Shown here piece by piece: positions 1 to 64,000 of a stretch of DNA of 64,000 nucleotides. Each line of letters opens with the position of its first letter. The stretch's first letter is position 1. A program made the position numbers and the translations under genes. The DNA is taken from positions 1-64,000 of IMG/VR virus record IMGVR_UViG_3300005613_002762, one strand, 5' to 3'. Origin of the DNA: a virus. The notes under the pieces are model-generated. The model saw nothing but the letters and a program-made list of their open reading frames with translations. It made no database searches and had not been told where the DNA came from.

Positions 1-2413
1 ATGAATCTGTTAATGGGTATGCGAAAAATCTTCTATCAGGTCCGGCACCTTTCTTTTCGGCAGACCATAAAAAAGGTTGTGGTGCGTGTAATAAATATTC
101 TTCATTTGGGAATAATTTATTTGGGTCACTAGATGTTATAACATCATAACCTGAGAATATTCTTTTAAAGTCTAAATTTGCCTTTAATGCTACGTCAAAA
201 GAAATATCATTATTATTAACAAGGGTTGTTAAGGACTCATAATTTCCCTGAAAACCTCCACCACAATCATAAGGTTCACTTCCATCGGCGTTTGGTAATA
301 AATTTGGGTGTTCATAATCATAAAGAGCCGGTGAATTTACAGGTGCGATAAGTGTATTAACAGTAGTTAATGTGGCATCGTATGGTAAATTTTCAGAACC
401 ATTGTCATAATCTACACCTGCAGATATTTCACCCCCTGTTGTGTCAGGTTCATTACTACCACAATCACACTCACAACTAGTGCAATCGGGGTATGCCAAC
501 ATTGGTAATCCGATTCTTGGAAATCCAGGTATATCTCTAAAATTACCTCCTGTAAATAACCTACCTAAAAAATTAACTATACCTATTATGATATTATAGA
601 TAAAAGCAACTATGTGTGCTAAAAATAAAATCTGTATTATAGGAAAAGTTAGAACATTTAAAAAAACATTAAAAACGAAATATAAAAAATCAAAGTTTCT
701 AATTATATCATTTACGGGGAATGTGTTTACCGTTGACTTACAGGTTCTATTATCAATTTCTTTAATACCTAAGTGTTTTGCCCTACCTAAACCATTTTTA
801 TATCTATCTAAAAACATTGCGGTGGTATATACTTTATTATAATTAAATTCATAAAAAGTATCTTCACAATCAATTGCACTTTGAGGATTCACATAATCAT
901 CCCAATCAGTGCTGAATGAATATGAACGAATTAGATTAAACAAGTCTATAGGATATTGGATAAATTGAAAACTCTGTCCTTGAGGATCATTTGGATCAAT
1001 TGGTGTTCCTACTATTTGTAAATTGTCTCCCGAATTAATTTCAATTGCTGTTGGGTCACCTAAATATAGATTACCATTTATGTAAATACTAAATGAGTCA
1101 ACATTAGTTGTAACCACATTGGTTAATCCGACTGAGTTCAAAAAATTAAAAGTTAAACCACTAATCAAACCTTGAGCTATAGTGTATGTAAAATTGTTAG
1201 TTTGTAGTTGTAATGGATCTGAATTAGATGTTGACCAACCATATTCTTTTATATTCGGAACTAAAAAATTTGCCCTTTGGACGCTATTTTGTAATCCTTG
1301 TTCGTTTTGCCACTTAAATTTAAATCGGTATTTTCCTCTTGTAGGCACACCTTTTGTTGGGTCGTTAGATATCACTAGTTGTCCAAATTCATTTGTTATA
1401 ACATAGTCTAAATTCATAGGAACATTTAATAAGTATGTTCCGTCACCATCAATTACTTTTCCACCTTCTTCGATTTCATATCTTTCAAGAATAGGAAGTC
1501 CATTATTATCTGAAAATATAGTTTGTCGAATTGCTTGTATTTCACCAGGTCCTGCAACTAACTCACATAAATTTCCTGTATTATTTTTTGGTTTACAACT
1601 AACTTTTAAAGCGTCATCATCGGTTGTTGATATAATGGATCCCATGAATATGGCCGTTGGTTGTATATTGATATTCGCTTGTTTGGTTAAATCAAAATCG
1701 ACTCTTGTAATTCCCAACTGACAAAGTTCAGAATCACCCCAAAATGGTCTAACATCAACATCAAAAACCAAATTTTTAATCTGTGGTAATTCTCTAAGAT
1801 TAGTTGACGATTTAAATCGAGCACCGTTAACTTGAGTTTCTGTTGCAAGTCCTTGTTGTATTAAATCTTGAGGGGCCAGTGAAAAACATCCGATGTCTGA
1901 TAAATCAACATCCATTACAATTGTTTGAGTTCCAACAGGAACTCCAAAAATCATAAAGTCACCACTTTCGTTTGTGGTTACCGTAAATCTATAATATTTG
2001 TCATATACCTCGATATATGAATCATCCATAAGAACATCACCTTTATTTGGAAAAGATCCTGTTGAGGTGTGTCCTCGATATGATGGTAATTTTGGAAGTA
2101 AATTATATCTATAACCTTCTTCGTTTGTGTCTGTTATTGTTTTGTATGGATAAAGTTCGGAAATTACGGGATTTAATTCGTCCGCTTCTTCTAAAGGTAT
2201 AAAGACCGAAACTTTTGCATTTGGTAAACCAAATCCGTTATTAACAAAAACTCGACCAACCACAACACCGTAGTCTGCACAAAATCTTGTGTATACGTCA
2301 TTTGCCAAGATCTTTAAGGATAGTATCTCTAAAGATTCCCAATCTTGTTCTAAATTAACATTAATATGTTTGTCGACACCGACTTCTGTTCTTATTCTAT
2401 ACGATTTGGGCAT
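1..2413 (-). CDS. Large virion structural protein, 3' end outside window (baseplate-associated)
   Basis: An open frame runs without a stop from an ATG at 2413 to the left edge, giving at least 804 residues. It follows gp25 and gp6 in the same direction, the position of other baseplate wedge genes in T4-like phages, so I infer a baseplate or tail-associated protein. The N-terminal third holds a beta-rich segment starting around residue 45 (VVVGRVFVNNGFGLPNAKV) that resembles carboxypeptidase-regulatory-like or SpaA-type domains. Residues about 567-620 are strongly hydrophobic with only a few polar breaks, enough for two membrane-spanning helices. Just after comes a Cys-rich stretch (CTSCECDC, about residue 640). 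No family is recognised for the whole protein. A TATTTAT motif lies 17 bases upstream of the ATG. Confidence 0.75.
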   Translation of the reverse strand, partial: MPKSYRIRTEVGVDKHINVNLEQDWESLEILSLKILANDVYTRFCADYGVVVGRVFVNNGFGLPNAKVSVFIPLEEADELNPVISELYPYKTITDTNEEGYRYNLLPKLPSYRGHTSTGSFPNKGDVLMDDSYIEVYDKYYRFTVTTNESGDFMIFGVPVGTQTIVMDVDLSDIGCFSLAPQDLIQQGLATETQVNGARFKSSTNLRELPQIKNLVFDVDVRPFWGDSELCQLGITRVDFDLTKQANINIQPTAIFMGSIISTTDDDALKVSCKPKNNTGNLCELVAGPGEIQAIRQTIFSDNNGLPILERYEIEEGGKVIDGDGTYLLNVPMNLDYVITNEFGQLVISNDPTKGVPTRGKYRFKFKWQNEQGLQNSVQRANFLVPNIKEYGWSTSNSDPLQLQTNNFTYTIAQGLISGLTFNFLNSVGLTNVVTTNVDSFSIYINGNLYLGDPTAIEINSGDNLQIVGTPIDPNDPQGQSFQFIQYPIDLFNLIRSYSFSTDWDDYVNPQSAIDCEDTFYEFNYNKVYTTAMFLDRYKNGLGRAKHLGIKEIDNRTCKSTVNTFPVNDIIRNFDFLYFVFNVFLNVLTFPIIQILFLAHIVAFIYNIIIGIVNFLGRLFTGGNFRDIPGFPRIGLPMLAYPDCTSCECDCGSNEPDTTGGEISAGVDYDNGSENLPYDATLTTVNTLIAPVNSPALYDYEHPNLLPNADGSEPYDCGGGFQGNYESLTTLVNNNDISFDVALKANLDFKRIFSGYDVITSSDPNKLFPNEEYLLHAPQPFLWSAEKKGAGPDRRFFAYPLTDS

Positions 2414-2430
2414 TAAAAAAGCGTTTTTTC

Positions 2431-2437
2431 ATAAATA
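2431..2437 (-). promoter_or_regulatory. TATTTAT start-proximal motif, candidate promoter
   Basis: Sense-strand TATTTAT 17 bases upstream of the large structural gene that starts at 2413. It is one of more than twenty such sites in the window. Confidence 0.4.
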
Positions 2438-2488
2438 GTTTATTTCCCATTTTGATAAAAATAAGTTGATTCTATGAAAAATAAATCA

Positions 2489-4330
2489 CTAAGAGAAATT
2501 CACCGATTTTAAGTTCAAAACTCTAACTGTAATATCCTTATTTGGGTATCGGACTTGGTATGTTTGTGTTGGTGTTGCAAAGATCGTATCTGCCGTTGGT
2601 TGAATTTGTCTTGTTAAAGGATCTGAATATGGCATTGATGTTTGTGCTGAAGAATACTGACCTCCAACTTGGTTGAAGAATGATATATCAGATAAACTCA
2701 CTATACCATTTTCAGATTGAATTAATCTTCTTAATTCAGATATATTAACGTTTTGACCTAACTGTCTAACCAATGGGTTAAAGAAGTCTCCAACAATTTG
2801 AATTGTTTTCGCAACTATCGCCCCTTGATTTTGACTATTATCTAAAACAACATCAACGGTGATTGCCAAGTCGATAATATCCGCAGACTCGATTGAGATG
2901 TAGTCATTTATCATTCGATAATTAGACAAATAATTTGCAACATTTTGTTTTAATGTGTTAGAAACAACATTTGTTAAAGCACCACTCGTGTCATAAGATA
3001 ACATTTTAATTCTTATCTTATTATTTTCTTCAGTGATTGCAACTTTAGCAGGTGCCCCAAACTGTGATGGCATTGTTCTAATTAAAGAGTCATAATCATT
3101 TACGGTAACCGCTCTTTTTTGTGCCGCAAAATTAAATGAAACCATGTTTCTTACATCTTCAGTTGTTGGTGGATTAGCTCCTCCAATAGCGGCTGTCACA
3201 TTATTACACTGTAAACTATTAATAACACTTCGATTCACACTCTCAGATGGTCCATTAACGGCAAATGACACCGTCCCAATTTGATTAATTGTGTTGATAC
3301 CTAAGTTACTAGATAAACCACCTCCAATTCTATACTGAACAAATAGTGTTGTATTTGGTGGTAAAGCGGCTCCCATAGCATAATTGTTAGTATATCTACT
3401 TAAATCAAATCCTTTACCATCACGAGCAAATTCTCTTAGTTGTTCGTCTGCAGAAATATTTCCACCGCCAAATGTTAGTTTACAAAAACTTTCAGAAGTG
3501 AATTCAGAAATAAACTTATTTGAGGTTGTAATATACGTTCCAACTTTAATACCTGGTTGATCCGATACTTTTGTTGGGTCTTCAACAAAAACCCTGTCTT
3601 GAACCAAAGCGTCCACTTCAAACCATCTTTCAGGGCCTAAAGTTAAAAAATCTTGTGGATTTGGTATTGTGGAGTATTGCGTTCCTGATTTTAATAAAAC
3701 ACTTGTAATACCTAAAACATTCTTTTCAGGTAAAAATAATTCTAAATAAGGTTTTGAATCATTTGGTGTAATTACTCTTTTGAATACTTTTGTAATTCCA
3801 TTAACAACAACCTCTCTTTTAACAATTGTATAATTTAATAATTTTCCGCTCGCATCAAAATTAGGTATTTTAACTCTATTTGGCGAACCTTCAGCATTAA
3901 TAGGTGAAGCAAAATCAATATCATAAACCGTTTCAAATGGTTGTCCTCCACCACTGGCTTGTGATCCTCTTCTTAGAATACCACAATATCTTAAATCTTC
4001 TCTATCCCCAAATGCCGGAACTGTAATTGAAAAGTCAATTAAAGCAACCGATGGTCTTTGACCAGGGACTTTAAGTCCATAAGTTCTTGCAATATTATAT
4101 ATAGAATTTTTTTGTTGAGCAAACTGAAGAACAGTTTCTTGAATACTTCTGTCTATTTGGAAATTTAAGTTATCTGTAACCGCAGCGTTAAGATCCAACA
4201 TTACAGAGAAAATACCCGCATCGTTGAAGTTTTGAACTAAATCAGGATAATACGTTCTTGTAAAATTAATTAATTCCGTTCTTACTCCTTGAAAGTCTCT
4301 AACTGTGTATGATATTTTCTTCTCTGCCAT
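2489..4330 (-). CDS. 6: Baseplate wedge protein, gp6/BaseplateJ-like
   Basis: 613 residues, close to T4 gp6 in length. The N-terminal part (DLNAAVTDNLNFQIDRSIQE, about residues 48-67) is typical of gp6-like wedge proteins, in which a conserved helical start is followed by beta-rich domains. The region around residues 400-440 (RAVTVNDYDSLIRTMPSQFG) matches the BaseplateJ/gp6 motif in which a 'vT.~DY~~L' sequence precedes a strand-rich domain. In T4 this protein forms the inner ring of the baseplate with gp7 and gp53. The gene starts 6 bases after the gp25-like gene and has no TATTTAT motif of its own, so the two are probably co-transcribed. Assignment is by family pattern recognition. Confidence 0.85.
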   Translation of the reverse strand: MAEKKISYTVRDFQGVRTELINFTRTYYPDLVQNFNDAGIFSVMLDLNAAVTDNLNFQIDRSIQETVLQFAQQKNSIYNIARTYGLKVPGQRPSVALIDFSITVPAFGDREDLRYCGILRRGSQASGGGQPFETVYDIDFASPINAEGSPNRVKIPNFDASGKLLNYTIVKREVVVNGITKVFKRVITPNDSKPYLELFLPEKNVLGITSVLLKSGTQYSTIPNPQDFLTLGPERWFEVDALVQDRVFVEDPTKVSDQPGIKVGTYITTSNKFISEFTSESFCKLTFGGGNISADEQLREFARDGKGFDLSRYTNNYAMGAALPPNTTLFVQYRIGGGLSSNLGINTINQIGTVSFAVNGPSESVNRSVINSLQCNNVTAAIGGANPPTTEDVRNMVSFNFAAQKRAVTVNDYDSLIRTMPSQFGAPAKVAITEENNKIRIKMLSYDTSGALTNVVSNTLKQNVANYLSNYRMINDYISIESADIIDLAITVDVVLDNSQNQGAIVAKTIQIVGDFFNPLVRQLGQNVNISELRRLIQSENGIVSLSDISFFNQVGGQYSSAQTSMPYSDPLTRQIQPTADTIFATPTQTYQVRYPNKDITVRVLNLKSVNFS

Positions 4331-4336
4331 ATATTA

Positions 4337-4795
4337 TTAAATATTGATTATTATAAAATCACTAGATTCAAAAGCCGAATCCGTAATTCGATAATCTATT
4401 TTGATCCTTGCGGTATGTTCAAGTTCTGATATGTTCGTTACTTTAAATTCACGCTCCCCATCTCTGTTTACTGTATAACCTTTATTTTCTAAACCAGCCG
4501 ATGCTGGTTCAACAGTAATATTTGTTATTTGTAGATTTGGCATATATGTTCCAACACTACTTTTAATTTCGGCTTCTATATCTGAAAATGTTGGTCCATC
4601 TAAAGGTTCAAAAATATATTCATAAAGTCTTGTTCCAAAATCAGGAAGATAATATCTTGATCCTTTTCTTGTTAAAATCAAATGAACTAAACTAGATCTT
4701 ATTTCACCCTCCGTTGAGTTAGTAACATCTAAATACCTTCCCGTGAATGAATCAACAAAAGGGAAAGAAATTCCGTAAGTAATACCATTTGCCAT
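4337..4795 (-). CDS. 25: Baseplate wedge protein gp25-like
   Basis: 152 residues. The segment LVHLILTRKGSRYYLPDFGT followed by RLYEYIFEPLD is the signature of the gp25/lysozyme-like wedge family (GPW_gp25), in which a conserved Gly-x-R and D/E-x-x-F-G-x-x-L pattern precedes an amphipathic helix ending in I...I...I (here DIEAEIKSSVGTYMPNLQI). In T4-like baseplates gp25 is the core wedge subunit that nucleates sheath polymerisation. It is the first gene of the block after the NrdA terminator, with a TATTTAT motif 7 bases before its ATG, and it is followed at once by gp6. Confidence 0.9.
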   Translation of the reverse strand: MANGITYGISFPFVDSFTGRYLDVTNSTEGEIRSSLVHLILTRKGSRYYLPDFGTRLYEYIFEPLDGPTFSDIEAEIKSSVGTYMPNLQITNITVEPASAGLENKGYTVNRDGEREFKVTNISELEHTARIKIDYRITDSAFESSDFIIINI

Positions 4796-4802
4796 ATCAC
4801 AT

Positions 4803-4809
4803 ATAAATA
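4803..4809 (-). promoter_or_regulatory. TATTTAT start-proximal motif, candidate promoter
   Basis: Sense-strand TATTTAT 7 bases upstream of the gp25-like start and immediately downstream of the terminator following nrdA, so it sits where a new transcription unit must begin. Confidence 0.5.
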
Positions 4810-4830
4810 TAACTTAGGTTTTTTTTAAGT

Positions 4831-4860
4831 AAAAAAAAATCACCGATTTCTCAGTGATTT
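4831..4860 (-). terminator. Rho-independent terminator after nrdA
   Basis: On the minus strand, AAATCACTG and CGGTGATTT form a 9-bp stem (one G-T pair) around a short loop, followed by a run of nine T residues. It lies 8 bases beyond the nrdA stop codon and separates the replication block from the baseplate block. Confidence 0.85.
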
Positions 4861-4867
4861 CTAATTT

Positions 4868-7285
4868 CTATGAAGAACATCCAAAACATTCAAAATCTGA
4901 ATCTGTTGGTCTTGTAGGAATAACACCTTCTTTTAATATTCTATCAGGTGGTGGTGGAGTTTGTTTTTTTGACATATCTAACGCCAAGTGTTTTGCTCCT
5001 GTTGATATTGCTTTGGTTCTAACATAATAACAAAGTGTTTTCAAACCACTTTCCCATGAATGAAAATGTGATGATGTGATCTTTGATAATGTTGGGTTTG
5101 CCATATAGATATTCATTGATTGTGATTGATCAATAAAAGGTGCTCTATCTGCTGCCATATCAATAAGTTGTTTTTGTGAAATTTCCCAAATAGTTTTATA
5201 CTTAGGAATTAAGTGTTCAATACGTCTAACTTTCTTATTGTAATTCTTATCTTCAGGATCCAAATAATTATTAAAATTGATATTTTGAATTGATCCTTCA
5301 TTAATAATAATTTCATTTTTCAAATCTTCAGACCAAATTCCAATTTTTTCAAAATCATTAATAAGATATTTGTTAACGATAATAATTTCACCACCAACAA
5401 CTCTTCTATTAAATAATGCCGAATGTGCTGGTTCGGTCATTTCAAATGAACCTGTGATCTTAGCTGAAGAAGCCACCGGCATTTGTGCTGTGAATAATGA
5501 ATTACAAACACCATAATCAGAAACACTTTTCTTCAGTTTATTCCAATCCCACATTCCTGAAAGTTGTGTTTCATCAACACCCCACATATCAAATTGGAAT
5601 TCTCCTTTTGACATTGGTGATCCTTTAAAGAATTTGTATGGTTCATATTTTCCATTCATACACAACTGATTACTTTCGTAGATGGCCGCGTAATAGATTG
5701 TTTCAAAAATATCTTTGTTTAATTTTTTCGCTTCATCAGATGTAAAGATGTAATCCATTAAGTAGAATACGTCCGCCAAACCTTGTGTTCCAATCGCAAT
5801 AGCTCTTTGTTCTAAACCACCTTTTAAACCTTTTTGAGTTGAGTAGTTATTAACATTAATGACTTTGTTAAGTGATTTAACAACTTTTCTAACTTCAGTA
5901 AATAATAATTCAAAATTAAACTTACCCCCTTGAATAAAGTTTTTTAATACCATTGACGATAATGTGCAAATAGCCGTAGTTTCTTCATCGGTATATTGGT
6001 AAATTTCATTACACAAATTAGATTGTTTAATAACACCGATATTTTGATGGTTGGTCTTTTTATTAGCACTATCCTTAGAACATAAATAAGGAACCCCTGT
6101 TTCTACTTGTGATTCAATTATTTTACTCCAAATGTCTTGAGCTTTAACTTTCTTACCTAATCCCATCTGAACCGCTTGATTATACGTTTGTTCGTATTCA
6201 TCACCATAACTTTCTTGAAGTGCTTTTAATCCCGCCTTTTTAATATCATTAGGACAAAACAAATACCAATCACCATTATTTTTAACGGCTCTCATAAAGT
6301 TATCAGGAATCCAAAGTGCTGTAAATAAATCACGAGCTCTTAACTCTTCCGCTCCGGTATTCTTTTTAATATCTAAAAGATCAATAATATCTTTATGCCA
6401 TGGCTCAAGATAAATTGCCGCAGATCCTGGTCTACGACCTTGTTGATTAAAGAATCTAAGTGATTCATTAACAATTTTAAGATATTTTAATAATCCACCT
6501 GCATATCCTCCTGATGTGGTAATTCTACTTTCTTTACTACGAATATTAGACATTGAAAGTCCAATACCGGCAGCATCAGATGAAAATGTTGAAATGTCGT
6601 TCAACGTATCTAATAACCCTTGTCTTGAGTCTGAATTATTATAGTGTAGAACACAAGATGCTAATTGAGGAACTTTAGTTCCCGAATTAATCATAATAGG
6701 TGTTGCTTTTGATATTAACTGATTAGATAATGATGTATAGTATTCTAATGCGTCTGTTAAATTATCAGTTACCCACAATGCAACTCTCATATACATATGT
6801 TGAGGTCTTTCAATTACTCGACCATTAGGTCTTTTTAACAAATACATTTCTTGAAGTGATCTCCAAGCAAAATAATCAAAGTTGTAATCATTTTCATGGT
6901 TGATTGCTTCATCAATTGTATCTTCACCATATTCTTTAATGGTTTCAATTAATTTTTCATTAACAATTCCATCTTCATACAATACCATCATGGTTTGTGA
7001 AAAACTATCGTTAGTTTCTTTGTGATAAGATGATATCGCAACAAAGGCAGCCAACTTAGAATAATCATAATGACTTCCTGTGTATGAAGCCGCAATCTCA
7101 TAAACTAATTTATCTAATTCTTTAGTTGTGATCTCCCCTTCTGTTGGGACTGACGTAATAACTTTGATGAATATTTCATCTGAATTTACGTTCAATCCCT
7201 TAGCAGCTCTTTTAACTCTATGATAAATTTTCTGTGGGTTAAATGAGACTGACTCTCCGTTTCTTTTTAATATTTTTAATGACAT
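4868..7285 (-). CDS. nrdA: Ribonucleotide reductase class I, large subunit
   Basis: 805 residues. It reduces ribonucleoside diphosphates to deoxyribonucleotides with the NrdB subunit, supplying DNA precursors during infection. An N-terminal ATP-cone (SLKILKRNGESVSFNPQKI) is followed by the catalytic ten-stranded barrel. The redox and radical cysteines lie in PQLASCVL, SNLCNEI and CTLSSM, and the radical-transfer tyrosine pair is in LCYYVRTKA. The extreme C-terminus carries the shuttle pair C800-x-x-C803. The ATP-cone implies allosteric regulation by ATP and dATP. The gene begins 10 bases after nrdB, so they are co-transcribed, and it is closed by a strong terminator. Family assignment is firm. 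Confidence 0.97.
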   Translation of the reverse strand: MSLKILKRNGESVSFNPQKIYHRVKRAAKGLNVNSDEIFIKVITSVPTEGEITTKELDKLVYEIAASYTGSHYDYSKLAAFVAISSYHKETNDSFSQTMMVLYEDGIVNEKLIETIKEYGEDTIDEAINHENDYNFDYFAWRSLQEMYLLKRPNGRVIERPQHMYMRVALWVTDNLTDALEYYTSLSNQLISKATPIMINSGTKVPQLASCVLHYNNSDSRQGLLDTLNDISTFSSDAAGIGLSMSNIRSKESRITTSGGYAGGLLKYLKIVNESLRFFNQQGRRPGSAAIYLEPWHKDIIDLLDIKKNTGAEELRARDLFTALWIPDNFMRAVKNNGDWYLFCPNDIKKAGLKALQESYGDEYEQTYNQAVQMGLGKKVKAQDIWSKIIESQVETGVPYLCSKDSANKKTNHQNIGVIKQSNLCNEIYQYTDEETTAICTLSSMVLKNFIQGGKFNFELLFTEVRKVVKSLNKVINVNNYSTQKGLKGGLEQRAIAIGTQGLADVFYLMDYIFTSDEAKKLNKDIFETIYYAAIYESNQLCMNGKYEPYKFFKGSPMSKGEFQFDMWGVDETQLSGMWDWNKLKKSVSDYGVCNSLFTAQMPVASSAKITGSFEMTEPAHSALFNRRVVGGEIIIVNKYLINDFEKIGIWSEDLKNEIIINEGSIQNINFNNYLDPEDKNYNKKVRRIEHLIPKYKTIWEISQKQLIDMAADRAPFIDQSQSMNIYMANPTLSKITSSHFHSWESGLKTLCYYVRTKAISTGAKHLALDMSKKQTPPPPDRILKEGVIPTRPTDSDFECFGCSS

Positions 7286-7295
7286 AATATATAAT

Positions 7296-8243
7296 TTAAA
7301 AATCGTCTGTAAAACTTATTGTTTCATTCAATTTGGCTTTTTGGTATTCCATTGTTCTGGATTCAAAGAAATTACCCTTTGTTTCCATGGCAATTTGTTC
7401 CATAAACTTAAAAGGTTGATCTACGTTGAATTCTTTACTACAACCCATTTTTACTAATAACCCATCAACTACAAACTCTAAATATTGTTTCATTAAATTA
7501 GAATTCATACCGATTAAAGAAACTGGAAGTGATTCTGTAATGAACTCTTTTTCAATTTCAAGTGCCGATAATAAAATTTCTTTAATTCGTTTTTCAGATG
7601 GTTTATTTTCTAAATGGTTATTTAATAAATGAATTGCAAAATCACAATGAAGATTTTCATCTTTAAAAATCAAAGAATTAGCGTTACACAATCCTTGCAT
7701 GATCCCTCTTGATTTTAACCAAAAGATAGAACAAAAAGATCCCGAAAAGAAAATACCTTCAACGGCAGCAAACGCAACTAATCTTTCGGCAAATGATGCA
7801 TTTTCAATCCACTCTAACGCCCACTTCGCTTTCTTTTGAACTGCTGGTAATCTATCAATTGCATTAAAACATTCGTCTTTTTCTTTTGGGTTGTTAATAT
7901 ATGTATCAATCAATAATGAATACATTAATGAATGGATGTTTTCCATCGCCAACTGAAACCCGTAAAAGAATTTTGCTTCAGGATATTGAACTTCTCTATA
8001 GAAGTTTTCAGCCAAATTTTCATTTACAATACCATCAGATGCTGCGAAAAACGATAAAACATTTTTTACAAAATATTGTTCATTATCCGTTAAATTTTCC
8101 CAATCTCGAATATCGTTGGTTAAGTCAACCTCTTCTGCTGTCCAAAAAGCCGCTTGGTGTTGTTTGTAGTATTCCCATATATCATTGTGTTCGATAGGAA
8201 ATATAACAAATCTGTTAGGATTTTCTACTAGTATTTTTTCCAT
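7296..8243 (-). CDS. nrdB: Ribonucleotide reductase class I, small (radical) subunit
   Basis: 315 residues, slightly short for the family. It houses the di-iron site and tyrosyl radical used by NrdA. The expected ligands are all visible: D40 (EEVD), E101 and H104 (ENIHSLMY), E162 (AVEG), E196 and H199 (DENLH). The tyrosine Y108, four residues after H104, occupies the position of the E. coli radical Tyr122. That points to a tyrosyl-radical class I enzyme, not the Tyr-lacking class Ic type. The gene lies 8 bases downstream of the helicase gene and 10 bases upstream of nrdA, in one unit. Confidence 0.96.
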
Positions 8244-8251
8244 AATTAATT

Positions 8252-9637
8252 TTAATTAGTTGTTTGATTTTCTCTTTGTTTTCTTTTCTCCAAGAGTTCC
8301 TTAACTCTTTGTCTTTGTCTTTCTTCTTTTTGTTCTTCAAGACCCAAGAACGTCATTGAGCTTTCTGTGTCAATATCAATCATCGCATTGTCAAACTTAC
8401 AATTCTCAAACACAACCCCATCATCTCCAATACGAGACTTGGTTATTGCAATTGTTGCCAATTTAAGTTCTTTTTGTTGTAAAGTTTTAGCTACCGATAT
8501 AATAACGTGTCCCACTTGTGCTTTCTTAATAGATCCACCCATTTGATCTGTCGTTACTACTTCAGATGATATTGATGATCGATTACCTTGTGTCGCCGTC
8601 CATCCAACAAGATTCATTTCGTGACACATCGCCTCAAACGCTCTCATTACCGAACCCTCACTTTTCCATTCATCACCTAAATTCTTTTCAGGAACAATAC
8701 AATCAATATAATCTAAAACAATCATATCAATTTTAATTCCATCTGAAACCATCTTTCTAATTTGATTTTTGATTTGTAACATCGTCATCGTATCTGACGG
8801 TAGTTTTTTCATAATCAATTTGTTTGGCATCGAATCCTCAATTTCTCTAACTTTAGACATCACCTCATCTTTCTTTTCTGACAAATCGTCAGGATGAACC
8901 TTAGTCCACAAAGTGAAGTGTTTTCTTTGAATGACCTTTGGATTGTCCTCAAAAAATATCTGTAGAACGTTAAACCCAAGATTAAATGCGTGGTTTGCCA
9001 TCTTAGTTAGGATTGTCGATTTACCAACACCCGTAGGTGCTAAGATAACACCAATTTCTCCTTTTGCCAAACCACCTTTTAACAATTTGTCAATTCCTGG
9101 AATTCCCATTGGAATTGGGTGTCTGTAATCATCTTCAAGAACCTGATCAAGGTTTGAGAATACATCTAACATTGATGTATCTTTTGCTCCGACCTGAAGG
9201 GCCGTCTTCACCATCTCTTCGAGGGTATCGTAGTTTTCAAACTCACCCCCATCAATGATCTTTTGTGCTTTTCCCATCACCTTTTGAAGTTCCTGTTGTT
9301 TACAGAATTTTAAGGCCTTTTCTTGAACGAAACTAACGCCATCGATAGGTGCGTCCTTAATTTTCTTAATCATATCCAAAACAATCTTGGATGCAATTTC
9401 TTGTTGTAGTTCCGATTTTGTTATTTGTTCGAGGGTTTCGAATGAAGGTGTGTGATCGTATTTAGTATAATACTCTCTGATCATTTGAATAATAATTTTG
9501 AAGTATTTGTTTTCAAAATAATCGTTTTCAATAACATCGATAATTGAATGAGAAAAGTCTTTATCTACTACAATCTGATTTAATAATTGAAGTTGAAATG
9601 TGTTTCCTAAATACTCAAAATTTTTACTTGTCGCCAT
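8252..9637 (-). CDS. 41: Replicative DNA helicase, DnaB/gp41-like
   Basis: 461 residues. It unwinds DNA ahead of the phage replisome as a ring on the lagging strand. The first 150 residues form a helical N-terminal domain. The RecA-like ATPase domain begins near residue 185 with [15 protein letters not shown]. Walker A is APTGVGKST (residues 200-208), and Walker B is [12 protein letters not shown]. The charged C-terminal tail (residues 440-461) is Lys/Arg/Glu/Gln-rich. A TATTTAT motif lies 22 bases upstream, and an AAGG sequence 10-13 bases before the ATG could be a weak ribosome-binding site. No separate primase was recognised in this window. Confidence 0.93.
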
Positions 9638-9659
9638 ATGATTTACCTTTTTTGTAATG

Positions 9660-9666
9660 ATAAATA
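9660..9666 (-). promoter_or_regulatory. TATTTAT start-proximal motif, candidate promoter
   Basis: Sense-strand TATTTAT 22 bases before the gp41-like helicase start. It lies in the short gap between this gene and the preceding 149-residue gene. Confidence 0.4.
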
Positions 9667-9669
9667 GTG

Positions 9670-10119
9670 TTAGTTTTTAATAAAGTTAGGGTATGCGAAA
9701 TTAAAATTTTTACCTGAAAAAATGTCAGTTAGACCTGCCATTATACTTTTTAACTTCGGGCGTAGGTCTACGGTGTATCTTACCTTCGGAGGGTAAGGTT
9801 TTGCGTCAAACTGTCTATGACAAATTGTCAGGTCGCCAACCTTAATTATTAAATTAAAGTTTTCATCTCCGTCTGTAATTGACGTGTTAAGAATGTCAGG
9901 ATTTTCAATAATTTCATATTGATTTTCTAACATATAACTAACCGTTCTCATTTTTAAGTCATATTGTAATTCATCATATATTTGAGTAACATGATTATAA
10001 AATTCTTCTGACTTATGAGCGTTTCTATTAAACCCTCTTACGTTAAAGAACCGTTGAACTACAATGTTGTCATTACATGTTAACAAAAATTCCACTTTTG
10101 TTATTTCTTGATCTTTCAT
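9670..10119 (-). CDS. Hypothetical protein between exonuclease and helicase genes
   Basis: 149 residues. I do not recognise a family. The predicted protein mixes strands and helices, has no signal peptide or membrane segment and is mildly basic at its C-terminus (SIMAGLTDIFSGKNFNFAYP). It lies 15 bases downstream of the 5' exonuclease gene in the same direction, within the replication block. A role in DNA metabolism is therefore plausible by position only. The start has no nearby TATTTAT motif, in keeping with co-transcription. Confidence 0.75.
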   Translation of the reverse strand: MKDQEITKVEFLLTCNDNIVVQRFFNVRGFNRNAHKSEEFYNHVTQIYDELQYDLKMRTVSYMLENQYEIIENPDILNTSITDGDENFNLIIKVGDLTICHRQFDAKPYPPKVRYTVDLRPKLKSIMAGLTDIFSGKNFNFAYPNFIKN

Positions 10120-10134
10120 GATTTGTTTGTTGTT

Positions 10135-11142
10135 TTACTTTTTGTTTCTGAATTTTGTTTTTTCTTTTCTTGTTAGTTTTAAAAAGGGTTTTAAAAAACT
10201 TACCCAAGCGTCGTCACCCTTCGGTAGATATTTAAAAAACCCATCTTCCATCATCATTCGAATTAGATTTCTATGTCCTCTTCCGTCGGGATCCAACGAC
10301 TCTGAATAATATAGTCTTACCAATTCTTTTTCTTCATCATTTATTAATGGATTATCCAAATCGACAAGTTTGGTGTTTATAACGTAAAATTCATCACCAA
10401 AAATACCTTCTTTTGTTTTTCCACTCAACAAATTTTGAAGAGCTACGTTTGTTTTTTCTTCCTTTAATAGTTTGTTACCTTTTTCTAAAATATAGGTTAA
10501 ATTAACCTCTCGTTCAAGAACCTCAGGAAACATTTTAACTAAAGTTTTTTCACCCAAATAAAATATACCATCTATGTTGTCCGAAGAATCACCTGTTAAA
10601 ATTTTAACAATCTTAACATTATAGTGGGGAACTTCAAAATCATATAGTTTGATCTTGTCTCCAACCTTATAATATTTTTTTGTTGATGGCGAATATATGG
10701 AAACTTTTTCAGATATAAGCTGCGTTAAATCTCTATCACTAGAAAATATTGTTTTTTCTTCGTCTAACGAGATTTTACAATAGTGGGCAATCAAGTCATC
10801 AGCTTCTGCGTGTTCTGTCTCCAGTTGTCTTACAAACATCTCCTCAAGGTATTGTTTTACCCTTTGTTTTTGTTCGACAAAAGATTCTTCTTTTGATTCG
10901 GTTTCAGATGATTTACGATTTAACTTATACTTTGGGTATATCAATCTTCTTTGTGAAGATGAGGTTTTAGAATCCCAAAAAACTACAACCTTATTGTAGT
11001 TGTGTTCTTCTAAGAATTTACGAAGAGTATTTAAAAAGTGCCAAACACCGCCAACATGTTTTCCGTTGTGATAGAAATCTCTAACACCATGAAATCCAAT
11101 TTTTAATAAATTATTTCCGTCAACAAGTAATGTCTTTGACAC
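10135..11142 (-). CDS. 5'-3' exonuclease, T4 RNase H / FEN-like
   Basis: 335 residues, of which about the first 200 form a PIN/FEN nuclease domain. It is expected to remove RNA primers and trim flaps on the lagging strand. Acidic metal-binding residues are seen at D8 (LLVDGNN), D57 (VFWDSK), E113/D115/D116 (HAEADDLIA), D136/D138 (SSDRDLTQL) and D185/D188 (TGDSSDNI), followed by the helix-hairpin-helix-type region (GIFYLGEKTLVKMFPEV). The start is GTG (gtgtcaaagacattactt), and no better ATG fits the conserved N-terminus. It is 20 bases downstream of uvsX. The C-terminal extension ends in a Lys/Arg-rich tail. Confidence 0.9.
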   Translation of the reverse strand: MSKTLLVDGNNLLKIGFHGVRDFYHNGKHVGGVWHFLNTLRKFLEEHNYNKVVVFWDSKTSSSQRRLIYPKYKLNRKSSETESKEESFVEQKQRVKQYLEEMFVRQLETEHAEADDLIAHYCKISLDEEKTIFSSDRDLTQLISEKVSIYSPSTKKYYKVGDKIKLYDFEVPHYNVKIVKILTGDSSDNIDGIFYLGEKTLVKMFPEVLEREVNLTYILEKGNKLLKEEKTNVALQNLLSGKTKEGIFGDEFYVINTKLVDLDNPLINDEEKELVRLYYSESLDPDGRGHRNLIRMMMEDGFFKYLPKGDDAWVSFLKPFLKLTRKEKTKFRNKK

Positions 11143-11162
11143 TCTTTAAAATTTAATTGTTA

Positions 11163-12170
11163 CTACTCTACTTCTTCTTTTTCTGTCTTCAAATCAAAGT
11201 CCCCATCAACTCCGATGATTTCTTTCCAATAATCAGCATATTCTTTTTTATACTTTTCAATGGAAGCCTTTTCTTCTGCGGAATCTTTACCAGGTAAAAA
11301 ACCATGTGGTGTTACGATAATTCTACCATCCTCAAAACCAAGTCCGTTGATGTGATTTTTCATAACAGACACTTTTGTTCGTGATGCGAACTTCACGGTT
11401 CTTTTGTCTTTGGTTGCCGTAATTTTGGTTGTTCCTGCTCCTTTTTGATTTCCAAATAGAAATACCAAAGAAGAGTTTAACCAAATTGCTTCACCACCTT
11501 TTGCCTTAATCTTAGGTTGTCCAAATGGATTGTCAGGTAATTCAACCCAAGGCTGATTGACTATAATTAAAGTATTTTCAAATTTTGAATCTGATTTTCG
11601 AGATCCTGAAATTCTTTGATTAATACCCATACCAATCTTATCGGCTAATGTAGATGCATTATGTTGTTTACCACCTTTACCTTCATAGGTCATTTTACAA
11701 GGAACAGAACCAACTGAATCCCACAAGAAACATAACGAATATTCTAACTCACCTTTTTCTTGAGCGTCTAACAAACTATTAATATAATCTGTAATCTGTT
11801 CAATATAATCAAAGTTATTGTTAAAGATAAAAAATCCATCCCATTCAACTTCACCCGTTTCTTCGTCAACCACTTCTTCACATTCAAAACCCATAAGTTT
11901 CGCGTGTTCAAAAGACCATTTTTGTTCTGTAATAATGAAAACAGGAAGAATACCTTTCTTTTGAGCATCAACCGCAGTTTTAACCAAGGCTGTGGTTTTT
12001 CCTGTATCTGAGTGACCTAATAACATATTAAGGTGACCAATCGCAGGACCTGGTAAACCAACGGCATCTAAGAATTCAGAACCTAAGTCAAAAAACCTTT
12101 GAGGTTTATATTTGGCCGAGGTAGAAAACTTTTTCTTTAATGAACTAAAATCGTTCTTTTTGATTGCCAT
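11163..12170 (-). CDS. uvsX: RecA-like recombinase, UvsX
   Basis: 335 residues. It catalyses homologous strand exchange in recombination-dependent replication and repair. The Walker A motif is GHSDTGKTT (residues 52-60), and Walker B is CFLWDSVGSVP. A DNA-binding loop region with QRISGSRKSDSKFENTLIIVNQ follows. The length is near T4 UvsX (about 390) but shorter at the C-terminus, which ends in an acidic tail (KTEKEEVE). The gene starts just after the 72-residue gene (2-base gap) and lies two genes from the gp32-like gene, its functional partner in T4. Confidence 0.93.
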   Translation of the reverse strand: MAIKKNDFSSLKKKFSTSAKYKPQRFFDLGSEFLDAVGLPGPAIGHLNMLLGHSDTGKTTALVKTAVDAQKKGILPVFIITEQKWSFEHAKLMGFECEEVVDEETGEVEWDGFFIFNNNFDYIEQITDYINSLLDAQEKGELEYSLCFLWDSVGSVPCKMTYEGKGGKQHNASTLADKIGMGINQRISGSRKSDSKFENTLIIVNQPWVELPDNPFGQPKIKAKGGEAIWLNSSLVFLFGNQKGAGTTKITATKDKRTVKFASRTKVSVMKNHINGLGFEDGRIIVTPHGFLPGKDSAEEKASIEKYKKEYADYWKEIIGVDGDFDLKTEKEEVE

Positions 12171-12172
12171 TG

Positions 12173-12391
12173 TTATTCGTAGATTTTGAAAGTGCTAATT
12201 GTTTCTAACTTATCTTTTGCGTTTGTAAGTTGTTCAACCAAGTTATCCATTTCTTCGGTGTGTTGTGGGTGTTCTCCAATCCCAACAGAACTTGTGAAGT
12301 AAACATATAGTCTTGCTTCAGCGTCTGCAATTTCTGCCTCGTATTTTTTTACAAGGGCTTCTTTCAATTTTTCTGCAATGTAAGGTTTCAT
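12173..12391 (-). CDS. Small coiled-coil hypothetical protein
   Basis: 72 residues, mostly helical with heptad-like spacing (KLKEALVKKYEAEIADAEAR, then NLVEQLTNAKDKLETI). No family is recognised. The ORF is preceded by a strong terminator and a TATTTAT motif, and its stop codon is 2 bases before the uvsX start. It is thus the first gene of the uvsX-exonuclease-helicase-nrd unit. The position suggests an accessory recombination or replication factor, which is inference only. Confidence 0.75.
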   Translation of the reverse strand: MKPYIAEKLKEALVKKYEAEIADAEARLYVYFTSSVGIGEHPQHTEEMDNLVEQLTNAKDKLETISTFKIYE

Positions 12392-12413
12392 ATTTTTTTG
12401 TGTTTTATAAAAG

Positions 12414-12420
12414 ATAAATA
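12414..12420 (-). promoter_or_regulatory. TATTTAT start-proximal motif, candidate promoter
   Basis: Sense-strand TATTTAT 22 bases before the 72-residue gene, directly after the gp32 terminator. It would drive the uvsX-to-nrdA unit. Confidence 0.5.
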
Positions 12421-12423
12421 AAA

Positions 12424-12452
12424 ATGGGCACTTTGTATACCGTAGTGCCCAT
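12424..12452 (-). terminator. Rho-independent terminator after the ssDNA-binding protein gene
   Basis: ATGGGCACT pairs perfectly with AGTGCCCAT around an 11-base loop, with T-rich sequence following on the minus strand and a T9-type run on the plus strand, so it could act in both directions. It begins 12 bases beyond the stop codon of the gp32-like gene. Confidence 0.88.
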
Positions 12453-12464
12453 GTTTTTTTTTAA

Positions 12465-13328
12465 TTAGAATGGTAGTTGTTCATCAACTTCCTCGTTTGC
12501 TTGGGGGTCTGAAATTTCAGTAATAGATACCGATTTAGTTCCTCCCATAGAAACTTCAGATGTTTCAGTATTAGAGTAAACGTAACCACCTTTTTCTGAA
12601 TCCCAACGTGGTGTTTCTCCTCTTGCAATTGCTTCAAGATATTCAACAGGTTTTTTAGAATAAACATCTTCCCATGTCATTGGATCTGCAACCCATTCTG
12701 CCATTTGATCAGTGTCTTGTGAAATCGCACAAGGATCATCATACATAACAGTTTGAATTACGGTGTAAGTAGCACCTTTTCCTGTTTTTGCTTTGGTTAA
12801 CTCAAGAATTAAATCACGACCATTATCAGGATCTGTAATGTCACCTTTAGCTTTCCAAATTGGAATGATTTTATCAAGGATTCCTTCTTGTTTGTAATTG
12901 TGTTTGAAACGCCAGAATTTAACTCCGTCTTGTTCGTTGTCACGATCGATTACTTTAACAATATAGAATTTACGAGCTTTGTATTGTTTTGCCAATTCTT
13001 TGTCGGCATCACGTCCTGTTGCCATAAGTTCTTCGTAAACTTCGTTTAAAGGTGAACGCTCATTGTCGTTTTTGGCCGGATCATAGAATTTTTGCCATTT
13101 ACCATCAACTTGAACTTCATGGAACCATACCTCTTTAAAAGGTGATGATCCGTCTGTTGTAGGTAAAATACGAACTCTTCTTTGTCCTTGTTTTTCATTG
13201 TCTTTCAAAAGAGCCGCGAAATATTTTTTCATTCGGTCTTCAGAAGACATCTTTGATGTAGAACTTGAACTACTTTGTGTGGATTTTTCGTACTGAGCCA
13301 GTACTGCGTCTAATAGGTTTGTCGCCAT
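12465..13328 (-). CDS. 32: Single-stranded DNA-binding protein, gp32-like
   Basis: 287 residues. It coats ssDNA during replication and recombination. The N-terminus (LDAVLAQYEKST...EDRMKKYFAAL) and the core (RRVRILPTTDGSSPFKEVWFHEV...FYDPAKNDN) follow the gp32 pattern in T4-like phages. The zinc-ribbon cysteines of T4 gp32 are missing: only one Cys is present (DDPCAIS). The acidic C-terminus ends EEVDEQLPF, very like the DDDIPF tip of bacterial SSB proteins that recruits partner proteins. The gene sits alone between two strong terminators, as expected for an abundantly expressed protein. Confidence 0.85.
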   Translation of the reverse strand: MATNLLDAVLAQYEKSTQSSSSSTSKMSSEDRMKKYFAALLKDNEKQGQRRVRILPTTDGSSPFKEVWFHEVQVDGKWQKFYDPAKNDNERSPLNEVYEELMATGRDADKELAKQYKARKFYIVKVIDRDNEQDGVKFWRFKHNYKQEGILDKIIPIWKAKGDITDPDNGRDLILELTKAKTGKGATYTVIQTVMYDDPCAISQDTDQMAEWVADPMTWEDVYSKKPVEYLEAIARGETPRWDSEKGGYVYSNTETSEVSMGGTKSVSITEISDPQANEEVDEQLPF

Positions 13329-13399
13329 GTGTGTAAAAAATTAAAAAGTTTATATGTCAGAAATATAGTTGTAAGTTAGTCAATTGTCAAATAGGTCGC

Positions 13400-13428
13400 A
13401 AAAAAAAAGGTCACTTATTGTGACCTTT
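13400..13428 (-). terminator. Rho-independent terminator after the 228-residue gene
   Basis: AAAGGTCAC and GTGACCTTT form a perfect 9-bp stem with a 5-base loop, followed on the minus strand by a run of nine T residues. It starts 5 bases after the stop codon and ends the long hub operon. Confidence 0.9.
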
Positions 13429-13432
13429 AATG

Positions 13433-14119
13433 TTAAGAATTATATCTGTTTAATAATATATCATCTTCGTCTTCTATTGGTTCATTAAAAGACTTTTCTA
13501 TTTCTGATGGGCTAAAGTTTTCAACTTCATCTTGAGTTAATACATACTCATTTTTTCCACTTTTTTCCATTTCAACTTCTTTATCTTTAAAGAAATCGGC
13601 TAAATTTTGTTTGTATGGTCCTGAATCTAAAGATCTTAGTTCTAATTTTTCTTGTGCTGTTTTTGGTCTATATTTTTCTACTTTAGCATCTAACAAATCA
13701 ATCTTTTGAATTAGGTTATCCATACTTGCCAACTTCTCTTCCATTTTTTGGATTTGTCCAAATAGATTGTCAAAATATTCTTCTTGTTTATCAGCCATAG
13801 TTTTTTGTGAATCTACTAAATCTGTAATGTCTAATTCCTCAGTTTCACCCTCACCTTCTTTTCCAACTTCTTCAACGTCAGGATCTGCAGCAACATCAAC
13901 AGGTTCTCCTTCAGGGGCTGCTGGTGGTGCCGGAGCCGCTGCGTCAGGTGCCGCACCTTCGGCCGGTGGTGGAACCTCTTCACCTGGAGGTGGTGGGACC
14001 TCTCCTCCTGCCAATGCAGGATCTTCTACCGGTGGAGGTGGTGCGTCCTGTTCTGTTATATATCTATTAATAGATTTATATCTCGTAATTTCATTCAATA
14101 TTTTTTCGTCTATTTTCAT
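13433..14119 (-). CDS. Pro/Ala/Glu-rich and coiled-coil protein, unknown role
   Basis: 228 residues. Residues about 25-85 are low complexity, rich in Pro, Ala, Glu and Gly (PPPPGEEVPPPAEGAAPDAA), giving a locally GC-rich DNA patch at about 13890-14050. This is followed by an acidic stretch and a coiled coil (residues about 105-150, QKTMADKQEEYFDNLFGQIQ). The C-terminus is acidic. The architecture recalls prohead-core or scaffold-type proteins, or a flexible tether, but I do not recognise a family. It starts 1 base after the preceding 74-residue gene's stop and is the last gene of the hub operon. Confidence 0.75.
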   Translation of the reverse strand: MKIDEKILNEITRYKSINRYITEQDAPPPPVEDPALAGGEVPPPPGEEVPPPAEGAAPDAAAPAPPAAPEGEPVDVAADPDVEEVGKEGEGETEELDITDLVDSQKTMADKQEEYFDNLFGQIQKMEEKLASMDNLIQKIDLLDAKVEKYRPKTAQEKLELRSLDSGPYKQNLADFFKDKEVEMEKSGKNEYVLTQDEVENFSPSEIEKSFNEPIEDEDDILLNRYNS

Positions 14120-14120
14120 C

Positions 14121-14345
14121 TTATCCGTTTAATAATGTTTTTATACCACTTTTGGTTTCAACTTGAATTTTTCTAAATTGTTTCATTGTGTTGTCAACAC
14201 GTTCGATTAGTCCGTCTTTCATTCTTAAAGTATAACAATCTCCTGTGTCTAAATCACAAACTTGTTTTGTTCCATCACCCATGTCCTTTTCAGAAACTCG
14301 AGTATTTTTACCTAAGTAATTATCTAATAATAGTTTTGTATTCAT
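14121..14345 (-). CDS. Small hypothetical protein (start chosen at second ATG)
   Basis: 74 residues from the ATG at 14345. A longer reading from 14375 adds ten residues and overlaps the hub gene stop as TAATG. I prefer the inner ATG because a TATTTAT motif followed by an A-rich leader lies just upstream of it, in the same arrangement as before the neck gene at 40881. The protein contains DLDTGDCYTLRMKDGLIERV, a possible beta hairpin, and two cysteines. No family is recognised. The longer start cannot be excluded. Confidence 0.6.
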   Translation of the reverse strand: MNTKLLLDNYLGKNTRVSEKDMGDGTKQVCDLDTGDCYTLRMKDGLIERVDNTMKQFRKIQVETKSGIKTLLNG

Positions 14346-14358
14346 AGTTTTTTTATTT

Positions 14359-14365
14359 ATAAATA
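14359..14365 (-). promoter_or_regulatory. TATTTAT start-proximal motif, candidate promoter
   Basis: Sense-strand TATTTAT 13 bases before the preferred ATG of the 74-residue gene. The leader up to the ATG is nearly identical to that of the neck gene on the other strand. Confidence 0.45.
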
Positions 14366-14374
14366 TCTTATACA

Positions 14375-17300
14375 TTAAATTTGTTTATTTAATGATATAA
14401 ATATTTGAACTGCCTTAACAAATTCAGATCTTAAAACATCAATTTGATTATCATCTTTTTCTATTTGAGCATAAACATCGGGGTTTTGTTTAATGGGAAA
14501 ATTTAAAACATATTGTTTAGCTAAATTAAAAGGGAGTGAAAAATCTCCGAATTGACTAAAATTACTTTCATCCGCTAAAATCTGACCGACAACGTTTTTA
14601 ACTCTATCAAAAATAAAAGTCATAAATGTTTCTTTGTTTTTAAAACTTACTATTGGTAAATTTTTATCCGTCCCTCTTTTAACACAATAATATTTTCTAT
14701 TAATATATTCAAAAAATTGATCCCCATAAACTTCTTTTAAATTAATTGTCGAATAGTTGTTTTCATAGGCACTTAATTGAGTTCCATTATTATTACCTGA
14801 ATCAACAAAAACAAATGTAAACATCATAAGTCGTAAAAAGGACGTATCCTCTTGTGTTGGATCTAATCCATTATCATTTAATACTTTAATCACTAAATTA
14901 TATAATTCTTTAGTTGACATACTTGATTGTGTTGGTTCTTCTACCGGAGTAAATCCATTGTATCTTGAATTTAATTGTGACGAACAATCTTGATTTTTAG
15001 TAAGAACGTCATCGGATTGTAAATTTGAAATTGTGTTCTGTGCTTGAAATAAAACATTAACAGAATCTTCTTTTTGTTTTTCCTCTTTTTCTTGAACTTT
15101 AGTTTTTAACTGTGATAAAATTTGAGTATTAAGTGTTTGTAAAAAATTATCTACTGTTGGTAAACTATAGAAAGGTTGTCTAACTCCTTCAAATCTTGTG
15201 GTAAATCCTGTTTCAGACACATCGTGAGTGACTTTTAAAATCATATATGGACCCGAAAACATCGGTATATTTCTTATATTAAAATACATCATTGGTTGTA
15301 TTAAAGCATTTCCCATCATATCAACAGAACAACTATAACTTCTATTTTTATATAAATTATATAAAGACACGCTTTGTGTTGTAGATCTTCTGTTTTTACC
15401 TAAATTGGCCATTTGATTCAACATTTCTAAAGATTCTGAAGTTGGTTTACCGGGATCTTGGGCAACATCAAAACTTTTAAATATTTGTTGATTTTCTCTT
15501 GTTATGTCAACATTAAATCCAACAATTTTATTGGACTTATCCCAATCGTTTTTATTTATTTGATTTTCAGTTAACGGATTATCGCTAGCCCGTCTTAAGT
15601 CAAACGCATCATCTCTAAATCTATAATCAACATTATCTTTCATTGATAAATGTTCGCTTGGTTTTGACACGTAATAACAAAGAAATTTCGGTGAAGTTTG
15701 TCTGTAATCAACATTTAAAAATGTTCCAAACATTGTATTTGCAACATCTAATGTTCCATCAGGTCTAGGTGTTGGGTTTTTTGTCGCATCTTGCACATTA
15801 TAGAAATTAACATATGCAGGTAACATAAAATGCTGAAAGTTATTTTGAACCAATATGGTTGTCACCATATCTAATAATGTATTTTTGTATGAAGAACTTC
15901 CTTGATTTTTATCTGACGCTCCGTCTTCTAACATATCTATGATTGCATAAATGTCCACTAAAACTTTGTCTCCAACATTTCTACTCGCTCTATCGACTAA
16001 TAAAACATCTTCGAATAATGTTTTACTTTCAAAATCAAATCCGGCTATCCATGTGTCGTTTAAAGATTTAAATGTTTCCCATAACTCAGTTCTGGTTTGT
16101 TCTGTAAAACCAGCCTCAAGTGGTGCTCTACTTTGTGAATTGTCTTCACTAACAAATACATTAGGTAATTGTTTTCTTACGTAAGGTAACATAGTATTAA
16201 TAACGTTTCCAATGTATAAATTAGAATCATCAATATAAGAATCCATTAAATTATAAAACTTAGTTAGATTAAGATTATTATCTGATAACTTTTGGGTTGC
16301 ATAAATTTTAACTAAAGGGGCAAACTGTTGAACGTTTTTTTCATTAAAAGCGACATTCAAGTCAATAAAAAAGTCTGTTATATATGATCCACTATTTTTA
16401 TATTCTAATTTCGGTATTGATGATTTTCCAACATAAAACTCAAGTGCTTCCCATGTTTTTGGGTTTTGTTGTTTTGATTGAGCTAAAGTTACTTGTGGTG
16501 GTAAATTTCCTTGTTCGTAAGGTGGATATATTATCGGGTCTTCTAAAAACCTAGTCGAAAAAGTATAATAAAGTCTACGATCATAATCAGTAGGATTTCC
16601 ATATTTAAAAACCACATTATAGTTGATAAATCCACTTAAAACATTTTGAAATATTTTATTTTGATTTTCAATTATATTGGATAATAATGTTTCAGGTGAT
16701 GTCCCTTCGGGTTTATCAATTTTCATTAAACTTCTCATTAAAAGATGAAAATTTTTAAAACTTTGTTCAGTATCAGTTTCAACCAAAGATCTTTGTTGTG
16801 TTCCAACACCAGATTCTTCTTGAACTAAGGGGTTAGGTAACGTGTCGACATAATCGTATAATGATTTACTGAAATTTAAAAATTCGCTTTCAAATTTATC
16901 TAAAACTGATGTGTTAAATGTTGTAAATAATTCTTCAAAATCGGTATAATCACCATTATCACCTGTGATTAAAAAGTTTTGTTGTTCTTTTTGATCATTT
17001 AATATTTGTTTTAAATATGTTTCGGGGTTGTTTTTAACTAACTTTGAGTTGTCAAACCAACCGTATTGAGGTGCGTTCCAAAATAATCTAACAGATCCGT
17101 TAAACATTGCTGGGTTGTTTGAAAGTTCAACTTTCATTTCTCCATTTTTAAACGCTTCGAACTTAGCTTGATTAATATTGGAACCAAAAGATGGCATCAC
17201 AAAATATGAATTAGCATCGGTTGTTTGTCTAACGATTACTGACCATGGAGATACTCTCATTGATCTTTGTGCGTTGTTTGGGTCAAAACCTGGTGTCTCA

Positions 17301-20300
17301 AATATAGTAGAATTAGTAGTATTCATCATTACCATCTTTCCACTATTCAGATAATTTTGAATCTGAGAGGATCCAATACCTTGAATAAATGCTCCTTGAA
17401 CTATAAAATCTGAAAATCCTGGTGTTAATAATGTTGATGTTGTATATAAACCAACACCTCCTGTAGTTCCCGTTATTTGTGATGTTATTACAACATTACC
17501 ATTTAAATTTTGTCCATTTAAAATTGATCCGTTAACAATCACATTACTTCCGATTGTATTAACCTGTATTGGTGGGTTTAATACATTATAACTAAATGTT
17601 TGTGCCGATATAGAAGAAACTTCACATAAGAAATCTGTTGCTGTTGTTGCTGACACCACATTTATTAAATTCAATCCCGTCGTATTTGACGATCCTCCCA
17701 AAATTTGACCAGAGCTTAATGGGAATTGTGTTGTATTAGTTATATTCGCAAAACTACCTAATTCAAAATTTAAATTATTAAACGAAGCATTAAAGTTTAA
17801 AGGTGTTGTATAAAATCCTGTTCCCCCTGAAACACCAGATGTTTGACCCGTTAATAAAATATTGGCATTAAGTTGTGGTATAAAAATCGTATGTGGTAAA
17901 GTAATATAATTGTCGGTTATTGAATTAATTGTAATTCCAGTTCCTGTTGTTGAGCAAGTTCCCGTAACTTTAAATGTGTTACAAGTTCCTGTAATTTCAT
18001 TCACAACACAACTACCACTAACTTGTGTTTGTCCACTAAACAATTTTAATCCTTGTATAAAAACATTAAAGTCGTCAATAAGTTGTGGATAAAATCCTGT
18101 GTTAATATCTGTAAATGGTGGAGTTCCTGTTGTTGTGTCTAAAACCAAATTTTTTGGTGTTCCATCAATTGTTAAATTATAATTTAAAGTGGTTGCAGAA
18201 TTGATCGGATCCCAATTTTCTTTATAGTTAAAATCCTTCCAAACCTCATCTAAGATGTCGGTTCCTGTTTCTTTAAAATTTTTATATCTATGCCAAATTG
18301 ATCCATATTTTAAAATCCAAGCGTATGGTAGTTTGTGTATTGCCCCAAATTTTTTCATAGTTGATAAAATATAATCTAAATCAGTAATAGACTCACCTGA
18401 CTTAGTTTTATATTTTTCTCTTAAAGTCGCCAATGGTAAACTGTTAAGAAACAAATATGCAGCTTGTTTATATGGATATTGATCGTTTTGTTTATATCTA
18501 AATTTAAAAACCCCTGACTGAATAGCATTAATGAAATATGGACTATTCATCATTGATGTTGTTTGTGAATCTATTAAATAATTTGTATAGTTAGAATAAT
18601 TCAAATTACCTTCTGTAATTACCTGATCTTTAAATGTTCTATTTTGGTAGAAATTTTTTAAATCGTTTGGGTCAACATCAATTGTTAAATCATTAAAGTT
18701 AAAATTTGTGAATGGTCTTTTATCATCATTATTTTCTGAATCAAAATTGGTAATAGTCTTGTGAATATCATTATATGTCAATACTAATTTAGTATCGAAA
18801 GCCTCATTACTATTATTTAAAGATTTACCATCTGCCAAATTATTTTTATCCCAAGTTAAATCTGTTAAAGGATATGTGTCTATAAAGTCAAATTCGTTAG
18901 ATGAGGTTAACCCTGTCATATATTTTTTTATATTCACCAAATCATTAGGATTTGCTAATGACAAGTTTGGTTGTGATCTTAGTGAATTTAATATCGATCC
19001 ATTATATAACAAATTAGGATTATTAACATCATTTCTAATATATGGCGTAACAAATTCACCACGAATAAAGTTTTGCCAACTTTCACCTTGACCTTCATTT
19101 GAAATGTGTCTTAAAAATGGAACATAGTTATTTGAATCTAATAGATATTCTTTAATTTTTTTAGTTAAAAACGGATTATCATTTGATAAACTTTCCACCA
19201 TATTAACCCCTTCTTGATCCGACTCCACTTCGTATACGCTAGATGGGTATCCTGATTTTCTATTAAACCTACTATAAAACGCATTTAATATTAGTCTTTC
19301 GTATATTTCGTAAAAGTATTTGGATTCTTCTTTATTTTGAAAAACCTCGTTGTTAATTGGGAAGTCTATTGCATTTAACGACGCTCTTTTGGGTTGTAAA
19401 TTATTTTCATTGGCAAAAGTTTCTTTATTATCAACACTTGATCTTTCAGTATATCCTTTAATAAATTGTTCAACGAACTCTACTTCGGGCCAAATTTCAG
19501 GATTATACGATCTAAATGATGATGCAACTGTTTGATCACCAGGATAAATTACTTCAAATTTTTCTTGATTATCTTCACCAACGCTTTCTTTAATTACTTG
19601 AGGCCATGGATAAATTGGTTCGTTATTTTGTGTTGACCCTTTAATGTCTACACTCGGTGCTGTATTTGACGATCCAAATATTGCCGCTCTTCTATATTGG
19701 TTTTCTCTTTGATCCCAAGCCTTTTTATGAACCTCATCAAGTAATCTTAAAAACGCTTCTCCTTGACAATAAAAAATTGCTAAAATATTTCTTATAGATG
19801 GGACAAAACCTAAAGTTCCGCTTCCTTGACCATTAAACTTTGTAGATAAACTTGCTGTAATTTCAGATTCAACTTTTTTTCTTGTTTCTTGAGCCTCCTT
19901 AGACATATTATCTGTAATGTCCATAAATGATTTTGGTCCTTCGAAAAAGTATGAAATATTTTCATTAACCAATAAATCTTGTTCGAGAGTTCTTTTGAAT
20001 TGAACAATTACTGAATCAGTTTCTTTAAAAGGTCCTTTAGGTGCATTTTTTTGTGACGTGTATGTTGCCACCAAATCTATATCACTAATACTAACAATTT
20101 TCTTTTGAAATGTTTGTAATTTAATTTCAAACGGTATTTGAGATTCTGTTTTTTTTCCACCAACAGTATAACTACCGTTTAACCCTAAAACACCATTCTG
20201 ATTTAATGTGTCATTATATTGTTGAATATCCCCTTGTAGTTTAGTAATACCTTCTTGTCTTTTGTTTGCGTCAAATTCTTTTTTAAATAAGAACACATTT

Positions 20301-21439
20301 TGATTGTCTTTTTTCAAGACAATTGGATTATCTCGGTCCATATATGTGGTATACCAAGAACCGTTAGAAAATAAAAATATTTTTTGTTGATAGTTTAACA
20401 GAGTTGATGTATATACACTCATGTCAGTTAAAATCCCCATGTTTTCTTTTTCAAACTGGGATAAAATATCATCTATAAATTTCTGTAATCTATATTTTAA
20501 TTGATTAAGTGTTATTTCGGGAAAATTATCAGGAATAAGACCCTTAGATTTATAAATTGAGTATACCTCTTTCATTTTTTGATATCCTCGACTCACAATT
20601 TTAGGTTTTGTTGCCGTTGTAGAACTTGACACATCATTACCTTGTTGTATTGCACTTGGGGTTTCAGTTACCGTATTATTATACATTTGTGGAACCGCCA
20701 TTAAAGCTCCGAAGTTTACATAAGATAACAAGGTATACTTATATCCAAAAAATTTAAGGTTTACTGTAAAGTTATGTGTTGATGGATCAAATGTTGATGT
20801 AAACGATTGTAACATTATCGGAAACTTAACTGCCTTTCCATAATACCCTTTTAAAGTTAACGTAAATTGTGGGTATGGCAATTGAAAGAAAGCTGCGTAT
20901 GGTGAGTTATTTCCACCTTCAAATAACGCTCTTCCTTTAACATCTTCTAACGATATATCTACTTGAGGTAAAAAATCTGTCCCTATTGAAAATTTTATGG
21001 ATTTGATTCCCAATAAACCATTATCGACTGCACCAGGAGTTCCATTTGAAACTAAGTTTTGTGTTATATAAAAATCATCGGATCTATTTGGGTTTTTAAC
21101 CGAAGTTAAATTAGGTTGATTAACCCCAAGTCCTTTTAGTGTGTCTTTACCTGTTAATTCATCTGACCAACCTGTATCCATGAATTTTTTGTTACCAGGA
21201 TTTAAAAAATTAATTTTACCAACAGATATGGTTCTTTGTGAATCATTCATCGCCGAACCAACGGCCAATTTTGTTCTCGGAAGAACGTTACATTCTAAAT
21301 TGGCATAATAAACTAAGTCCTCTTGTTTAACCAATCGGTCTTTAACATTACCCTCTTGATCAACCGTTTTGTTTGGATCAATTAATGTTATGTTGTCGTA
21401 ATCAAACTCAACTAATATGTTATCGTTATTATCTACCAT
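14375..21439 (-). CDS. Giant baseplate hub protein
   Basis: 2354 residues, by far the largest gene here. Residues about 130-245 (KSIKFSIGTDFLPQVDISLEDV..YPQFTLTLKGYYGK) and a second patch around residues 2030-2090 (MGNALIQPMMYFNI, GPYMILKVTHDVSETGFTTR) resemble the beta domains of tail hub proteins (gp27/gpD type). The second patch has the 'G.Y.I..V.H....GF.T' ending typical of that fold. Between them lies about 1800 residues of other sequence. Part of it, at about residues 1150-1400, is strand-rich with repeated GQTSGVSGGTGFYTT / TGTTGGVGLYTT motifs. The gene overlaps the gp53-like gene by 11 bases. Hub identity is inferred from motif and context. Confidence 0.7.
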   Translation of the reverse strand: MVDNNDNILVEFDYDNITLIDPNKTVDQEGNVKDRLVKQEDLVYYANLECNVLPRTKLAVGSAMNDSQRTISVGKINFLNPGNKKFMDTGWSDELTGKDTLKGLGVNQPNLTSVKNPNRSDDFYITQNLVSNGTPGAVDNGLLGIKSIKFSIGTDFLPQVDISLEDVKGRALFEGGNNSPYAAFFQLPYPQFTLTLKGYYGKAVKFPIMLQSFTSTFDPSTHNFTVNLKFFGYKYTLLSYVNFGALMAVPQMYNNTVTETPSAIQQGNDVSSSTTATKPKIVSRGYQKMKEVYSIYKSKGLIPDNFPEITLNQLKYRLQKFIDDILSQFEKENMGILTDMSVYTSTLLNYQQKIFLFSNGSWYTTYMDRDNPIVLKKDNQNVFLFKKEFDANKRQEGITKLQGDIQQYNDTLNQNGVLGLNGSYTVGGKKTESQIPFEIKLQTFQKKIVSISDIDLVATYTSQKNAPKGPFKETDSVIVQFKRTLEQDLLVNENISYFFEGPKSFMDITDNMSKEAQETRKKVESEITASLSTKFNGQGSGTLGFVPSIRNILAIFYCQGEAFLRLLDEVHKKAWDQRENQYRRAAIFGSSNTAPSVDIKGSTQNNEPIYPWPQVIKESVGEDNQEKFEVIYPGDQTVASSFRSYNPEIWPEVEFVEQFIKGYTERSSVDNKETFANENNLQPKRASLNAIDFPINNEVFQNKEESKYFYEIYERLILNAFYSRFNRKSGYPSSVYEVESDQEGVNMVESLSNDNPFLTKKIKEYLLDSNNYVPFLRHISNEGQGESWQNFIRGEFVTPYIRNDVNNPNLLYNGSILNSLRSQPNLSLANPNDLVNIKKYMTGLTSSNEFDFIDTYPLTDLTWDKNNLADGKSLNNSNEAFDTKLVLTYNDIHKTITNFDSENNDDKRPFTNFNFNDLTIDVDPNDLKNFYQNRTFKDQVITEGNLNYSNYTNYLIDSQTTSMMNSPYFINAIQSGVFKFRYKQNDQYPYKQAAYLFLNSLPLATLREKYKTKSGESITDLDYILSTMKKFGAIHKLPYAWILKYGSIWHRYKNFKETGTDILDEVWKDFNYKENWDPINSATTLNYNLTIDGTPKNLVLDTTTGTPPFTDINTGFYPQLIDDFNVFIQGLKLFSGQTQVSGSCVVNEITGTCNTFKVTGTCSTTGTGITINSITDNYITLPHTIFIPQLNANILLTGQTSGVSGGTGFYTTPLNFNASFNNLNFELGSFANITNTTQFPLSSGQILGGSSNTTGLNLINVVSATTATDFLCEVSSISAQTFSYNVLNPPIQVNTIGSNVIVNGSILNGQNLNGNVVITSQITGTTGGVGLYTTSTLLTPGFSDFIVQGAFIQGIGSSQIQNYLNSGKMVMMNTTNSTIFETPGFDPNNAQRSMRVSPWSVIVRQTTDANSYFVMPSFGSNINQAKFEAFKNGEMKVELSNNPAMFNGSVRLFWNAPQYGWFDNSKLVKNNPETYLKQILNDQKEQQNFLITGDNGDYTDFEELFTTFNTSVLDKFESEFLNFSKSLYDYVDTLPNPLVQEESGVGTQQRSLVETDTEQSFKNFHLLMRSLMKIDKPEGTSPETLLSNIIENQNKIFQNVLSGFINYNVVFKYGNPTDYDRRLYYTFSTRFLEDPIIYPPYEQGNLPPQVTLAQSKQQNPKTWEALEFYVGKSSIPKLEYKNSGSYITDFFIDLNVAFNEKNVQQFAPLVKIYATQKLSDNNLNLTKFYNLMDSYIDDSNLYIGNVINTMLPYVRKQLPNVFVSEDNSQSRAPLEAGFTEQTRTELWETFKSLNDTWIAGFDFESKTLFEDVLLVDRASRNVGDKVLVDIYAIIDMLEDGASDKNQGSSSYKNTLLDMVTTILVQNNFQHFMLPAYVNFYNVQDATKNPTPRPDGTLDVANTMFGTFLNVDYRQTSPKFLCYYVSKPSEHLSMKDNVDYRFRDDAFDLRRASDNPLTENQINKNDWDKSNKIVGFNVDITRENQQIFKSFDVAQDPGKPTSESLEMLNQMANLGKNRRSTTQSVSLYNLYKNRSYSCSVDMMGNALIQPMMYFNIRNIPMFSGPYMILKVTHDVSETGFTTRFEGVRQPFYSLPTVDNFLQTLNTQILSQLKTKVQEKEEKQKEDSVNVLFQAQNTISNLQSDDVLTKNQDCSSQLNSRYNGFTPVEEPTQSSMSTKELYNLVIKVLNDNGLDPTQEDTSFLRLMMFTFVFVDSGNNNGTQLSAYENNYSTINLKEVYGDQFFEYINRKYYCVKRGTDKNLPIVSFKNKETFMTFIFDRVKNVVGQILADESNFSQFGDFSLPFNLAKQYVLNFPIKQNPDVYAQIEKDDNQIDVLRSEFVKAVQIFISLNKQI

Positions 21440-21752
21440 AGTAGAAGAAGTAATTTTCCAAAGTATTATTGTAATCTTGTAAAGAAGCTACTAAAGGAAA
21501 TGGAATTGTCAATACCGCACCATCAGGTATAGAAAACTCACTACCCGAAAATTGGGGGTTAGCCGCCTGAATCAACCAACCAAAATAAGGTGTTGAATAG
21601 TATTGTTGAGATATTTTATCTAATCTTGATTGACCGACTTTATATATGTAATTTTTATCAGTTGTTTTAGATGGTAGAGTTATAAAAGGGACAACGTTTT
21701 GTTGTCCATTTATTAAAAAGTCAGTATATCTATTCCAATATTGTAGTGCCAT
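21429..21752 (-). CDS. Baseplate wedge protein gp53-like with LysM-type domain
   Basis: 107 residues. After an N-terminal strand (MALQYWNRYTDFLINGQQNV) the remainder reads as one LysM-like module: YKVGQSRLDKISQQYYSTPYFGWLIQAANP followed by FSIPDGAVLTIPFPL. LysM-like domains occur in T4 gp53 and other small baseplate proteins, where they bind neighbouring subunits, not peptidoglycan. It starts 1 base after the upstream stop codon and overlaps the hub gene by 11 bases, so synthesis of the three proteins is probably coupled. Confidence 0.8.
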   Translation of the reverse strand: MALQYWNRYTDFLINGQQNVVPFITLPSKTTDKNYIYKVGQSRLDKISQQYYSTPYFGWLIQAANPQFSGSEFSIPDGAVLTIPFPLVASLQDYNNTLENYFFYYGR

Positions 21753-21753
21753 A

Positions 21754-24700
21754 TTAATTAAGTGTTACTTTTCCGTTGAATGTTTCTTTTGTATTATTCA
21801 AATTAATGTTAGAATACAAATCTTTTATTCTTTTAGTTTTAGTGTTTAAATCACCAACTGCGGGAGTTACATAGTTACATTTTTTTACGGTATTATCAGG
21901 TAATTTCCATTCGATAGAATCTTTATATTCTTGAGATGTTGATATTTCAGTAAAAATATTTTTAAATATGTCTTGAAAATCAACGTATTCTTTTTGTAGT
22001 GAAGTTGCAACATCTCTAATCCCTTCAATAACATTTGGATTTTTCTTAATTTCAACACCACTTGTTAAATTATTTACTAAACTGGTGTATAATTGTTCAT
22101 TAGTAAATAAAGGTGACATTAAAATGTAAAATCTATTTTGTGGACAATTTTGAAAGAATGATCTTGCTGTTGGTCCGGCAACATAAATACAAGTATTACT
22201 TTTTTCAATGGTCGATGTATTTTCTTTATACTCATCAACCATAACGAAACCTTTTAAATAATTGTTATATTTTGTTATAACATCTTTAACTTTAGTTGTA
22301 TATACATCAAATATAGAACCTTCTGATGATGGACTAAAAAATGTATCGCCACTTAAGTCGTATAATTTAGGTTCGTTACTAGCCAATAATTCACCATCAA
22401 GTTTTGATGCAACAACATCCAATTGTCTAAAAATAAAGTTCAATTCATTTTCAACATTAATTAGACTTGAGGTGTTATCATAAATCACATTTAAGATTGG
22501 TGTTTGTCTTTCACTAACAATAGTCTTTAATTTTTCTTGTAATTCTCTCTTCTCTTTATTGGTCATGTTGTAAGGTGGTTTTATTAAAACCGATGTGAAA
22601 GGATCATTTTCTTGATCGATATCTTTTAAAATTTCACCAATAAGTTTTTCCACTAATTTTTGATATTCGTTAGATTTACCATAAATTGATACTTCAGTTT
22701 TTTCAGGTGTAAAAGGTGATAATTCACCCGTTACATAACTTCTTTTGTGATTAGCAAGTTGCATAGCACCATAAGAATAATCACTACTAATTTTTGAAAT
22801 GCTATCGTAATATGTTTTAAAATACTCTTGTAATTTAGATTGTAATGAATCATATAGTGCGGTATAATCAATTTCCGTTTCATTAGTAATTTGACCAACT
22901 GTTGATCCTCCTTTTTTAGGTTGAACGCTGTTAATTTGTGCTTGTTGTTGTTGCGATACAGGTGGAAGTCCTCCTGTTATTTGTTCAACGACATATTTGT
23001 CCAATTTACTAGTGTCTTCCGTTGCAGTCGCTCTTTCGTCATATATTTCAGTATTTGCATAGTAATTAAAAGATAATGCGTTTTGTAGTTCTTGAACCGG
23101 TTCTTTTAATCCCATACCACCAATAAAATTGAATCCCAAAGATACTTTTGCCAACATTGGTTGAACTCCAATTCCTTCAGGATTCAAATCCAGTTGTTCG
23201 AAAGTTAGACCTAAACTTGTTGGGATTATTTTAGTGTGATAAAAATCACCAATTCTTAAAACTAACACTGGAGGTGCACCAAATGAAGTGTTTAATGCGT
23301 CATTATATTTTGGTCTACCGTCAGGTCCTATAACAGGAATTGTTTGACCAGGTCTTGTGCATTGATGTAAAAATGTAAGTCTTGAATTAAGACCTTCGGG
23401 TGTCATCGAGTGAAAAGATGGTGAAAAGTATTTGATTTTTTCTCTAATATTATCATAAACCATCGGGTCAGTTTCTTTAATAACCTCAAAATAATCACAC
23501 TCCGAAAATAAGTTTCTTAAAATTTTCTTGGATATTCCTTCTTTAATTTTTTGTTCAATAGTAATTTTAGGGTCAGGTTTAATACTTTGTGTGACTTGTG
23601 TTAAAACATCTTGTGGGTTATTATCGATCGTTCCATCATCACCAGGATTTTCATCGGTTACCGGTTTATCAGGTGGTGGGATTGTTGCTTCAATTTTTTG
23701 AATCGCAACTCGTCTACACGCCATAGCGGGTATACTATACCACTGAGCTTCATTAGGAAATGTTGAGTCTGGTATTTTAACACCATTAGCATTAACCGCA
23801 AAACTATCAACATTACAGTTTATATTCTTATTTAAAACATCACCACCTTGAGCATTTGTAACGCTAATGTCATTTGTTTCTGAAGTTGCGGCGGCACTTA
23901 TTGTTTTTGGTATTACAATCTCTTCACCCTGAGGGCTTGGTATTATCTTAAATTTATCTCCGTATTGTTCAATTGTTTTACCGTTTGAAAGTTTTTGAGA
24001 TAAAAACCACTTTCTAACAGAATCAATTCTTCTTTCTGATAATTTTTTATTATACGCCTCCTTTTGTGGTGCTGATGCTGAACCTACCATTGTGATAGTA
24101 ATAGATCCTTCTTTGGTTAAAACCTCATCAATCTGTTTTAAAAGTTCTGTTTGTATTTGATTAAAGTTTCCTTCAATAACTTCACTAAAAAAGTTATTAA
24201 TTCCTGACGCTGAAAATATTTCACCATCTGAATTTACAAATTGTGGTGCTTTTTGTTGGTAAACACTTTTTAATCCTATGTATTGATTGTAATATGTGTC
24301 AAAAGGGAATCGAGATGCCCCTCCTTCTTTATTCTCACCAGGTTTAGTCCCATTAGGACCACCAGGAACATCATTTTCAAAATAAAAACCTAAACTTTCA
24401 TATTTTGACCAATCATAATCGGGTGGTGGATTTTCAACCGTAGTTGTCCCGTTGTTTGTTGAAGTTGGAAGTCCGTTAGCACCTGTGACACTTTCTGTGG
24501 TAGTTGCTTCTTGATCGGAAGGAATACTTTCTAAAACTTGTATTTGTTCTTCTGATGTCAATCTAGGATTATTTAATATTTCTTGGTATGTAAATAAATC
24601 TTTCGTTGGAATCGTATTAAATTTAATACCTAATTCATATAAATCATACTTAACGCAACCGGCAAAGAATGAATCCACGATACTTTGAATTCTTTCTTTT

Positions 24701-26814
24701 TGAACACCTTTTAATTGTTTTTCAATTATTGTATTCATAACTGAAGGGTGATCCACAATAATCGTCCAACTCAACTGTCCTGATCTTTGGGTGTTTTTAT
24801 ATGTATAAATTGGTTCAGGTCTACCTAAGAATGAAGTAGTATTAAAGTCGGGTCTTGAGTCGTCAGAAAAAGTTAAATTATAAGGTGGGAACCACATTAT
24901 TCTACCTCCATTCGGTCCTTTTTCACATACAGGTAATTCATCATATGTAAATCCTGGTCTATCAGATGTTCTCCAAGCCAAGTTTTCGATTGAGAACATA
25001 TACTTTTTAACTTTACCATCAACGATGTTTGTTGACCCAGGGTTTCTTAAAGGTGCAATATTCAAATTATATGTATTATCTAATACTGAGTATTCAAATC
25101 TTCTTCCTTCAGTCGTAATACCTGCACTTTTTTGTAAGTCAGCGTATGTGTAATATGGTGTGTCCTTTTGAAACACTCTACAATACTCAATTCCGGCTTG
25201 TGTTCCATCTGTTTGATCAACATACGATAATACTTGTGAACCTTTGGTTAGCTCCTTATATCCGTCGTTAAACACCTTAGAAACTTGATTAATTGCCGTT
25301 CCAACATGTTTTAATCTAGCTTGTCCTTGAACTTGGTCTGCAGAATTAATTAATTGTTGTGTTGTATCTAAAATTGATCCTGGTTTAAAATCAATGTCGG
25401 TTGATTGATATTGTAAGTAATCTCCCGATATCTGATTAAATTCATCATCTAATGAACCCGTTCCACCACCAGGAGTTGCTTTAAATCCGGCATTTCCTTT
25501 GTATTTTGGTGATGTCCAAACTAATTGACCTGAAGTTCCACCACCATCACTATAAGATTTACCTTTAAGACCAAATTTTATATTTTCTTCATTTCCTTCG
25601 TATAAGATTGCCAACTCTTGTGGTCCATATACTATGGTCGCTTGTTGTTGTCCAAACTGATTAACGGGGACTTGATTAGGTGGTGAATCAATTTGACTTG
25701 GTTCTGCATTTGGACTTCCAACATAGTATTGACCACTAGCCGGTGAGTCTTGACCAACAAGAGCATTACCTAAAGTCGCCAACCCTTGTATTAATCCAAT
25801 GTTATACGATGGTCTATACTGGTTATAATTTAAAGTTGCAAATAAAATTGACCTTGTCCCATTTCCTGTGTTGGCAACAAATATTTCAGATGGGTTTCTT
25901 GTTTTATTTAAAATTGGTGATAATAAACCACCTGTTAAATTATTTACGGTATTTAACGCATTACTAGTTTGTTGGGGATTGTTGTAAGCGTCAGTTTCTT
26001 CAAAATAATCACCAGGAATAAATGACACAGGAAAATAAGTTCCTGTTAATCTATTTGCCAATCCAACAGCCGCTAATGCAGGGTTTTCAGGGACGGTTAT
26101 TCTCCAATCTCTAATAAAGAATGGTTGTTGTCCTGTCGCTAAAAGTGATGCTGAAAAAGGATCTGTGATCGTATCTAAATTAATCGAACCAACAGTTGCC
26201 TGATTAATTTCTTGTGCAATTCTTTCGTTGAATGCAAACTTTAATTGGGTAGCACCAATTTGTGCTAAGAATGTATCTTGAGATAACGGTCCGTTTGAAC
26301 CATTAGGATCATCTTGAAATACAATGTTAAAAGTTGGGTAAGACGAAAAATTATAATAAGCAGGATCCCAATATGGTTGATAGATATTTTGAATTGATGA
26401 TAAATCTGTGATGATTACCAAATCTTTATATCCACCTGTTGGTCCCCATTTATTCGTCACATACGCAGACTCAATATAAAATTCATTTATAATATCTAAA
26501 TTGGTGTCCGCCTTAGGATAATAAGGACCTTGATTAGGGTCTGTAACTGGTGTTACATTTACAGATATTGGATTTCCAAATCCTCCTTCAGGTCCAAATT
26601 CGTTTAAAGGATATAAGTCATTTGCAAATAAATTAGTTGATACTAAATTGTTTGGTGAGTCAGTAACATTTGAAACCGTAAGATTAGTTTCATAGTTAAT
26701 TGGGTTTTCAGGTGATGTGTAAGCACCAGGCACATTGTATGGTGGTAAATTTCTTACCAACAATTGTTTTCTAAACGATTCTGAATTACCAAAAGATAAA
26801 AAACTTTCAGCCAT
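21754..26814 (-). CDS. Large baseplate/tail protein with OmpA-like domain
   Basis: 1686 residues. The N-terminal 900 residues are strand-rich and Pro/Gly/Asn-rich, with no family recognised. Residues about 904-975 match the OmpA C-terminal (peptidoglycan-binding) fold: ITITMVGSASAP, then NKKLSERRIDSVRKWFL, with the Asn, the LSxRR and the V..WL positions conserved. The rest includes Gln-rich and coiled-coil segments. It is the first gene of the 53-hub operon and lies directly after the tape-measure gene in transcription order, so it is probably a hub or tail-tip component. A TATTTAT motif is 12 bases upstream of the ATG. Confidence 0.7.
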   Translation of the reverse strand: MAESFLSFGNSESFRKQLLVRNLPPYNVPGAYTSPENPINYETNLTVSNVTDSPNNLVSTNLFANDLYPLNEFGPEGGFGNPISVNVTPVTDPNQGPYYPKADTNLDIINEFYIESAYVTNKWGPTGGYKDLVIITDLSSIQNIYQPYWDPAYYNFSSYPTFNIVFQDDPNGSNGPLSQDTFLAQIGATQLKFAFNERIAQEINQATVGSINLDTITDPFSASLLATGQQPFFIRDWRITVPENPALAAVGLANRLTGTYFPVSFIPGDYFEETDAYNNPQQTSNALNTVNNLTGGLLSPILNKTRNPSEIFVANTGNGTRSILFATLNYNQYRPSYNIGLIQGLATLGNALVGQDSPASGQYYVGSPNAEPSQIDSPPNQVPVNQFGQQQATIVYGPQELAILYEGNEENIKFGLKGKSYSDGGGTSGQLVWTSPKYKGNAGFKATPGGGTGSLDDEFNQISGDYLQYQSTDIDFKPGSILDTTQQLINSADQVQGQARLKHVGTAINQVSKVFNDGYKELTKGSQVLSYVDQTDGTQAGIEYCRVFQKDTPYYTYADLQKSAGITTEGRRFEYSVLDNTYNLNIAPLRNPGSTNIVDGKVKKYMFSIENLAWRTSDRPGFTYDELPVCEKGPNGGRIMWFPPYNLTFSDDSRPDFNTTSFLGRPEPIYTYKNTQRSGQLSWTIIVDHPSVMNTIIEKQLKGVQKERIQSIVDSFFAGCVKYDLYELGIKFNTIPTKDLFTYQEILNNPRLTSEEQIQVLESIPSDQEATTTESVTGANGLPTSTNNGTTTVENPPPDYDWSKYESLGFYFENDVPGGPNGTKPGENKEGGASRFPFDTYYNQYIGLKSVYQQKAPQFVNSDGEIFSASGINNFFSEVIEGNFNQIQTELLKQIDEVLTKEGSITITMVGSASAPQKEAYNKKLSERRIDSVRKWFLSQKLSNGKTIEQYGDKFKIIPSPQGEEIVIPKTISAAATSETNDISVTNAQGGDVLNKNINCNVDSFAVNANGVKIPDSTFPNEAQWYSIPAMACRRVAIQKIEATIPPPDKPVTDENPGDDGTIDNNPQDVLTQVTQSIKPDPKITIEQKIKEGISKKILRNLFSECDYFEVIKETDPMVYDNIREKIKYFSPSFHSMTPEGLNSRLTFLHQCTRPGQTIPVIGPDGRPKYNDALNTSFGAPPVLVLRIGDFYHTKIIPTSLGLTFEQLDLNPEGIGVQPMLAKVSLGFNFIGGMGLKEPVQELQNALSFNYYANTEIYDERATATEDTSKLDKYVVEQITGGLPPVSQQQQAQINSVQPKKGGSTVGQITNETEIDYTALYDSLQSKLQEYFKTYYDSISKISSDYSYGAMQLANHKRSYVTGELSPFTPEKTEVSIYGKSNEYQKLVEKLIGEILKDIDQENDPFTSVLIKPPYNMTNKEKRELQEKLKTIVSERQTPILNVIYDNTSSLINVENELNFIFRQLDVVASKLDGELLASNEPKLYDLSGDTFFSPSSEGSIFDVYTTKVKDVITKYNNYLKGFVMVDEYKENTSTIEKSNTCIYVAGPTARSFFQNCPQNRFYILMSPLFTNEQLYTSLVNNLTSGVEIKKNPNVIEGIRDVATSLQKEYVDFQDIFKNIFTEISTSQEYKDSIEWKLPDNTVKKCNYVTPAVGDLNTKTKRIKDLYSNINLNNTKETFNGKVTLN

Positions 26815-26826
26815 ATACTTTTTATT

Positions 26827-26833
26827 ATAAATA
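26827..26833 (-). promoter_or_regulatory. TATTTAT start-proximal motif, candidate promoter
   Basis: Sense-strand TATTTAT 12 bases before the ATG of the 1686-residue gene, in the 54-base gap after the tape-measure gene. Confidence 0.5.
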
Positions 26834-26868
26834 GATTATAGTCTATTTTTTAGAATAGTATAATAAGG

Positions 26869-28701
26869 TTAATTTTTTGATCCTACCGCCGCCGATGGTG
26901 CGGTTTTATTGGTTAAATTATTATTAATAGAAATTCTACCATCAGGACTTGATGTATATCTATCTAACATTCTATTAACTGTGTCCTGATCTATATTTTT
27001 AGTAACATTGGGGTCACCAGTTATATTCCAATTAACATTAACTGTTTTTGTTTCGTTTACTGTCGGCGGTTGTAAATAAGCCTTATCAACTCTACTTAAG
27101 ACACTTTGAGTAGTTTCACTTAGTGCTGTTTCATATCTTACACTAACATCTTTTATTAAGGATTCAACAGCAGGAAGTATTTGAGATGCTGCATTTGTAA
27201 CACCTTCGGCATCACCACGTAAAACGCTTGTTCCAACATCTTCCATGGGTTTATAAATACCTTCTAAAGATTTTCTCATGTCTTCAGTGCTTCCAACACT
27301 TTTACTAAATCCTTTAGCAATGTCTTTATATGATGATGAAACAACACCATAAAACTTCGATATTGTAGGAGCGGTTGCAGATGCGAACTTAGTTGCAACT
27401 TTACCACTTTCTAATAAATTAAAAATTTGTTTACTCACACCTAATTGGTCTACCGCAATTTCTTCAATACTTTTTGATGAATCTTGTGTTGCTTTTTGTA
27501 AGTCTTTTATGTCATCAGGTGTCAAATCTTCAACTTTTTTCTCTGTAATTTTACCTGTTTCATCATCTCGAACTTTTACAGTTGCAACACCATCTTTCAT
27601 CTGTGCCATTGATGCGATAAGTTCTTTAGTCTCTTGATCACCAACAATACTTGGCATTTTAATTTGTTTTAGCTTCATATCAAAATCTGCAGACTTTAGT
27701 GCCATTTCACTGAATTCTTTTGCTGTCATACCGGCAGCATCAGCAACTTCTCGTAATCTTCTTTTTGCTCCAGGTAAAATTTCCATTTGACCTGTTTTTT
27801 CGTTAAATCTTGTAAACTCTTTACCTAAATTAACCATTTCTTTTTGAAGTTGTTCGGGATCGTTTTGAGCTAAATCCATTGCCCTTAATGGGTCTAGTAA
27901 ACCACTCGATGTCACACCTAATCTTTGTAATGCGGCCGACATTTCAATTGCCCCTTCAGGATTCATTATTTTATCCGCCTGATTAAATACGGTTTGCATA
28001 GATAAACCTAATCTTTCTGATGTTGCGGCCATTTTAGCCAAACCTTTAATTCCACCCTCAAAATTATAAAGGTTCATTTTATCTAAATTTGTAACAACTC
28101 CTTCAGATACCGCTTTGACAGAAACACCAACACTTCTTGCATAATCAACAACCTCTTTCATTCTATCACCAACATCATAGACAGAAACACCAACTTTTCT
28201 AAATTCCGACGCTAATACGCTAACATCTTGCTTTGAAAGTTCAGAAGCGGCTGCTAATTCGACAATAGCTTCTTTACCTAAACTTGCCGAAGTTCCTAGT
28301 CCATCCATCGCCTCTTTAATTGTTGATGCGAATTGGGTTTCTGTCATTCCCATTTTGGTTAACTCAGGAGCGACATCGGCTATGGTGTTTTTAAATTCAT
28401 CCATTCTAGCTTTTGATAAACCAAATGAACTTTGTATTGATGTTGCATATTCGTCTAATTGATTTTGGAAACCAGTATCAGAAAACGCCATAAAAGCATC
28501 CTTCATACTTTCCCCAATTTTTACGGTTTCGTCCTCTATTTGTTTAAGACTTAATGAAAAGGCGTTAAATGACTTTAAAGTTTCTGTTTCGGTGTTTTTT
28601 TGGTTTTCTTTTAAAGATTTATTCCATAACTTCTCATATTTTTCTTTGTCTTCAAGAAGTTTTTTATACTCTTTTTCATCAACCTGTATATAGCCTGCCA
28701 T
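26869..28701 (-). CDS. Tail tape-measure protein
   Basis: 610 residues, near the size of T4 gp29. It is nearly all helical with long coiled-coil stretches. An N-terminal charged region (DEKEYKKLLEDKEKYEKLW) is followed by an Ala/Ser/Met-rich central part with repeated short helices (ELSKQDVSVLASEFRKVGVS, GLAKMAATSERLGLS) typical of phage tape measures. It lies directly after the tail-chaperone gene in the order tube, chaperone, tape measure that is conserved in tailed phages. The tail length should scale with this protein. A TATTTAT motif is 17 bases upstream. Confidence 0.82.
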   Translation of the reverse strand: MAGYIQVDEKEYKKLLEDKEKYEKLWNKSLKENQKNTETETLKSFNAFSLSLKQIEDETVKIGESMKDAFMAFSDTGFQNQLDEYATSIQSSFGLSKARMDEFKNTIADVAPELTKMGMTETQFASTIKEAMDGLGTSASLGKEAIVELAAASELSKQDVSVLASEFRKVGVSVYDVGDRMKEVVDYARSVGVSVKAVSEGVVTNLDKMNLYNFEGGIKGLAKMAATSERLGLSMQTVFNQADKIMNPEGAIEMSAALQRLGVTSSGLLDPLRAMDLAQNDPEQLQKEMVNLGKEFTRFNEKTGQMEILPGAKRRLREVADAAGMTAKEFSEMALKSADFDMKLKQIKMPSIVGDQETKELIASMAQMKDGVATVKVRDDETGKITEKKVEDLTPDDIKDLQKATQDSSKSIEEIAVDQLGVSKQIFNLLESGKVATKFASATAPTISKFYGVVSSSYKDIAKGFSKSVGSTEDMRKSLEGIYKPMEDVGTSVLRGDAEGVTNAASQILPAVESLIKDVSVRYETALSETTQSVLSRVDKAYLQPPTVNETKTVNVNWNITGDPNVTKNIDQDTVNRMLDRYTSSPDGRISINNNLTNKTAPSAAVGSKN

Positions 28702-28718
28702 ATATGCGTTATTTTATA

Positions 28719-28725
28719 ATAAATA
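28719..28725 (-). promoter_or_regulatory. TATTTAT start-proximal motif, candidate promoter
   Basis: Sense-strand TATTTAT 17 bases before the tape-measure ATG. It begins 7 bases beyond the stop codon of the frameshift extension. Confidence 0.45.
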
Positions 28726-28731
28726 CCCCTT

Positions 28732-29635
28732 TTAAGTTTTTTTATTGTCAGAAACATACTTATTGATTAGGTATTTTCTAACATAAGTTGGTATTTTCAT
28801 GAACTCAGAATATTGTGTTCTAAAAATTCTAAAGAAATAATAAAGTTCGTCTAATAGTAGTGACTTATATTGATATGAAAGGCCGAAAAAATTCCACCCC
28901 AAAGGTGATGTCTGCCATTACCTTTTCTCCTGACGGGGCTATTACTTCTTTTCTTAAGTCCAATCTTGGTTCATTTTCCATTATGAATTTCCTAATGAAT
29001 TTTGAATCAGCAATTGGCATTTTTTCAATTATTGTTGATATTTTAGCCTTATCAGAATCTCCATTGATAGAAATAATATGATAAAAAAGTCTGGTTGTTA
29101 CAGATGGTGCAACTCGTCCTGCAGGATATGATTGAACTATTTTTTCAATTTCAACCTTTTCACCAAATGTTAAAATTTTTAATACGACATTACTTTTAGA
29201 AACAGGTAATTGAACTTCAAATAGTCCTTCGTCGTTTGGTTTAACAGGAGTTTCTTTGTAATTTAACTCATCCAATAATATGTTGGTAGTAAAAGACTGA
29301 TTAGTTCCAGGATCAACAAGAGATATTGTATATTCAGGACCGAAAGATGTATTTCTTAAAAATAGTAAAATTGCTTCAACATCACCATCTATTAATTCTT
29401 CGGGTCTTATATCCCTTTCATAGATTTTATTTCTTAATAAAGGTAAAATTATACTTTCTTGTATACTTTTTTTAAAATCTGCTTCAGCAATAATGTTTTC
29501 ATCTACCGCAGTTAAATATCCTACTTTAATTGATTTTTTTTTGGATTTATAAAATAACCCTCTACTAGGTAATTCTATAATATCGTGCGGTAAATTAAAA
29601 TCTTGTTGTCCCGCAGCATAAACATCTTGTTCCAT
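28732..29635 (-). CDS. Tail-assembly chaperone, extended product made by +1 frameshift
   Basis: This is the proposed long product of the 256-residue gene. Ribosomes reaching residue 250 (second Phe of EFF) would slip +1 from TTT to TTC and skip the rare-looking CGG codon, then read 50 more codons to a stop at 28734-28732. The junction is EFF-GLSYQYKSLLLDEL, followed by a helical, Tyr/Phe/Arg/Lys-rich sequence ending KIPTYVRKYLINKYVSDNKK, giving 300 residues. The extension has no ATG until its residue 29, fills almost the entire gap before the tape measure and looks like real protein. Tail chaperones in many tailed phages use a frameshift here; +1 or -2 versions are known in a minority. The frameshift is inferred from sequence only. 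Confidence 0.6.
28865..29635 (-). CDS. Tail-assembly chaperone / gp26-like protein, short product
   Basis: 256 residues. The N-terminal motif DIIELPSRGLFYKSKKKS and the DEN..AEADFKKSIQESII segment resemble the T4 gp26-like ('T4 baseplate') family, found between tail tube and tape measure. The position is that of the tail-assembly chaperone in other tailed phages, which wraps the tape measure before the tube polymerises and is absent from the finished virion. The last codons overlap a probable +1 slippery site at 28883-28891. The gene has no TATTTAT motif. It follows a terminator by about 30 bases, so its promoter must be of another type or further upstream. Confidence 0.7.
   Translation of the reverse strand: MEQDVYAAGQQDFNLPHDIIELPSRGLFYKSKKKSIKVGYLTAVDENIIAEADFKKSIQESIILPLLRNKIYERDIRPEELIDGDVEAILLFLRNTSFGPEYTISLVDPGTNQSFTTNILLDELNYKETPVKPNDEGLFEVQLPVSKSNVVLKILTFGEKVEIEKIVQSYPAGRVAPSVTTRLFYHIISINGDSDKAKISTIIEKMPIADSKFIRKFIMENEPRLDLRKEVIAPSGEKVMADITFGVEFFRPFISI
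28883..28891 (-). other. Candidate +1 ribosomal frameshift site
   Basis: In the chaperone reading frame the codons are TTT TTT CGG. A Phe-tRNA on the second TTT can re-pair with TTC after slipping one base forward. The zero-frame stop follows seven codons later (CGG at 28885, stop at 28867), and the +1 frame stays open for 50 codons. A -1 slip at the same run would give only 11 more residues. Confidence 0.55.
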
Positions 29636-29664
29636 ATTGTTCTTATTTTATATTAAAAATAAAA

Positions 29665-29697
29665 AAAGACCACCACTAGTAAAGTGAAATGGTCTTT
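29665..29697 (-). terminator. Rho-independent terminator after tail tube gene
   Basis: AAAGACCA pairs with TGGTCTTT around a 17-base loop that can form extra pairs, followed on the minus strand by a T7 run and further T-rich sequence. It lies 21 bases beyond the gp19 stop codon, insulating the highly expressed tube gene from the chaperone gene. Confidence 0.8.
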
Positions 29698-29717
29698 ATT
29701 ATGAAAAAAATATATTT

Positions 29718-30206
29718 TTAATAAACCAATATACAACGGTCCATTCTCATATTGGCCGAAATTTTAGCCACACCGTCAGATGAATATGTTAAAGATCCAC
29801 CGTCGTATCCTGTTAGAAACGTTCCTTCCAAAATCCATTTCTCAACAACAACACCTGTCGGGTCTAACATTTCAAGGTCAACATTCTTTTTATAACCAGC
29901 AGCATAACCCATACGACCTGTTACTGACTCAGCACACAATCTAATCCATTCCATAACAGCTTGTGTTGCAGAAGGACCAATCGGGTCACGAAAAGTTACC
30001 GGAAGTTCACCCCAAGTAAATCTACCCGCAACATAAGTTGAAGTGTTTAAGAATTGTATCTCGGTTGATCCAATTGTTAGTTTTGGTCTTGATGTTGTTT
30101 CAACATACCACTCATTAATACCAAGTGATGATGGAAATCTCAAAATCCAGCGGTTCTCCCTTTTTGGTTCGTAGGGAATCGGCATTTTCATTAATAAATC
30201 AGCCAT
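29718..30206 (-). CDS. 19: Tail tube protein gp19-like
   Basis: 162 residues, the same size as T4 gp19 (163). It polymerises as hexameric rings to form the inner tube through which DNA passes. The sequence NRWILRFPSSLGINEWYVETTSRPKL, then GRFTWGELPVTFRDPIGPSATQAVMEWIR and the C-terminal GGSLTYSSDGVAKISANMRMDRC follow the T4-type tube pattern. The gene lies close to the sheath gene, separated by the HAD-like gene, and has its own terminator. A TATTTAT motif is 35 bases upstream. Confidence 0.9.
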   Translation of the reverse strand: MADLLMKMPIPYEPKRENRWILRFPSSLGINEWYVETTSRPKLTIGSTEIQFLNTSTYVAGRFTWGELPVTFRDPIGPSATQAVMEWIRLCAESVTGRMGYAAGYKKNVDLEMLDPTGVVVEKWILEGTFLTGYDGGSLTYSSDGVAKISANMRMDRCILVY

Positions 30207-30241
30207 ATTTTCTTTTTTTAGTTTTTTTTATTTTGTTTATT

Positions 30242-30248
30242 ATAAATA
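30242..30248 (-). promoter_or_regulatory. TATTTAT start-proximal motif, candidate promoter
   Basis: Sense-strand TATTTAT 35 bases upstream of the tail tube start, in the 112-base gap after the HAD-like gene. The same stretch reads TATAAATATA on the plus strand. Confidence 0.45.
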
Positions 30249-30318
30249 TACTCTACTTGTAATTTTTTCTATTTACTTTCGGTTTTTTAAAAATATAATC
30301 ATAACTAGACCGGACTAG

Positions 30319-31149
30319 TTACTCATATGATGTTTTTCCTTCTTTACTAGTATGATAAATTTTTAAGTCATCTTTATTTGTAAAATGTTTTCTCATTGTT
30401 TGAACATTTCTTAAATCGTCATCTGAAAAACCAACATAAGGTATAAAATAGTTGCTTATCTTATTTTTCATAAATGCCTTTTCTTGAAGTTGTCTTGATA
30501 AGTTTTGAACATACGTCATAAACTCTTTCATCGCAATAACTTTTAATTCTTCAGGATTGGCGGCGGATCCTTCTCCGAAACTAACAGGGTGGAAACGACA
30601 CATATCTAAATAAACTCTAATTAGTTCATCATCAGATAATTCATCTTCATCAGCCAACTCTCTATATTTTTTTAAGTTTTTAACAATTTCTTTTTTATTA
30701 AGTCCGTGTTTGTTTGAGTTGATTAGATTATAGACCGCTCGTTTAAGAACCGATGGTGTATGACCTCTTGCTGTGATAATTGAAAAAATTGAACCATTAT
30801 TAACTGCTTCTACAAAATCATCCCATGCCGGACCAATTGGGGCTTTCATTGAATCAACTAAGAATTTTTTATCTCCAGTAACTCTGAAGTCTCTAAACGC
30901 ATCCTCATCAAACCCAACAATAGTATGTCCTTTATATTCAAAAGGATCAACTCCAATTTCTGTTCTATATTCCGCAAAATCTTCGGTAGACATACCAACA
31001 CTTTTACCTTTATCATCTTTCAAATAAATTTCGGTTGGCATATACATAAGATTATCATCCCAATCAAATGCATAATATTTCATACTTGGTTTTAATTGTT
31101 CTTGAAAAATCTCAGTAATAATTTCTTTTACAATTTTTTTATAATTCAT
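30319..31149 (-). CDS. HAD-superfamily hydrolase-like protein
   Basis: 276 residues. HAD motif I is YYAFDWDDNLMY, with nucleophile D29 and acid D31. Motif II is SIITARG (Thr), and motif IV is PYVGFSDDDL. A helical cap with acidic stretches (ELADEDELSDDELIRVYLDM) lies between II and IV. HAD enzymes are mostly phosphatases; here the substrate could be a nucleotide, a nucleic-acid end or a protein. The gene sits between sheath and tube genes, unusual company for a metabolic enzyme. An inner ATG (residue 23) is possible, but the TATTTAT motif 4 bases before the first ATG supports the longer form. Confidence 0.75.
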   Translation of the reverse strand: MNYKKIVKEIITEIFQEQLKPSMKYYAFDWDDNLMYMPTEIYLKDDKGKSVGMSTEDFAEYRTEIGVDPFEYKGHTIVGFDEDAFRDFRVTGDKKFLVDSMKAPIGPAWDDFVEAVNNGSIFSIITARGHTPSVLKRAVYNLINSNKHGLNKKEIVKNLKKYRELADEDELSDDELIRVYLDMCRFHPVSFGEGSAANPEELKVIAMKEFMTYVQNLSRQLQEKAFMKNKISNYFIPYVGFSDDDLRNVQTMRKHFTNKDDLKIYHTSKEGKTSYE

Positions 31150-31153
31150 ATTA

Positions 31154-31160
31154 ATAAATA
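31154..31160 (-). promoter_or_regulatory. TATTTAT motif only 4 bases from a start codon
   Basis: Sense-strand TATTTAT 4 bases before the ATG of the HAD-like gene. If it is a -10 element, the transcript would be leaderless or nearly so. Confidence 0.4.
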
Positions 31161-31173
31161 TTCTAATAATAAA

Positions 31174-31200
31174 AAAAGGGAGATTTTCATCCCCCCTTTT
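31174..31200 (-). terminator. Rho-independent terminator after tail sheath gene
   Basis: On the minus strand a G/C stem (AAGGGGGGAT against ATCTCCCTTT, two or three G-T pairs) with a GAAA tetraloop is followed by a T7 run. It starts 20 bases beyond the sheath stop codon. Confidence 0.8.
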
Positions 31201-31219
31201 TCTTTTTTAATAAACCAAC

Positions 31220-34200
31220 TTATATATTTTCAAATGATGCTCCTGTTGGTGTGATGTAGAACGTGATGTCTATGAATTCAAGAGCTCTTGTAGGTTTGAT
31301 ATAAATCTTACCTGTCAATTGGTTTCTATCTAAATCCTCAGGATCTGATGAAACTGTTACTCTAAAGTCATATAAACCACGGTCTCTTCTAATTGAATCT
31401 AAGATTGGGTTCACCGCATTTAAGAAGTCTTGTCTAACTTGTGCGTCGTTTTGTTCAAACAATAATCTTACAGATACTGCTGAAATCAATTTACGAGCTT
31501 GTAATAACAATCTTCTAACGTTGATTCTATCAAGAGCAGATTCTCTAACTTGTAAAGTTTTATTACCCCAAATTACAGTTCCCACATCTGAGAAAGTCGC
31601 AATTGGGTTAATTCTACCAATATAAAGAATATCTCTATCTTCTTGAGTTAACTTCTTACGAGCTTTAATACAGTTAACAATACCACGAGTGTAACCCGCC
31701 GCCGCGAACCAAGGGAATGCGATGTTATCTGTCAAGGCCAAGTTTCTTGTAACCTCTGCCGTTGGTGGAATATAGATTTGAGTGTTGTTTACACTATCTC
31801 TTGTCAATACCCACGGGTAATAAGTTGCCGTATAGTTAGAGTCAATTCCTGTATTTTCTAAGTTATCAACCGCTTCTGTTGGGTAGATAAACCCGTCAAT
31901 TCCAGTTGTAGTTGGTAAGAATAAATCATAATCAGGTGTTGTTGTAATATACAATGAGTCAGCTCTGTTGAATTCAATCATTTGAACCGCATCTTCCACT
32001 AAGTTACTATTATTAACATAATCAATACCTGGAGTTACAAATACATTAATGTTTGTTGCTTCAGGGTTAGCGAATGTTTGTTGTCCTAATAGATATGCGT
32101 AGTAGTCAGTGTTTGCGTAGTCTTGAGTTCCATCACCTAATGCGATTTCTTTAAATGCTCCCCAACCAACTGCTTGTGGGTATCTTGATGAAGGACAAGC
32201 CCCGTTTAAGAAACCACGTCTACCAATTTGGAATTCATCACCGTTTGTTCTGTATTCTCTATAGATATCCCATCCGTCAAATCCACCTTGAACTAACAAT
32301 GTAAATTTACGAGCAAATATTCTATAATAAGGATCTGTCGGGAACTCAGGTTCTGTTGTAAATGTTGCGTTACCCGCCACGAATCTTGGTTGACCACTTG
32401 TAGAGAACTCAGGTCCGATTGTTAAACCACTTGCGTTTTGATCCATGTGGAAACCAGCAGATCTAAAGTTAAATGGAAGACCGTCAATATCACAAGAGTT
32501 AAGAGGATTTCTTTTTCCATAATATTCAAAGAAGTTTGGATCCCAACCTAATGAGTTAGAAATACCCAAATAAGTTCTTCTTACATTATCTCCCGGACTT
32601 ATTAGTGAGTTATCATTACCTGATGATAAACCGAATGGTGGGTTATAAATCACTTCACCAGGGAAGTCATATTTACCTTTAATAATTGGGAATGGAGAAC
32701 TTGCTCCTGCATAATTTCTAAAGTTAAATCCATTAAATCCACAAGGAAGAGCATCAATCGGAGCGTCTTCAGACATTTCAATCATAACGTAACGAGATCT
32801 TAATTCGTATTCACCATCTAAAGTTCCGATTTTATTTGCGATGTAGTTGTTTTGACCCGGATCCATTGAACAATTTGTAAACTTCTCAATAACCACAGGG
32901 TTAGCATCTGTATCAAAATAGTCACGAATTAACACGTCAAAAGTTAAATTATTATATGTTTGATTAATAATTGAAATTTTAAGTAAAGTATTGGCTCCGT
33001 CACCATCTGATATTGTGTAGAATCTAAATAAGTCATATACTTTATTACCTCTAAGTTCTGACACCACGAAAGGTGATGATGGTGTTTGCCATCTGTCCAA
33101 ATACCAACCAATTGAATCAGGATCTCCACTTTGAGCCGAATCTAACGCGATTAGGTTAGGGTTAAGACCTCTAATGTATCCTTTTCTCCAAGCGAAGTTT
33201 AAGAATGATTGGAAGTTTTCTTCTGCAAATACCGGAACTTCTAATCTTGGTTTTTGGAAGTTTGTAACCCCAAATACTTTTGTCCAATATTCAGCATCGT
33301 TTTGAGTGAATGAAGTTTCAAATGTATAAGGTGTTCCGAATCTATCAACAACATTAACACCAAAAGTCGAGTATGGGTTTTTAAGAACCGCAGAATATTG
33401 ACCAGTCATGTCTAAAGTTACATCAGATGTTCCTGTAACAGAATATCTTGGGTTCTCAGCGTTTGTATAAGTCGCTAAACCTCTTGATCTTAAAGTTCCA
33501 ACAACAACATTATCATAATCAACATATGATGTTCCTGTGTAATAATAAATCTTACCAACAATAGTTCCTGAATAACAATCGATATTGACAGGAGTTGGTG
33601 TTGGTGTTGGTGATGTAAATGGAACAGGAGACACACAAGGAGCCTGTGAAGGAGTTGGTGTCGGTGTTGACGAAGGTGATATTGTTGTCGTTGTTGTAAC
33701 AACAAATGGAGTCAATCCTGATACATATGTGAAGAAAGAGTATCCTGAATAGTTTGTATTTCCTGTATTAGAAAATAACGCATAATACCAAGAGTCATTC
33801 AAAGGAGAACTTAAACTAGTGTCGTCTAAAGAAACTGAAGGAACATCAAATACATTTGTTTCTCCTGTATATCCAGCACCACTTAATGTCAAATAATCAT
33901 TTGTCGCAATTGATCCAAAGTATGCAATTTGTTCATCTTCAGCTGTTGATGGGTTATTTGCGGTTATAATTCCGAAAATCAAATTTTTAATTTGGGCATC
34001 CAATGTTGAAGTGTCCCCATTAAATTCCTCATATTGTTCGTCTAATATAGTTTGAATTTCAGCAGGGAAATCAACAGAATAACCAATTGTCGATGTTGAG
34101 TTTGTACACGCCGTAAACGGAACTGTAAATGATAATTCTTTTGGTGTAACACAAACAGTTTCACATGTTGCGGTTAAAGTTTGTGAACTTAAACACCAAA

Positions 34201-34567
34201 CACCAATAGTTGACGGATCAACGTTAGCGACAGTTGTAACAGACCATGATGGACCTGCATCATATCCTGATAAACCAAGAATTCTAGTTACGAATAACTG
34301 ATTAGATTGTTGAAGGTATGCCTTAGCGATATACGACGCTTCATACTTCGGGATTTGAGTATTTACGAATTTTTCAGGAGATGTTCCCCCGAATACCGTT
34401 TGAAACTCGTCAAAGTTTGTGATAAAAATAGGTTCAAATGCTGGACCTATCAAAGTTTCACCCACAATACCTAATGTTGTTACACCTACACTTTGTGCTA
34501 CAAAGCTTAAGTCAACTTCAGAAGTATATACACCGGGTGAAACAAAAACCTTACTGTTAGTTGCCAT
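31220..34567 (-). CDS. 18: Tail sheath protein gp18-like, with Thr/Pro-rich linker
   Basis: 1115 residues, far longer than T4 gp18 (about 660). The N-terminus (VSPGVYTSEVDLSFVAQSVGVTTLGIVGE) and the C-terminus (RLNVRRLLLQARKLISAVSV and the RQDFLNAVNPILDSIRRDRG helix followed by a beta hairpin) are standard sheath. The extra length lies in the middle. Residues about 288-331 are a Thr/Pro/Ser linker (TTTTTISPSSTPTPTPSQAP) joining the sheath core to an inserted strand-rich region likely to project from the tail surface. The gene is monocistronic between a TATTTAT motif and a terminator, as expected for abundant sheath. The gp18 assignment is firm; the role of the insertion is unknown. Confidence 0.93.
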   Translation of the reverse strand: MATNSKVFVSPGVYTSEVDLSFVAQSVGVTTLGIVGETLIGPAFEPIFITNFDEFQTVFGGTSPEKFVNTQIPKYEASYIAKAYLQQSNQLFVTRILGLSGYDAGPSWSVTTVANVDPSTIGVWCLSSQTLTATCETVCVTPKELSFTVPFTACTNSTSTIGYSVDFPAEIQTILDEQYEEFNGDTSTLDAQIKNLIFGIITANNPSTAEDEQIAYFGSIATNDYLTLSGAGYTGETNVFDVPSVSLDDTSLSSPLNDSWYYALFSNTGNTNYSGYSFFTYVSGLTPFVVTTTTTISPSSTPTPTPSQAPCVSPVPFTSPTPTPTPVNIDCYSGTIVGKIYYYTGTSYVDYDNVVVGTLRSRGLATYTNAENPRYSVTGTSDVTLDMTGQYSAVLKNPYSTFGVNVVDRFGTPYTFETSFTQNDAEYWTKVFGVTNFQKPRLEVPVFAEENFQSFLNFAWRKGYIRGLNPNLIALDSAQSGDPDSIGWYLDRWQTPSSPFVVSELRGNKVYDLFRFYTISDGDGANTLLKISIINQTYNNLTFDVLIRDYFDTDANPVVIEKFTNCSMDPGQNNYIANKIGTLDGEYELRSRYVMIEMSEDAPIDALPCGFNGFNFRNYAGASSPFPIIKGKYDFPGEVIYNPPFGLSSGNDNSLISPGDNVRRTYLGISNSLGWDPNFFEYYGKRNPLNSCDIDGLPFNFRSAGFHMDQNASGLTIGPEFSTSGQPRFVAGNATFTTEPEFPTDPYYRIFARKFTLLVQGGFDGWDIYREYRTNGDEFQIGRRGFLNGACPSSRYPQAVGWGAFKEIALGDGTQDYANTDYYAYLLGQQTFANPEATNINVFVTPGIDYVNNSNLVEDAVQMIEFNRADSLYITTTPDYDLFLPTTTGIDGFIYPTEAVDNLENTGIDSNYTATYYPWVLTRDSVNNTQIYIPPTAEVTRNLALTDNIAFPWFAAAGYTRGIVNCIKARKKLTQEDRDILYIGRINPIATFSDVGTVIWGNKTLQVRESALDRINVRRLLLQARKLISAVSVRLLFEQNDAQVRQDFLNAVNPILDSIRRDRGLYDFRVTVSSDPEDLDRNQLTGKIYIKPTRALEFIDITFYITPTGASFENI

Positions 34568-34602
34568 GTTGTAAAATACTTTTTAAATTATTTATTTTTT
34601 CT

Positions 34603-34609
34603 ATAAATA
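34603..34609 (-). promoter_or_regulatory. TATTTAT start-proximal motif, candidate promoter
   Basis: Sense-strand TATTTAT 35 bases upstream of the sheath ATG. Confidence 0.45.
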
Positions 34610-34645
34610 CTTGGAAAAAACACAAAAACTTTACAATAAAAAAAG

Positions 34646-34652
34646 TATTTAT
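34646..34652 (+). promoter_or_regulatory. TATTTAT motif upstream of the small RHH-like gene
   Basis: Plus-strand TATTTAT 37 bases before the ATG at 34690, divergent from the sheath motif 36 bases away. Confidence 0.35.
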
Positions 34653-34689
34653 AAATTGGTATGATTTTATTCTGCCTTTTTTCTGCCCT

Positions 34690-34854
34690 ATGGATAAAGA
34701 AGTTAAAAAGATAAAGAATTTAAAAATTGATGAGGATGTTCACAATGTTCTAAAAAAATATTGCGATAAGAGGGGTATTAAAATGTATAAGTTTTTAGAG
34801 AACTTAATTTTAGAAAAGTGTAAAGAAAAAAAGGATATATACGGAGAACATTAA
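34690..34854 (+). CDS. Small ribbon-helix-helix-like protein
   Basis: 54 residues from the ATG at 34690. The frame can be extended upstream to a TTG inside the sheath gene start, but that part looks non-coding. The sequence KNLKIDEDVHNVLKKYCDKRGIKMYKFLENLIL has the strand, helix, turn, helix pattern of Arc/MetJ-like DNA-binding proteins (a short 'LKID..VH..LK..C...G.....F....I' motif). It may be a small regulator of phage transcription. It is divergent from the sheath gene, and its last 4 bases overlap the end of the convergent 347-residue gene. Confidence 0.6.
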   Translation: MDKEVKKIKNLKIDEDVHNVLKKYCDKRGIKMYKFLENLILEKCKEKKDIYGEH

Positions 34855-35894
34855 ACTAAACTTTGAGTGAACGTAACTGAAGGTTCTTGTCCTGTTAAAC
34901 CAATAGTTATATCAATTCTTAATTCATCACCATTATTAATTTGAATAAGTTCTAAATCATCACCAACATATTGGTTATTAATAAACACAGAAAATGATAT
35001 CACATTTGTAGTTCCTTGAAGATATAAATTACAGGTGTATGCAAAAAGTCTTTCTTCAGTTGTTGCACTATTTGGGTATGAATATAAAATACTTTCTAAT
35101 TGAGGTGGTTGTTCTTTTCTTTGAGGTCGTTTTCTTGGTTGTTGATCAACTTCAAACATTTGAAAGGTTCTTGAAAGTGCTGGATAAACCTCGAATTGAT
35201 TTTCATCAATTAAAAAACCCATCATTGTAAAATCATATTTTTGAATATAATATTTTCTAGACTCCAGATCCATTGAAGATTCATCTGTAAATGCGTCATT
35301 AATGATTGGAATATAATGTCCGTTTATATTTTGATACGCTTGTCTTGAGGCAAATGTTTCCATTATTCTTTGATTCAGAGTATTGGCTTCTCTCATTCTA
35401 TTACAAACTATTGCTACCGTGTATTTTAAATCAATTGGAACTGGTTGTGGTATTTTATAAATGTCGGCTCCTTTTCTATTTCCGTCCCATGTTGGAACTT
35501 CCATATAATAATACATTCTTCTATTTGGTATATTATATTGAACTGCCGGATTATTCCCATATTTTACCTCAGGGTTTCTGATTACCGTTAAAAATGGTGG
35601 TTCTAAGTTTTTATCTATATTTTGAAAATCCCAAGTTTCAACAAACTGAGACCAATTTTGTGTTGTGATTAGTATATCAACAACAGGTATTTTTTTTCCT
35701 TCAGAAACAATATTAAATTTTTCTTTCACAAAATCTAAAAACCCTCTATCTAAATCGGCATGTAATAATGACTTAGGTAAATAAGTTCCGTCCTTTGTAA
35801 TCATATCCTTTATTTCTTCTCTTCTCGGAAGAAGAGTTTTAGGGTAATTCAAAGGTATTGTTGGTTTTACTGGTCCTCTTTTAGGTAATCCCAT
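34851..35894 (-). CDS. Head-tail connector or tail-associated structural protein
   Basis: 347 residues. The N-terminal half (residues about 60-270) contains a mixed alpha/beta domain (VVDILITTQNWSQFVETWDF, NIPNRRMYYYMEVPTWDGN), with internal 'YTVAIVCNRMREANTLNQRIMETFAS'. The C-terminal about 75 residues look like an added beta-sandwich (LFAYTCNLYLQGTTNVISFSVFINNQYV). I do not recognise the family with confidence. It lies 24 bases after a probable neck/tail-completion gene and next to the sheath gene, the position of T4 gp15/gp3-type tail-terminator proteins. It lacks a TATTTAT motif, so it is probably co-transcribed with the gene upstream. Confidence 0.65.
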   Translation of the reverse strand: MGLPKRGPVKPTIPLNYPKTLLPRREEIKDMITKDGTYLPKSLLHADLDRGFLDFVKEKFNIVSEGKKIPVVDILITTQNWSQFVETWDFQNIDKNLEPPFLTVIRNPEVKYGNNPAVQYNIPNRRMYYYMEVPTWDGNRKGADIYKIPQPVPIDLKYTVAIVCNRMREANTLNQRIMETFASRQAYQNINGHYIPIINDAFTDESSMDLESRKYYIQKYDFTMMGFLIDENQFEVYPALSRTFQMFEVDQQPRKRPQRKEQPPQLESILYSYPNSATTEERLFAYTCNLYLQGTTNVISFSVFINNQYVGDDLELIQINNGDELRIDITIGLTGQEPSVTFTQSLV

Positions 35895-35918
35895 AATTTT
35901 TTTTAAATCTATTTAATT

Positions 35919-36431
35919 TTATAATCCTCTAAATTCATTTGGTCCGACAGGGGCTGCAATTATAGTCCTATAAAATGGTTTATACCCTTTATACGTATGT
36001 TTAATGTCTGAAACTACACGACCATCATTTACAACCGTATAATAACGAACAAAGTTTTCAGTATCGTAATAACCAACATAATCACCAAAGTCTATGTCAA
36101 TTTGTAAATCTTCTAATGTTTTTAAATAAACTGACATCGTTATATTTCCCGGCTCCACTTGATCCATTTTGGTTGTCCCAATCATTTTGTTTGTTGGTGC
36201 CGCAATTGCAACATATGCATTGAACTCAACGGGAGGTAAAAATTTTATACCGTCCTCAACAACTTCACCATAAACATCATCGGTTTTAATTTTGTTTCTA
36301 TCTATTTTATACAACACACAAGTGTAATTCATGTCACCAATTAACCACTCTTGACCCATCCCAATTTCAAGTTCAAAATCGCGATCCCCAAAAAATTTAC
36401 CTAACCTTGTTATAGGAACATTACTTTTCAT
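35919..36431 (-). CDS. Probable neck/tail-completion protein
   Basis: 170 residues, strand-rich (VEFNAYVAIAAPTNKMIGTT, QIDIDFGDYVGYYDTENFVRYYTVVNDG). The last third reads like small head-tail adaptor proteins, with a 'GDYV.Y' turn and paired strands (VRYYTVVNDGRVVSDIKHTY). No confident family call. It is the first gene of a two-gene unit with the 347-residue protein, with a TATTTAT motif 15 bases upstream in a palindromic element shared with the divergent helicase gene. Confidence 0.6.
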   Translation of the reverse strand: MKSNVPITRLGKFFGDRDFELEIGMGQEWLIGDMNYTCVLYKIDRNKIKTDDVYGEVVEDGIKFLPPVEFNAYVAIAAPTNKMIGTTKMDQVEPGNITMSVYLKTLEDLQIDIDFGDYVGYYDTENFVRYYTVVNDGRVVSDIKHTYKGYKPFYRTIIAAPVGPNEFRGL

Positions 36432-36446
36432 TATGTTGTTTTATTG

Positions 36447-36458
36447 ATAAATATTTAT
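36447..36458. promoter_or_regulatory. Palindromic ATAAATATTTAT between divergent genes
   Basis: A perfect 12-bp palindrome holding a TATTTAT motif on each strand. It lies 15 bases from the minus-strand 170-residue gene and 28 bases from the plus-strand SNF2 helicase start, so one element could serve both directions. Confidence 0.5.
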
Positions 36459-36486
36459 TTTATCGTTATTTTTAATAAAAAGAGTT

Positions 36487-38247
36487 TTGGAAAACACAAA
36501 GTCACTTATAGAACATAAGGCCATTGAGTTATTGGGCTCGTATAGTGGTGCAAATAACTACATTCTTTATTTAAAACAAAAAAAAGAAAATTCTAAAAAG
36601 TTTTATCCCACAAGAACACAATCTGATTATATTGTTAATTATTACGATTCAGTTCCTAAAGTCGCAAGAAAGTGGGTTGATCTTGATAGTTATTTCGCCA
36701 AAAAGTTTGCAGAAGAAAAATATCTATTGGAAACTCCATCACAAATATATATTGAAAAGTTATTGGTTGAGAAAGAAAAATCTTATCACATTTGGGGTAA
36801 GTTTTTTGAAAAAGATTCTTTATCAGAGTTTTGGGTTCCTAAATCTGCACTTATTAAAACCCATAACGTTCAGAGTGTTGAGATTGATTATTCAAAGTAT
36901 TCACATAGACCTCCATTAAATCATCAAAAAATTGCAATTGAAAAATTGGCAGGATCAAAAAGATTTATTTTGGCAGATGATATGGGTCTTGGAAAAACAA
37001 CATCAACAATTATTGCCGCCTTAGAAACAGGATCCAAAAAAATATTAATTGTTTGTCCGGCTTCATTAAAAATAAATTGGCAACGGGAAATTGAAAACTA
37101 TTCAGATCGTCCTGTTTTTATTTGTGAAGGAAAAAAGTTTTCAACCGAACACGATTTTGTAATTATTAATTATGATATATTAAAAAACTTTCACGATCCA
37201 AAAAGTAAGGAATTAACTTTATTAGAACAATGCAATTTTGATTTAGTTATTTTGGATGAAGCTCATATGATTTCAAATGCTCAAGCACAAAGAACAAAAA
37301 TCATAAATAGTTTTGTTAAAAAGATTAATAGAGTATGGTTGTTAACGGGAACACCGATGACTTCACGACCTATGAATTATTACAATCTTTTGAGTATCAT
37401 CGAAAGCCCTGTCGCGCAGAATTGGATGGCTTACGCCATTCGATACTGCCAAGGGTATCAGTTTAAAGCGGGAAATAGAAAAGTATGGAATGTGTCAGGG
37501 GCTTCTAATCTTGAGGAACTAAGGGATCGAACTTCTAAACAAATTCTTAGACGATTAAAAGAAGAGGTTTTAGATTTACCTGATAAAATCATTACACCCG
37601 TTTATTTAAGATTACAATCAAAAGAATATGAAAATCTAATGGGTGAATACTATGATTGGTATGATAAAAACCCTGACGAGTCATCATCACTTACCGTTCA
37701 ATTTTCAAAGTTAATGAAAGTTAGAAAAGTAATTGCAAATGAAAAAACAAGACAAACAATTGAATTTGCTGAAAACATATTAGAACAAGGAAAAAAAGTT
37801 ATTATTTTCACAAACTTTACAGACTCACTTCAAACAATCTATCAACATTTTGGAAAACAAGCGGTTTATTTGGACGGTAGTTGTTCAAATTCAGTTCGTC
37901 AACAAGCTGTTGATCAATTTCAAAATGAAGAAAAAATAAAAGTTTTTGTTGGTAATTTAAAAGCCGCTGGCGTTGGTTTAACTTTAACATCTGCTGAGGT
38001 TGTTATTATGAATGATTTATCATTTGTTCCTGCAGAACACGCACAAGCAGAAGATCGGGCATATCGTTATGGGCAAAAATCAAATGTATTAGTCTATTAT
38101 CCTTTATATGAAAATACAATTGAAGGTGCAATTTATGATATTTTAAATAAGAAAAAAGAAATAATCAGAACCGTTATGGGAGATCAGATACCTGAAAATG
38201 TTGGTGATGTTGCAGAAGAAATATTAAATCTAATTAACAAAAGGTGA
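36487..38247 (+). CDS. SNF2-family DNA helicase/translocase
   Basis: 586 residues. Superfamily 2 motifs are all present: LADDMGLGKTTST (Walker A, about residue 160), ILIVCPASLKINWQREI (Ia), LVILDEAHM (DEAH), WLLTGTPMTSRP (III), VIIFTNFTDSLQTIY (IV), AAGVGLTLTSAEVVIMNDL (V) and AQAEDRAYRYGQK (VI, ending in the QxxGRxxRxGQ-like box). This is the SNF2/HARP-like type, not classical UvsW, although the role may be comparable: fork remodelling, branch migration or late-phase DNA handling. The start is TTG (ttggaaaacacaaagtca); no upstream ATG fits and the first inner ATG is far downstream. A palindromic promoter-like element lies 28 bases upstream. Confidence 0.9.
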   Translation: MENTKSLIEHKAIELLGSYSGANNYILYLKQKKENSKKFYPTRTQSDYIVNYYDSVPKVARKWVDLDSYFAKKFAEEKYLLETPSQIYIEKLLVEKEKSYHIWGKFFEKDSLSEFWVPKSALIKTHNVQSVEIDYSKYSHRPPLNHQKIAIEKLAGSKRFILADDMGLGKTTSTIIAALETGSKKILIVCPASLKINWQREIENYSDRPVFICEGKKFSTEHDFVIINYDILKNFHDPKSKELTLLEQCNFDLVILDEAHMISNAQAQRTKIINSFVKKINRVWLLTGTPMTSRPMNYYNLLSIIESPVAQNWMAYAIRYCQGYQFKAGNRKVWNVSGASNLEELRDRTSKQILRRLKEEVLDLPDKIITPVYLRLQSKEYENLMGEYYDWYDKNPDESSSLTVQFSKLMKVRKVIANEKTRQTIEFAENILEQGKKVIIFTNFTDSLQTIYQHFGKQAVYLDGSCSNSVRQQAVDQFQNEEKIKVFVGNLKAAGVGLTLTSAEVVIMNDLSFVPAEHAQAEDRAYRYGQKSNVLVYYPLYENTIEGAIYDILNKKKEIIRTVMGDQIPENVGDVAEEILNLINKR

Positions 38248-38254
38248 TATTTAT
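38248..38254 (+). promoter_or_regulatory. TATTTAT start-proximal motif, candidate promoter
   Basis: Plus-strand TATTTAT 17 bases before the ATG at 38272, immediately after the SNF2 helicase stop codon. Confidence 0.45.
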
Positions 38255-38271
38255 TTAAAAATAGATAAATT

Positions 38272-38700
38272 ATGCCAACAAAATTAGATCAAGATCAGAT
38301 TAGTGGACTAAGTGAAGAACTTAATTCACTAGATTCAATAGACGAATCATTAGAAACAAAAATTTTTACAGAAGACTCAATTAATGATCAAGTGGACGTT
38401 GATTTACAAGGTCAAATTGATGATCTTAAAAACGCAATGTTATCTTTAGTTTTTGGAAATAGATTAGATATAATGAATGATGGGACTAGTTTAATTGCAA
38501 TGACACCAACTGAATTTGCAATACCCGTAATATCAACAACATGGACTTGGTATTTTAACTCAGATATTATTTCTGAGGGAACTTCAAGTTTTTATACACC
38601 TATGATGACAGGTGATTATAAAGCGTCCGTAAGATACATAACAAACTTAGGACCTTATATTTTAGAGTCCGATTTTATATTTTTTGAGGTTCAAAAATAA
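38272..38700 (+). CDS. Small structural protein, unknown
   Basis: 142 residues. The first 60 residues are acidic and helical (LDQDQISGLSEELNSLDSID), with heptad-like spacing suggesting an oligomerising stalk. The last 70 are strand-rich (TWTWYFNSDIISEGTSSFYTPMMTGDYKASVRY) and resemble an immunoglobulin-like or fibre-knob domain. A short virion appendage or decoration is the likeliest role, but no family is recognised. Its stop is 1 base before the ATG of the SOD-fusion gene, so the two are co-transcribed. Confidence 0.7.
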   Translation: MPTKLDQDQISGLSEELNSLDSIDESLETKIFTEDSINDQVDVDLQGQIDDLKNAMLSLVFGNRLDIMNDGTSLIAMTPTEFAIPVISTTWTWYFNSDIISEGTSSFYTPMMTGDYKASVRYITNLGPYILESDFIFFEVQK

Positions 38701-38701
38701 C

Positions 38702-40852
38702 ATGAAAGTATCATTCAGTTACGAAAATAAAGAATTTAAAAAACATTCTGACTTTGTTAATAAGTTTATAAAACTTTTGCAACGAGAATTTCCATTAAAA
38801 AATGATTTAAAGATATTTTTTTTAAATCAAAAGAAAGGTGAAATGTCAACAGGTAGTAGAAGATCAGATAATGTTATTAAAGTTTTAGTTGGTGATCGAA
38901 TGAATAGAGACATTATGAGAACCTTGGCTCACGAATGGGTTCACGAACATCAAATGGATGTATTAAATAGAAAAAAAGGACCCGACATTGGTGGTCAAAA
39001 TGAAGATGAAGCGAACGCTTTTGCAGGAAGACTTGTTAAAATGTTTGAAAAAGAAAATCCAAATTACGAACCTAAAATGTATGAAAGTCGAGGAATTGAA
39101 AAAAAACTGAACTTATTAACTGAAGAAATATTATTAACTGAAAAAACAATCATCAAAGAAAATTTGTTGGTTGAGATGAAAAAATTTGGTATAGAAAAAC
39201 TTCCTTATTCATATTCATCTTTATCTCGGTTTATTGATTCAAAAACTATGAATGTTCACTATACCAAACACTATAAAGGTTATGTCGATAAATTAAACAA
39301 GGCTTTAAAGGATAAGGATGGTGATATGACATTGGAAGAAATTATTAGATCCATCAGTAAATTTGATAATGTTGTTAGAAACAACGCAGGGGGAGCATTC
39401 AATCACGCATTATTTTGGAAAATGTTATCCCCAAAAAAACAAAGACCACATGGTGAAGTTTATGAAAAAATCAAAAAAGACTTTGGAAATATTAAAAAAA
39501 TGAAAGACGAATTTAATCAAGCAGCCAAAGATCGTTTTGGGTCAGGTTGGGCTTGGTTATATTTGACAAAAGATGGTAATTTAAAAATAATGTCGACACC
39601 TAATCAAGATAATCCGTTGATGAATATTGTTAAAAAGGGTGGTTATCCGATTTTAGGTCTTGATGTTTGGGAACACGCATATTATTTGAATTACCAAAAC
39701 AAAAGAGACGAATACATACAAAAGTTTTGGGATGTCGTAAATTGGGATTTTGTTGAGGAGTTATATTTGTCAAAAACCAAAAAAGATAAAAAAACTATTA
39801 AAGAAGATACTTCCGATAAAGAAATTATCAATGAGATTAGTAAAACTTTTGCATTCCCATATACCGCAAAAGGATTAAGAGAACTTATGCATTCTCAATA
39901 TGAGGGTTGTTATAATAAACAATATAAGGATGGTTGTTTAGGTAGTATAGAAACAAAAAAATGCACAACTGAATTAGGTATTTTGGGTGGTGATTATTCT
40001 GAAAAAAAATTCGGAGGAACCAGTCAGTGGTCCATTATCAATAGATTCGATACCAACAGTCGTGTAAAAAAAGAAATTTACAACATTTGGTTAGAAGAAA
40101 CTGAAGGATTAACCGACTTTAAAACATGGATCAAGGATCACGCATATGATTTATTTGCAAACGATGGAATGTATTTAGATCGATTGGCAGAACCAAACAT
40201 CGGAACCATTGAAGTTGGAAAAGAAAATGAAAGTTATGCAAAACAAATAATTAGACAAATATATAATCTTAGTCCTGATCAAGAAGGAATATCGTATGAA
40301 TTATACGAACATTGTTCAGGAGATATTAACGATAGAAAGAAAGGACAAGATATTGTTTTAATCATAAAAGGGGGAGACACAATATATTTTCAAGTTAAAC
40401 CTTTTTTAAATCAAAATAATGAAATTGAATTTTTTGATGGTGGAGATAGAGGATACTACTTTAAAGTTGCGTCATGGCATAGACAAACAAAATATAAAGG
40501 AGAAAATGTCGATGTAATTTTATATGTAGACAGAACAGAAGACAAATATATAATGTTTAGAAATGATCATAATAAAATGTTAACAGTTAGTAATCCAAGA
40601 ACACAACCACCTTTTTATATATTCTATTATGAAATGCCTCTACAGAGCAACTTCAAAGTTCCTTTACAAAAAGAAACCCCTAAAGCACCTGTTAAAAAGA
40701 GTATTGCCAAAGATGTAAATAAAGAAATTGAATTTTATAAAGAAAGAATTAATTATTTCACTAACAAAATAAAAGAACTTGGAGGTGAAAATCAAGATAT
40801 AAATGAAATGATTAATTTTTATAAAAAAGAATTGTCTAAGATAATTATATAG
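38702..40852 (+). CDS. Zincin / Fe-Mn superoxide dismutase / nuclease-like fusion protein
   Basis: 716 residues from the ATG at 38702 (a TTG 18 bases upstream is unlikely). Three domains are visible. (1) Residues about 1-125: metalloprotease-like, HEWVH at 77-81 and NEDEANAFA (E103) as in the ImmA/IrrE (M78) pattern HExxH...E-x-N-x-FA. (2) Residues about 164-356: a full Fe/Mn superoxide dismutase with metal ligands H186, H235 (NHALFW), D321 and H325 (LDVWEHAYYL), second-sphere H190 and Y194, and the manganese-type Gln302 (NQDNPL). (3) Residues about 380-716: unrecognised, with GQDIVLII...YFQVKP (D550, Q564, K566) like a PD-(D/E)XK nuclease core. The domains are read from motifs. The late-gene neighbourhood suggests a virion or late role. 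Confidence 0.85.
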   Translation: MKVSFSYENKEFKKHSDFVNKFIKLLQREFPLKNDLKIFFLNQKKGEMSTGSRRSDNVIKVLVGDRMNRDIMRTLAHEWVHEHQMDVLNRKKGPDIGGQNEDEANAFAGRLVKMFEKENPNYEPKMYESRGIEKKLNLLTEEILLTEKTIIKENLLVEMKKFGIEKLPYSYSSLSRFIDSKTMNVHYTKHYKGYVDKLNKALKDKDGDMTLEEIIRSISKFDNVVRNNAGGAFNHALFWKMLSPKKQRPHGEVYEKIKKDFGNIKKMKDEFNQAAKDRFGSGWAWLYLTKDGNLKIMSTPNQDNPLMNIVKKGGYPILGLDVWEHAYYLNYQNKRDEYIQKFWDVVNWDFVEELYLSKTKKDKKTIKEDTSDKEIINEISKTFAFPYTAKGLRELMHSQYEGCYNKQYKDGCLGSIETKKCTTELGILGGDYSEKKFGGTSQWSIINRFDTNSRVKKEIYNIWLEETEGLTDFKTWIKDHAYDLFANDGMYLDRLAEPNIGTIEVGKENESYAKQIIRQIYNLSPDQEGISYELYEHCSGDINDRKKGQDIVLIIKGGDTIYFQVKPFLNQNNEIEFFDGGDRGYYFKVASWHRQTKYKGENVDVILYVDRTEDKYIMFRNDHNKMLTVSNPRTQPPFYIFYYEMPLQSNFKVPLQKETPKAPVKKSIAKDVNKEIEFYKERINYFTNKIKELGGENQDINEMINFYKKELSKIII

Positions 40853-40860
40853 TTTTAAGA

Positions 40861-40867
40861 TATTTAT
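40861..40867 (+). promoter_or_regulatory. TATTTAT start-proximal motif, candidate promoter
   Basis: Plus-strand TATTTAT 13 bases before the neck-protein ATG at 40881, in the 28-base gap after the SOD-fusion gene. Confidence 0.45.
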
Positions 40868-40880
40868 AAAAAAAACTATT

Positions 40881-42008
40881 ATGGCAATTATCAATGAACC
40901 AGAAAGAAGTCAATTCTATCAAAAAGTTAGACATTTACTTGGAGCACCTCTTAGATCAGTAGAATTAGAGGATGAAATGATGGATACTTTATTGGAGTAT
41001 TCTATTGATGAGTATTCGCAATATGTCCAAGATTGGTTAATCGAATCTCAATGGACTTCTTTGTATAATCTAAACTTAGATACTCAATCACTATCAAGAG
41101 CGTTTATTACTAAAAGTTTGGACTTTGAAACCAGATACACATACGCATATTCTAAAATAGTGGGACTTCAAGCCGGGGGTGATTGGGAAATTAAAAAAGA
41201 TTATATTCAATTAGTCCCAAATCAACAAATATACGAAATACCTGCCGGTAGAGAAATTAATGAAGTATTATGGTTTACACCATCAACTCTTAATAATTTA
41301 ATGTTTGGTTTAGGTGGTTTTGCGGGAATTGGAACAGGAACTGGATTAGGTGGTGGAGGCGGTCTTGCTCAGATAGGTAATATGGCGGGAAGTTATTATT
41401 TGACGCCTGTGTTTGATACTTTACTTAGAATGCAAGAAGTTAATATCCAAAAAAGAATATTTGCGGGTGAGTTAACTTATTATATAACCGCACTTCCGGG
41501 AGGAAAGAAAGCGTTACACCTTTTGAATACACCTGGTGGTAAATTTGACTTTGGGAACTCGGAATTGGCAAAAGGTCAAGTTTGGTATTGGTATTATGAC
41601 ACGTCACAAGGAGATAGAGACAAATGTTTGGCCGATAACCCCGATATTATTTTATTACCATCAGACGTTCCTTTTAATAGTATGTCGTGGGATAAACTTA
41701 ATAACCCCGCTCAAGTTTGGGTAAGAAGATGGTTTGTTGCATATTGTAAAGAAACTTTAGCGAGAGTTCGTGGTAAATTTAGTGGTAATTTAAAAACACC
41801 TGATGGTGATTTAACCATGGATTACGCAGCACTATCAACTGAAGCTAAAGACGAAAAAACAAAATTAATTGATGAACTAATCGGTGCTGAAGGTCGTTTA
41901 ACGAGATTAAAACCCGAAAAAGTTATGGAAAGAGAGGCCTTATTAGCAGAAAATCTTAACAAACAATTAAAGTTTAGAGCTATGCCTCGTCAAATATATG
42001 TAATATAA
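40881..42008 (+). CDS. Neck protein, gp13-like
   Basis: 375 residues. The C-terminal part, WVRRWFVAYCKETLARVRGK followed by NLKTPDGDLTMDYAALSTEAKDEKTKLIDELIGAEGRL and ending QIYVI, follows the gp13-type neck proteins of T4-like phages, which close the filled head and receive the tail. The middle (residues about 150-170) holds a Gly-rich loop (GTGTGLGGGGGLAQIG). The N-terminus is acidic and helical. It is transcribed with the 115-residue gene 3 bases downstream. The gp13 assignment rests on this C-terminal pattern and on context. Confidence 0.72.
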   Translation: MAIINEPERSQFYQKVRHLLGAPLRSVELEDEMMDTLLEYSIDEYSQYVQDWLIESQWTSLYNLNLDTQSLSRAFITKSLDFETRYTYAYSKIVGLQAGGDWEIKKDYIQLVPNQQIYEIPAGREINEVLWFTPSTLNNLMFGLGGFAGIGTGTGLGGGGGLAQIGNMAGSYYLTPVFDTLLRMQEVNIQKRIFAGELTYYITALPGGKKALHLLNTPGGKFDFGNSELAKGQVWYWYYDTSQGDRDKCLADNPDIILLPSDVPFNSMSWDKLNNPAQVWVRRWFVAYCKETLARVRGKFSGNLKTPDGDLTMDYAALSTEAKDEKTKLIDELIGAEGRLTRLKPEKVMEREALLAENLNKQLKFRAMPRQIYVI

Positions 42009-42011
42009 GTT

Positions 42012-42359
42012 ATGGGAATTTATAAAGAAAAACCAATTAGAAAAACCGTTTTTCGTGGTGGAAGATCTTTAAACCTTAACACCTTTGAAACGATTGTGGT
42101 TAGTGAACCAATTTACTCAACAAATGGTGAAATTTTATTATTAGTAAAAGATGTTACTCAATGTAAGGTTAAATTAGACTCAACAACCACCGATAAAATC
42201 ACCATAAAGTCATTGACCAATTGTGCAATTGTTCCTGATATGGGAAGAATTGATGAAGATTGGGATGAAATCCATATAGGTAGAGGTGCATGTATAGAAC
42301 TCCAAAACATACAAGGAATTTGGTATATCTTATCCAGTGATGGGTTGAAACTTGACTAA
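42012..42359 (+). CDS. Small hypothetical protein, probably structural
   Basis: 115 residues, all-beta in appearance (ILLLVKDVTQCKVKLDSTTTDKITIKSLTN, RGACIELQNIQGIWYILSSDG), like a small beta-barrel that could decorate the virion. No family is recognised. It starts 3 bases after the neck-protein stop, so it belongs to the same unit. Its last 30 bases overlap the end of the convergent DNA polymerase gene. Confidence 0.7.
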   Translation: MGIYKEKPIRKTVFRGGRSLNLNTFETIVVSEPIYSTNGEILLLVKDVTQCKVKLDSTTTDKITIKSLTNCAIVPDMGRIDEDWDEIHIGRGACIELQNIQGIWYILSSDGLKLD

Positions 42360-45149
42360 TTCATTTTCAGGAACGTATTTTAACATACTATCATCCGCCA
42401 ACTTATACATGTGGTATGGAGTTTCATTAACTCTATTCCAAAACGACATTTCCTCGTCAGATATTTCCATAACATCTTCCAACTTATCTTGATCACCTTC
42501 ATCAAAAGGTTGTCCGTTGATTAGTTCACACTGATCTTTAGTAAAAAATGGTCTGTCTTCAGGATTTTTAACTAACAACCCATTTCTAACTTCTTGTTTA
42601 AACACAACAAGTAATGGCTCAACTCTTTTATTGAATGTTGCAATCGCTCGCTGAATATTGTATTGACCTTTCATTGTTGGGTTAGTTTCTAAATCTGAAG
42701 GATCAATTCGGTAACAATTAAGTTGTATTATAGATTCTAAGTTTTCAGGAATAGGTCCACCGTAAGTATTGATATGTTCTTGAGACCACCCCTTCTTTGG
42801 TTTATTAACTTTCTGAACATCACCGTGTGAAGCTTTAGTTCCGTTATTTACATAGAAGATTATATCACCAAGATTTACATTAAGACCTTCTTTAATTGCT
42901 AACTCCATATGTGCTTGACGAGACATTAAACTTCCTGCCTTAGTTGTTTGTTTACTACGAATAATATAGTCATCAATACTTTGTTTCACTTTTGCTTTGT
43001 TTGCAATATCCATTAAAGGAATTTGTAAATCAAAAATCTGTTGGACGTATTCATAATACCACTCTACAAACTCTTGTCCTTTACCATCAAGTAAAAGTTT
43101 GATCCCCTTATCTAAGAACTTCTCAATGTAGATTGGCATTTTTTTAGATTTGATTGAGTTTCCTGTTAGTTTGATTTTACCTTTGGCGGTGATAAGTGCG
43201 TAGTTTTTTCGAGCCAAGTTGATACACGCCGGCCATTGTCCATCTGTGTCAAGTGCCATTTCACCTCTCATCGCAAGATCATTAAACTCCATTACATCGG
43301 CTTCTTCACCAATATATTCTTTACCTTCTTTCACTTTCCAGTTCAAACCTTTACCAATATACTTTCTTTCTTCTACACCTTCAGGAACCGAAAAGTTGAT
43401 ACCATCCGTATCCATTACAAGAGGTGTGTATCCACGATCCATAAAGAAACTAATCATCATTCTAAGATACTGACGACCTGTGCAAGTAATCATTTCCCCT
43501 TTATCCATATCACCCCAATGAAATACTTGTGGTGCCGACAACGCCCCGAACATGGAGTTGATGAAGATCTTAATTGGTAATTGTTTACGGTCATAAGAAG
43601 TTGATTTCTTTTTATCAATACTCGCATATTCTTCGGCCAATTGTTTGTATTTGATTCGGCTATTTCTAAAATAAGTCAAAAGACCTTTCATCGCACCTGT
43701 AACATCACAATCAGGAAACACATCGTGAACCAACTGAATGGAGGGGTATAGAGACGAGTAGTCAAGTTTTAGAACGTTCTTGGAGTAACCTGTTCGGATA
43801 AGACGAGAAAGTCCTCCTACGAAGTTCCCTTTATCATTCTTGGCGGGAATTGCTAACTTATGTTTATAAGACCAAGCCAACATCAACATTTTCCATAATG
43901 TTGCCGTTCCCATCGTTGAAACTCTTTCATATGTTGTTGGAAGAAGGGATGCCAACAAAAATGAACCTTGATTGAATTCTTCATCAACCAATAGAGTTTC
44001 TTCTAAGTCATCGTCAAGGTAACGTTCAATAATGTCGTCCCCCGTTGTTTTAATATAAACATTTGAGTGTCTTGAACAAACCTCATCAATCTTCGGATCT
44101 ACACCAACTTTTTTGTATTTACCATTTTCAATGTTTAACCAATATTCTTCCTTTTCACGATACATTGACCCAATTTTATTATGTTCAACATAAACACGAT
44201 CAGGAGCCTCAGCCTCAATATATTTTGTAATATACTTCAAACCAGCTTCTTTAATGTTTGAGTTAATTGCTTGAGCTCTACGAACTGAATGTAAAATATC
44301 AATAATGTTATAACCCCACATTTGAGTTTGAGTAAATTTCTCAACCTCGTTTGCAAGTTTCAACATTGACTCTTTTTGTGAAATAGATTTTTCAGGGTTT
44401 AAAGATTTGGCAACTCGTTTGATATCAAGATTCAAGATTTTACATCTTTCATAAATCCAATACCAGTCAAAGTTAAATGAGTTATATCCTGAAAGAATTG
44501 AAGGTTTTTGTTCTTCAATAATTCTAAAGAACTCCGTAATACCTCTACGTTCTTCGTCTTCGTTTGAACACTCAATAACTTTTTTGAATCCTTTGTTTGT
44601 TTTAATTCCGATCATGAAGATACGACCATCCTTGGGTTCAAGTGAGGTCGTCTCAAGGTCAAATACCATTCTCGTAATGTCGTTGTATTCCTCAAATCCT
44701 TTAAATAGTCGTTTCTCTTTTGAGATGAGGTATTGCTCAACAGGAGGTAAAACCATAATAAGGTCTCTCACATTTTCACCCCAAGGATCAACTCCACCTT
44801 CTCTAAAAAACTGAATAAGGTTTCTATAACCTTTCATTGACTTAACCATAAAAGTAAGTCCTCGTTCTAAACGATCATTACCTTCAGTTTTTAGTTTTTC
44901 TATAATAATACCATGTTTGGTCATGGCTTCTTTCTGTAATGCTTTTGATTTTGAATAAAAGTTAAGATTTCGTAGATCTCCTACCCAAGCAAAAGATATT
45001 AGAGTATCTCGTTGGATCTGTTTTCCTTTACCAGGAACTTCTTTTATTTTAAAAATTTTGTCGGATAAGTAATCGTATTCTACAGATACGATATATTCTT
45101 CAGGATCATTTCCCTGAAGAAATTGTTCAATTTCTTCTTGTGATATCAT
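42330..45149 (-). CDS. 43: DNA polymerase, family B, gp43-like
   Basis: 939 residues (T4 gp43 has 898). It replicates the phage genome with 3'-5' proofreading. Exonuclease motifs: Exo I D164/E166 (VFDLETTSL), Exo II LSGYNSFNFDWYW and the later Exo III region. Polymerase motifs: A LKLDYSSLYPSI (about 460-470), B NSMFGALSA (about 528) and C VMDTDGINF (about 580). The tail contains KKMPIYIEKFLDKG, the thumb region. It lies apart from the other replication genes, flanked by a convergent neck gene and fibre genes. A TATTTAT motif lies 56 bases upstream. Confidence 0.96.
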   Translation of the reverse strand: MISQEEIEQFLQGNDPEEYIVSVEYDYLSDKIFKIKEVPGKGKQIQRDTLISFAWVGDLRNLNFYSKSKALQKEAMTKHGIIIEKLKTEGNDRLERGLTFMVKSMKGYRNLIQFFREGGVDPWGENVRDLIMVLPPVEQYLISKEKRLFKGFEEYNDITRMVFDLETTSLEPKDGRIFMIGIKTNKGFKKVIECSNEDEERRGITEFFRIIEEQKPSILSGYNSFNFDWYWIYERCKILNLDIKRVAKSLNPEKSISQKESMLKLANEVEKFTQTQMWGYNIIDILHSVRRAQAINSNIKEAGLKYITKYIEAEAPDRVYVEHNKIGSMYREKEEYWLNIENGKYKKVGVDPKIDEVCSRHSNVYIKTTGDDIIERYLDDDLEETLLVDEEFNQGSFLLASLLPTTYERVSTMGTATLWKMLMLAWSYKHKLAIPAKNDKGNFVGGLSRLIRTGYSKNVLKLDYSSLYPSIQLVHDVFPDCDVTGAMKGLLTYFRNSRIKYKQLAEEYASIDKKKSTSYDRKQLPIKIFINSMFGALSAPQVFHWGDMDKGEMITCTGRQYLRMMISFFMDRGYTPLVMDTDGINFSVPEGVEERKYIGKGLNWKVKEGKEYIGEEADVMEFNDLAMRGEMALDTDGQWPACINLARKNYALITAKGKIKLTGNSIKSKKMPIYIEKFLDKGIKLLLDGKGQEFVEWYYEYVQQIFDLQIPLMDIANKAKVKQSIDDYIIRSKQTTKAGSLMSRQAHMELAIKEGLNVNLGDIIFYVNNGTKASHGDVQKVNKPKKGWSQEHINTYGGPIPENLESIIQLNCYRIDPSDLETNPTMKGQYNIQRAIATFNKRVEPLLVVFKQEVRNGLLVKNPEDRPFFTKDQCELINGQPFDEGDQDKLEDVMEISDEEMSFWNRVNETPYHMYKLADDSMLKYVPENELVKFQPITG

Positions 45150-45205
45150 GGTTATTTACTTTTGGTCTATTAGCTGTCGAATAAGGTCGACATTTACCTT
45201 CGTAA

Positions 45206-45212
45206 ATAAATA
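45206..45212 (-). promoter_or_regulatory. TATTTAT motif upstream of DNA polymerase
   Basis: Sense-strand TATTTAT 56 bases before the DNA polymerase ATG, further than most copies of the motif. Confidence 0.3.
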
Positions 45213-45255
45213 TAGAAGTAAAAATTACTCTTATCAACTAAACTACAAAAAAATA

Positions 45256-45777
45256 TTATGTTAAACTTTGGGTTGGTGTTGGTGTGTTTGTTGGTGTCGG
45301 TGTAGGTGTTTGACTAAGTTCGGGGTAATTAGTTGGAGTTGGTGTTGGTGTTGGGAATGGAGTCACACAACAATTATAATCTAAGACATAACAATTATCA
45401 TATGGTAAACTATTAGATAAATAACTTTCAACCACATTAATATATAACTTTTCTCGAATTGGTAAGACAAGTGTCCCTGTTTCATTTATAAAAACAAATT
45501 GACCTTCATAACGACCTGGTTTACTTGTGTCTTGAGGTGTAAATCGATAGTAAACATAAAACTCAGGACTTGCGTTTGGATTCATTTCCATTTTCTCAAC
45601 AAAACTTGCTGCTTCGGAATTGATTTTTAAAACTCCCGTTTCTGAATCTATCATTGAAAAAAATATTGATGATGTCTCAATAAAACCCATCATAGATTGA
45701 TAATCAGTTATACCATCTTTTACAACTTGTAATTTTAATAATGGTAAACTTGAATTTTGACCGATTGTAAATTCCAT
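45256..45777 (-). CDS. Virion fibre/decoration protein A with Thr/Pro tail
   Basis: 173 residues. Residues 1-135 form a beta domain shared with the next gene (MEFTIGQNSSLPLLKLQVVKDG, FYVYYRFTPQDTSKPGRYEG, YVLDYNCC). The last about 35 residues are a Thr/Pro repeat (PTPTPTPTNYPELSQ, TPTPTPTNTPTPTQ). A soluble domain followed by a disordered Thr-rich tail suggests a surface protein whose tail might be O-glycosylated. That is inference. A TATTTAT motif is 13 bases upstream. Confidence 0.75.
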   Translation of the reverse strand: MEFTIGQNSSLPLLKLQVVKDGITDYQSMMGFIETSSIFFSMIDSETGVLKINSEAASFVEKMEMNPNASPEFYVYYRFTPQDTSKPGRYEGQFVFINETGTLVLPIREKLYINVVESYLSNSLPYDNCYVLDYNCCVTPFPTPTPTPTNYPELSQTPTPTPTNTPTPTQSLT

Positions 45778-45790
45778 CTATACTTTCTTT

Positions 45791-45797
45791 ATAAATA
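45791..45797 (-). promoter_or_regulatory. TATTTAT start-proximal motif, candidate promoter
   Basis: Sense-strand TATTTAT 13 bases before the 173-residue fibre protein start. Confidence 0.5.
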
Positions 45798-45815
45798 CCT
45801 TAGTTGTGATTTTAG

Positions 45816-46856
45816 TTAGGGACAAACACCACCAACACAATTGTCGTTTCCTCCTGTCACAGAAATATAATTATATGGTTGTGTAAAGGCGGCACAGAAA
45901 GTTTGAGATCCATTAAATGGTAAAGTTATTGCAACACTATTACCATTACAATTCACATATATCGAATTAAACACATTATTTTGTGTTTTAGTATACGTAA
46001 AACATTTACAAGGAAATGAAGTTCCACACTCATGGGAATAAATCACTTGACTATAATTACCAAACAATCCACTATACGCACCAACATACACTACTGTATT
46101 TGGTAAGTAAGGTAATCCATTTCTTTTTAAAACTTTAAACCAACCGCCGTTAGTTGCAAAAGAATATGTATTAAAACTTGGTGATGCCCAAAGAGTTTGA
46201 CCAATTGTTAACGCCGACATTACAGGTGTGTATGCGGTTGCATATTGAGCAGTTTGTGAACATGCGTTATTAACAGCACCCGACCCAAATGACACAACCC
46301 ACTCAGTATAACCTGTTGGTTCAGGACCTAAAGTTGTTGATGTTGTTGTTACGGGTATTGATGTGGTTGATGTTGTAGTTGGTGCTATGGTTGATGTGGT
46401 AGTTGTTGGTATTGGAGGAACTGGTGGTGGTATAGGTTGTGATTTACAACAAGGAAAATCTACAACATAACAACTTTGATATTCATAATCATTTATTATA
46501 AAACTATCCGTTACGTTTACAAATATGTTTTGATTTAATGGTAATGTTAAAATTCCTGTTTCATTTCTAAATAAAAATTGACCTTGATATCTACCAACAC
46601 TTTTTGTGTCTTTTGGTGTGAATTGATAATAAACATAGTATTCAGGTTCTAATGTTGGATCAATTTGTTCTTTTTTCATTACACCAGCAGGTCTTGTAGT
46701 AAATTTTGGAATACCTGTTTCAGTATCAACCATAGAAAAAAATATGTCGGTTTCTTCTAAAAACCGCATAGTTCTATCATAATCACTTCGTCCGTCTTTT
46801 ATGACGTTTATCTTTAATACGGGAAGAGTCGCACCTTTTTTAATGAAAAATTCCAT
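45816..46856 (-). CDS. Virion fibre/decoration protein B, with Thr-rich linker and C-terminal domain
   Basis: 346 residues. The first 137 are a paralogue of the neighbouring protein A (MEFFIKKGATLPVLKINVIKDG, YYVYYQFTPKDTKSVGRYQGQF, YVVDFPCC). A Pro/Thr linker follows (residues about 140-185, TTTTSTIAPTTTSTTSIPVT), then a C-terminal domain of about 150 residues that is Cys-rich (CSQTAQYATAYTP, SHECGTSFPCKCFT, GGNDNCVGGVCP). The C-terminal part probably forms a disulphide-containing beta domain and may be the distal, receptor-facing part; no family is recognised. A TATTTAT motif is 15 bases upstream. Confidence 0.75.
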   Translation of the reverse strand: MEFFIKKGATLPVLKINVIKDGRSDYDRTMRFLEETDIFFSMVDTETGIPKFTTRPAGVMKKEQIDPTLEPEYYVYYQFTPKDTKSVGRYQGQFLFRNETGILTLPLNQNIFVNVTDSFIINDYEYQSCYVVDFPCCKSQPIPPPVPPIPTTTTSTIAPTTTSTTSIPVTTTSTTLGPEPTGYTEWVVSFGSGAVNNACSQTAQYATAYTPVMSALTIGQTLWASPSFNTYSFATNGGWFKVLKRNGLPYLPNTVVYVGAYSGLFGNYSQVIYSHECGTSFPCKCFTYTKTQNNVFNSIYVNCNGNSVAITLPFNGSQTFCAAFTQPYNYISVTGGNDNCVGGVCP

Positions 46857-46871
46857 TCAAGTTCTTTTTCA

Positions 46872-46878
46872 ATAAATA
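46872..46878 (-). promoter_or_regulatory. TATTTAT start-proximal motif, candidate promoter
   Basis: Sense-strand TATTTAT 15 bases before the ATG of fibre protein B. Confidence 0.5.
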
Positions 46879-46884
46879 CTTGAA

Positions 46885-48552
46885 TTAAAATTCTTTTCTT
46901 AAACTACCCTCATAGAATTCGAACCTGTTGTGTTCTGTTGGTGTCATAAGAAGAACACCACTACTAATTCGACCTTTTATTGTTTCTTTATAACAATATG
47001 ACATTAAGGTCTGTTCATATGGATAGTCAAATTTAGTTTCGATATAACATTTGTAATTACCTTCTTTTGATAATATAATTGGCCAGTTAGATAAATATAC
47101 ATCACCTGTTGCGTATGGAATACCTTCATATGATTTTATATTTTTGAACTCTAAACATGGTGAATTTGGATCTTGACCCTGTTTTGGAAGTTCGGGATTC
47201 ATAGGCCAATGTTTTTTTCTAAACTCTTGATCCACATTATACCAAGACCATTGTTTTTCATGACTACCAAAAAACTCCGTAAAATTTAATTTAAGAAAAT
47301 CTAATTCTTCTTTTTTGAATATCTGTAAAACTTTTCTATATAGATTTTTAGTTTTTCGATTAAATCCGTTTTTACACACATCATCGATACCATTATAAAA
47401 AAACATATCATCTTCGAAGAAATAATAATAATCCATATCGGATTCGTTAAAATGTTCTGCAACAAAAACACGTCCGCCAGTTATTCCGATATTATCTTTT
47501 TTAATATGTTCGAACCCATATTGTTCACAAAGTTCCAAGTATCTTGGAGTTGTTGATAAATCCGTTGAGTTATTTAATAAGAATTTCTTTGTTTTAGAAA
47601 TAAAATCTGAATCATATTCTAACATGGAATTGATCAGTGTTTCAAATTGTTTTGGGCTATTGAATGAAATCACATATAGACCAACATCTCCTGACGAAAT
47701 CTTAACTATTTTTTTTGTTTTCCTTAAAGTTTTTAATTCAACGGAATCATTTTTAACATCTTCAAAAAATTTATACATAAGACCATTCGATTCAATTTCA
47801 ACGTAATCTATTATTGTCGGATTTTGATATAAAAGAATTGAAAATAAACTTTCTTCAGTTCCCATTAAACCTTTTTGTAATGTTGATTTAATTAACCCAT
47901 AATAAAGACCATTCATATGTCGAATAAGTTCTTTTGTTCCACCAAAGAATCCACCTCTACAAACTTTATCAACCCTTGTTTCAGTTATCTTATCCATTTG
48001 TTTAATATCAAATCCATGTATTTCACGATCCGCTTGGTATGGGAAACAAACAAATAAAAAGTTATCGGTTAATTTATCTATTTTTGGTAAAACATTGTCG
48101 TGAGTAAAATAACCCATGTGAACCGTATTTGCCAATCCCGCATCAATCCAATAAAGTTTTTCTGAATTAAATTTATCTAAAATAACCGCATCATGTAAAA
48201 GAAACATTTTTGACATAACCAAAGGGTTATACATTTCAAGTTTCGCTTGAGTAGAATCTTTTAACCATCCGGCTAAATTATACCATTTTGGATTGTTTCT
48301 AATCGTTTGTATTTGATAATAAAACTCACCATTTTTAAACCAATCTAAATCTCTTAATACAAATTGAGTGTTAGAGTTATTTCTTTTTGATGAAACAAAA
48401 TCTTGTAGTTCTTTGTCACCAAAAATTATCATATTACAATCAATTTGTAATAGTTGTTCAAACTTATTTAAATAATGATCAAATGATCGAGACCAACCCT
48501 CAGATAAGTTTCCTCGACCAATATCCCATAAACCAGTGACTAACGTAATCAT
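46885..48552 (-). CDS. Two-domain glycosyltransferase: HtrL/YibB-like plus GT2/GT25-like
   Basis: 555 residues. The first about 280 resemble the HtrL/YibB family: LYWIDAGLANTVHMG and VCRGGFFGGTKELIRHMNG match the 'W.DAG' and 'GGFFGG..EL' signatures also seen in the 293-residue neighbour. Residues about 290-550 form a second domain beginning GDVGLYVISFNSPKQFETLI and carrying the acidic motif YYFFEDDMFFYNG (a D-D or E-D-D metal-binding motif of GT-A enzymes). The combination suggests transfer of two sugars in sequence. It is the last gene of the glycosyltransferase operon, 29 bases after the 293-residue gene. Donor and acceptor are unknown. Confidence 0.75.
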   Translation of the reverse strand: MITLVTGLWDIGRGNLSEGWSRSFDHYLNKFEQLLQIDCNMIIFGDKELQDFVSSKRNNSNTQFVLRDLDWFKNGEFYYQIQTIRNNPKWYNLAGWLKDSTQAKLEMYNPLVMSKMFLLHDAVILDKFNSEKLYWIDAGLANTVHMGYFTHDNVLPKIDKLTDNFLFVCFPYQADREIHGFDIKQMDKITETRVDKVCRGGFFGGTKELIRHMNGLYYGLIKSTLQKGLMGTEESLFSILLYQNPTIIDYVEIESNGLMYKFFEDVKNDSVELKTLRKTKKIVKISSGDVGLYVISFNSPKQFETLINSMLEYDSDFISKTKKFLLNNSTDLSTTPRYLELCEQYGFEHIKKDNIGITGGRVFVAEHFNESDMDYYYFFEDDMFFYNGIDDVCKNGFNRKTKNLYRKVLQIFKKEELDFLKLNFTEFFGSHEKQWSWYNVDQEFRKKHWPMNPELPKQGQDPNSPCLEFKNIKSYEGIPYATGDVYLSNWPIILSKEGNYKCYIETKFDYPYEQTLMSYCYKETIKGRISSGVLLMTPTEHNRFEFYEGSLRKEF

Positions 48553-48581
48553 AGTTAATTGTTAACAATTTTATTTTGAAA

Positions 48582-49463
48582 TTAAATACCGTTTAATTCC
48601 TCTAATATTTTATAAAAACTTTTTTCTGTCTTGGTTAATTCTTTTAAATCAACGCCAGGTATATTATCGTCTTCATGCCACCAAATATCAAAAAATAATG
48701 GACTAAACAAATCTTTATTGTTGTAATAAATTAAAGACATAATGTTCTCCTCAAGGTATAAAGTATTTTCATTTTCTAAAACCTCATCAATTTGGTTTAA
48801 CATCATTTTACAATAATCCATTACCAATTCTTTTTTACCACCAAAAAAACCACCAATTATGTGATGGTCAAAACAATACTTATCGTAATAGCTTTGAGGT
48901 AAAGTTTTTGACCAATGATTTCTTCTATTTTCTTTTGCACATAACACAATTTTATTATCTGAAGTTTTTATCAGATTATTTAAAAGATTATTATTAAATA
49001 ATTTAGATTCAAAATACTTTTCCCAATACCCCCTTGTTTGATCTAAAAGTCTTGGTGGAATTAAACCACTATGAGAAAGACCAGCATCAAACCAAAAGAT
49101 ATTTGTTGTTGTGTCGTCAATTTCGTTTAAACACCAATTAAATTTTGAATACTGAATTTCATAACATCTATCTTTAATCACATTTGTTTGTGTTGATTTA
49201 ATTTGTGAAATTCTATTGTGAAATTTATTATCACGTAAATTTGAAACTTTAAATGTAATTTGTGATTCTGAAAAATTATTTTCTTTATAAAAAAAGTTTT
49301 GAAGAATACCTAACTCTTCTTGACTTGTATAACACACAAATTGTGCATCGGTCATTTTTAATAAACTTTTAACCGAGTTTAAATAATGTCCTTGTCTACT
49401 ATCTCTTCCACCAAGATCGGTATTGAACAGGTTTGAATAAATTGCGGTAACAATTTTTATCAT
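48582..49463 (-). CDS. HtrL/YibB-family protein, glycosyltransferase-like
   Basis: 293 residues. Signatures of the HtrL/YibB family are NIFWFDAGLSHSGLIPPRLLD and HIIGGFFGGKKELVMDYC, with the C-terminal DIWWHEDD acidic patch. The family occurs in polysaccharide and LPS loci and is treated as glycosyltransferase-like. It overlaps the upstream GT60-like gene by 4 bases (ATGA), so translation is coupled. It is shorter than the 555-residue relative, lacking the second domain. Confidence 0.75.
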   Translation of the reverse strand: MIKIVTAIYSNLFNTDLGGRDSRQGHYLNSVKSLLKMTDAQFVCYTSQEELGILQNFFYKENNFSESQITFKVSNLRDNKFHNRISQIKSTQTNVIKDRCYEIQYSKFNWCLNEIDDTTTNIFWFDAGLSHSGLIPPRLLDQTRGYWEKYFESKLFNNNLLNNLIKTSDNKIVLCAKENRRNHWSKTLPQSYYDKYCFDHHIIGGFFGGKKELVMDYCKMMLNQIDEVLENENTLYLEENIMSLIYYNNKDLFSPLFFDIWWHEDDNIPGVDLKELTKTEKSFYKILEELNGI

Positions 49464-50704
49464 AAATTACCAACAATTCTATCACACCAATCTTTAGATG
49501 TCGAGTGAGGCCAAATAACCCAATACGACGGAATTTCTTTTGTGTGAAACTCTCTCCACACTTTACCAACACCACTTGGATCTGACTTTAATCTCATAAT
49601 CTCATTTGGATCGGCATCTTGTCTAAACAAAGTATTATTATCTTTATCGTGAAAAGCAACCACCCAAAAATCATAATCAGTTTCAGGAACTCGATTTAAA
49701 TCTAAATCAATACAATGTCTAAAAATTGTTGTAAAAGATTCTTTCCATTCTTCTTCAGTTTTAAACTCATATGTATTTGGTGGATATTTTTTATCTTTTG
49801 TTTCTTGTTGTATACCTCGAGTTTCGAATAATATTCCAGCATATTTTTCATAGTCACGAACCGTTCTTTTTGTTCCGAACCATTCAGAATAATCACCATC
49901 ATAAGTTTCACCATCAACACCAAGTAATTGTCTATTCTTTTTATGACATGCGGTATTTTTTAAATACCAATCCTTATCATCATCCCATTGCTTAACTCGA
50001 CCTTTTCTTGTGTATTCATGCCAAATTAAAACTTTATGTGGGTGAAACAAATCATAACCATGTGTATATGCTCTTACCGTAATTGAAATTTCTTCCCCAT
50101 GAAAATAAAATTCAGGATCGTGTTGAACTTCTTTTGAAAACTCACCCAAAGTAAAACAATAATGTGCCGAATAAAATCTTGCGGGAATTGGTTCGGTCAT
50201 TTCTTTCCATCCTGGTATAACTTCAGGTAAAAAGAAAACAACACCTTCGGGTGTAAATCGATCAAATGTCATACGCCAAGGTTCCGTAACTCTTCCTTCA
50301 GGATCATTTTCAGGATCAAATGAAGAAACATAACCTGTCAATAATGGTTTTTTATGACCTTTCTTTTGGAGTTGTTTAATCATTTTGATCATTTCTTTAT
50401 CCCAATTTTTTTCGAATCTCATATGAGAATCTATTTGAAGGGTATATTTTTCTCCATCATATTGTTGTTGTGTCAAATGTCTTGCCCAACACACACCTTT
50501 TGATTCCTTATAATCTATGTTAATAATTTTAAATCTTGGGTCATTTTCATACTCTGATAAATCATCAAAACCATCTTCAGGATGAAATTGTCTGGCAATT
50601 GATAAAACCAAATTTTCGGGGTTTTTTGCCATTTCCAACATGTTTTTAATTGTTGGGATAAGTTGGGGGTCTCGATAAGACGCTATTTGAACAAATATTT
50701 TCAT
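49460..50704 (-). CDS. GT60-like polypeptide GlcNAc transferase
   Basis: 414 residues. The N-terminal two thirds match the GlcNAc family (GT60, including Skp1-hydroxyproline GlcNAc transferases and mucin-type polypeptide alpha-GlcNAc transferases). Signatures: FVQIASYRDPQLIPTIKNML, GVCWARHLTQQQYDGEKYTL, LQIDSHMRFEKNWD (D92-S-H94, the metal site) and FYFHGEEISITVRAYTHGYD followed by HPHKVLIWHEYTR. In characterised members the acceptor is a protein Thr, Ser or hydroxyproline. C-terminal about 90 residues differ from the family. It is the second gene of the minus-strand glycosyltransferase unit. Family is my pattern call; acceptor is inference. Confidence 0.8.
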   Translation of the reverse strand: MKIFVQIASYRDPQLIPTIKNMLEMAKNPENLVLSIARQFHPEDGFDDLSEYENDPRFKIINIDYKESKGVCWARHLTQQQYDGEKYTLQIDSHMRFEKNWDKEMIKMIKQLQKKGHKKPLLTGYVSSFDPENDPEGRVTEPWRMTFDRFTPEGVVFFLPEVIPGWKEMTEPIPARFYSAHYCFTLGEFSKEVQHDPEFYFHGEEISITVRAYTHGYDLFHPHKVLIWHEYTRKGRVKQWDDDKDWYLKNTACHKKNRQLLGVDGETYDGDYSEWFGTKRTVRDYEKYAGILFETRGIQQETKDKKYPPNTYEFKTEEEWKESFTTIFRHCIDLDLNRVPETDYDFWVVAFHDKDNNTLFRQDADPNEIMRLKSDPSGVGKVWREFHTKEIPSYWVIWPHSTSKDWCDRIVGNL

Positions 50705-50713
50705 AATGAAAAA

Positions 50714-50720
50714 ATAAATA
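50714..50720 (-). promoter_or_regulatory. TATTTAT start-proximal motif, candidate promoter
   Basis: Sense-strand TATTTAT 9 bases before the GT60-like start. A second copy (50772-50778) lies further upstream in the 78-base gap after the GT9 gene. Confidence 0.35.
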
Positions 50721-50782
50721 AATCAAGTAAAGTGTAAATTGTTTTGATCGATTTAAACACTATGATGATCCATAAATAAATG

Positions 50783-51721
50783 TCAACTTACAATTTCCAA
50801 AACTTTTAGATAAACTTGTAAAACTGATGGGTGACATTCAAATGATTTTTTATTTTCCAAACAATTAACAAGAGACGGAATACCTTGTATTGATCCCCAC
50901 TCTCTAACTCCATGTTTCATATCAGACGCACAATGTAATCCACACCCACCATTGACATAATGATATTTGTATTGTTGTGAACCATGTCTGTATGGTGATC
51001 TAAACTCAGGATTTATTGAACTTCCTAATTGTATAATTTCACAATCTGTTGTTCCTGCCAAATGTAAAAGACCTGAATCCATTGTTATAAAACAAGAACA
51101 ATTATTTATTAAATACCAAGTTTGATCAAGAGATGTTTGGTTCATTAAGTTATGTCCTAACTTTATTGGAAAATCAAAAACTGGTTTATCAACATTTGAC
51201 CCCCCTAACTCTGATGAATTCTTTCCAATTGAAATTACCGATATTCCTTTTTCATTTAATAGTTGTGTTAACATTTGCCAATTTTTTGCGGACCAAGTTC
51301 TTGAATTCCAATTTTGAACGGGATGTATTAAAACGTATTTATTAGGTAAATGTGGAAGTATCACATCTTCGTTTGGGATATAGTCCAAAGTCATTTCATC
51401 TTTGGTTAACATAAACCCAAGATTAATTGCGTGTAATTGTCTAATGTCCATCACATTATGTTTATTACAAACTCCATTGTCTTTATATGAAACATCAAAC
51501 GTGGAAAGTATCTGATAGTCAGATTTAATTTTATCTAGTAATTCGGAAGTATATTGAAAACTATCTTTTACGTATGGTAGATTTAAAAATATTTCAGAGT
51601 GGTGTGATATAACTGAAACTTGGTTATTATAAGTTTGACTTATTTTTTTAACAACGGGTGTTGCACATATTGTATCACCTAAAGCCCTACAACCTGTAAT
51701 ATCAATACAAATTTCTTTCAC
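50783..51721 (-). CDS. GT9 heptosyltransferase-like glycosyltransferase
   Basis: 312 residues. It has the GT9 layout: RALGDTICATPVVKKI at the N-terminus (nucleotide-sugar site), KYVLIHPVQNWNSRTWSAKNWQMLTQLL in the middle and FITMDSGLLHLAGTTDCEIIQLG (the 'DSG..H.A' motif) near the C-terminus. GT9 enzymes transfer heptose or related sugars to LPS core or other acceptors. The start is GTG, since an in-frame stop precedes it 7 codons upstream and no ATG lies between. It is the first gene of the minus-strand unit and divergent from the triple-fusion gene. Confidence 0.85.
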   Translation of the reverse strand: MKEICIDITGCRALGDTICATPVVKKISQTYNNQVSVISHHSEIFLNLPYVKDSFQYTSELLDKIKSDYQILSTFDVSYKDNGVCNKHNVMDIRQLHAINLGFMLTKDEMTLDYIPNEDVILPHLPNKYVLIHPVQNWNSRTWSAKNWQMLTQLLNEKGISVISIGKNSSELGGSNVDKPVFDFPIKLGHNLMNQTSLDQTWYLINNCSCFITMDSGLLHLAGTTDCEIIQLGSSINPEFRSPYRHGSQQYKYHYVNGGCGLHCASDMKHGVREWGSIQGIPSLVNCLENKKSFECHPSVLQVYLKVLEIVS

Positions 51722-51754
51722 GATACAATAATAACTTATTCACAAATAAATTGA

Positions 51755-54688
51755 ATGAATTATTTTTCTTATATGAAAAAAATTAAATTATTGTATTTGG
51801 TTCCCCATCTTTCAACAGGAGGAATGCCTCAATTTGCATTAAAAAGAATTGAGTCACTTCAAAAATTCAAGGATCAAATAGAAATATTTTTAATTGAATA
51901 CTCGCAATTTAGCACAATATATTTGGTTCAAAGAAATAAGATTTTAGAATTATTAGACGATAATCATTTTTTTTCGTTGGGTGGATTTACCGAAGTTGAA
52001 AAAAAACATAAGTTAATTGATATTCTAAATGAAAATGAAATAGACATCGTTCATATTGAAGAAATTCCAGAAGGGTTTGAAAGTTTTAATAAAATACCAT
52101 TAAACTTATTAAATCAACTTTATGATAATGACAGATCTTGGAAAATAATTGAGTCATGTCATAATGTTTGGTATAATCCTGAAAATAAAAAACTTCACCC
52201 TGACGCATATTCATTTGTCACCCCATATCATTTTGAAACATTTAAATCTGAAAAATCATATAAGAAACTTCATACATATCCATATGAAAATAAAATTGAT
52301 CCGATATTAAAAGAATTAAATATATTTTTAACCGAACACAGAGTTCCGTTACTTAAAAAATTAACAGAAAGAGAAAAGTTAAAAATAGACCTAACTAAAA
52401 CACATATCTTAAATGTTGGGTTATGGACCGAAGGAAAAAATCAAAAAGAGGGTATTGAAGTTGCAAGATTACTTGAAAATAGTCATCCCGATTTACATTT
52501 TCATTTCATTGGAAATCAAGCGGAAAATTTTGAATCTTATTGGAAACCAATTATGGAAAACCTGCCGAGTAATGTTACCGTATGGGGTGAAAGAAGTGAT
52601 GTTGATTCATTTATGATTGCTTGTGATGTTATGATGTTTAATTCGGTTTGGGAATGTAATCCGTTGGTAATTAGAGAATCAATCAATTATGGTATGAAAA
52701 TTATTGCAAGAAACTTTTCACACTATATGGGAATGTTTGATAACTATATCACACCAATAGAAACTAATGATTGTTTAAACATTTCTAATCAACTATTAAA
52801 ACTTATTAGTAGTGATAAAACATATGAAATAGAAAATCAAAAAGATTTTGGAAAAGATCTTTTATCTTTTTACGATGAGGTTTTAAAAATTGAAAAATAC
52901 AATAATAACCCGATTGAAAACGATTATGTTATTAAACAACATTTTGTTGTAAACCCGTTTTTTGAAATATTGGGTCAGGGGGATAGAGAATTTAATATTA
53001 AATTATTTGATGAGAAATCTTTGGTTTATGAAAACAACATTAAAATAAATAGTTGGGTTAAACTCAACCGAGAATATTATACAAAATGGAAAACTGAAGT
53101 TAGAGAAAACAACAATCTTATTTATGAAAATGTTTTAGATCTAAAAGACAAAAGAGTTTATATTTCTTTTGGGTCAAAATCTCTTGGTGATACATTAGCA
53201 TGGATCCCATATTGTGAAGAGTTTAGATTAAAACATAATTGTAAGTTGATAGTTTCAACATTTATGAATTATTTGTTTAAAACACAATACCCCGAAATAG
53301 AGTTTGTTGAACCTGGCGAAGTTGTTTTAAACATTCAGGCACAATATAGATTGGGTTGGTTTTATAATGAAAATGGAGAATTAAACTCCAATATTCATAA
53401 AACAGATATTAAAACACAACCACTTCAAAAAACGGCAACCGATATTCTTGGTTTAGACTATAAAGAAATAAGACCAAATCTTAATTTACCAAATGTAGAA
53501 AAAAAGAAAAAAGTTGGGATCGGTTTTCATTCTACAGCACAAGCAAAATATTGGAACAATAAAAGTGGTTGGCAAGAAGTTGTTGATTACTTAAATAATC
53601 TTGGGTATGAATGTATGATTTACTCAAAAGAAGGTGATGGTTATATGAATAACTTTTACCCAAAAGGAGTTTCAGTTTTTAAAGGTGGAAACTTACAAGA
53701 GGTAATTAATGATCTATCCACTTGTGAATTTTTTGTAGGTCTTGGATCAGGTTTATCTTGGTTGGCTTGGGCTTGTAAACTACCCGTTGTTCTTATATCA
53801 GGGTTTAGTGAAAAATGGGCAGAAACAAAATTAGATACATATAGGGTAATAAATGAAAACGTTTGTCATGGATGTTTTAATTGGGATAGATTAGACGCAG
53901 GAGATTGGAATTGGTGTCCTTTACATAAAGGAACTGATCGTCAATTTGAGTGTTCAAAACAAATAACATCTGAAATGGTGATAAAAGAAATTAATAAAAT
54001 TATGAATAAAGAAGAAAAGTCCATTCAAATTGATGAGGTTACATTTGATTGGGGTAAAAAAAGTGAATGGTATGTGAGTCAAGCAACTCAAGAAATATTT
54101 GAGTATAACATATATGAAAGATTATTTGAAGTAGAAGAAGGTGATGTTGTTGTTGATTTAGGAGCATCATTAGGACCATTTACATATTCAATACTTCCAA
54201 AAAATCCAAAACAATGTTTTGTGGTGGAACCATTATCTTATCACATAGATATTTTAAATAAAAATGTGGGACGAGAAAATGTTAAAATTATTCAAGGGGC
54301 AATTTCAGATAAAAAGAAATTAGAAATCACTTGGGATAATATTACAGAAACTTCACCAACATTTACCTTTAAAGAATTTTTAGATGATAATAACATAAAT
54401 AAAATAGACTTTTTAAAATGTGACTGCGAGGGGGGTGAGTATGATGTGTTTTCTAAAAGTAATATTGAGTTCTTAAAAACAATACCAAAAATTGTTGTTG
54501 AGTTTCATTTAAGAAATGACGAAAACTTTCACCAATGTAAGTTCAGATGGTTTAGAGACAATATTCTAAATATGTTTGAAAACTTTGAAGTGTATTCTAT
54601 TGATGGTGTAAATATAAAGTGGGATCTTTGGAACGAACACTTTATTGAATATTATAACGAAGTTATTTTTTATTTTGATAATAGATAA
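51755..54688 (+). CDS. Triple fusion: GT4 + autotransporter-type O-heptosyltransferase (BAHT) + FkbM methyltransferase
   Basis: 977 residues. The true start may be the second ATG (51773, MKKIKLLYLVPHLSTGGMP), which fits a glycosyltransferase N-terminus better. Domain 1 (about 1-375): GT4-like, VGLWTEGKNQKEGIEVARLL and SVWECNPLVIRESINYG. Domain 2 (about 460-765): heptosyltransferase-like, SFGSKSLGDTLAWIPYCEEF and FFVGLGSGLSWLAWACKLPV, ending in the four-Cys finger C704-x2-C707-x13-C721-x11-C733 (VCHGCFNW, WCPLHKGTD, FECSKQIT) characteristic of TibC-like protein O-heptosyltransferases. Domain 3 (about 795-945): FkbM methyltransferase, VVVDLGASLGPFTYSI and DFLKCDCEGGEYDVF. Adds and may methylate sugars on a protein acceptor. 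Confidence 0.88.
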   Translation: MNYFSYMKKIKLLYLVPHLSTGGMPQFALKRIESLQKFKDQIEIFLIEYSQFSTIYLVQRNKILELLDDNHFFSLGGFTEVEKKHKLIDILNENEIDIVHIEEIPEGFESFNKIPLNLLNQLYDNDRSWKIIESCHNVWYNPENKKLHPDAYSFVTPYHFETFKSEKSYKKLHTYPYENKIDPILKELNIFLTEHRVPLLKKLTEREKLKIDLTKTHILNVGLWTEGKNQKEGIEVARLLENSHPDLHFHFIGNQAENFESYWKPIMENLPSNVTVWGERSDVDSFMIACDVMMFNSVWECNPLVIRESINYGMKIIARNFSHYMGMFDNYITPIETNDCLNISNQLLKLISSDKTYEIENQKDFGKDLLSFYDEVLKIEKYNNNPIENDYVIKQHFVVNPFFEILGQGDREFNIKLFDEKSLVYENNIKINSWVKLNREYYTKWKTEVRENNNLIYENVLDLKDKRVYISFGSKSLGDTLAWIPYCEEFRLKHNCKLIVSTFMNYLFKTQYPEIEFVEPGEVVLNIQAQYRLGWFYNENGELNSNIHKTDIKTQPLQKTATDILGLDYKEIRPNLNLPNVEKKKKVGIGFHSTAQAKYWNNKSGWQEVVDYLNNLGYECMIYSKEGDGYMNNFYPKGVSVFKGGNLQEVINDLSTCEFFVGLGSGLSWLAWACKLPVVLISGFSEKWAETKLDTYRVINENVCHGCFNWDRLDAGDWNWCPLHKGTDRQFECSKQITSEMVIKEINKIMNKEEKSIQIDEVTFDWGKKSEWYVSQATQEIFEYNIYERLFEVEEGDVVVDLGASLGPFTYSILPKNPKQCFVVEPLSYHIDILNKNVGRENVKIIQGAISDKKKLEITWDNITETSPTFTFKEFLDDNNINKIDFLKCDCEGGEYDVFSKSNIEFLKTIPKIVVEFHLRNDENFHQCKFRWFRDNILNMFENFEVYSIDGVNIKWDLWNEHFIEYYNEVIFYFDNR

Positions 54689-55204
54689 TTAACCATTGGC
54701 CGCTTTTATCCATTGACAAGTTAAACTTTCGGCACTATTGGCAACAAGTCCTGACACTATCAAATAAACGTCGGATGTCCAATTTATTGATAATGTACTA
54801 AATCCTCCTGTGTAATTATACGAACCCATGTCATCTCTACCATTGAACGATGTTGAAACAACTTGTGTACCATTTCCTGAACCATCGGCTGTGACAATTG
54901 CAAGTCTTCTGTAATTTTGTGCTGCCCTTGTTGATGTCCCAAAATTAGAAAATGTTGCTAAAAGTGTTGCCCCAACTAAAGAGGATGATGTGTTGTAATA
55001 AAAGTATGTACTACCTTGATACACTCCACCTGATTTTGTTACACAGGTTTCTAATGTTACAATATCGTTTGATGAAAAAGTATTCGCAGGTATTAATATT
55101 GAGTGTATAAGTGTATTGGATAATGAATTTACACTCCCTGTTGGAGTTGTTGTTGTTACAATTTTATACAAATTACCAACATTAAAATTATTAATTTTAG
55201 CCAT
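54689..55204 (-). CDS. Small jelly-roll-like virion protein, paralogue 1
   Basis: 171 residues, all-beta, with a paralogue immediately upstream (173 residues) and another beyond (169 residues). Shared landmarks are IPANTFSSNDIVTLE near residue 38, TADGSGNGTQVV near residue 110 and LSINWTSDVYLIVSG near residue 140. The pattern suggests a trimeric knob or head-decoration fold, but no family is recognised. It ends 1 base after the convergent triple-fusion gene and overlaps the upstream gene by 8 bases. Confidence 0.72.
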   Translation of the reverse strand: MAKINNFNVGNLYKIVTTTTPTGSVNSLSNTLIHSILIPANTFSSNDIVTLETCVTKSGGVYQGSTYFYYNTSSSLVGATLLATFSNFGTSTRAAQNYRRLAIVTADGSGNGTQVVSTSFNGRDDMGSYNYTGGFSTLSINWTSDVYLIVSGLVANSAESLTCQWIKAANG

Positions 55205-55718
55205 TTGTTACTCTCATCCATTGACAGTTTATTGAATCTGAAGCATTTGCGACGTTTCCAGCAATAATAACCCAACTATCAACCGTCCAATTTATTGCTA
55301 ATGATGTGTTAACATAGTTACCTATTCTTAGGTAATCTTGATAAACATTATCGGTGTTTAGATGATTAAAAGTGCCATCACCACTCCCGTCGGCAGTTAC
55401 TATTGACGCTCTTCTTGAAAAAAAAATTGGTGTTGTTGTTGTACCAACAACATTAGTATATTGTAACATTTGTAAGGGTGTCGGTGAAGATATACTATCA
55501 GCACTATTCCAGTAAAGTTTGAAACTAGATAAACCATTACTTCCTGTTTTTTTTATGGCAACTTCTATTTTAATTACATCACCAACCCCAAAGGTGTTCG
55601 CAGGAATGTTTATAGACGCTAATTTTGTTTCTAAAGTTGACGAAGTTGTGGGTTGAGGAGTCGTCAAATTTACCGTTTTAAACGGACTATACATATTATA
55701 TCCTATTATCTGAGTCAT
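55197..55718 (-). CDS. Small jelly-roll-like virion protein, paralogue 2
   Basis: 173 residues, related to its two neighbours: INIPANTFGVGDVIKIE, VTADGSGDGTFNHL and LAINWTVDSWVIIAG align with their counterparts. It overlaps the 93-residue gene upstream by 23 bases and the 171-residue gene downstream by 8. The three paralogues probably sit at equivalent positions on the fibre or head surface and may vary host recognition. That role is inference. Confidence 0.72.
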   Translation of the reverse strand: MTQIIGYNMYSPFKTVNLTTPQPTTSSTLETKLASINIPANTFGVGDVIKIEVAIKKTGSNGLSSFKLYWNSADSISSPTPLQMLQYTNVVGTTTTPIFFSRRASIVTADGSGDGTFNHLNTDNVYQDYLRIGNYVNTSLAINWTVDSWVIIAGNVANASDSINCQWMRVTNG

Positions 55719-55977
55719 TATAACCGTATATGTAATTTACCAAATCGTTTATTGTGTCAAATGTGTTATTATCAATACTAACCTCATTAAGTTTAAAAAA
55801 AATAATGTTTTCGTCTAATTCAATAGATAATTCATAAGGGTTATATGAAAAATAACCTCTAGTTCCTTCTTCATCTACATAAGTGAAAGTAAGTTCTCTT
55901 GGAACATCTAAAAATGAATTTCCTTCAGAACCATTTTTTTTTACTAATGTATTTTTTATTTTTTCTAAATATATCAT
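55696..55977 (-). CDS. Small hypothetical protein
   Basis: 93 residues, with a charged N-terminus (MIYLEKIKNTLVKKNGSEGN) and strands in the middle (ELTFTYVDEEGTRGYFSYNPYEL). No family is recognised. It is sandwiched between the paralogous 169- and 173-residue genes with 1-base spacing and a 23-base overlap, so it is expressed with the fibre operon and may be a chaperone or accessory of the fibre. That is inferred from position. Confidence 0.65.
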   Translation of the reverse strand: MIYLEKIKNTLVKKNGSEGNSFLDVPRELTFTYVDEEGTRGYFSYNPYELSIELDENIIFFKLNEVSIDNNTFDTINDLVNYIYGYNDSDNRI

Positions 55978-55978
55978 A

Positions 55979-56488
55979 TCAGTTTGTAACTTTTAAAAAT
56001 TGTGATCTAACACCTGTCCCTGTACCACTATATCCAGCAATAATAATATAACTATCAACAGTCCAATTTAATACTACACCAGTACTTATTGCGAAAGACG
56101 CCACCGCAAAATCACTATCCAGTGCGTTTCCAACACCATATAATATTGAACCATTACCTGTTCCATTAGCAACTGAAATGGATAATCTTCTATTGTGAAC
56201 TGCGTTAACATTTGCATTTGAATATGTTCTTGTCATTAATTGGACGGGGGTTGTTAAATCATCGGTCTCATTCCAATATAAATATTGAATTAAATTTCCC
56301 GTAGTTAGTCCTGTAAGTCTCAAACGATATTCTATGTGTAATATATCACCGGCAACAAAAGTATTTGCAGGTATAAAAACAGATGTTATCTTCGTATTTA
56401 CTGATGCATTAACATAACTACTCGGAATAGAATTACATATAGAAACTTGTTTATCATTATAAAAATCATAACCGTTAAACTTACTCAT
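55979..56488 (-). CDS. Small jelly-roll-like virion protein, paralogue 3
   Basis: 169 residues. SVFIPANTFVAGDILHIEYRL, SVANGTGNGSILYG and LNWTVDSYIIIAGYSG align with the 171- and 173-residue proteins; overall similarity is modest, so the copies are old. It starts 3 bases after the collagen-like fibre stop, tying this family to the fibre. Confidence 0.72.
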   Translation of the reverse strand: MSKFNGYDFYNDKQVSICNSIPSSYVNASVNTKITSVFIPANTFVAGDILHIEYRLRLTGLTTGNLIQYLYWNETDDLTTPVQLMTRTYSNANVNAVHNRRLSISVANGTGNGSILYGVGNALDSDFAVASFAISTGVVLNWTVDSYIIIAGYSGTGTGVRSQFLKVTN

Positions 56489-56491
56489 ATC

Positions 56492-59400
56492 TTATATTTC
56501 TACCCAACTATTATCAGGACTAAAATAAATTATTTCATTTGTTCCGTCTATACTATAACCAATAATTCTAATAACATCACCACTTGATGATGGTGCGGTA
56601 GTTGTCACTCCACCTGCAGTTGTCGATACGTAAATTATATCACCTGTATTTGTTGTAAATCCTGAATTTCTAATATATCCTCTAACCAACATACCGTCCG
56701 AAGCCGAGGTACCAAGAGCAAATGCTAACATCCCTGTCGATGATGATGTGGCGTTTGCATCTGCAGATGACCAAGAACCCAAGGAGTCCAAGTAATATAA
56801 ATTACCGGCAGTCAATGAACCACCGCCAAAAGTTACAATATCACCATATCCTTCTACAGATGTTGTTAATTCTGTAGTTGGGTTATGTATAAACGAAGTG
56901 TCTCCAGAAACTATTAATTTTCTTGATGGTGTATCAGTTCCAATACCAACATTATCTGTAGAGGCATCAACATAAAATAAATTACTATCAGAACCCCCTT
57001 TTATTTGAAAGTCTGATGTTGTAGTATTGGAATTATTAAATATTGCAATACCTTCGTCCGCAAAAACTGAGTAATTATCACCAGCACCTGCGGCACTAAC
57101 TCTTAAACCATAATTCTCTTTTGCGTCATTTTGTACTAAAATGTTAACACCGTATTTTATTGAGGATAAAGGGTTACTTGTTCCGTAAACATGAAAATAA
57201 CCTCCTGTCTGTGTGTCTCCACCGCCACTATCAACGTTAAAATTGTCAATTTTTATACCATAAGAACTTCCAACATTTCCCGGCAATACCGATTCAAATC
57301 CGATATTAAAGTCACTACCATCAGAAACCGCAGTAGAAATTCCCCAATGATTTTCAGATACACCACCAATCGTAAACTCAGCACCTATTTTATCACCTAA
57401 ATTGTCATCTGAGTTTGCAAAAACATCACCCCTTATTCCGGTTTGTCTTGATGAACCTTTAGTCGTATTATTTAATATTTGAAGTCCGACATTATCACCA
57501 AAAGAGGTATTATTACCAACCAATATGTCAATACCGACATTTATTATTGTTGCGTCATAAGTAGTAACTTTTTGACCTGTTAATTCAATTATCGTTGATT
57601 GATCACCAATCGATTCTATGTTTATGTTTGAATATCCTGTAGTTTGATTAGTTTGCTGAGAACTAACATATAGAGCGTATGTACCACTACCAACAGTATC
57701 TACAATGTTTTGATATCCTGTCACATCAAGTCTATTGGTCGCCGCACCAAAAACTAAATTAGTTTCAGCGACAATACCACCTAAACCATCTGATGTTAAC
57801 ACTTGATTGTTTGATCCCCCTACGGTTGGTGAGACTCCGCTAGTTCCATCAGTACCGCTAGTACCGTTTGTACCACTACTTCCTGAGGTTCCATTTGTAC
57901 CTGACGTACCATTAGTCCCACTTGATCCCGACGTGCCGTTTGTTCCTGAAGTTCCGTCTGTACCGCTAGACCCCGAAGTACCATTAGTCCCTGATGTTCC
58001 ATTAGTTCCGCTAGACCCCGAAGTACCATCAGTCCCAGATGTTCCATTAGTACCACTTGTCCCATTTGTACCTGATGAACCGCTAGTACCATTTGTTCCG
58101 CTACTACCACTAGTTCCATTAGTTCCTGAAGAACCTGAGGTTCCGTCCGTTCCGCTAGTTCCATTTGTACCATCAGTCCCGCTTGAACCATTTGTTCCGT
58201 CTGTCCCACTAGTCCCATCAGTTCCTGAAGTTCCATCCGTACCACTTGAGCCCGATGTTCCATCCGTACCGCTAGAACCATTTGTTCCATTTGTACCTGA
58301 GGTACCATCTGTTCCTGAACTCCCACTAGTACCATTAGTTCCATTTGTTCCATCGGTACCGCTAGTTCCATCTGTACCTGAAGATCCATTCGTACCGTCA
58401 GTTCCTGAACTACCATTAGTACCATCTGTTCCGCTAGTACCGTCTGTCCCCGAAGATCCGTTAGTTCCATCAGTCCCACTTGTTCCATTAGTCCCCGAAG
58501 ATCCGTTTGTACCTGAAGTACCATTAATACCACTAGTACCGTCAGTTCCACTTGAGCCTGATGTACCATTGGTCCCTGAACTTCCATTAGTACCATCAGT
58601 TCCGCTAGTACCATCTGTACCACTTGAGCCATTTGTTCCGTCTGTTCCACTAGTACCATCAGTACCCGAAGTCCCATCAGTTCCGCTAGATCCATTTGTA
58701 CCCGATGTTCCGTCCGTTCCTGAACTACCACTTGAACCATTAGTTCCGTCTGTTCCTGAAGTACCATCAGTACCCGAAGATCCATTTGTTCCGTCTGTTC
58801 CTGAAGTTCCATCTGTACCAGATGTTCCATCAGTACCATTAGTTCCTGAAGTTCCGTTAGTTCCACTTGTTCCATTAGATCCACTAGTACCGCTTGTTCC
58901 ATCTGTTCCTGAACTACCATTAGTTCCGTCTGTTCCGCTAGTCCCGTTTGTACCGCTACTACCACTAGATCCATTTGTTCCACTAGTACCATTAGTCCCT
59001 GATGATCCGTCAGTTCCGCTAGTTCCATCACTACCATTTGTTCCACTTGTTCCTGAACTACCACTCGTCCCTGAACTACCACTTGTTCCTGATGTTCCGT
59101 TTGTTCCTGAACTCCCATCAGTCCCTGATGTTCCATTCGTCCCACTTGAACCTGAAGTTCCGCTACTTCCTGATGACCCATCGGTTCCATTGGTTCCGCT
59201 ACTTCCTGACGACCCATCGGTTCCATTTGTCCCTGATGATCCATTAGTTCCTGACGATCCATTAGTTCCTGATGATCCATTAGTTCCTGATGATCCATTA
59301 GTTCCTGATGACCCACTTGTTCCTGATGACCCACTCGACCCGTTAGTTCCGTTAGTTCCACTCGACCCGTTAGTTCCGTTTGTACCTGATGTTCCATTTG

Positions 59401-59710
59401 TACCACTGGTTCCATTAGTTCCTGACGATCCATTTGTACCACTAGTCCCGTTAGTTCCTGATGTTCCATCAAAACCGTTAGTTCCGCTAGTTCCATTCGT
59501 CCCATCAGTTCCGCTAGTTCCATTAGTCCCTGACGTTCCACTAGGACCTGTCGATCCACTTAATATTGCTTGTAAATCACTCAACGGAGCAAAATAGGAA
59601 GATCCTTGAGGGCTTTGTGATGTATCTCCTGTAACAACGACATGAAAAATGTCATTTAAGGTTACTGCGGATACTTTTTGTCGGTCTGTTAATCTATTGT
59701 ATGTCGGCAT
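56492..59710 (-). CDS. Collagen-like tail fibre
   Basis: 1072 residues. A short N-terminal domain (about residues 1-52, MPTYNRLTDRQKVSAVTLND) is followed by about 190 Gly-X-Y triplets (about residues 52-625) made almost only of Gly, Ser, Thr, Asn and Asp, without Pro in most triplets. This should form a trimeric collagen-like rod. The C-terminal about 440 residues are beta-rich, with DNVGIGTDTPSRKLIVSGDT, typical of fibre and chaperone-linked tips, and a terminal GNLYYLDSLGSWSSADANAT-like domain. It starts the fibre operon, followed by the three paralogues. Thr and Ser in every triplet make it a plausible O-glycosylation target for the phage enzymes nearby. Confidence 0.88.
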   Translation of the reverse strand: MPTYNRLTDRQKVSAVTLNDIFHVVVTGDTSQSPQGSSYFAPLSDLQAILSGSTGPSGTSGTNGTSGTDGTNGTSGTNGFDGTSGTNGTSGTNGSSGTNGTSGTNGTSGTNGTNGSSGTNGTNGSSGSSGTSGSSGTNGSSGTNGSSGTNGSSGTNGSSGTNGTDGSSGSSGTNGTDGSSGSSGTSGSSGTNGTSGTDGSSGTNGTSGTSGSSGTSGSSGTSGTNGSDGTSGTDGSSGTNGTSGTNGSSGSSGTNGTSGTDGTNGSSGTDGTSGTSGSNGTSGTNGTSGTNGTDGTSGTDGTSGTDGTNGSSGTDGTSGTDGTNGSSGSSGTDGTSGTNGSSGTDGTSGTDGTSGTDGTNGSSGTDGTSGTDGTNGSSGTNGTSGSSGTDGTSGINGTSGTNGSSGTNGTSGTDGTNGSSGTDGTSGTDGTNGSSGTDGTNGSSGTDGTSGTDGTNGTNGTSGSSGTDGTSGTNGTNGSSGTDGTSGSSGTDGTSGTDGTSGTDGTNGSSGTDGTNGTSGTDGTSGSSGTNGTSGSSGTNGTSGSSGTNGTSGTNGTSGTDGTSGSSGTNGTSGTNGTSGSSGTDGTSGTNGTSGSSGTNGTSGTNGTSGSSGTNGTSGTDGTSGVSPTVGGSNNQVLTSDGLGGIVAETNLVFGAATNRLDVTGYQNIVDTVGSGTYALYVSSQQTNQTTGYSNINIESIGDQSTIIELTGQKVTTYDATIINVGIDILVGNNTSFGDNVGLQILNNTTKGSSRQTGIRGDVFANSDDNLGDKIGAEFTIGGVSENHWGISTAVSDGSDFNIGFESVLPGNVGSSYGIKIDNFNVDSGGGDTQTGGYFHVYGTSNPLSSIKYGVNILVQNDAKENYGLRVSAAGAGDNYSVFADEGIAIFNNSNTTTSDFQIKGGSDSNLFYVDASTDNVGIGTDTPSRKLIVSGDTSFIHNPTTELTTSVEGYGDIVTFGGGSLTAGNLYYLDSLGSWSSADANATSSSTGMLAFALGTSASDGMLVRGYIRNSGFTTNTGDIIYVSTTAGGVTTTAPSSSGDVIRIIGYSIDGTNEIIYFSPDNSWVEI
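57838..59558 (-). repeat. Collagen-like Gly-X-Y repeat region
   Basis: About 190 tandem triplets built from GTS, GTN, GTD and GSS in varied order. Synonymous codons differ between copies, so this is a protein-level repeat with degenerate 9-bp DNA periodicity. Its reverse strand produces a long false open frame (57807-59597) of Pro-Val-Pro type. Length could vary by recombination. Confidence 0.9.
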
Positions 59711-59717
59711 ATCATTA

Positions 59718-59724
59718 ATAAATA
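59718..59724 (-). promoter_or_regulatory. TATTTAT start-proximal motif, candidate promoter
   Basis: Sense-strand TATTTAT 7 bases before the ATG of the collagen-like fibre gene. Confidence 0.5.
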
Positions 59725-59725
59725 T

Positions 59726-60022
59726 TTAAGGACCTTGAAATAAAAATATATCTGCGTCTTGAAATAAAAATATTTCGAAGTTTTCAAATTCTTTTCCATA
59801 AATCTCTTCACAAGAAAGAAGATATATTTTTTCACAATTGTTTGAATCGACCACTTTTAAAATAATTGGTGTTGACTGATCTAATGGTGAAGGAACATCA
59901 AACACATATGGAGACGAAGTTATTGCTGAAACAAAAAAACAATAAGTTATTGTTTGATCACAAACATATATATCGAATGGTGATGTTCCACTTAAAGAAT
60001 TTATTTGAATTGTATTTGGCAT
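59726..60022 (-). CDS. Small hypothetical protein before fibre gene
   Basis: 98 residues. Beta-rich first half (IQINSLSGTSPFDIYVCDQT, YCFFVSAITSSPYVFDVP) with four cysteines and a hydrophobic, aromatic C-terminal tail (FENFEIFLFQDADIFLFQGP). It resembles a small adaptor or fibre-tip domain; no family is recognised. It is 15 bases upstream of the collagen-like fibre gene and has its own TATTTAT motif 5 bases from the ATG. The end of its tail contains two near-identical FLFQ repeats. Confidence 0.65.
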   Translation of the reverse strand: MPNTIQINSLSGTSPFDIYVCDQTITYCFFVSAITSSPYVFDVPSPLDQSTPIILKVVDSNNCEKIYLLSCEEIYGKEFENFEIFLFQDADIFLFQGP

Positions 60023-60027
60023 ATTAT

Positions 60028-60034
60028 ATAAATA
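60028..60034 (-). promoter_or_regulatory. TATTTAT motif close to a start codon
   Basis: Sense-strand TATTTAT 5 bases before the 98-residue gene ATG. Confidence 0.45.
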
Positions 60035-60058
60035 TAAACCCTTAAATAAGTATTCATC

Positions 60059-60065
60059 TATTTAT
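60059..60065 (+). promoter_or_regulatory. TATTTAT motif close to a start codon
   Basis: Plus-strand TATTTAT 5 bases before the ATG of the J-domain gene, in a 48-base gap between divergent genes that also carries the minus-strand motif. Confidence 0.45.
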
Positions 60066-60070
60066 AGTAT

Positions 60071-60628
60071 ATGTCGAAAAATAAACTGAATAAAATGAAA
60101 CTTGATCTTTATTTAAAAGAATTAAATCTTTTAGAATCAGAGAAACAATATGTAGATGAGTTCACATCACACTATAAACCTCAGTTTATGGAAGACGCAA
60201 TTAAATTAGGTTATGTGTCACCAATTATTACAGGAGAAACAAATTCTTCTTGTGGTATAAAAAAAGACAAAGCATTTGAGGTAACGAATGAAGAGAAAAA
60301 AACTATTAAAACAATTTTCAGATCTATAGCCAAGGAATGTCATCCTGATAAAACAAAAAGTCCAATAAGGGTTAAATGGTATGAAGAAGCCCAAATTGCA
60401 TATGAAAAAAATGATCTTTTAACATTATATAAGATTGCAAAAAAAATCAATATTGAAATAGATTTTGAAATAAATGGGACTATATTACTACAAAAGACAA
60501 TAGAAGAAAAGAAAAAAGAATTACAATCGGTATCAGGTTCTTTTTTGTGGTTATGGGTTCATTCTGAAACTCAAGAACAAAAAGACGAAATAATAAAACA
60601 ATTTATAAACCAAACAAAACAACAGTGA
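60071..60628 (+). CDS. J-domain-containing protein
   Basis: 185 residues. Residues about 72-120 carry a DnaJ-type J-domain: TIKTIFRSIAKECHPDKTKS with the invariant HPD at 91-93, followed by the third helix (KWYEEAQIAYEKNDLLTLYKIAKK). The flanking parts are helical and charged. J-domains stimulate Hsp70 (DnaK) ATPase, so this may direct the host chaperone to a phage substrate such as a fibre or tail protein. The C-terminal half is coiled-coil. Its stop overlaps the next start as TGATG, so it is co-transcribed with the DUF2827-like gene. Confidence 0.78.
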   Translation: MSKNKLNKMKLDLYLKELNLLESEKQYVDEFTSHYKPQFMEDAIKLGYVSPIITGETNSSCGIKKDKAFEVTNEEKKTIKTIFRSIAKECHPDKTKSPIRVKWYEEAQIAYEKNDLLTLYKIAKKINIEIDFEINGTILLQKTIEEKKKELQSVSGSFLWLWVHSETQEQKDEIIKQFINQTKQQ

Positions 60629-61827
60629 TGAAAAATTTAAAAATTGGAATTACATTAGGTTTACAATCAAACACAGAATCAATATGGACAAACGGAATGA
60701 AACAAAATGTTTTAATGTTTGTTCATTTATTAAAACAATCCAAAAACAATTATGAAGTTTTTATATTAAACACATTTGATGTAGATTTTTCAGAAAAAAG
60801 ACCTTCTTATTTGGATGGTATTGATATCCATAACTTTAAAGAAAAATTTATGGACATGGATCTTATCGTTATGATGGGAGCTCAAGTTTATGATGAAGAC
60901 ATTAAGAAATTTAAAGAAGATAAAAATAAAAGATTTATCGGTTATAAATGTGGAAACAATTATGTTATACACATGGAAAACGTAATGTTTAAAGAAAATA
61001 CCAAAAAATATTTTGAGTATGAAACAACGTTTGACGAATTATGGTATATTCCACAACAAGACGAAACAAACAAAGGATTCTTTTCAACATTATATAGAAC
61101 AAATGCATTTATTGTTCCATTCATTTGGCATGATAAATTTTTAAAAGAGGCCGTTATTGGTATTGAAAAAGGATTTAAAGATGGTCGTTATAAAAAAGGT
61201 TATAAATATAATCCCGAAAAAGAAAAAAAGGTTTTGGGTATTATGGAACCAAATATTAATATTGTTAAATATGGTTTAATCCCAACCATGATTGCCGAAG
61301 AATCTTTTAGAACTGAAACCGGAAAAAACCATATTGATAAGTTAATGATTACAAATGGTGAAAAATTAAAAACTAATCACGAGTTTTTATCTATTATTAA
61401 AACTTTTGATCTTTATAAAGATGGTAAAATAACTGCAGAGTCTCGTTATCAAACGGCATTTGTTTTAACTCAATATTTTGATGTTCTAATATCTCATCAG
61501 ATTCTAAATCCATTAAATTATCTGTATTTGGATGCTGCGTATTTAGGTTATCCTGTATTACATAATGCAACTCTATGTAAAGATTTAGGTTATTATTATG
61601 ATAATAGTGATACTAAACAAGGTGCCGAAATGTTAAATTATATTTTAACAGAACATGATAAAAATATTACAGAGTATCATGAAAAAAATAATAAAGTGTT
61701 AGAAAGATATTATGCCGATGATGAGACTTTAGTAGAAACTTATGACAAACTTATTTATAATTTATTTAATGGTGGAAATAAGGATTTGATTTATAACCCA
61801 AATACAAATAGATACGATAATCTATAA
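60628..61827 (+). CDS. DUF2827-like glycosyltransferase-type protein
   Basis: 399 residues from the ATG at 60628 (a GTG one codon upstream is inside the overlap). The N-terminus (KIGITLGLQSNTESIWTNGMKQNVLMFVHLL), the GYKCGNNYVIHMENVMF segment and the C-terminal LNPLNYLYLDAAYLGYPVLHNATLCKDLGYYYDNSDT follow the DUF2827 family, whose members sit in polysaccharide loci and have a GT-B-like fold. Function is not established; sugar transfer is likely. It partners a J-domain gene here, an unusual pairing. The gene ends at a strong bidirectional terminator. Confidence 0.75.
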   Translation: MKNLKIGITLGLQSNTESIWTNGMKQNVLMFVHLLKQSKNNYEVFILNTFDVDFSEKRPSYLDGIDIHNFKEKFMDMDLIVMMGAQVYDEDIKKFKEDKNKRFIGYKCGNNYVIHMENVMFKENTKKYFEYETTFDELWYIPQQDETNKGFFSTLYRTNAFIVPFIWHDKFLKEAVIGIEKGFKDGRYKKGYKYNPEKEKKVLGIMEPNINIVKYGLIPTMIAEESFRTETGKNHIDKLMITNGEKLKTNHEFLSIIKTFDLYKDGKITAESRYQTAFVLTQYFDVLISHQILNPLNYLYLDAAYLGYPVLHNATLCKDLGYYYDNSDTKQGAEMLNYILTEHDKNITEYHEKNNKVLERYYADDETLVETYDKLIYNLFNGGNKDLIYNPNTNRYDNL

Positions 61828-61844
61828 CTTAACTTACTACTAAT

Positions 61845-61874
61845 AAAAAAGGGGTTCCGAAGAACCCCTTTTCT
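61845..61874. terminator. Bidirectional Rho-independent terminator
   Basis: AAAAGGGGTTC pairs perfectly with GAACCCCTTTT around a CGAA loop, with T-runs on both strands. It lies 17 bases after the DUF2827-like stop and 20 bases after the stop of the convergent coiled-coil fibre gene, serving both. Confidence 0.92.
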
Positions 61875-61893
61875 TTTTGGTTAAAACCAAAGA

Positions 61894-64000
61894 TTAAGCG
61901 TAAACACCGTAAGCAGTTACTTTACCACCATCAGCTGGAGTATAAGTAAAGGTTACAGTTGCACCAGTCATGTTGTAATCTACACCAGCTTCTTGAAGAA
62001 GACCGTTATAGTAGATTGCTTCAGAGTTAGTTCTTACATCAGATGCCAAAGTGAATTCTTTGTTAGTTCCATTAACTAAACCGCTAACAGAAACTCTCTT
62101 GAAGTAAGTGTTCTCGAAATCATTTGTAATGTTTTCAAGTTCAGTTACAACTTCTGAGAAAGAGTCGATAGCTGTAAGATCTGTGTTTGAGATCAAGTTA
62201 GCAACTTCAGTAGACAATGCCTCTTCTAACGATTCTTCAGCGGCCTCAGCTCTTGAAATTTCAGAAGATAATTGTGACATTAATCCTTCCTCTACTTCAC
62301 CGATAAATACTTCAAGTGAGTTATCTTTAGCAAGTCTTGCAGACTCCTCATTAGAGATAGCACTATTAATAGAAGTTTTAGCGTCATTTAATGATGTTTC
62401 TAATGAACTATCACCAACAACTCTTGAAGAAGCTTCAGTAGAAATAGCGGCATTTGCATCAGTTCTGTTAGTTGCAATTACGCTCTCTAATGAACTATCA
62501 CCAACAACTCTTGAAGAAGCTTCAGCAGAGATAGCTGTGTTTGCGTCAGTTTTATTAGTAGCGATTACACTTGCTAATGAACCGTCAGCAGATTCCATAG
62601 CATCCTCAACCTCATCGATTGTTAAACCAATAGAAGTTACGGCAGACAATAATGCGTTATCGTTTTCTAAGTCAATAGCATTAACGAAAGAAACGATTTC
62701 GGCAAATTGATCTAAATCAACATCAGAACCATCAAGGATAGCATCGATACGTTCTTTTTCATCTTCGATTGCGTTAGCTAATGAAGTATCTGCCGATTGA
62801 CGGTCAGTAATTTCTGTGCTGATTTTTCCGTTAATAGACTCCTTAGCTTCATTAATAGAAGATGCCAATGAAGTGTCACCAGAAATACGGTTAGAAATTT
62901 CAACTGAAATTCTGTCGTCGATAGATTCATCTGCAGATGTGTGGATTGAGCAACACTCAGAGATTTCAATAGATAACTCATTATCTTTTGAGTTCATTGC
63001 AACCAAGTTAGAACTGATAACAGATTCTAATGAATCATCAGCATTGTTCATTGCAACCAAGTTAGAACTGATAACAGTTTCTAATGAATCATCAGCATTG
63101 TTCATTGCCACCAAGTTAGAACTAATAACAGTTTCTAATGAAGTGTCGGCAGTGTTCATTGCAGTCAAGTTAGCACCGATAACAGTTTCTAATGAAGTGT
63201 CCACGGCAAGACGTTCATCTTCTTCTCTAGATACGCGAGCGTCGATAGAAGCGTTAGCCGCGATGATTTCAGCGTCTACATAATCCTCCAAAGAGTTGTC
63301 TGCGGCCAAGCGAGTTGACTCTTCAGCAGTTAATCGAGTGTCAATTGAACCTTCAGCAGATACATGGTGAGCATGTTCTGTAGAGATTTCAATAGAAATC
63401 AATGTTGCCAATGAAGTGTCAGCAGTTGCACGAGCGGCCTCCTCAGTAGAAACACGAGAAGTTAAAGAAGTGTCAGCGGCTTCACGAGCAGCAACTTCAG
63501 TAGATACAGCAGATTCGCGGTTAACAACTTCAAGAGAAATGTCAGAAGACAATACTCCTTCAGCAGCAAGAGCACGAGTTTCTTCAGCGTCTACATCGGC
63601 AGCACGGTTAACGATTTCAGAAGAAAGGTTAGCGGCAATTGATGCCTCAGCGGCTGTTGCACGAGATACTTCAGCAGAAGTTGCGGTTGATGCGTTAGCA
63701 GCTAAAGTTGTGATTGCGTTGTTGATGTCACCATCAGCAGATTGGAATGCACCTACGATTTCAGTCAATGAATCAAGAGCGGCTGGATCTGTGTTAGAGA
63801 TCACGAAGTCAATCTTTGTGTTCAATGAAGTATCGGCAGCGGCACGGGCAGTTGCTTCGTCAGCTAAGTCACTTGCCAATGAACCTTCAGCTGCGACAGC
63901 ACGAGACTCTTCAGCGTCAACATCAGCAGTACGAGCAGTTACTTCAGCCGCCAATGCGTTTGCGATAGACGTTTCAGAAGATTGTGCACGAGACTCTTCA
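61894..64000 (-). CDS. Coiled-coil repeat tail fibre, N-terminus outside window
   Basis: At least 702 residues read without a stop from the right edge to a stop at 61896; the start is off the window. A TTG at 63954 is only an internal codon. The protein is dominated by repeats of the type ADTSL..RISTEEAAR and DSLETVISSNLVAMNNAD, giving long helical coiled-coil stalks as in trimeric fibres. The final about 75 residues form a small domain (DLTAIDSFSEVVTELENITN, then GLVNGTNKEFTLASDVRTNS and a strand-rich end). The gene ends in a bidirectional terminator. No family is recognised beyond fibre-type repeats. Confidence 0.85.
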   Translation of the reverse strand, partial: EESRAQSSETSIANALAAEVTARTADVDAEESRAVAAEGSLASDLADEATARAAADTSLNTKIDFVISNTDPAALDSLTEIVGAFQSADGDINNAITTLAANASTATSAEVSRATAAEASIAANLSSEIVNRAADVDAEETRALAAEGVLSSDISLEVVNRESAVSTEVAAREAADTSLTSRVSTEEAARATADTSLATLISIEISTEHAHHVSAEGSIDTRLTAEESTRLAADNSLEDYVDAEIIAANASIDARVSREEDERLAVDTSLETVIGANLTAMNTADTSLETVISSNLVAMNNADDSLETVISSNLVAMNNADDSLESVISSNLVAMNSKDNELSIEISECCSIHTSADESIDDRISVEISNRISGDTSLASSINEAKESINGKISTEITDRQSADTSLANAIEDEKERIDAILDGSDVDLDQFAEIVSFVNAIDLENDNALLSAVTSIGLTIDEVEDAMESADGSLASVIATNKTDANTAISAEASSRVVGDSSLESVIATNRTDANAAISTEASSRVVGDSSLETSLNDAKTSINSAISNEESARLAKDNSLEVFIGEVEEGLMSQLSSEISRAEAAEESLEEALSTEVANLISNTDLTAIDSFSEVVTELENITNDFENTYFKRVSVSGLVNGTNKEFTLASDVRTNSEAIYYNGLLQEAGVDYNMTGATVTFTYTPADGGKVTAYGVYA
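62399..62572 (-). repeat. 87-bp imperfect tandem repeat in fibre gene
   Basis: Two copies of an 87-bp unit begin at 62399 and 62486. The first 38 bases or so are identical between them (tctaatgaactatcaccaac and following), encoding the VVGDSSLE region of the coiled-coil stalk. Confidence 0.75.
62993..63208 (-). repeat. 54-bp tandem repeat in fibre gene, four copies
   Basis: Units start at 62993, 63047, 63101 and 63155, each encoding 18 residues (LETVISSNLVAMNNADDS type). The first three are nearly identical at DNA level, the fourth more diverged, indicating recent unit duplication. Unit number could vary by slippage. Confidence 0.85.

Follow-up and report, generated by a model that had tools for sequence, protein, structure and literature searches.

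We propose that a gene of a large aquatic phage, at positions 51755-54688, in which a GT4 glycosyltransferase, a TibC-like glycosyltransferase and an FkbM methyltransferase are fused into one polypeptide, builds a glycan on the phage's own collagen-like fibre, with the TibC-like domain starting the glycan, the GT4 domain extending it and the FkbM domain methylating it; we put the probability of this reading at roughly 0.7. The branch of the TibC family to which the middle domain belongs adjoins genes for Gly-Thr-Ser collagen-like proteins, both in phages and in methane-eating bacteria, and the enzyme therefore most likely glycosylates the fibres of the phage. The DNA analyzed, referred to here as the window, comprises the first 64 kb (64,000 nucleotides) of a 149,190-base virus record, and it carries a ribonucleotide reductase, UvsX-like, gp32-like and tail sheath genes, which we take to be T4-like replication and structural genes. 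The fusion, its parts and the candidate acceptor are as follows.

51755-54688, plus strand: GT4 - TibC-like - FkbM triple-fusion gene, 977 aa, intact open reading frame
51755-52894, plus strand: GT4 domain, aa 1-380 (PF00534, E-x7-E motif, Foldseek matches to the GT4 enzymes PimB' and BshA)
52925-53134, plus strand: seven-stranded beta domain at the N-terminus of the TibC-like unit, aa 391-460 (fold model)
52940-54010, plus strand: TibC/AAH-like catalytic unit, aa 396-752 (TIGR04414, PDB match to TibC, fold model)
53189-53191, plus strand: Asp479, counterpart of the TibC catalytic base Asp110 (TibC alignment)
53702-53704, plus strand: Val650, in place of the adenine-contacting Arg286 of TibC (TibC alignment)
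53864-53953, plus strand: four-cysteine finger C704-x2-C707-x13-C721-x11-C733, putative iron finger (TibC alignment)
54035-54688, plus strand: FkbM methyltransferase domain, aa 761-977 (TIGR01444, PF05050)
56492-59710, minus strand: collagen-like fibre, 1072 aa, proposed acceptor (PHROG tail fibre matches)

The initial annotation had described a GT4 enzyme, a TibC-like middle domain and an FkbM methyltransferase in one protein, and this domain anatomy is correct, being borne out by matches to Pfam and NCBIfam models. PF00534 covers residues 204-358 (E 2e-14; 53.8 bits against a cut-off of 26.4), and the E-x7-E motif of the GT4 domain lies at residues 300-308 (E300, E308). TIGR04414 matches residues 411-749 well above its curated cut-off (E 2.7e-84; 283 bits against 200), while the FkbM domain is recognized by TIGR01444 at residues 798-918 (E 9.5e-14; 52.1 bits, cut-off 37.7) and by PF05050 (41.9 bits, cut-off 22.7). 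Since homologues of the 977-residue protein begin at its Met7, the true start of the gene is probably position 51773.

The whole fusion recurs in about 14 distinct viral contigs of IMG/VR at 58-78% identity, and it is therefore neither a chance event nor an assembly artefact; D479, K598, W669 and the four finger cysteines are invariant in the 14 aligned fusions. The closest copy (L007/L008, 87% identity) is truncated at its C-terminus. In L007, the nearest relative, the FkbM part is cut short by an in-frame stop, and a second copy in the same relative terminates after the TibC-like domain, so that two-domain forms exist and the FkbM domain is to be seen as an optional decoration. The fusion was present in none of the annotated phage records searched, where the nearest phages were Microcystis phage Mel-JY01 (48% identity over the TibC-like part) and uncultured phages of 636-735 kb. 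GT4-TibC-like-FkbM is the arrangement in most close relatives, with several variations: in L034-L058, a GT4-TibC-like protein is accompanied by a separate, mostly overlapping FkbM gene; L022 has a separate GT4 gene and a TibC-like-FkbM fusion; L028 encodes GT9-x-GT4-TibC-like as one protein, its GT9 part being homologous to the window gene at 50783-51721; and tandem second TibC-like genes occur in L034, L051 and L058. These fusions and splits of GT9, GT4, TibC-like and FkbM units argue for one shared pathway.

Enzymes of the TibC/AAH family transfer heptose to serines of a partner protein and assemble as dodecamers. The roles of D110, T226, K230, W305 and the iron-finger cysteines have been described for TibC, as has its N-terminal beta-barrel (PMC4358343). 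The side chain of Arg286, conserved in the family, contacts the adenine, and an R286A substitution abolishes or largely diminishes TibC activity (PMC4358343). TibC is also the best PDB sequence match of the middle domain (4rap, E 1.5e-64), with 40% identity over 324 aligned residues. In this alignment, D110, T226, K230 and W305 of TibC correspond to D479, T594, K598 and W669 of the fusion, and C339, C342, C358 and C370 to C704, C707, C721 and C733; the four cysteines are present in all 90 TibC-like domains that we aligned. The four-cysteine finger of the initial annotation is thus confirmed, and the catalytic base and the sugar-binding residues of TibC are kept as well; a departure from a plain TibC is Val650, which replaces the essential Arg286. 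Structure prediction of the finger was a check suggested in the initial annotation. The AlphaFold2 model, built from the natural alignment, has a mean pLDDT of 84 and a pTM of 0.51, so that the arrangement of its domains is unreliable. Its top 21 Foldseek matches are all to TibC, with GT4 enzymes coming after them, the best PDB matches being TibC 4rap/4rb4 (E 2e-33, target TM 0.84), and residues 391-460 occupy the place of the TibC N-terminal barrel; the fold is TibC-like, but confidence in the finger itself is low (pLDDT 54-67).

The family model TIGR04414 holds two branches. In a maximum-likelihood tree, 90 TibC-like domains (46 classical and 44 others) fall into two sets with a support of 100/100, and the window domain lies outside the classical clade. 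The 44 non-classical domains consist of 33 from phages and 11 from bacterial records, among them L088 and L089, which, judging from their neighbours, probably represent phage contigs binned into MAGs. The Arg286 position holds arginine in all 46 classical domains; in 43 of the 44 others it holds Val, Ile, Leu, Met, Ser, Thr or Ala, the sole exception (L032) sitting on a long, poorly placed branch. The exchange is almost complete at other positions too, including Asp256 (Ser/Thr in the new branch), Cys254 (Ile/Leu), Gln224 (His) and Thr278 (various residues), and Glu275 changes together with Arg286. TIGR04414 gives a classical protein 655 bits, methanotroph proteins 307-314 and the window protein 283. 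The contrast between new and classical domains amounts to a single branch of the tree. The simplest inference from these substitutions is a remodelled nucleotide pocket in the new branch, possibly serving another donor, and for this reason the sugar need not be heptose. The initial label of protein O-heptosyltransferase therefore does not stand as given: the window domain lies outside the classical BAHT branch, with Arg286 changed to Val and Asp256 to Ser.

The acceptor was the other point at which the classical model failed. Classical enzymes act on a strand-loop-strand repeat, described by TIGR04415, which was found in 10 of 10 classical-branch genomes tested and in 0 of 9 genomes or MAGs carrying the nearest cellular relatives. 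It was above cut-off in 0 of 30 viral records, and the window's 149-kb record, which may be incomplete, gave no match even at E 10. An autotransporter repeat, the substrate named for such enzymes in the initial annotation, is on these grounds not supported as the acceptor; a collagen-like repeat, which it had also listed as a candidate, is where the comparative evidence points, through gene pairing in both phages and bacteria. The middle domain is TibC-like in fold, and presumably in chemistry, and lacks two defining features of BAHT enzymes, namely Arg286 and the acceptor repeat.

The bacterial side of this evidence comes from the closest cellular relatives, which are single-domain proteins (43-49% identity) of Methylobacter, Methylomicrobium, other Methylococcaceae and a Polaromonas MAG. 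In this group, the immediate neighbour of the enzyme gene is a small Gly-Thr-Ser collagen-like protein in 9 of 10 distinct loci, which appears to be secreted, judging by eye from its signal peptide. The collagen-like gene lies upstream on the same strand in L090, L091, L094, L096, L170 and L171, and in opposite orientation in L093, L095 and L172; no collagen gene was found in L092. Over the 5 Mb of Methylobacter luteus, Pfam matched collagen in this neighbour and nowhere else. Two loci from the same bacterial order (L174, L175) carry classical TibC-like genes, beside proteins that by eye resemble strand-loop-strand repeats. A collagen-run gene lies at most two genes away in 9 of 12 new-branch records (a count that takes in L088 and L089) versus 1 of 75 classical loci, with a Fisher p of 4e-9 that is only indicative because the loci are related.

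In the window, the fibre at 56492-59710 contains 192 Gly-X-Y triplets, where X is Thr in 74% and Ser in 24% and Y is Ser, Asn or Asp. It is the only collagen-run gene in the 149 kb, and lies 1.8 kb from the fusion. In six related contigs (L002, L005, L007, L010, L011, L025), no more than about 150 bp separate the enzyme from a Gly-(Thr/Ser)-X gene. Across nine whole viral contigs, collagen-run genes are closer to the enzyme than other genes are (combined p 6e-6), with one contig (G013) showing the opposite trend and with the distance statistics not independent because the contigs are related. The contig G005 carries two GT4-TibC-like genes 70 kb apart, which lie 136 and 117 bp from collagen-run genes; these are its only two such genes, each paired with one enzyme. 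Mel-JY01 carries an open frame of 1016 aa, containing 149 Gly-X-Y triplets, at a distance of two genes from the gene for its TibC-like protein; the same spacing between a Gly-X-Y gene and a TibC-like gene is seen in a 735-kb phage. Most of the enzyme-adjacent phage genes have Thr or Ser as X in more than 85% of triplets and Ser, Asn or Asp as Y, and proline is almost missing; this proline-free G-T/S-X make-up is alike in phages and bacteria, and phage fibres reach about 980 triplets. The pairing is not universal, as the only collagen-run gene in the vicinity lies further off and is of a Gly-Ala/Pro-Gln type in L013, L021, L053 and L058, and none was found nearby in L022 and L063. Thr dominates the phage triplets, whereas TibC acts on Ser and not Thr, an observation that counts against the collagen reading. 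It also counts against the argument from pairing that fibre genes and glycosyltransferases cluster in the host-recognition regions of phages regardless.

The fusion adjoins the fibre and other glycosyltransferases, as first annotated, within the following neighbourhood.

49460-50704, minus strand: PF11397 protein (GlcNAc transferase, GT60-like; E 2.6e-72, phrog_24687)
50783-51721, minus strand: GT9 glycosyltransferase (PF01075, E 1e-15), divergent neighbour of the fusion
54689-56488, minus strand: three paralogous beta-rich proteins of about 170 aa and one small ORF, between fusion and fibre

The PF11397 gene recurs as a neighbour in 7 of 16 distinct loci. The one protein of about 170 aa that was scanned, out of the three, had no Pfam or PHROG match; these proteins are possibly fibre tips or alternative acceptors. 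At 78-85 kb of the record lie genes for an FkbM protein, a nucleotide-sugar dehydrogenase, an NAD-dependent epimerase/dehydratase and a nucleotidyltransferase, on the strength of which the phage may supply its own donors, although none of them pinpoints the sugar.

As to the donor, the domain could be exactly TibC-like, using ADP-heptose and tolerating the loss of Arg286, a view that bears on the sugar alone and leaves room for a collagen-like acceptor. The counterparts of D110, T226, K230 and W305 are kept, and the genome encodes a nucleotidyltransferase resembling RfaE domain II (74.6 bits), which is also found in the contigs of five other relatives. However, this protein scores far under the cut-off of 181.5 bits, and is nearly as near to glycerol-3-phosphate cytidylyltransferase; moreover, R286A cripples TibC (PMC4358343), the arginine is replaced in 43 of 44 members, and Asp256, Cys254, Gln224, Glu275 and Thr278 co-change with it. 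We consider an ADP-heptose donor rather unlikely. Of the ADP-heptose pathway, a search brought up the weakly matching RfaE-domain-II-like protein and, besides it, only an NAD-dependent epimerase/dehydratase of generic type, too little to prove the donor.

With regard to the acceptor, the standing interpretation of glycosyltransferase clusters in large phages is that they modify the host surface (PMC7029224; PMC7824862), and the enzyme might accordingly act on LPS, O-antigen or capsule and block superinfection. The GT9 neighbours resemble LPS heptosyltransferases, and nucleotide-sugar enzymes and further GT-like genes lie at 77-88 kb. Yet the middle domain belongs to the protein-acting TibC family, scoring 283 bits against about 19 or less with models of LPS heptosyltransferases, and in bacteria a secreted collagen-like protein accompanies the subfamily, a proximity for which no phage fibre cluster can account; a host polysaccharide substrate thus seems improbable. 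That the TibC family acts on proteins likewise speaks against DNA glucosylation. Another virion protein might instead receive the sugar, either the three proteins of about 170 aa or the Thr/Pro linkers of the proteins at 45256-46856 and 31220-34567 (the latter sheath-like). These candidates are close by and Ser/Thr-rich, and L033 has these four small genes too, in unchanged order, but the small proteins stand beside only 1 of 16 distinct homologues while collagen-like genes recur across phages and bacteria, which leaves such an acceptor with a small chance. We assign an equally small one to the possibility that the proximity to collagen is a by-product, both genes being cargo of variable fibre regions: phage neighbourhoods are indeed variable and rich in glycosyltransferases, but the pairing also exists in methanotroph chromosomes and Polaromonas with a different gene order and orientation, and one phage (G005) keeps its two enzyme-collagen pairs 70 kb apart.

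Glycosylation of the collagen-like fibre, the reading that we prefer, would proceed as follows. The fusion would be a cytoplasmic, self-contained glycan-building enzyme, acting in the infected cell before assembly. Its TibC-like domain would take the first sugar from a nucleotide-sugar donor and attach it to hydroxyls of Ser/Thr in the Gly-(Thr/Ser)-(Ser/Asn/Asp) repeats of the fibre, by way of the TibC fold, the base Asp479 and the cysteine finger; the fused GT4 domain would then add a further sugar, and the FkbM domain would O-methylate the glycan. What we infer in this scheme is the acceptor, the donor, the order of the steps, the presence of the glycan on virions and its biological role, for which stability of a proline-free collagen, shielding and adsorption are candidates. 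Based on sequence comparison, we propose a subfamily of collagen-repeat O-glycosyltransferases, distinct from the autotransporter enzymes and acting on proline-poor Gly-Thr-Ser acceptors. More tentatively, and at somewhat less than even odds, it is hypothesized that TIGR04414 hides a second class of enzymes, common to methanotrophs and phages, whose members use a sugar other than ADP-heptose to glycosylate proline-free Gly-Thr-Ser collagen-like repeats, where the glycan replaces hydroxyproline in stabilizing or shielding the triple helix of long fibres, and where the phage enzyme caps the glycan with a methyl group, all from one polypeptide.

If true, this would provide an acceptor and a mechanism for part of the glycosyltransferase clusters of large phages, usually ascribed to host-surface modification, would explain the stability of proline-free collagen-like repeats in virions, and would add a protein O-glycosylation system acting on prokaryotic collagen, which is of interest as a biotechnological material. 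The proposal is directly testable, since Mel-JY01 and Methylobacter luteus are both cultured. The open-access literature searched contained no paper on Mel-JY01, on this branch of TIGR04414 or on a link between TibC-like enzymes and collagen.

Among known systems, TibC/AAH (TIGR04414; 4rap, 4rb4) shares with the phage domain the fold, the beta domain, the catalytic Asp, the Thr/Lys/Trp residues and the four-cysteine finger, as well as a gene that adjoins one for a repetitive surface protein. In contrast, the phage domain falls in a separate branch with Arg286 and pocket residues replaced, comes without a strand-loop-strand acceptor, and is fused to GT4 and FkbM. In methanotrophs such as Methylobacter, the single-domain TIGR04414 proteins (for example L090 and L096) have the branch, the loss of Arg286 and the collagen-like neighbour in common with it, but are cellular and unfused, with a small secreted protein as the proposed acceptor; because their genomes are without the strand-loop-strand acceptor, the name that NCBI gives them, 'autotransporter strand-loop-strand O-heptosyltransferase', is probably a misnomer. 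WWT39291.1 of Mel-JY01, deposited as methyltransferase FkbM, likewise combines a GT4-like N-terminus with a TibC-like domain (48% identity) and has a long Gly-X-Y gene nearby, annotated on the opposite strand; here, however, the TibC-like domain forms the C-terminal part of a 1226-aa protein and is separated from the GT4-like part by other sequence. The enzymes that glycosylate Bacillus BclA, C. difficile BclA3 (SgtA) and mimivirus collagen are not known to be TibC-like, and mimivirus modifies hydroxylysine. All three systems resemble the one proposed here in placing sugars on collagen-like repeats (PMC8968730; PMC7157674). Phage-encoded glycosylation of virion proteins has a precedent in mycobacteriophages (cited in PMC12619734), where it is the C-termini of capsid and tail-tube proteins, and not collagen-like fibres, that carry the sugars.

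Most homologues of the GT4–TibC/AAH-like–FkbM fusion (51755-54688, plus strand) start at a methionine matching window position 51773, so the start annotated at 51755 may, judged from sequence, lie six codons too early. The gene is flanked by further features, and a sugar-gene cluster lies elsewhere in the record:

46885-48552, match to HtrL_YibB (PF09612, E 6e-17)
49460-50704, GT60-like GlcNAc transferase (PF11397)
54689-56488, three paralogous beta-rich proteins of ~170 aa, directly downstream of the fusion
78582-85804 of the whole record, sugar-gene cluster

The beta-rich paralogues, which share 29-37% mutual identity and recur as a set with gene order kept in the related locus L033, may represent alternative fibre tips. 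A collagen-like fibre gene seems to have been overlooked in Microcystis phage Mel-JY01 (PP395634), where an open frame of 1016 aa with 149 Gly-X-Y triplets (within 1-3052) is overlapped by opposite-strand deposited CDSs at 1-651 and 739-2298. The single-domain proteins of L090, L093, L096 and their methanotroph and Polaromonas relatives carry the TIGR04414 equivalog name, autotransporter strand-loop-strand O-heptosyltransferase, yet their genomes contain no strand-loop-strand repeats.

Long Thr/Pro linkers in two paralogous proteins (45256-46856) and a sheath-like protein (31220-34567) are possible additional glycosylation sites. The sugar-gene cluster encodes an NDP-sugar dehydrogenase, NAD synthase-like, GT11-like and FkbM proteins, an epimerase/dehydratase and an RfaE-II-like nucleotidyltransferase, the last with homologues in five more related contigs.

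Within the glycosyltransferase cluster upstream, 46885-48552 scores under the cut-off of the NCBIfam equivalog for HtrL_YibB, and 48582-49463 returned no match in Pfam, NCBIfam or PHROG. Of 16 distinct loci with the fusion or a homologue, 7 have a PF11397 gene close by, and its product is possibly a further protein-acting enzyme of the cluster; the known member of this GT60-like GlcNAc transferase family targets hydroxyproline in a protein.
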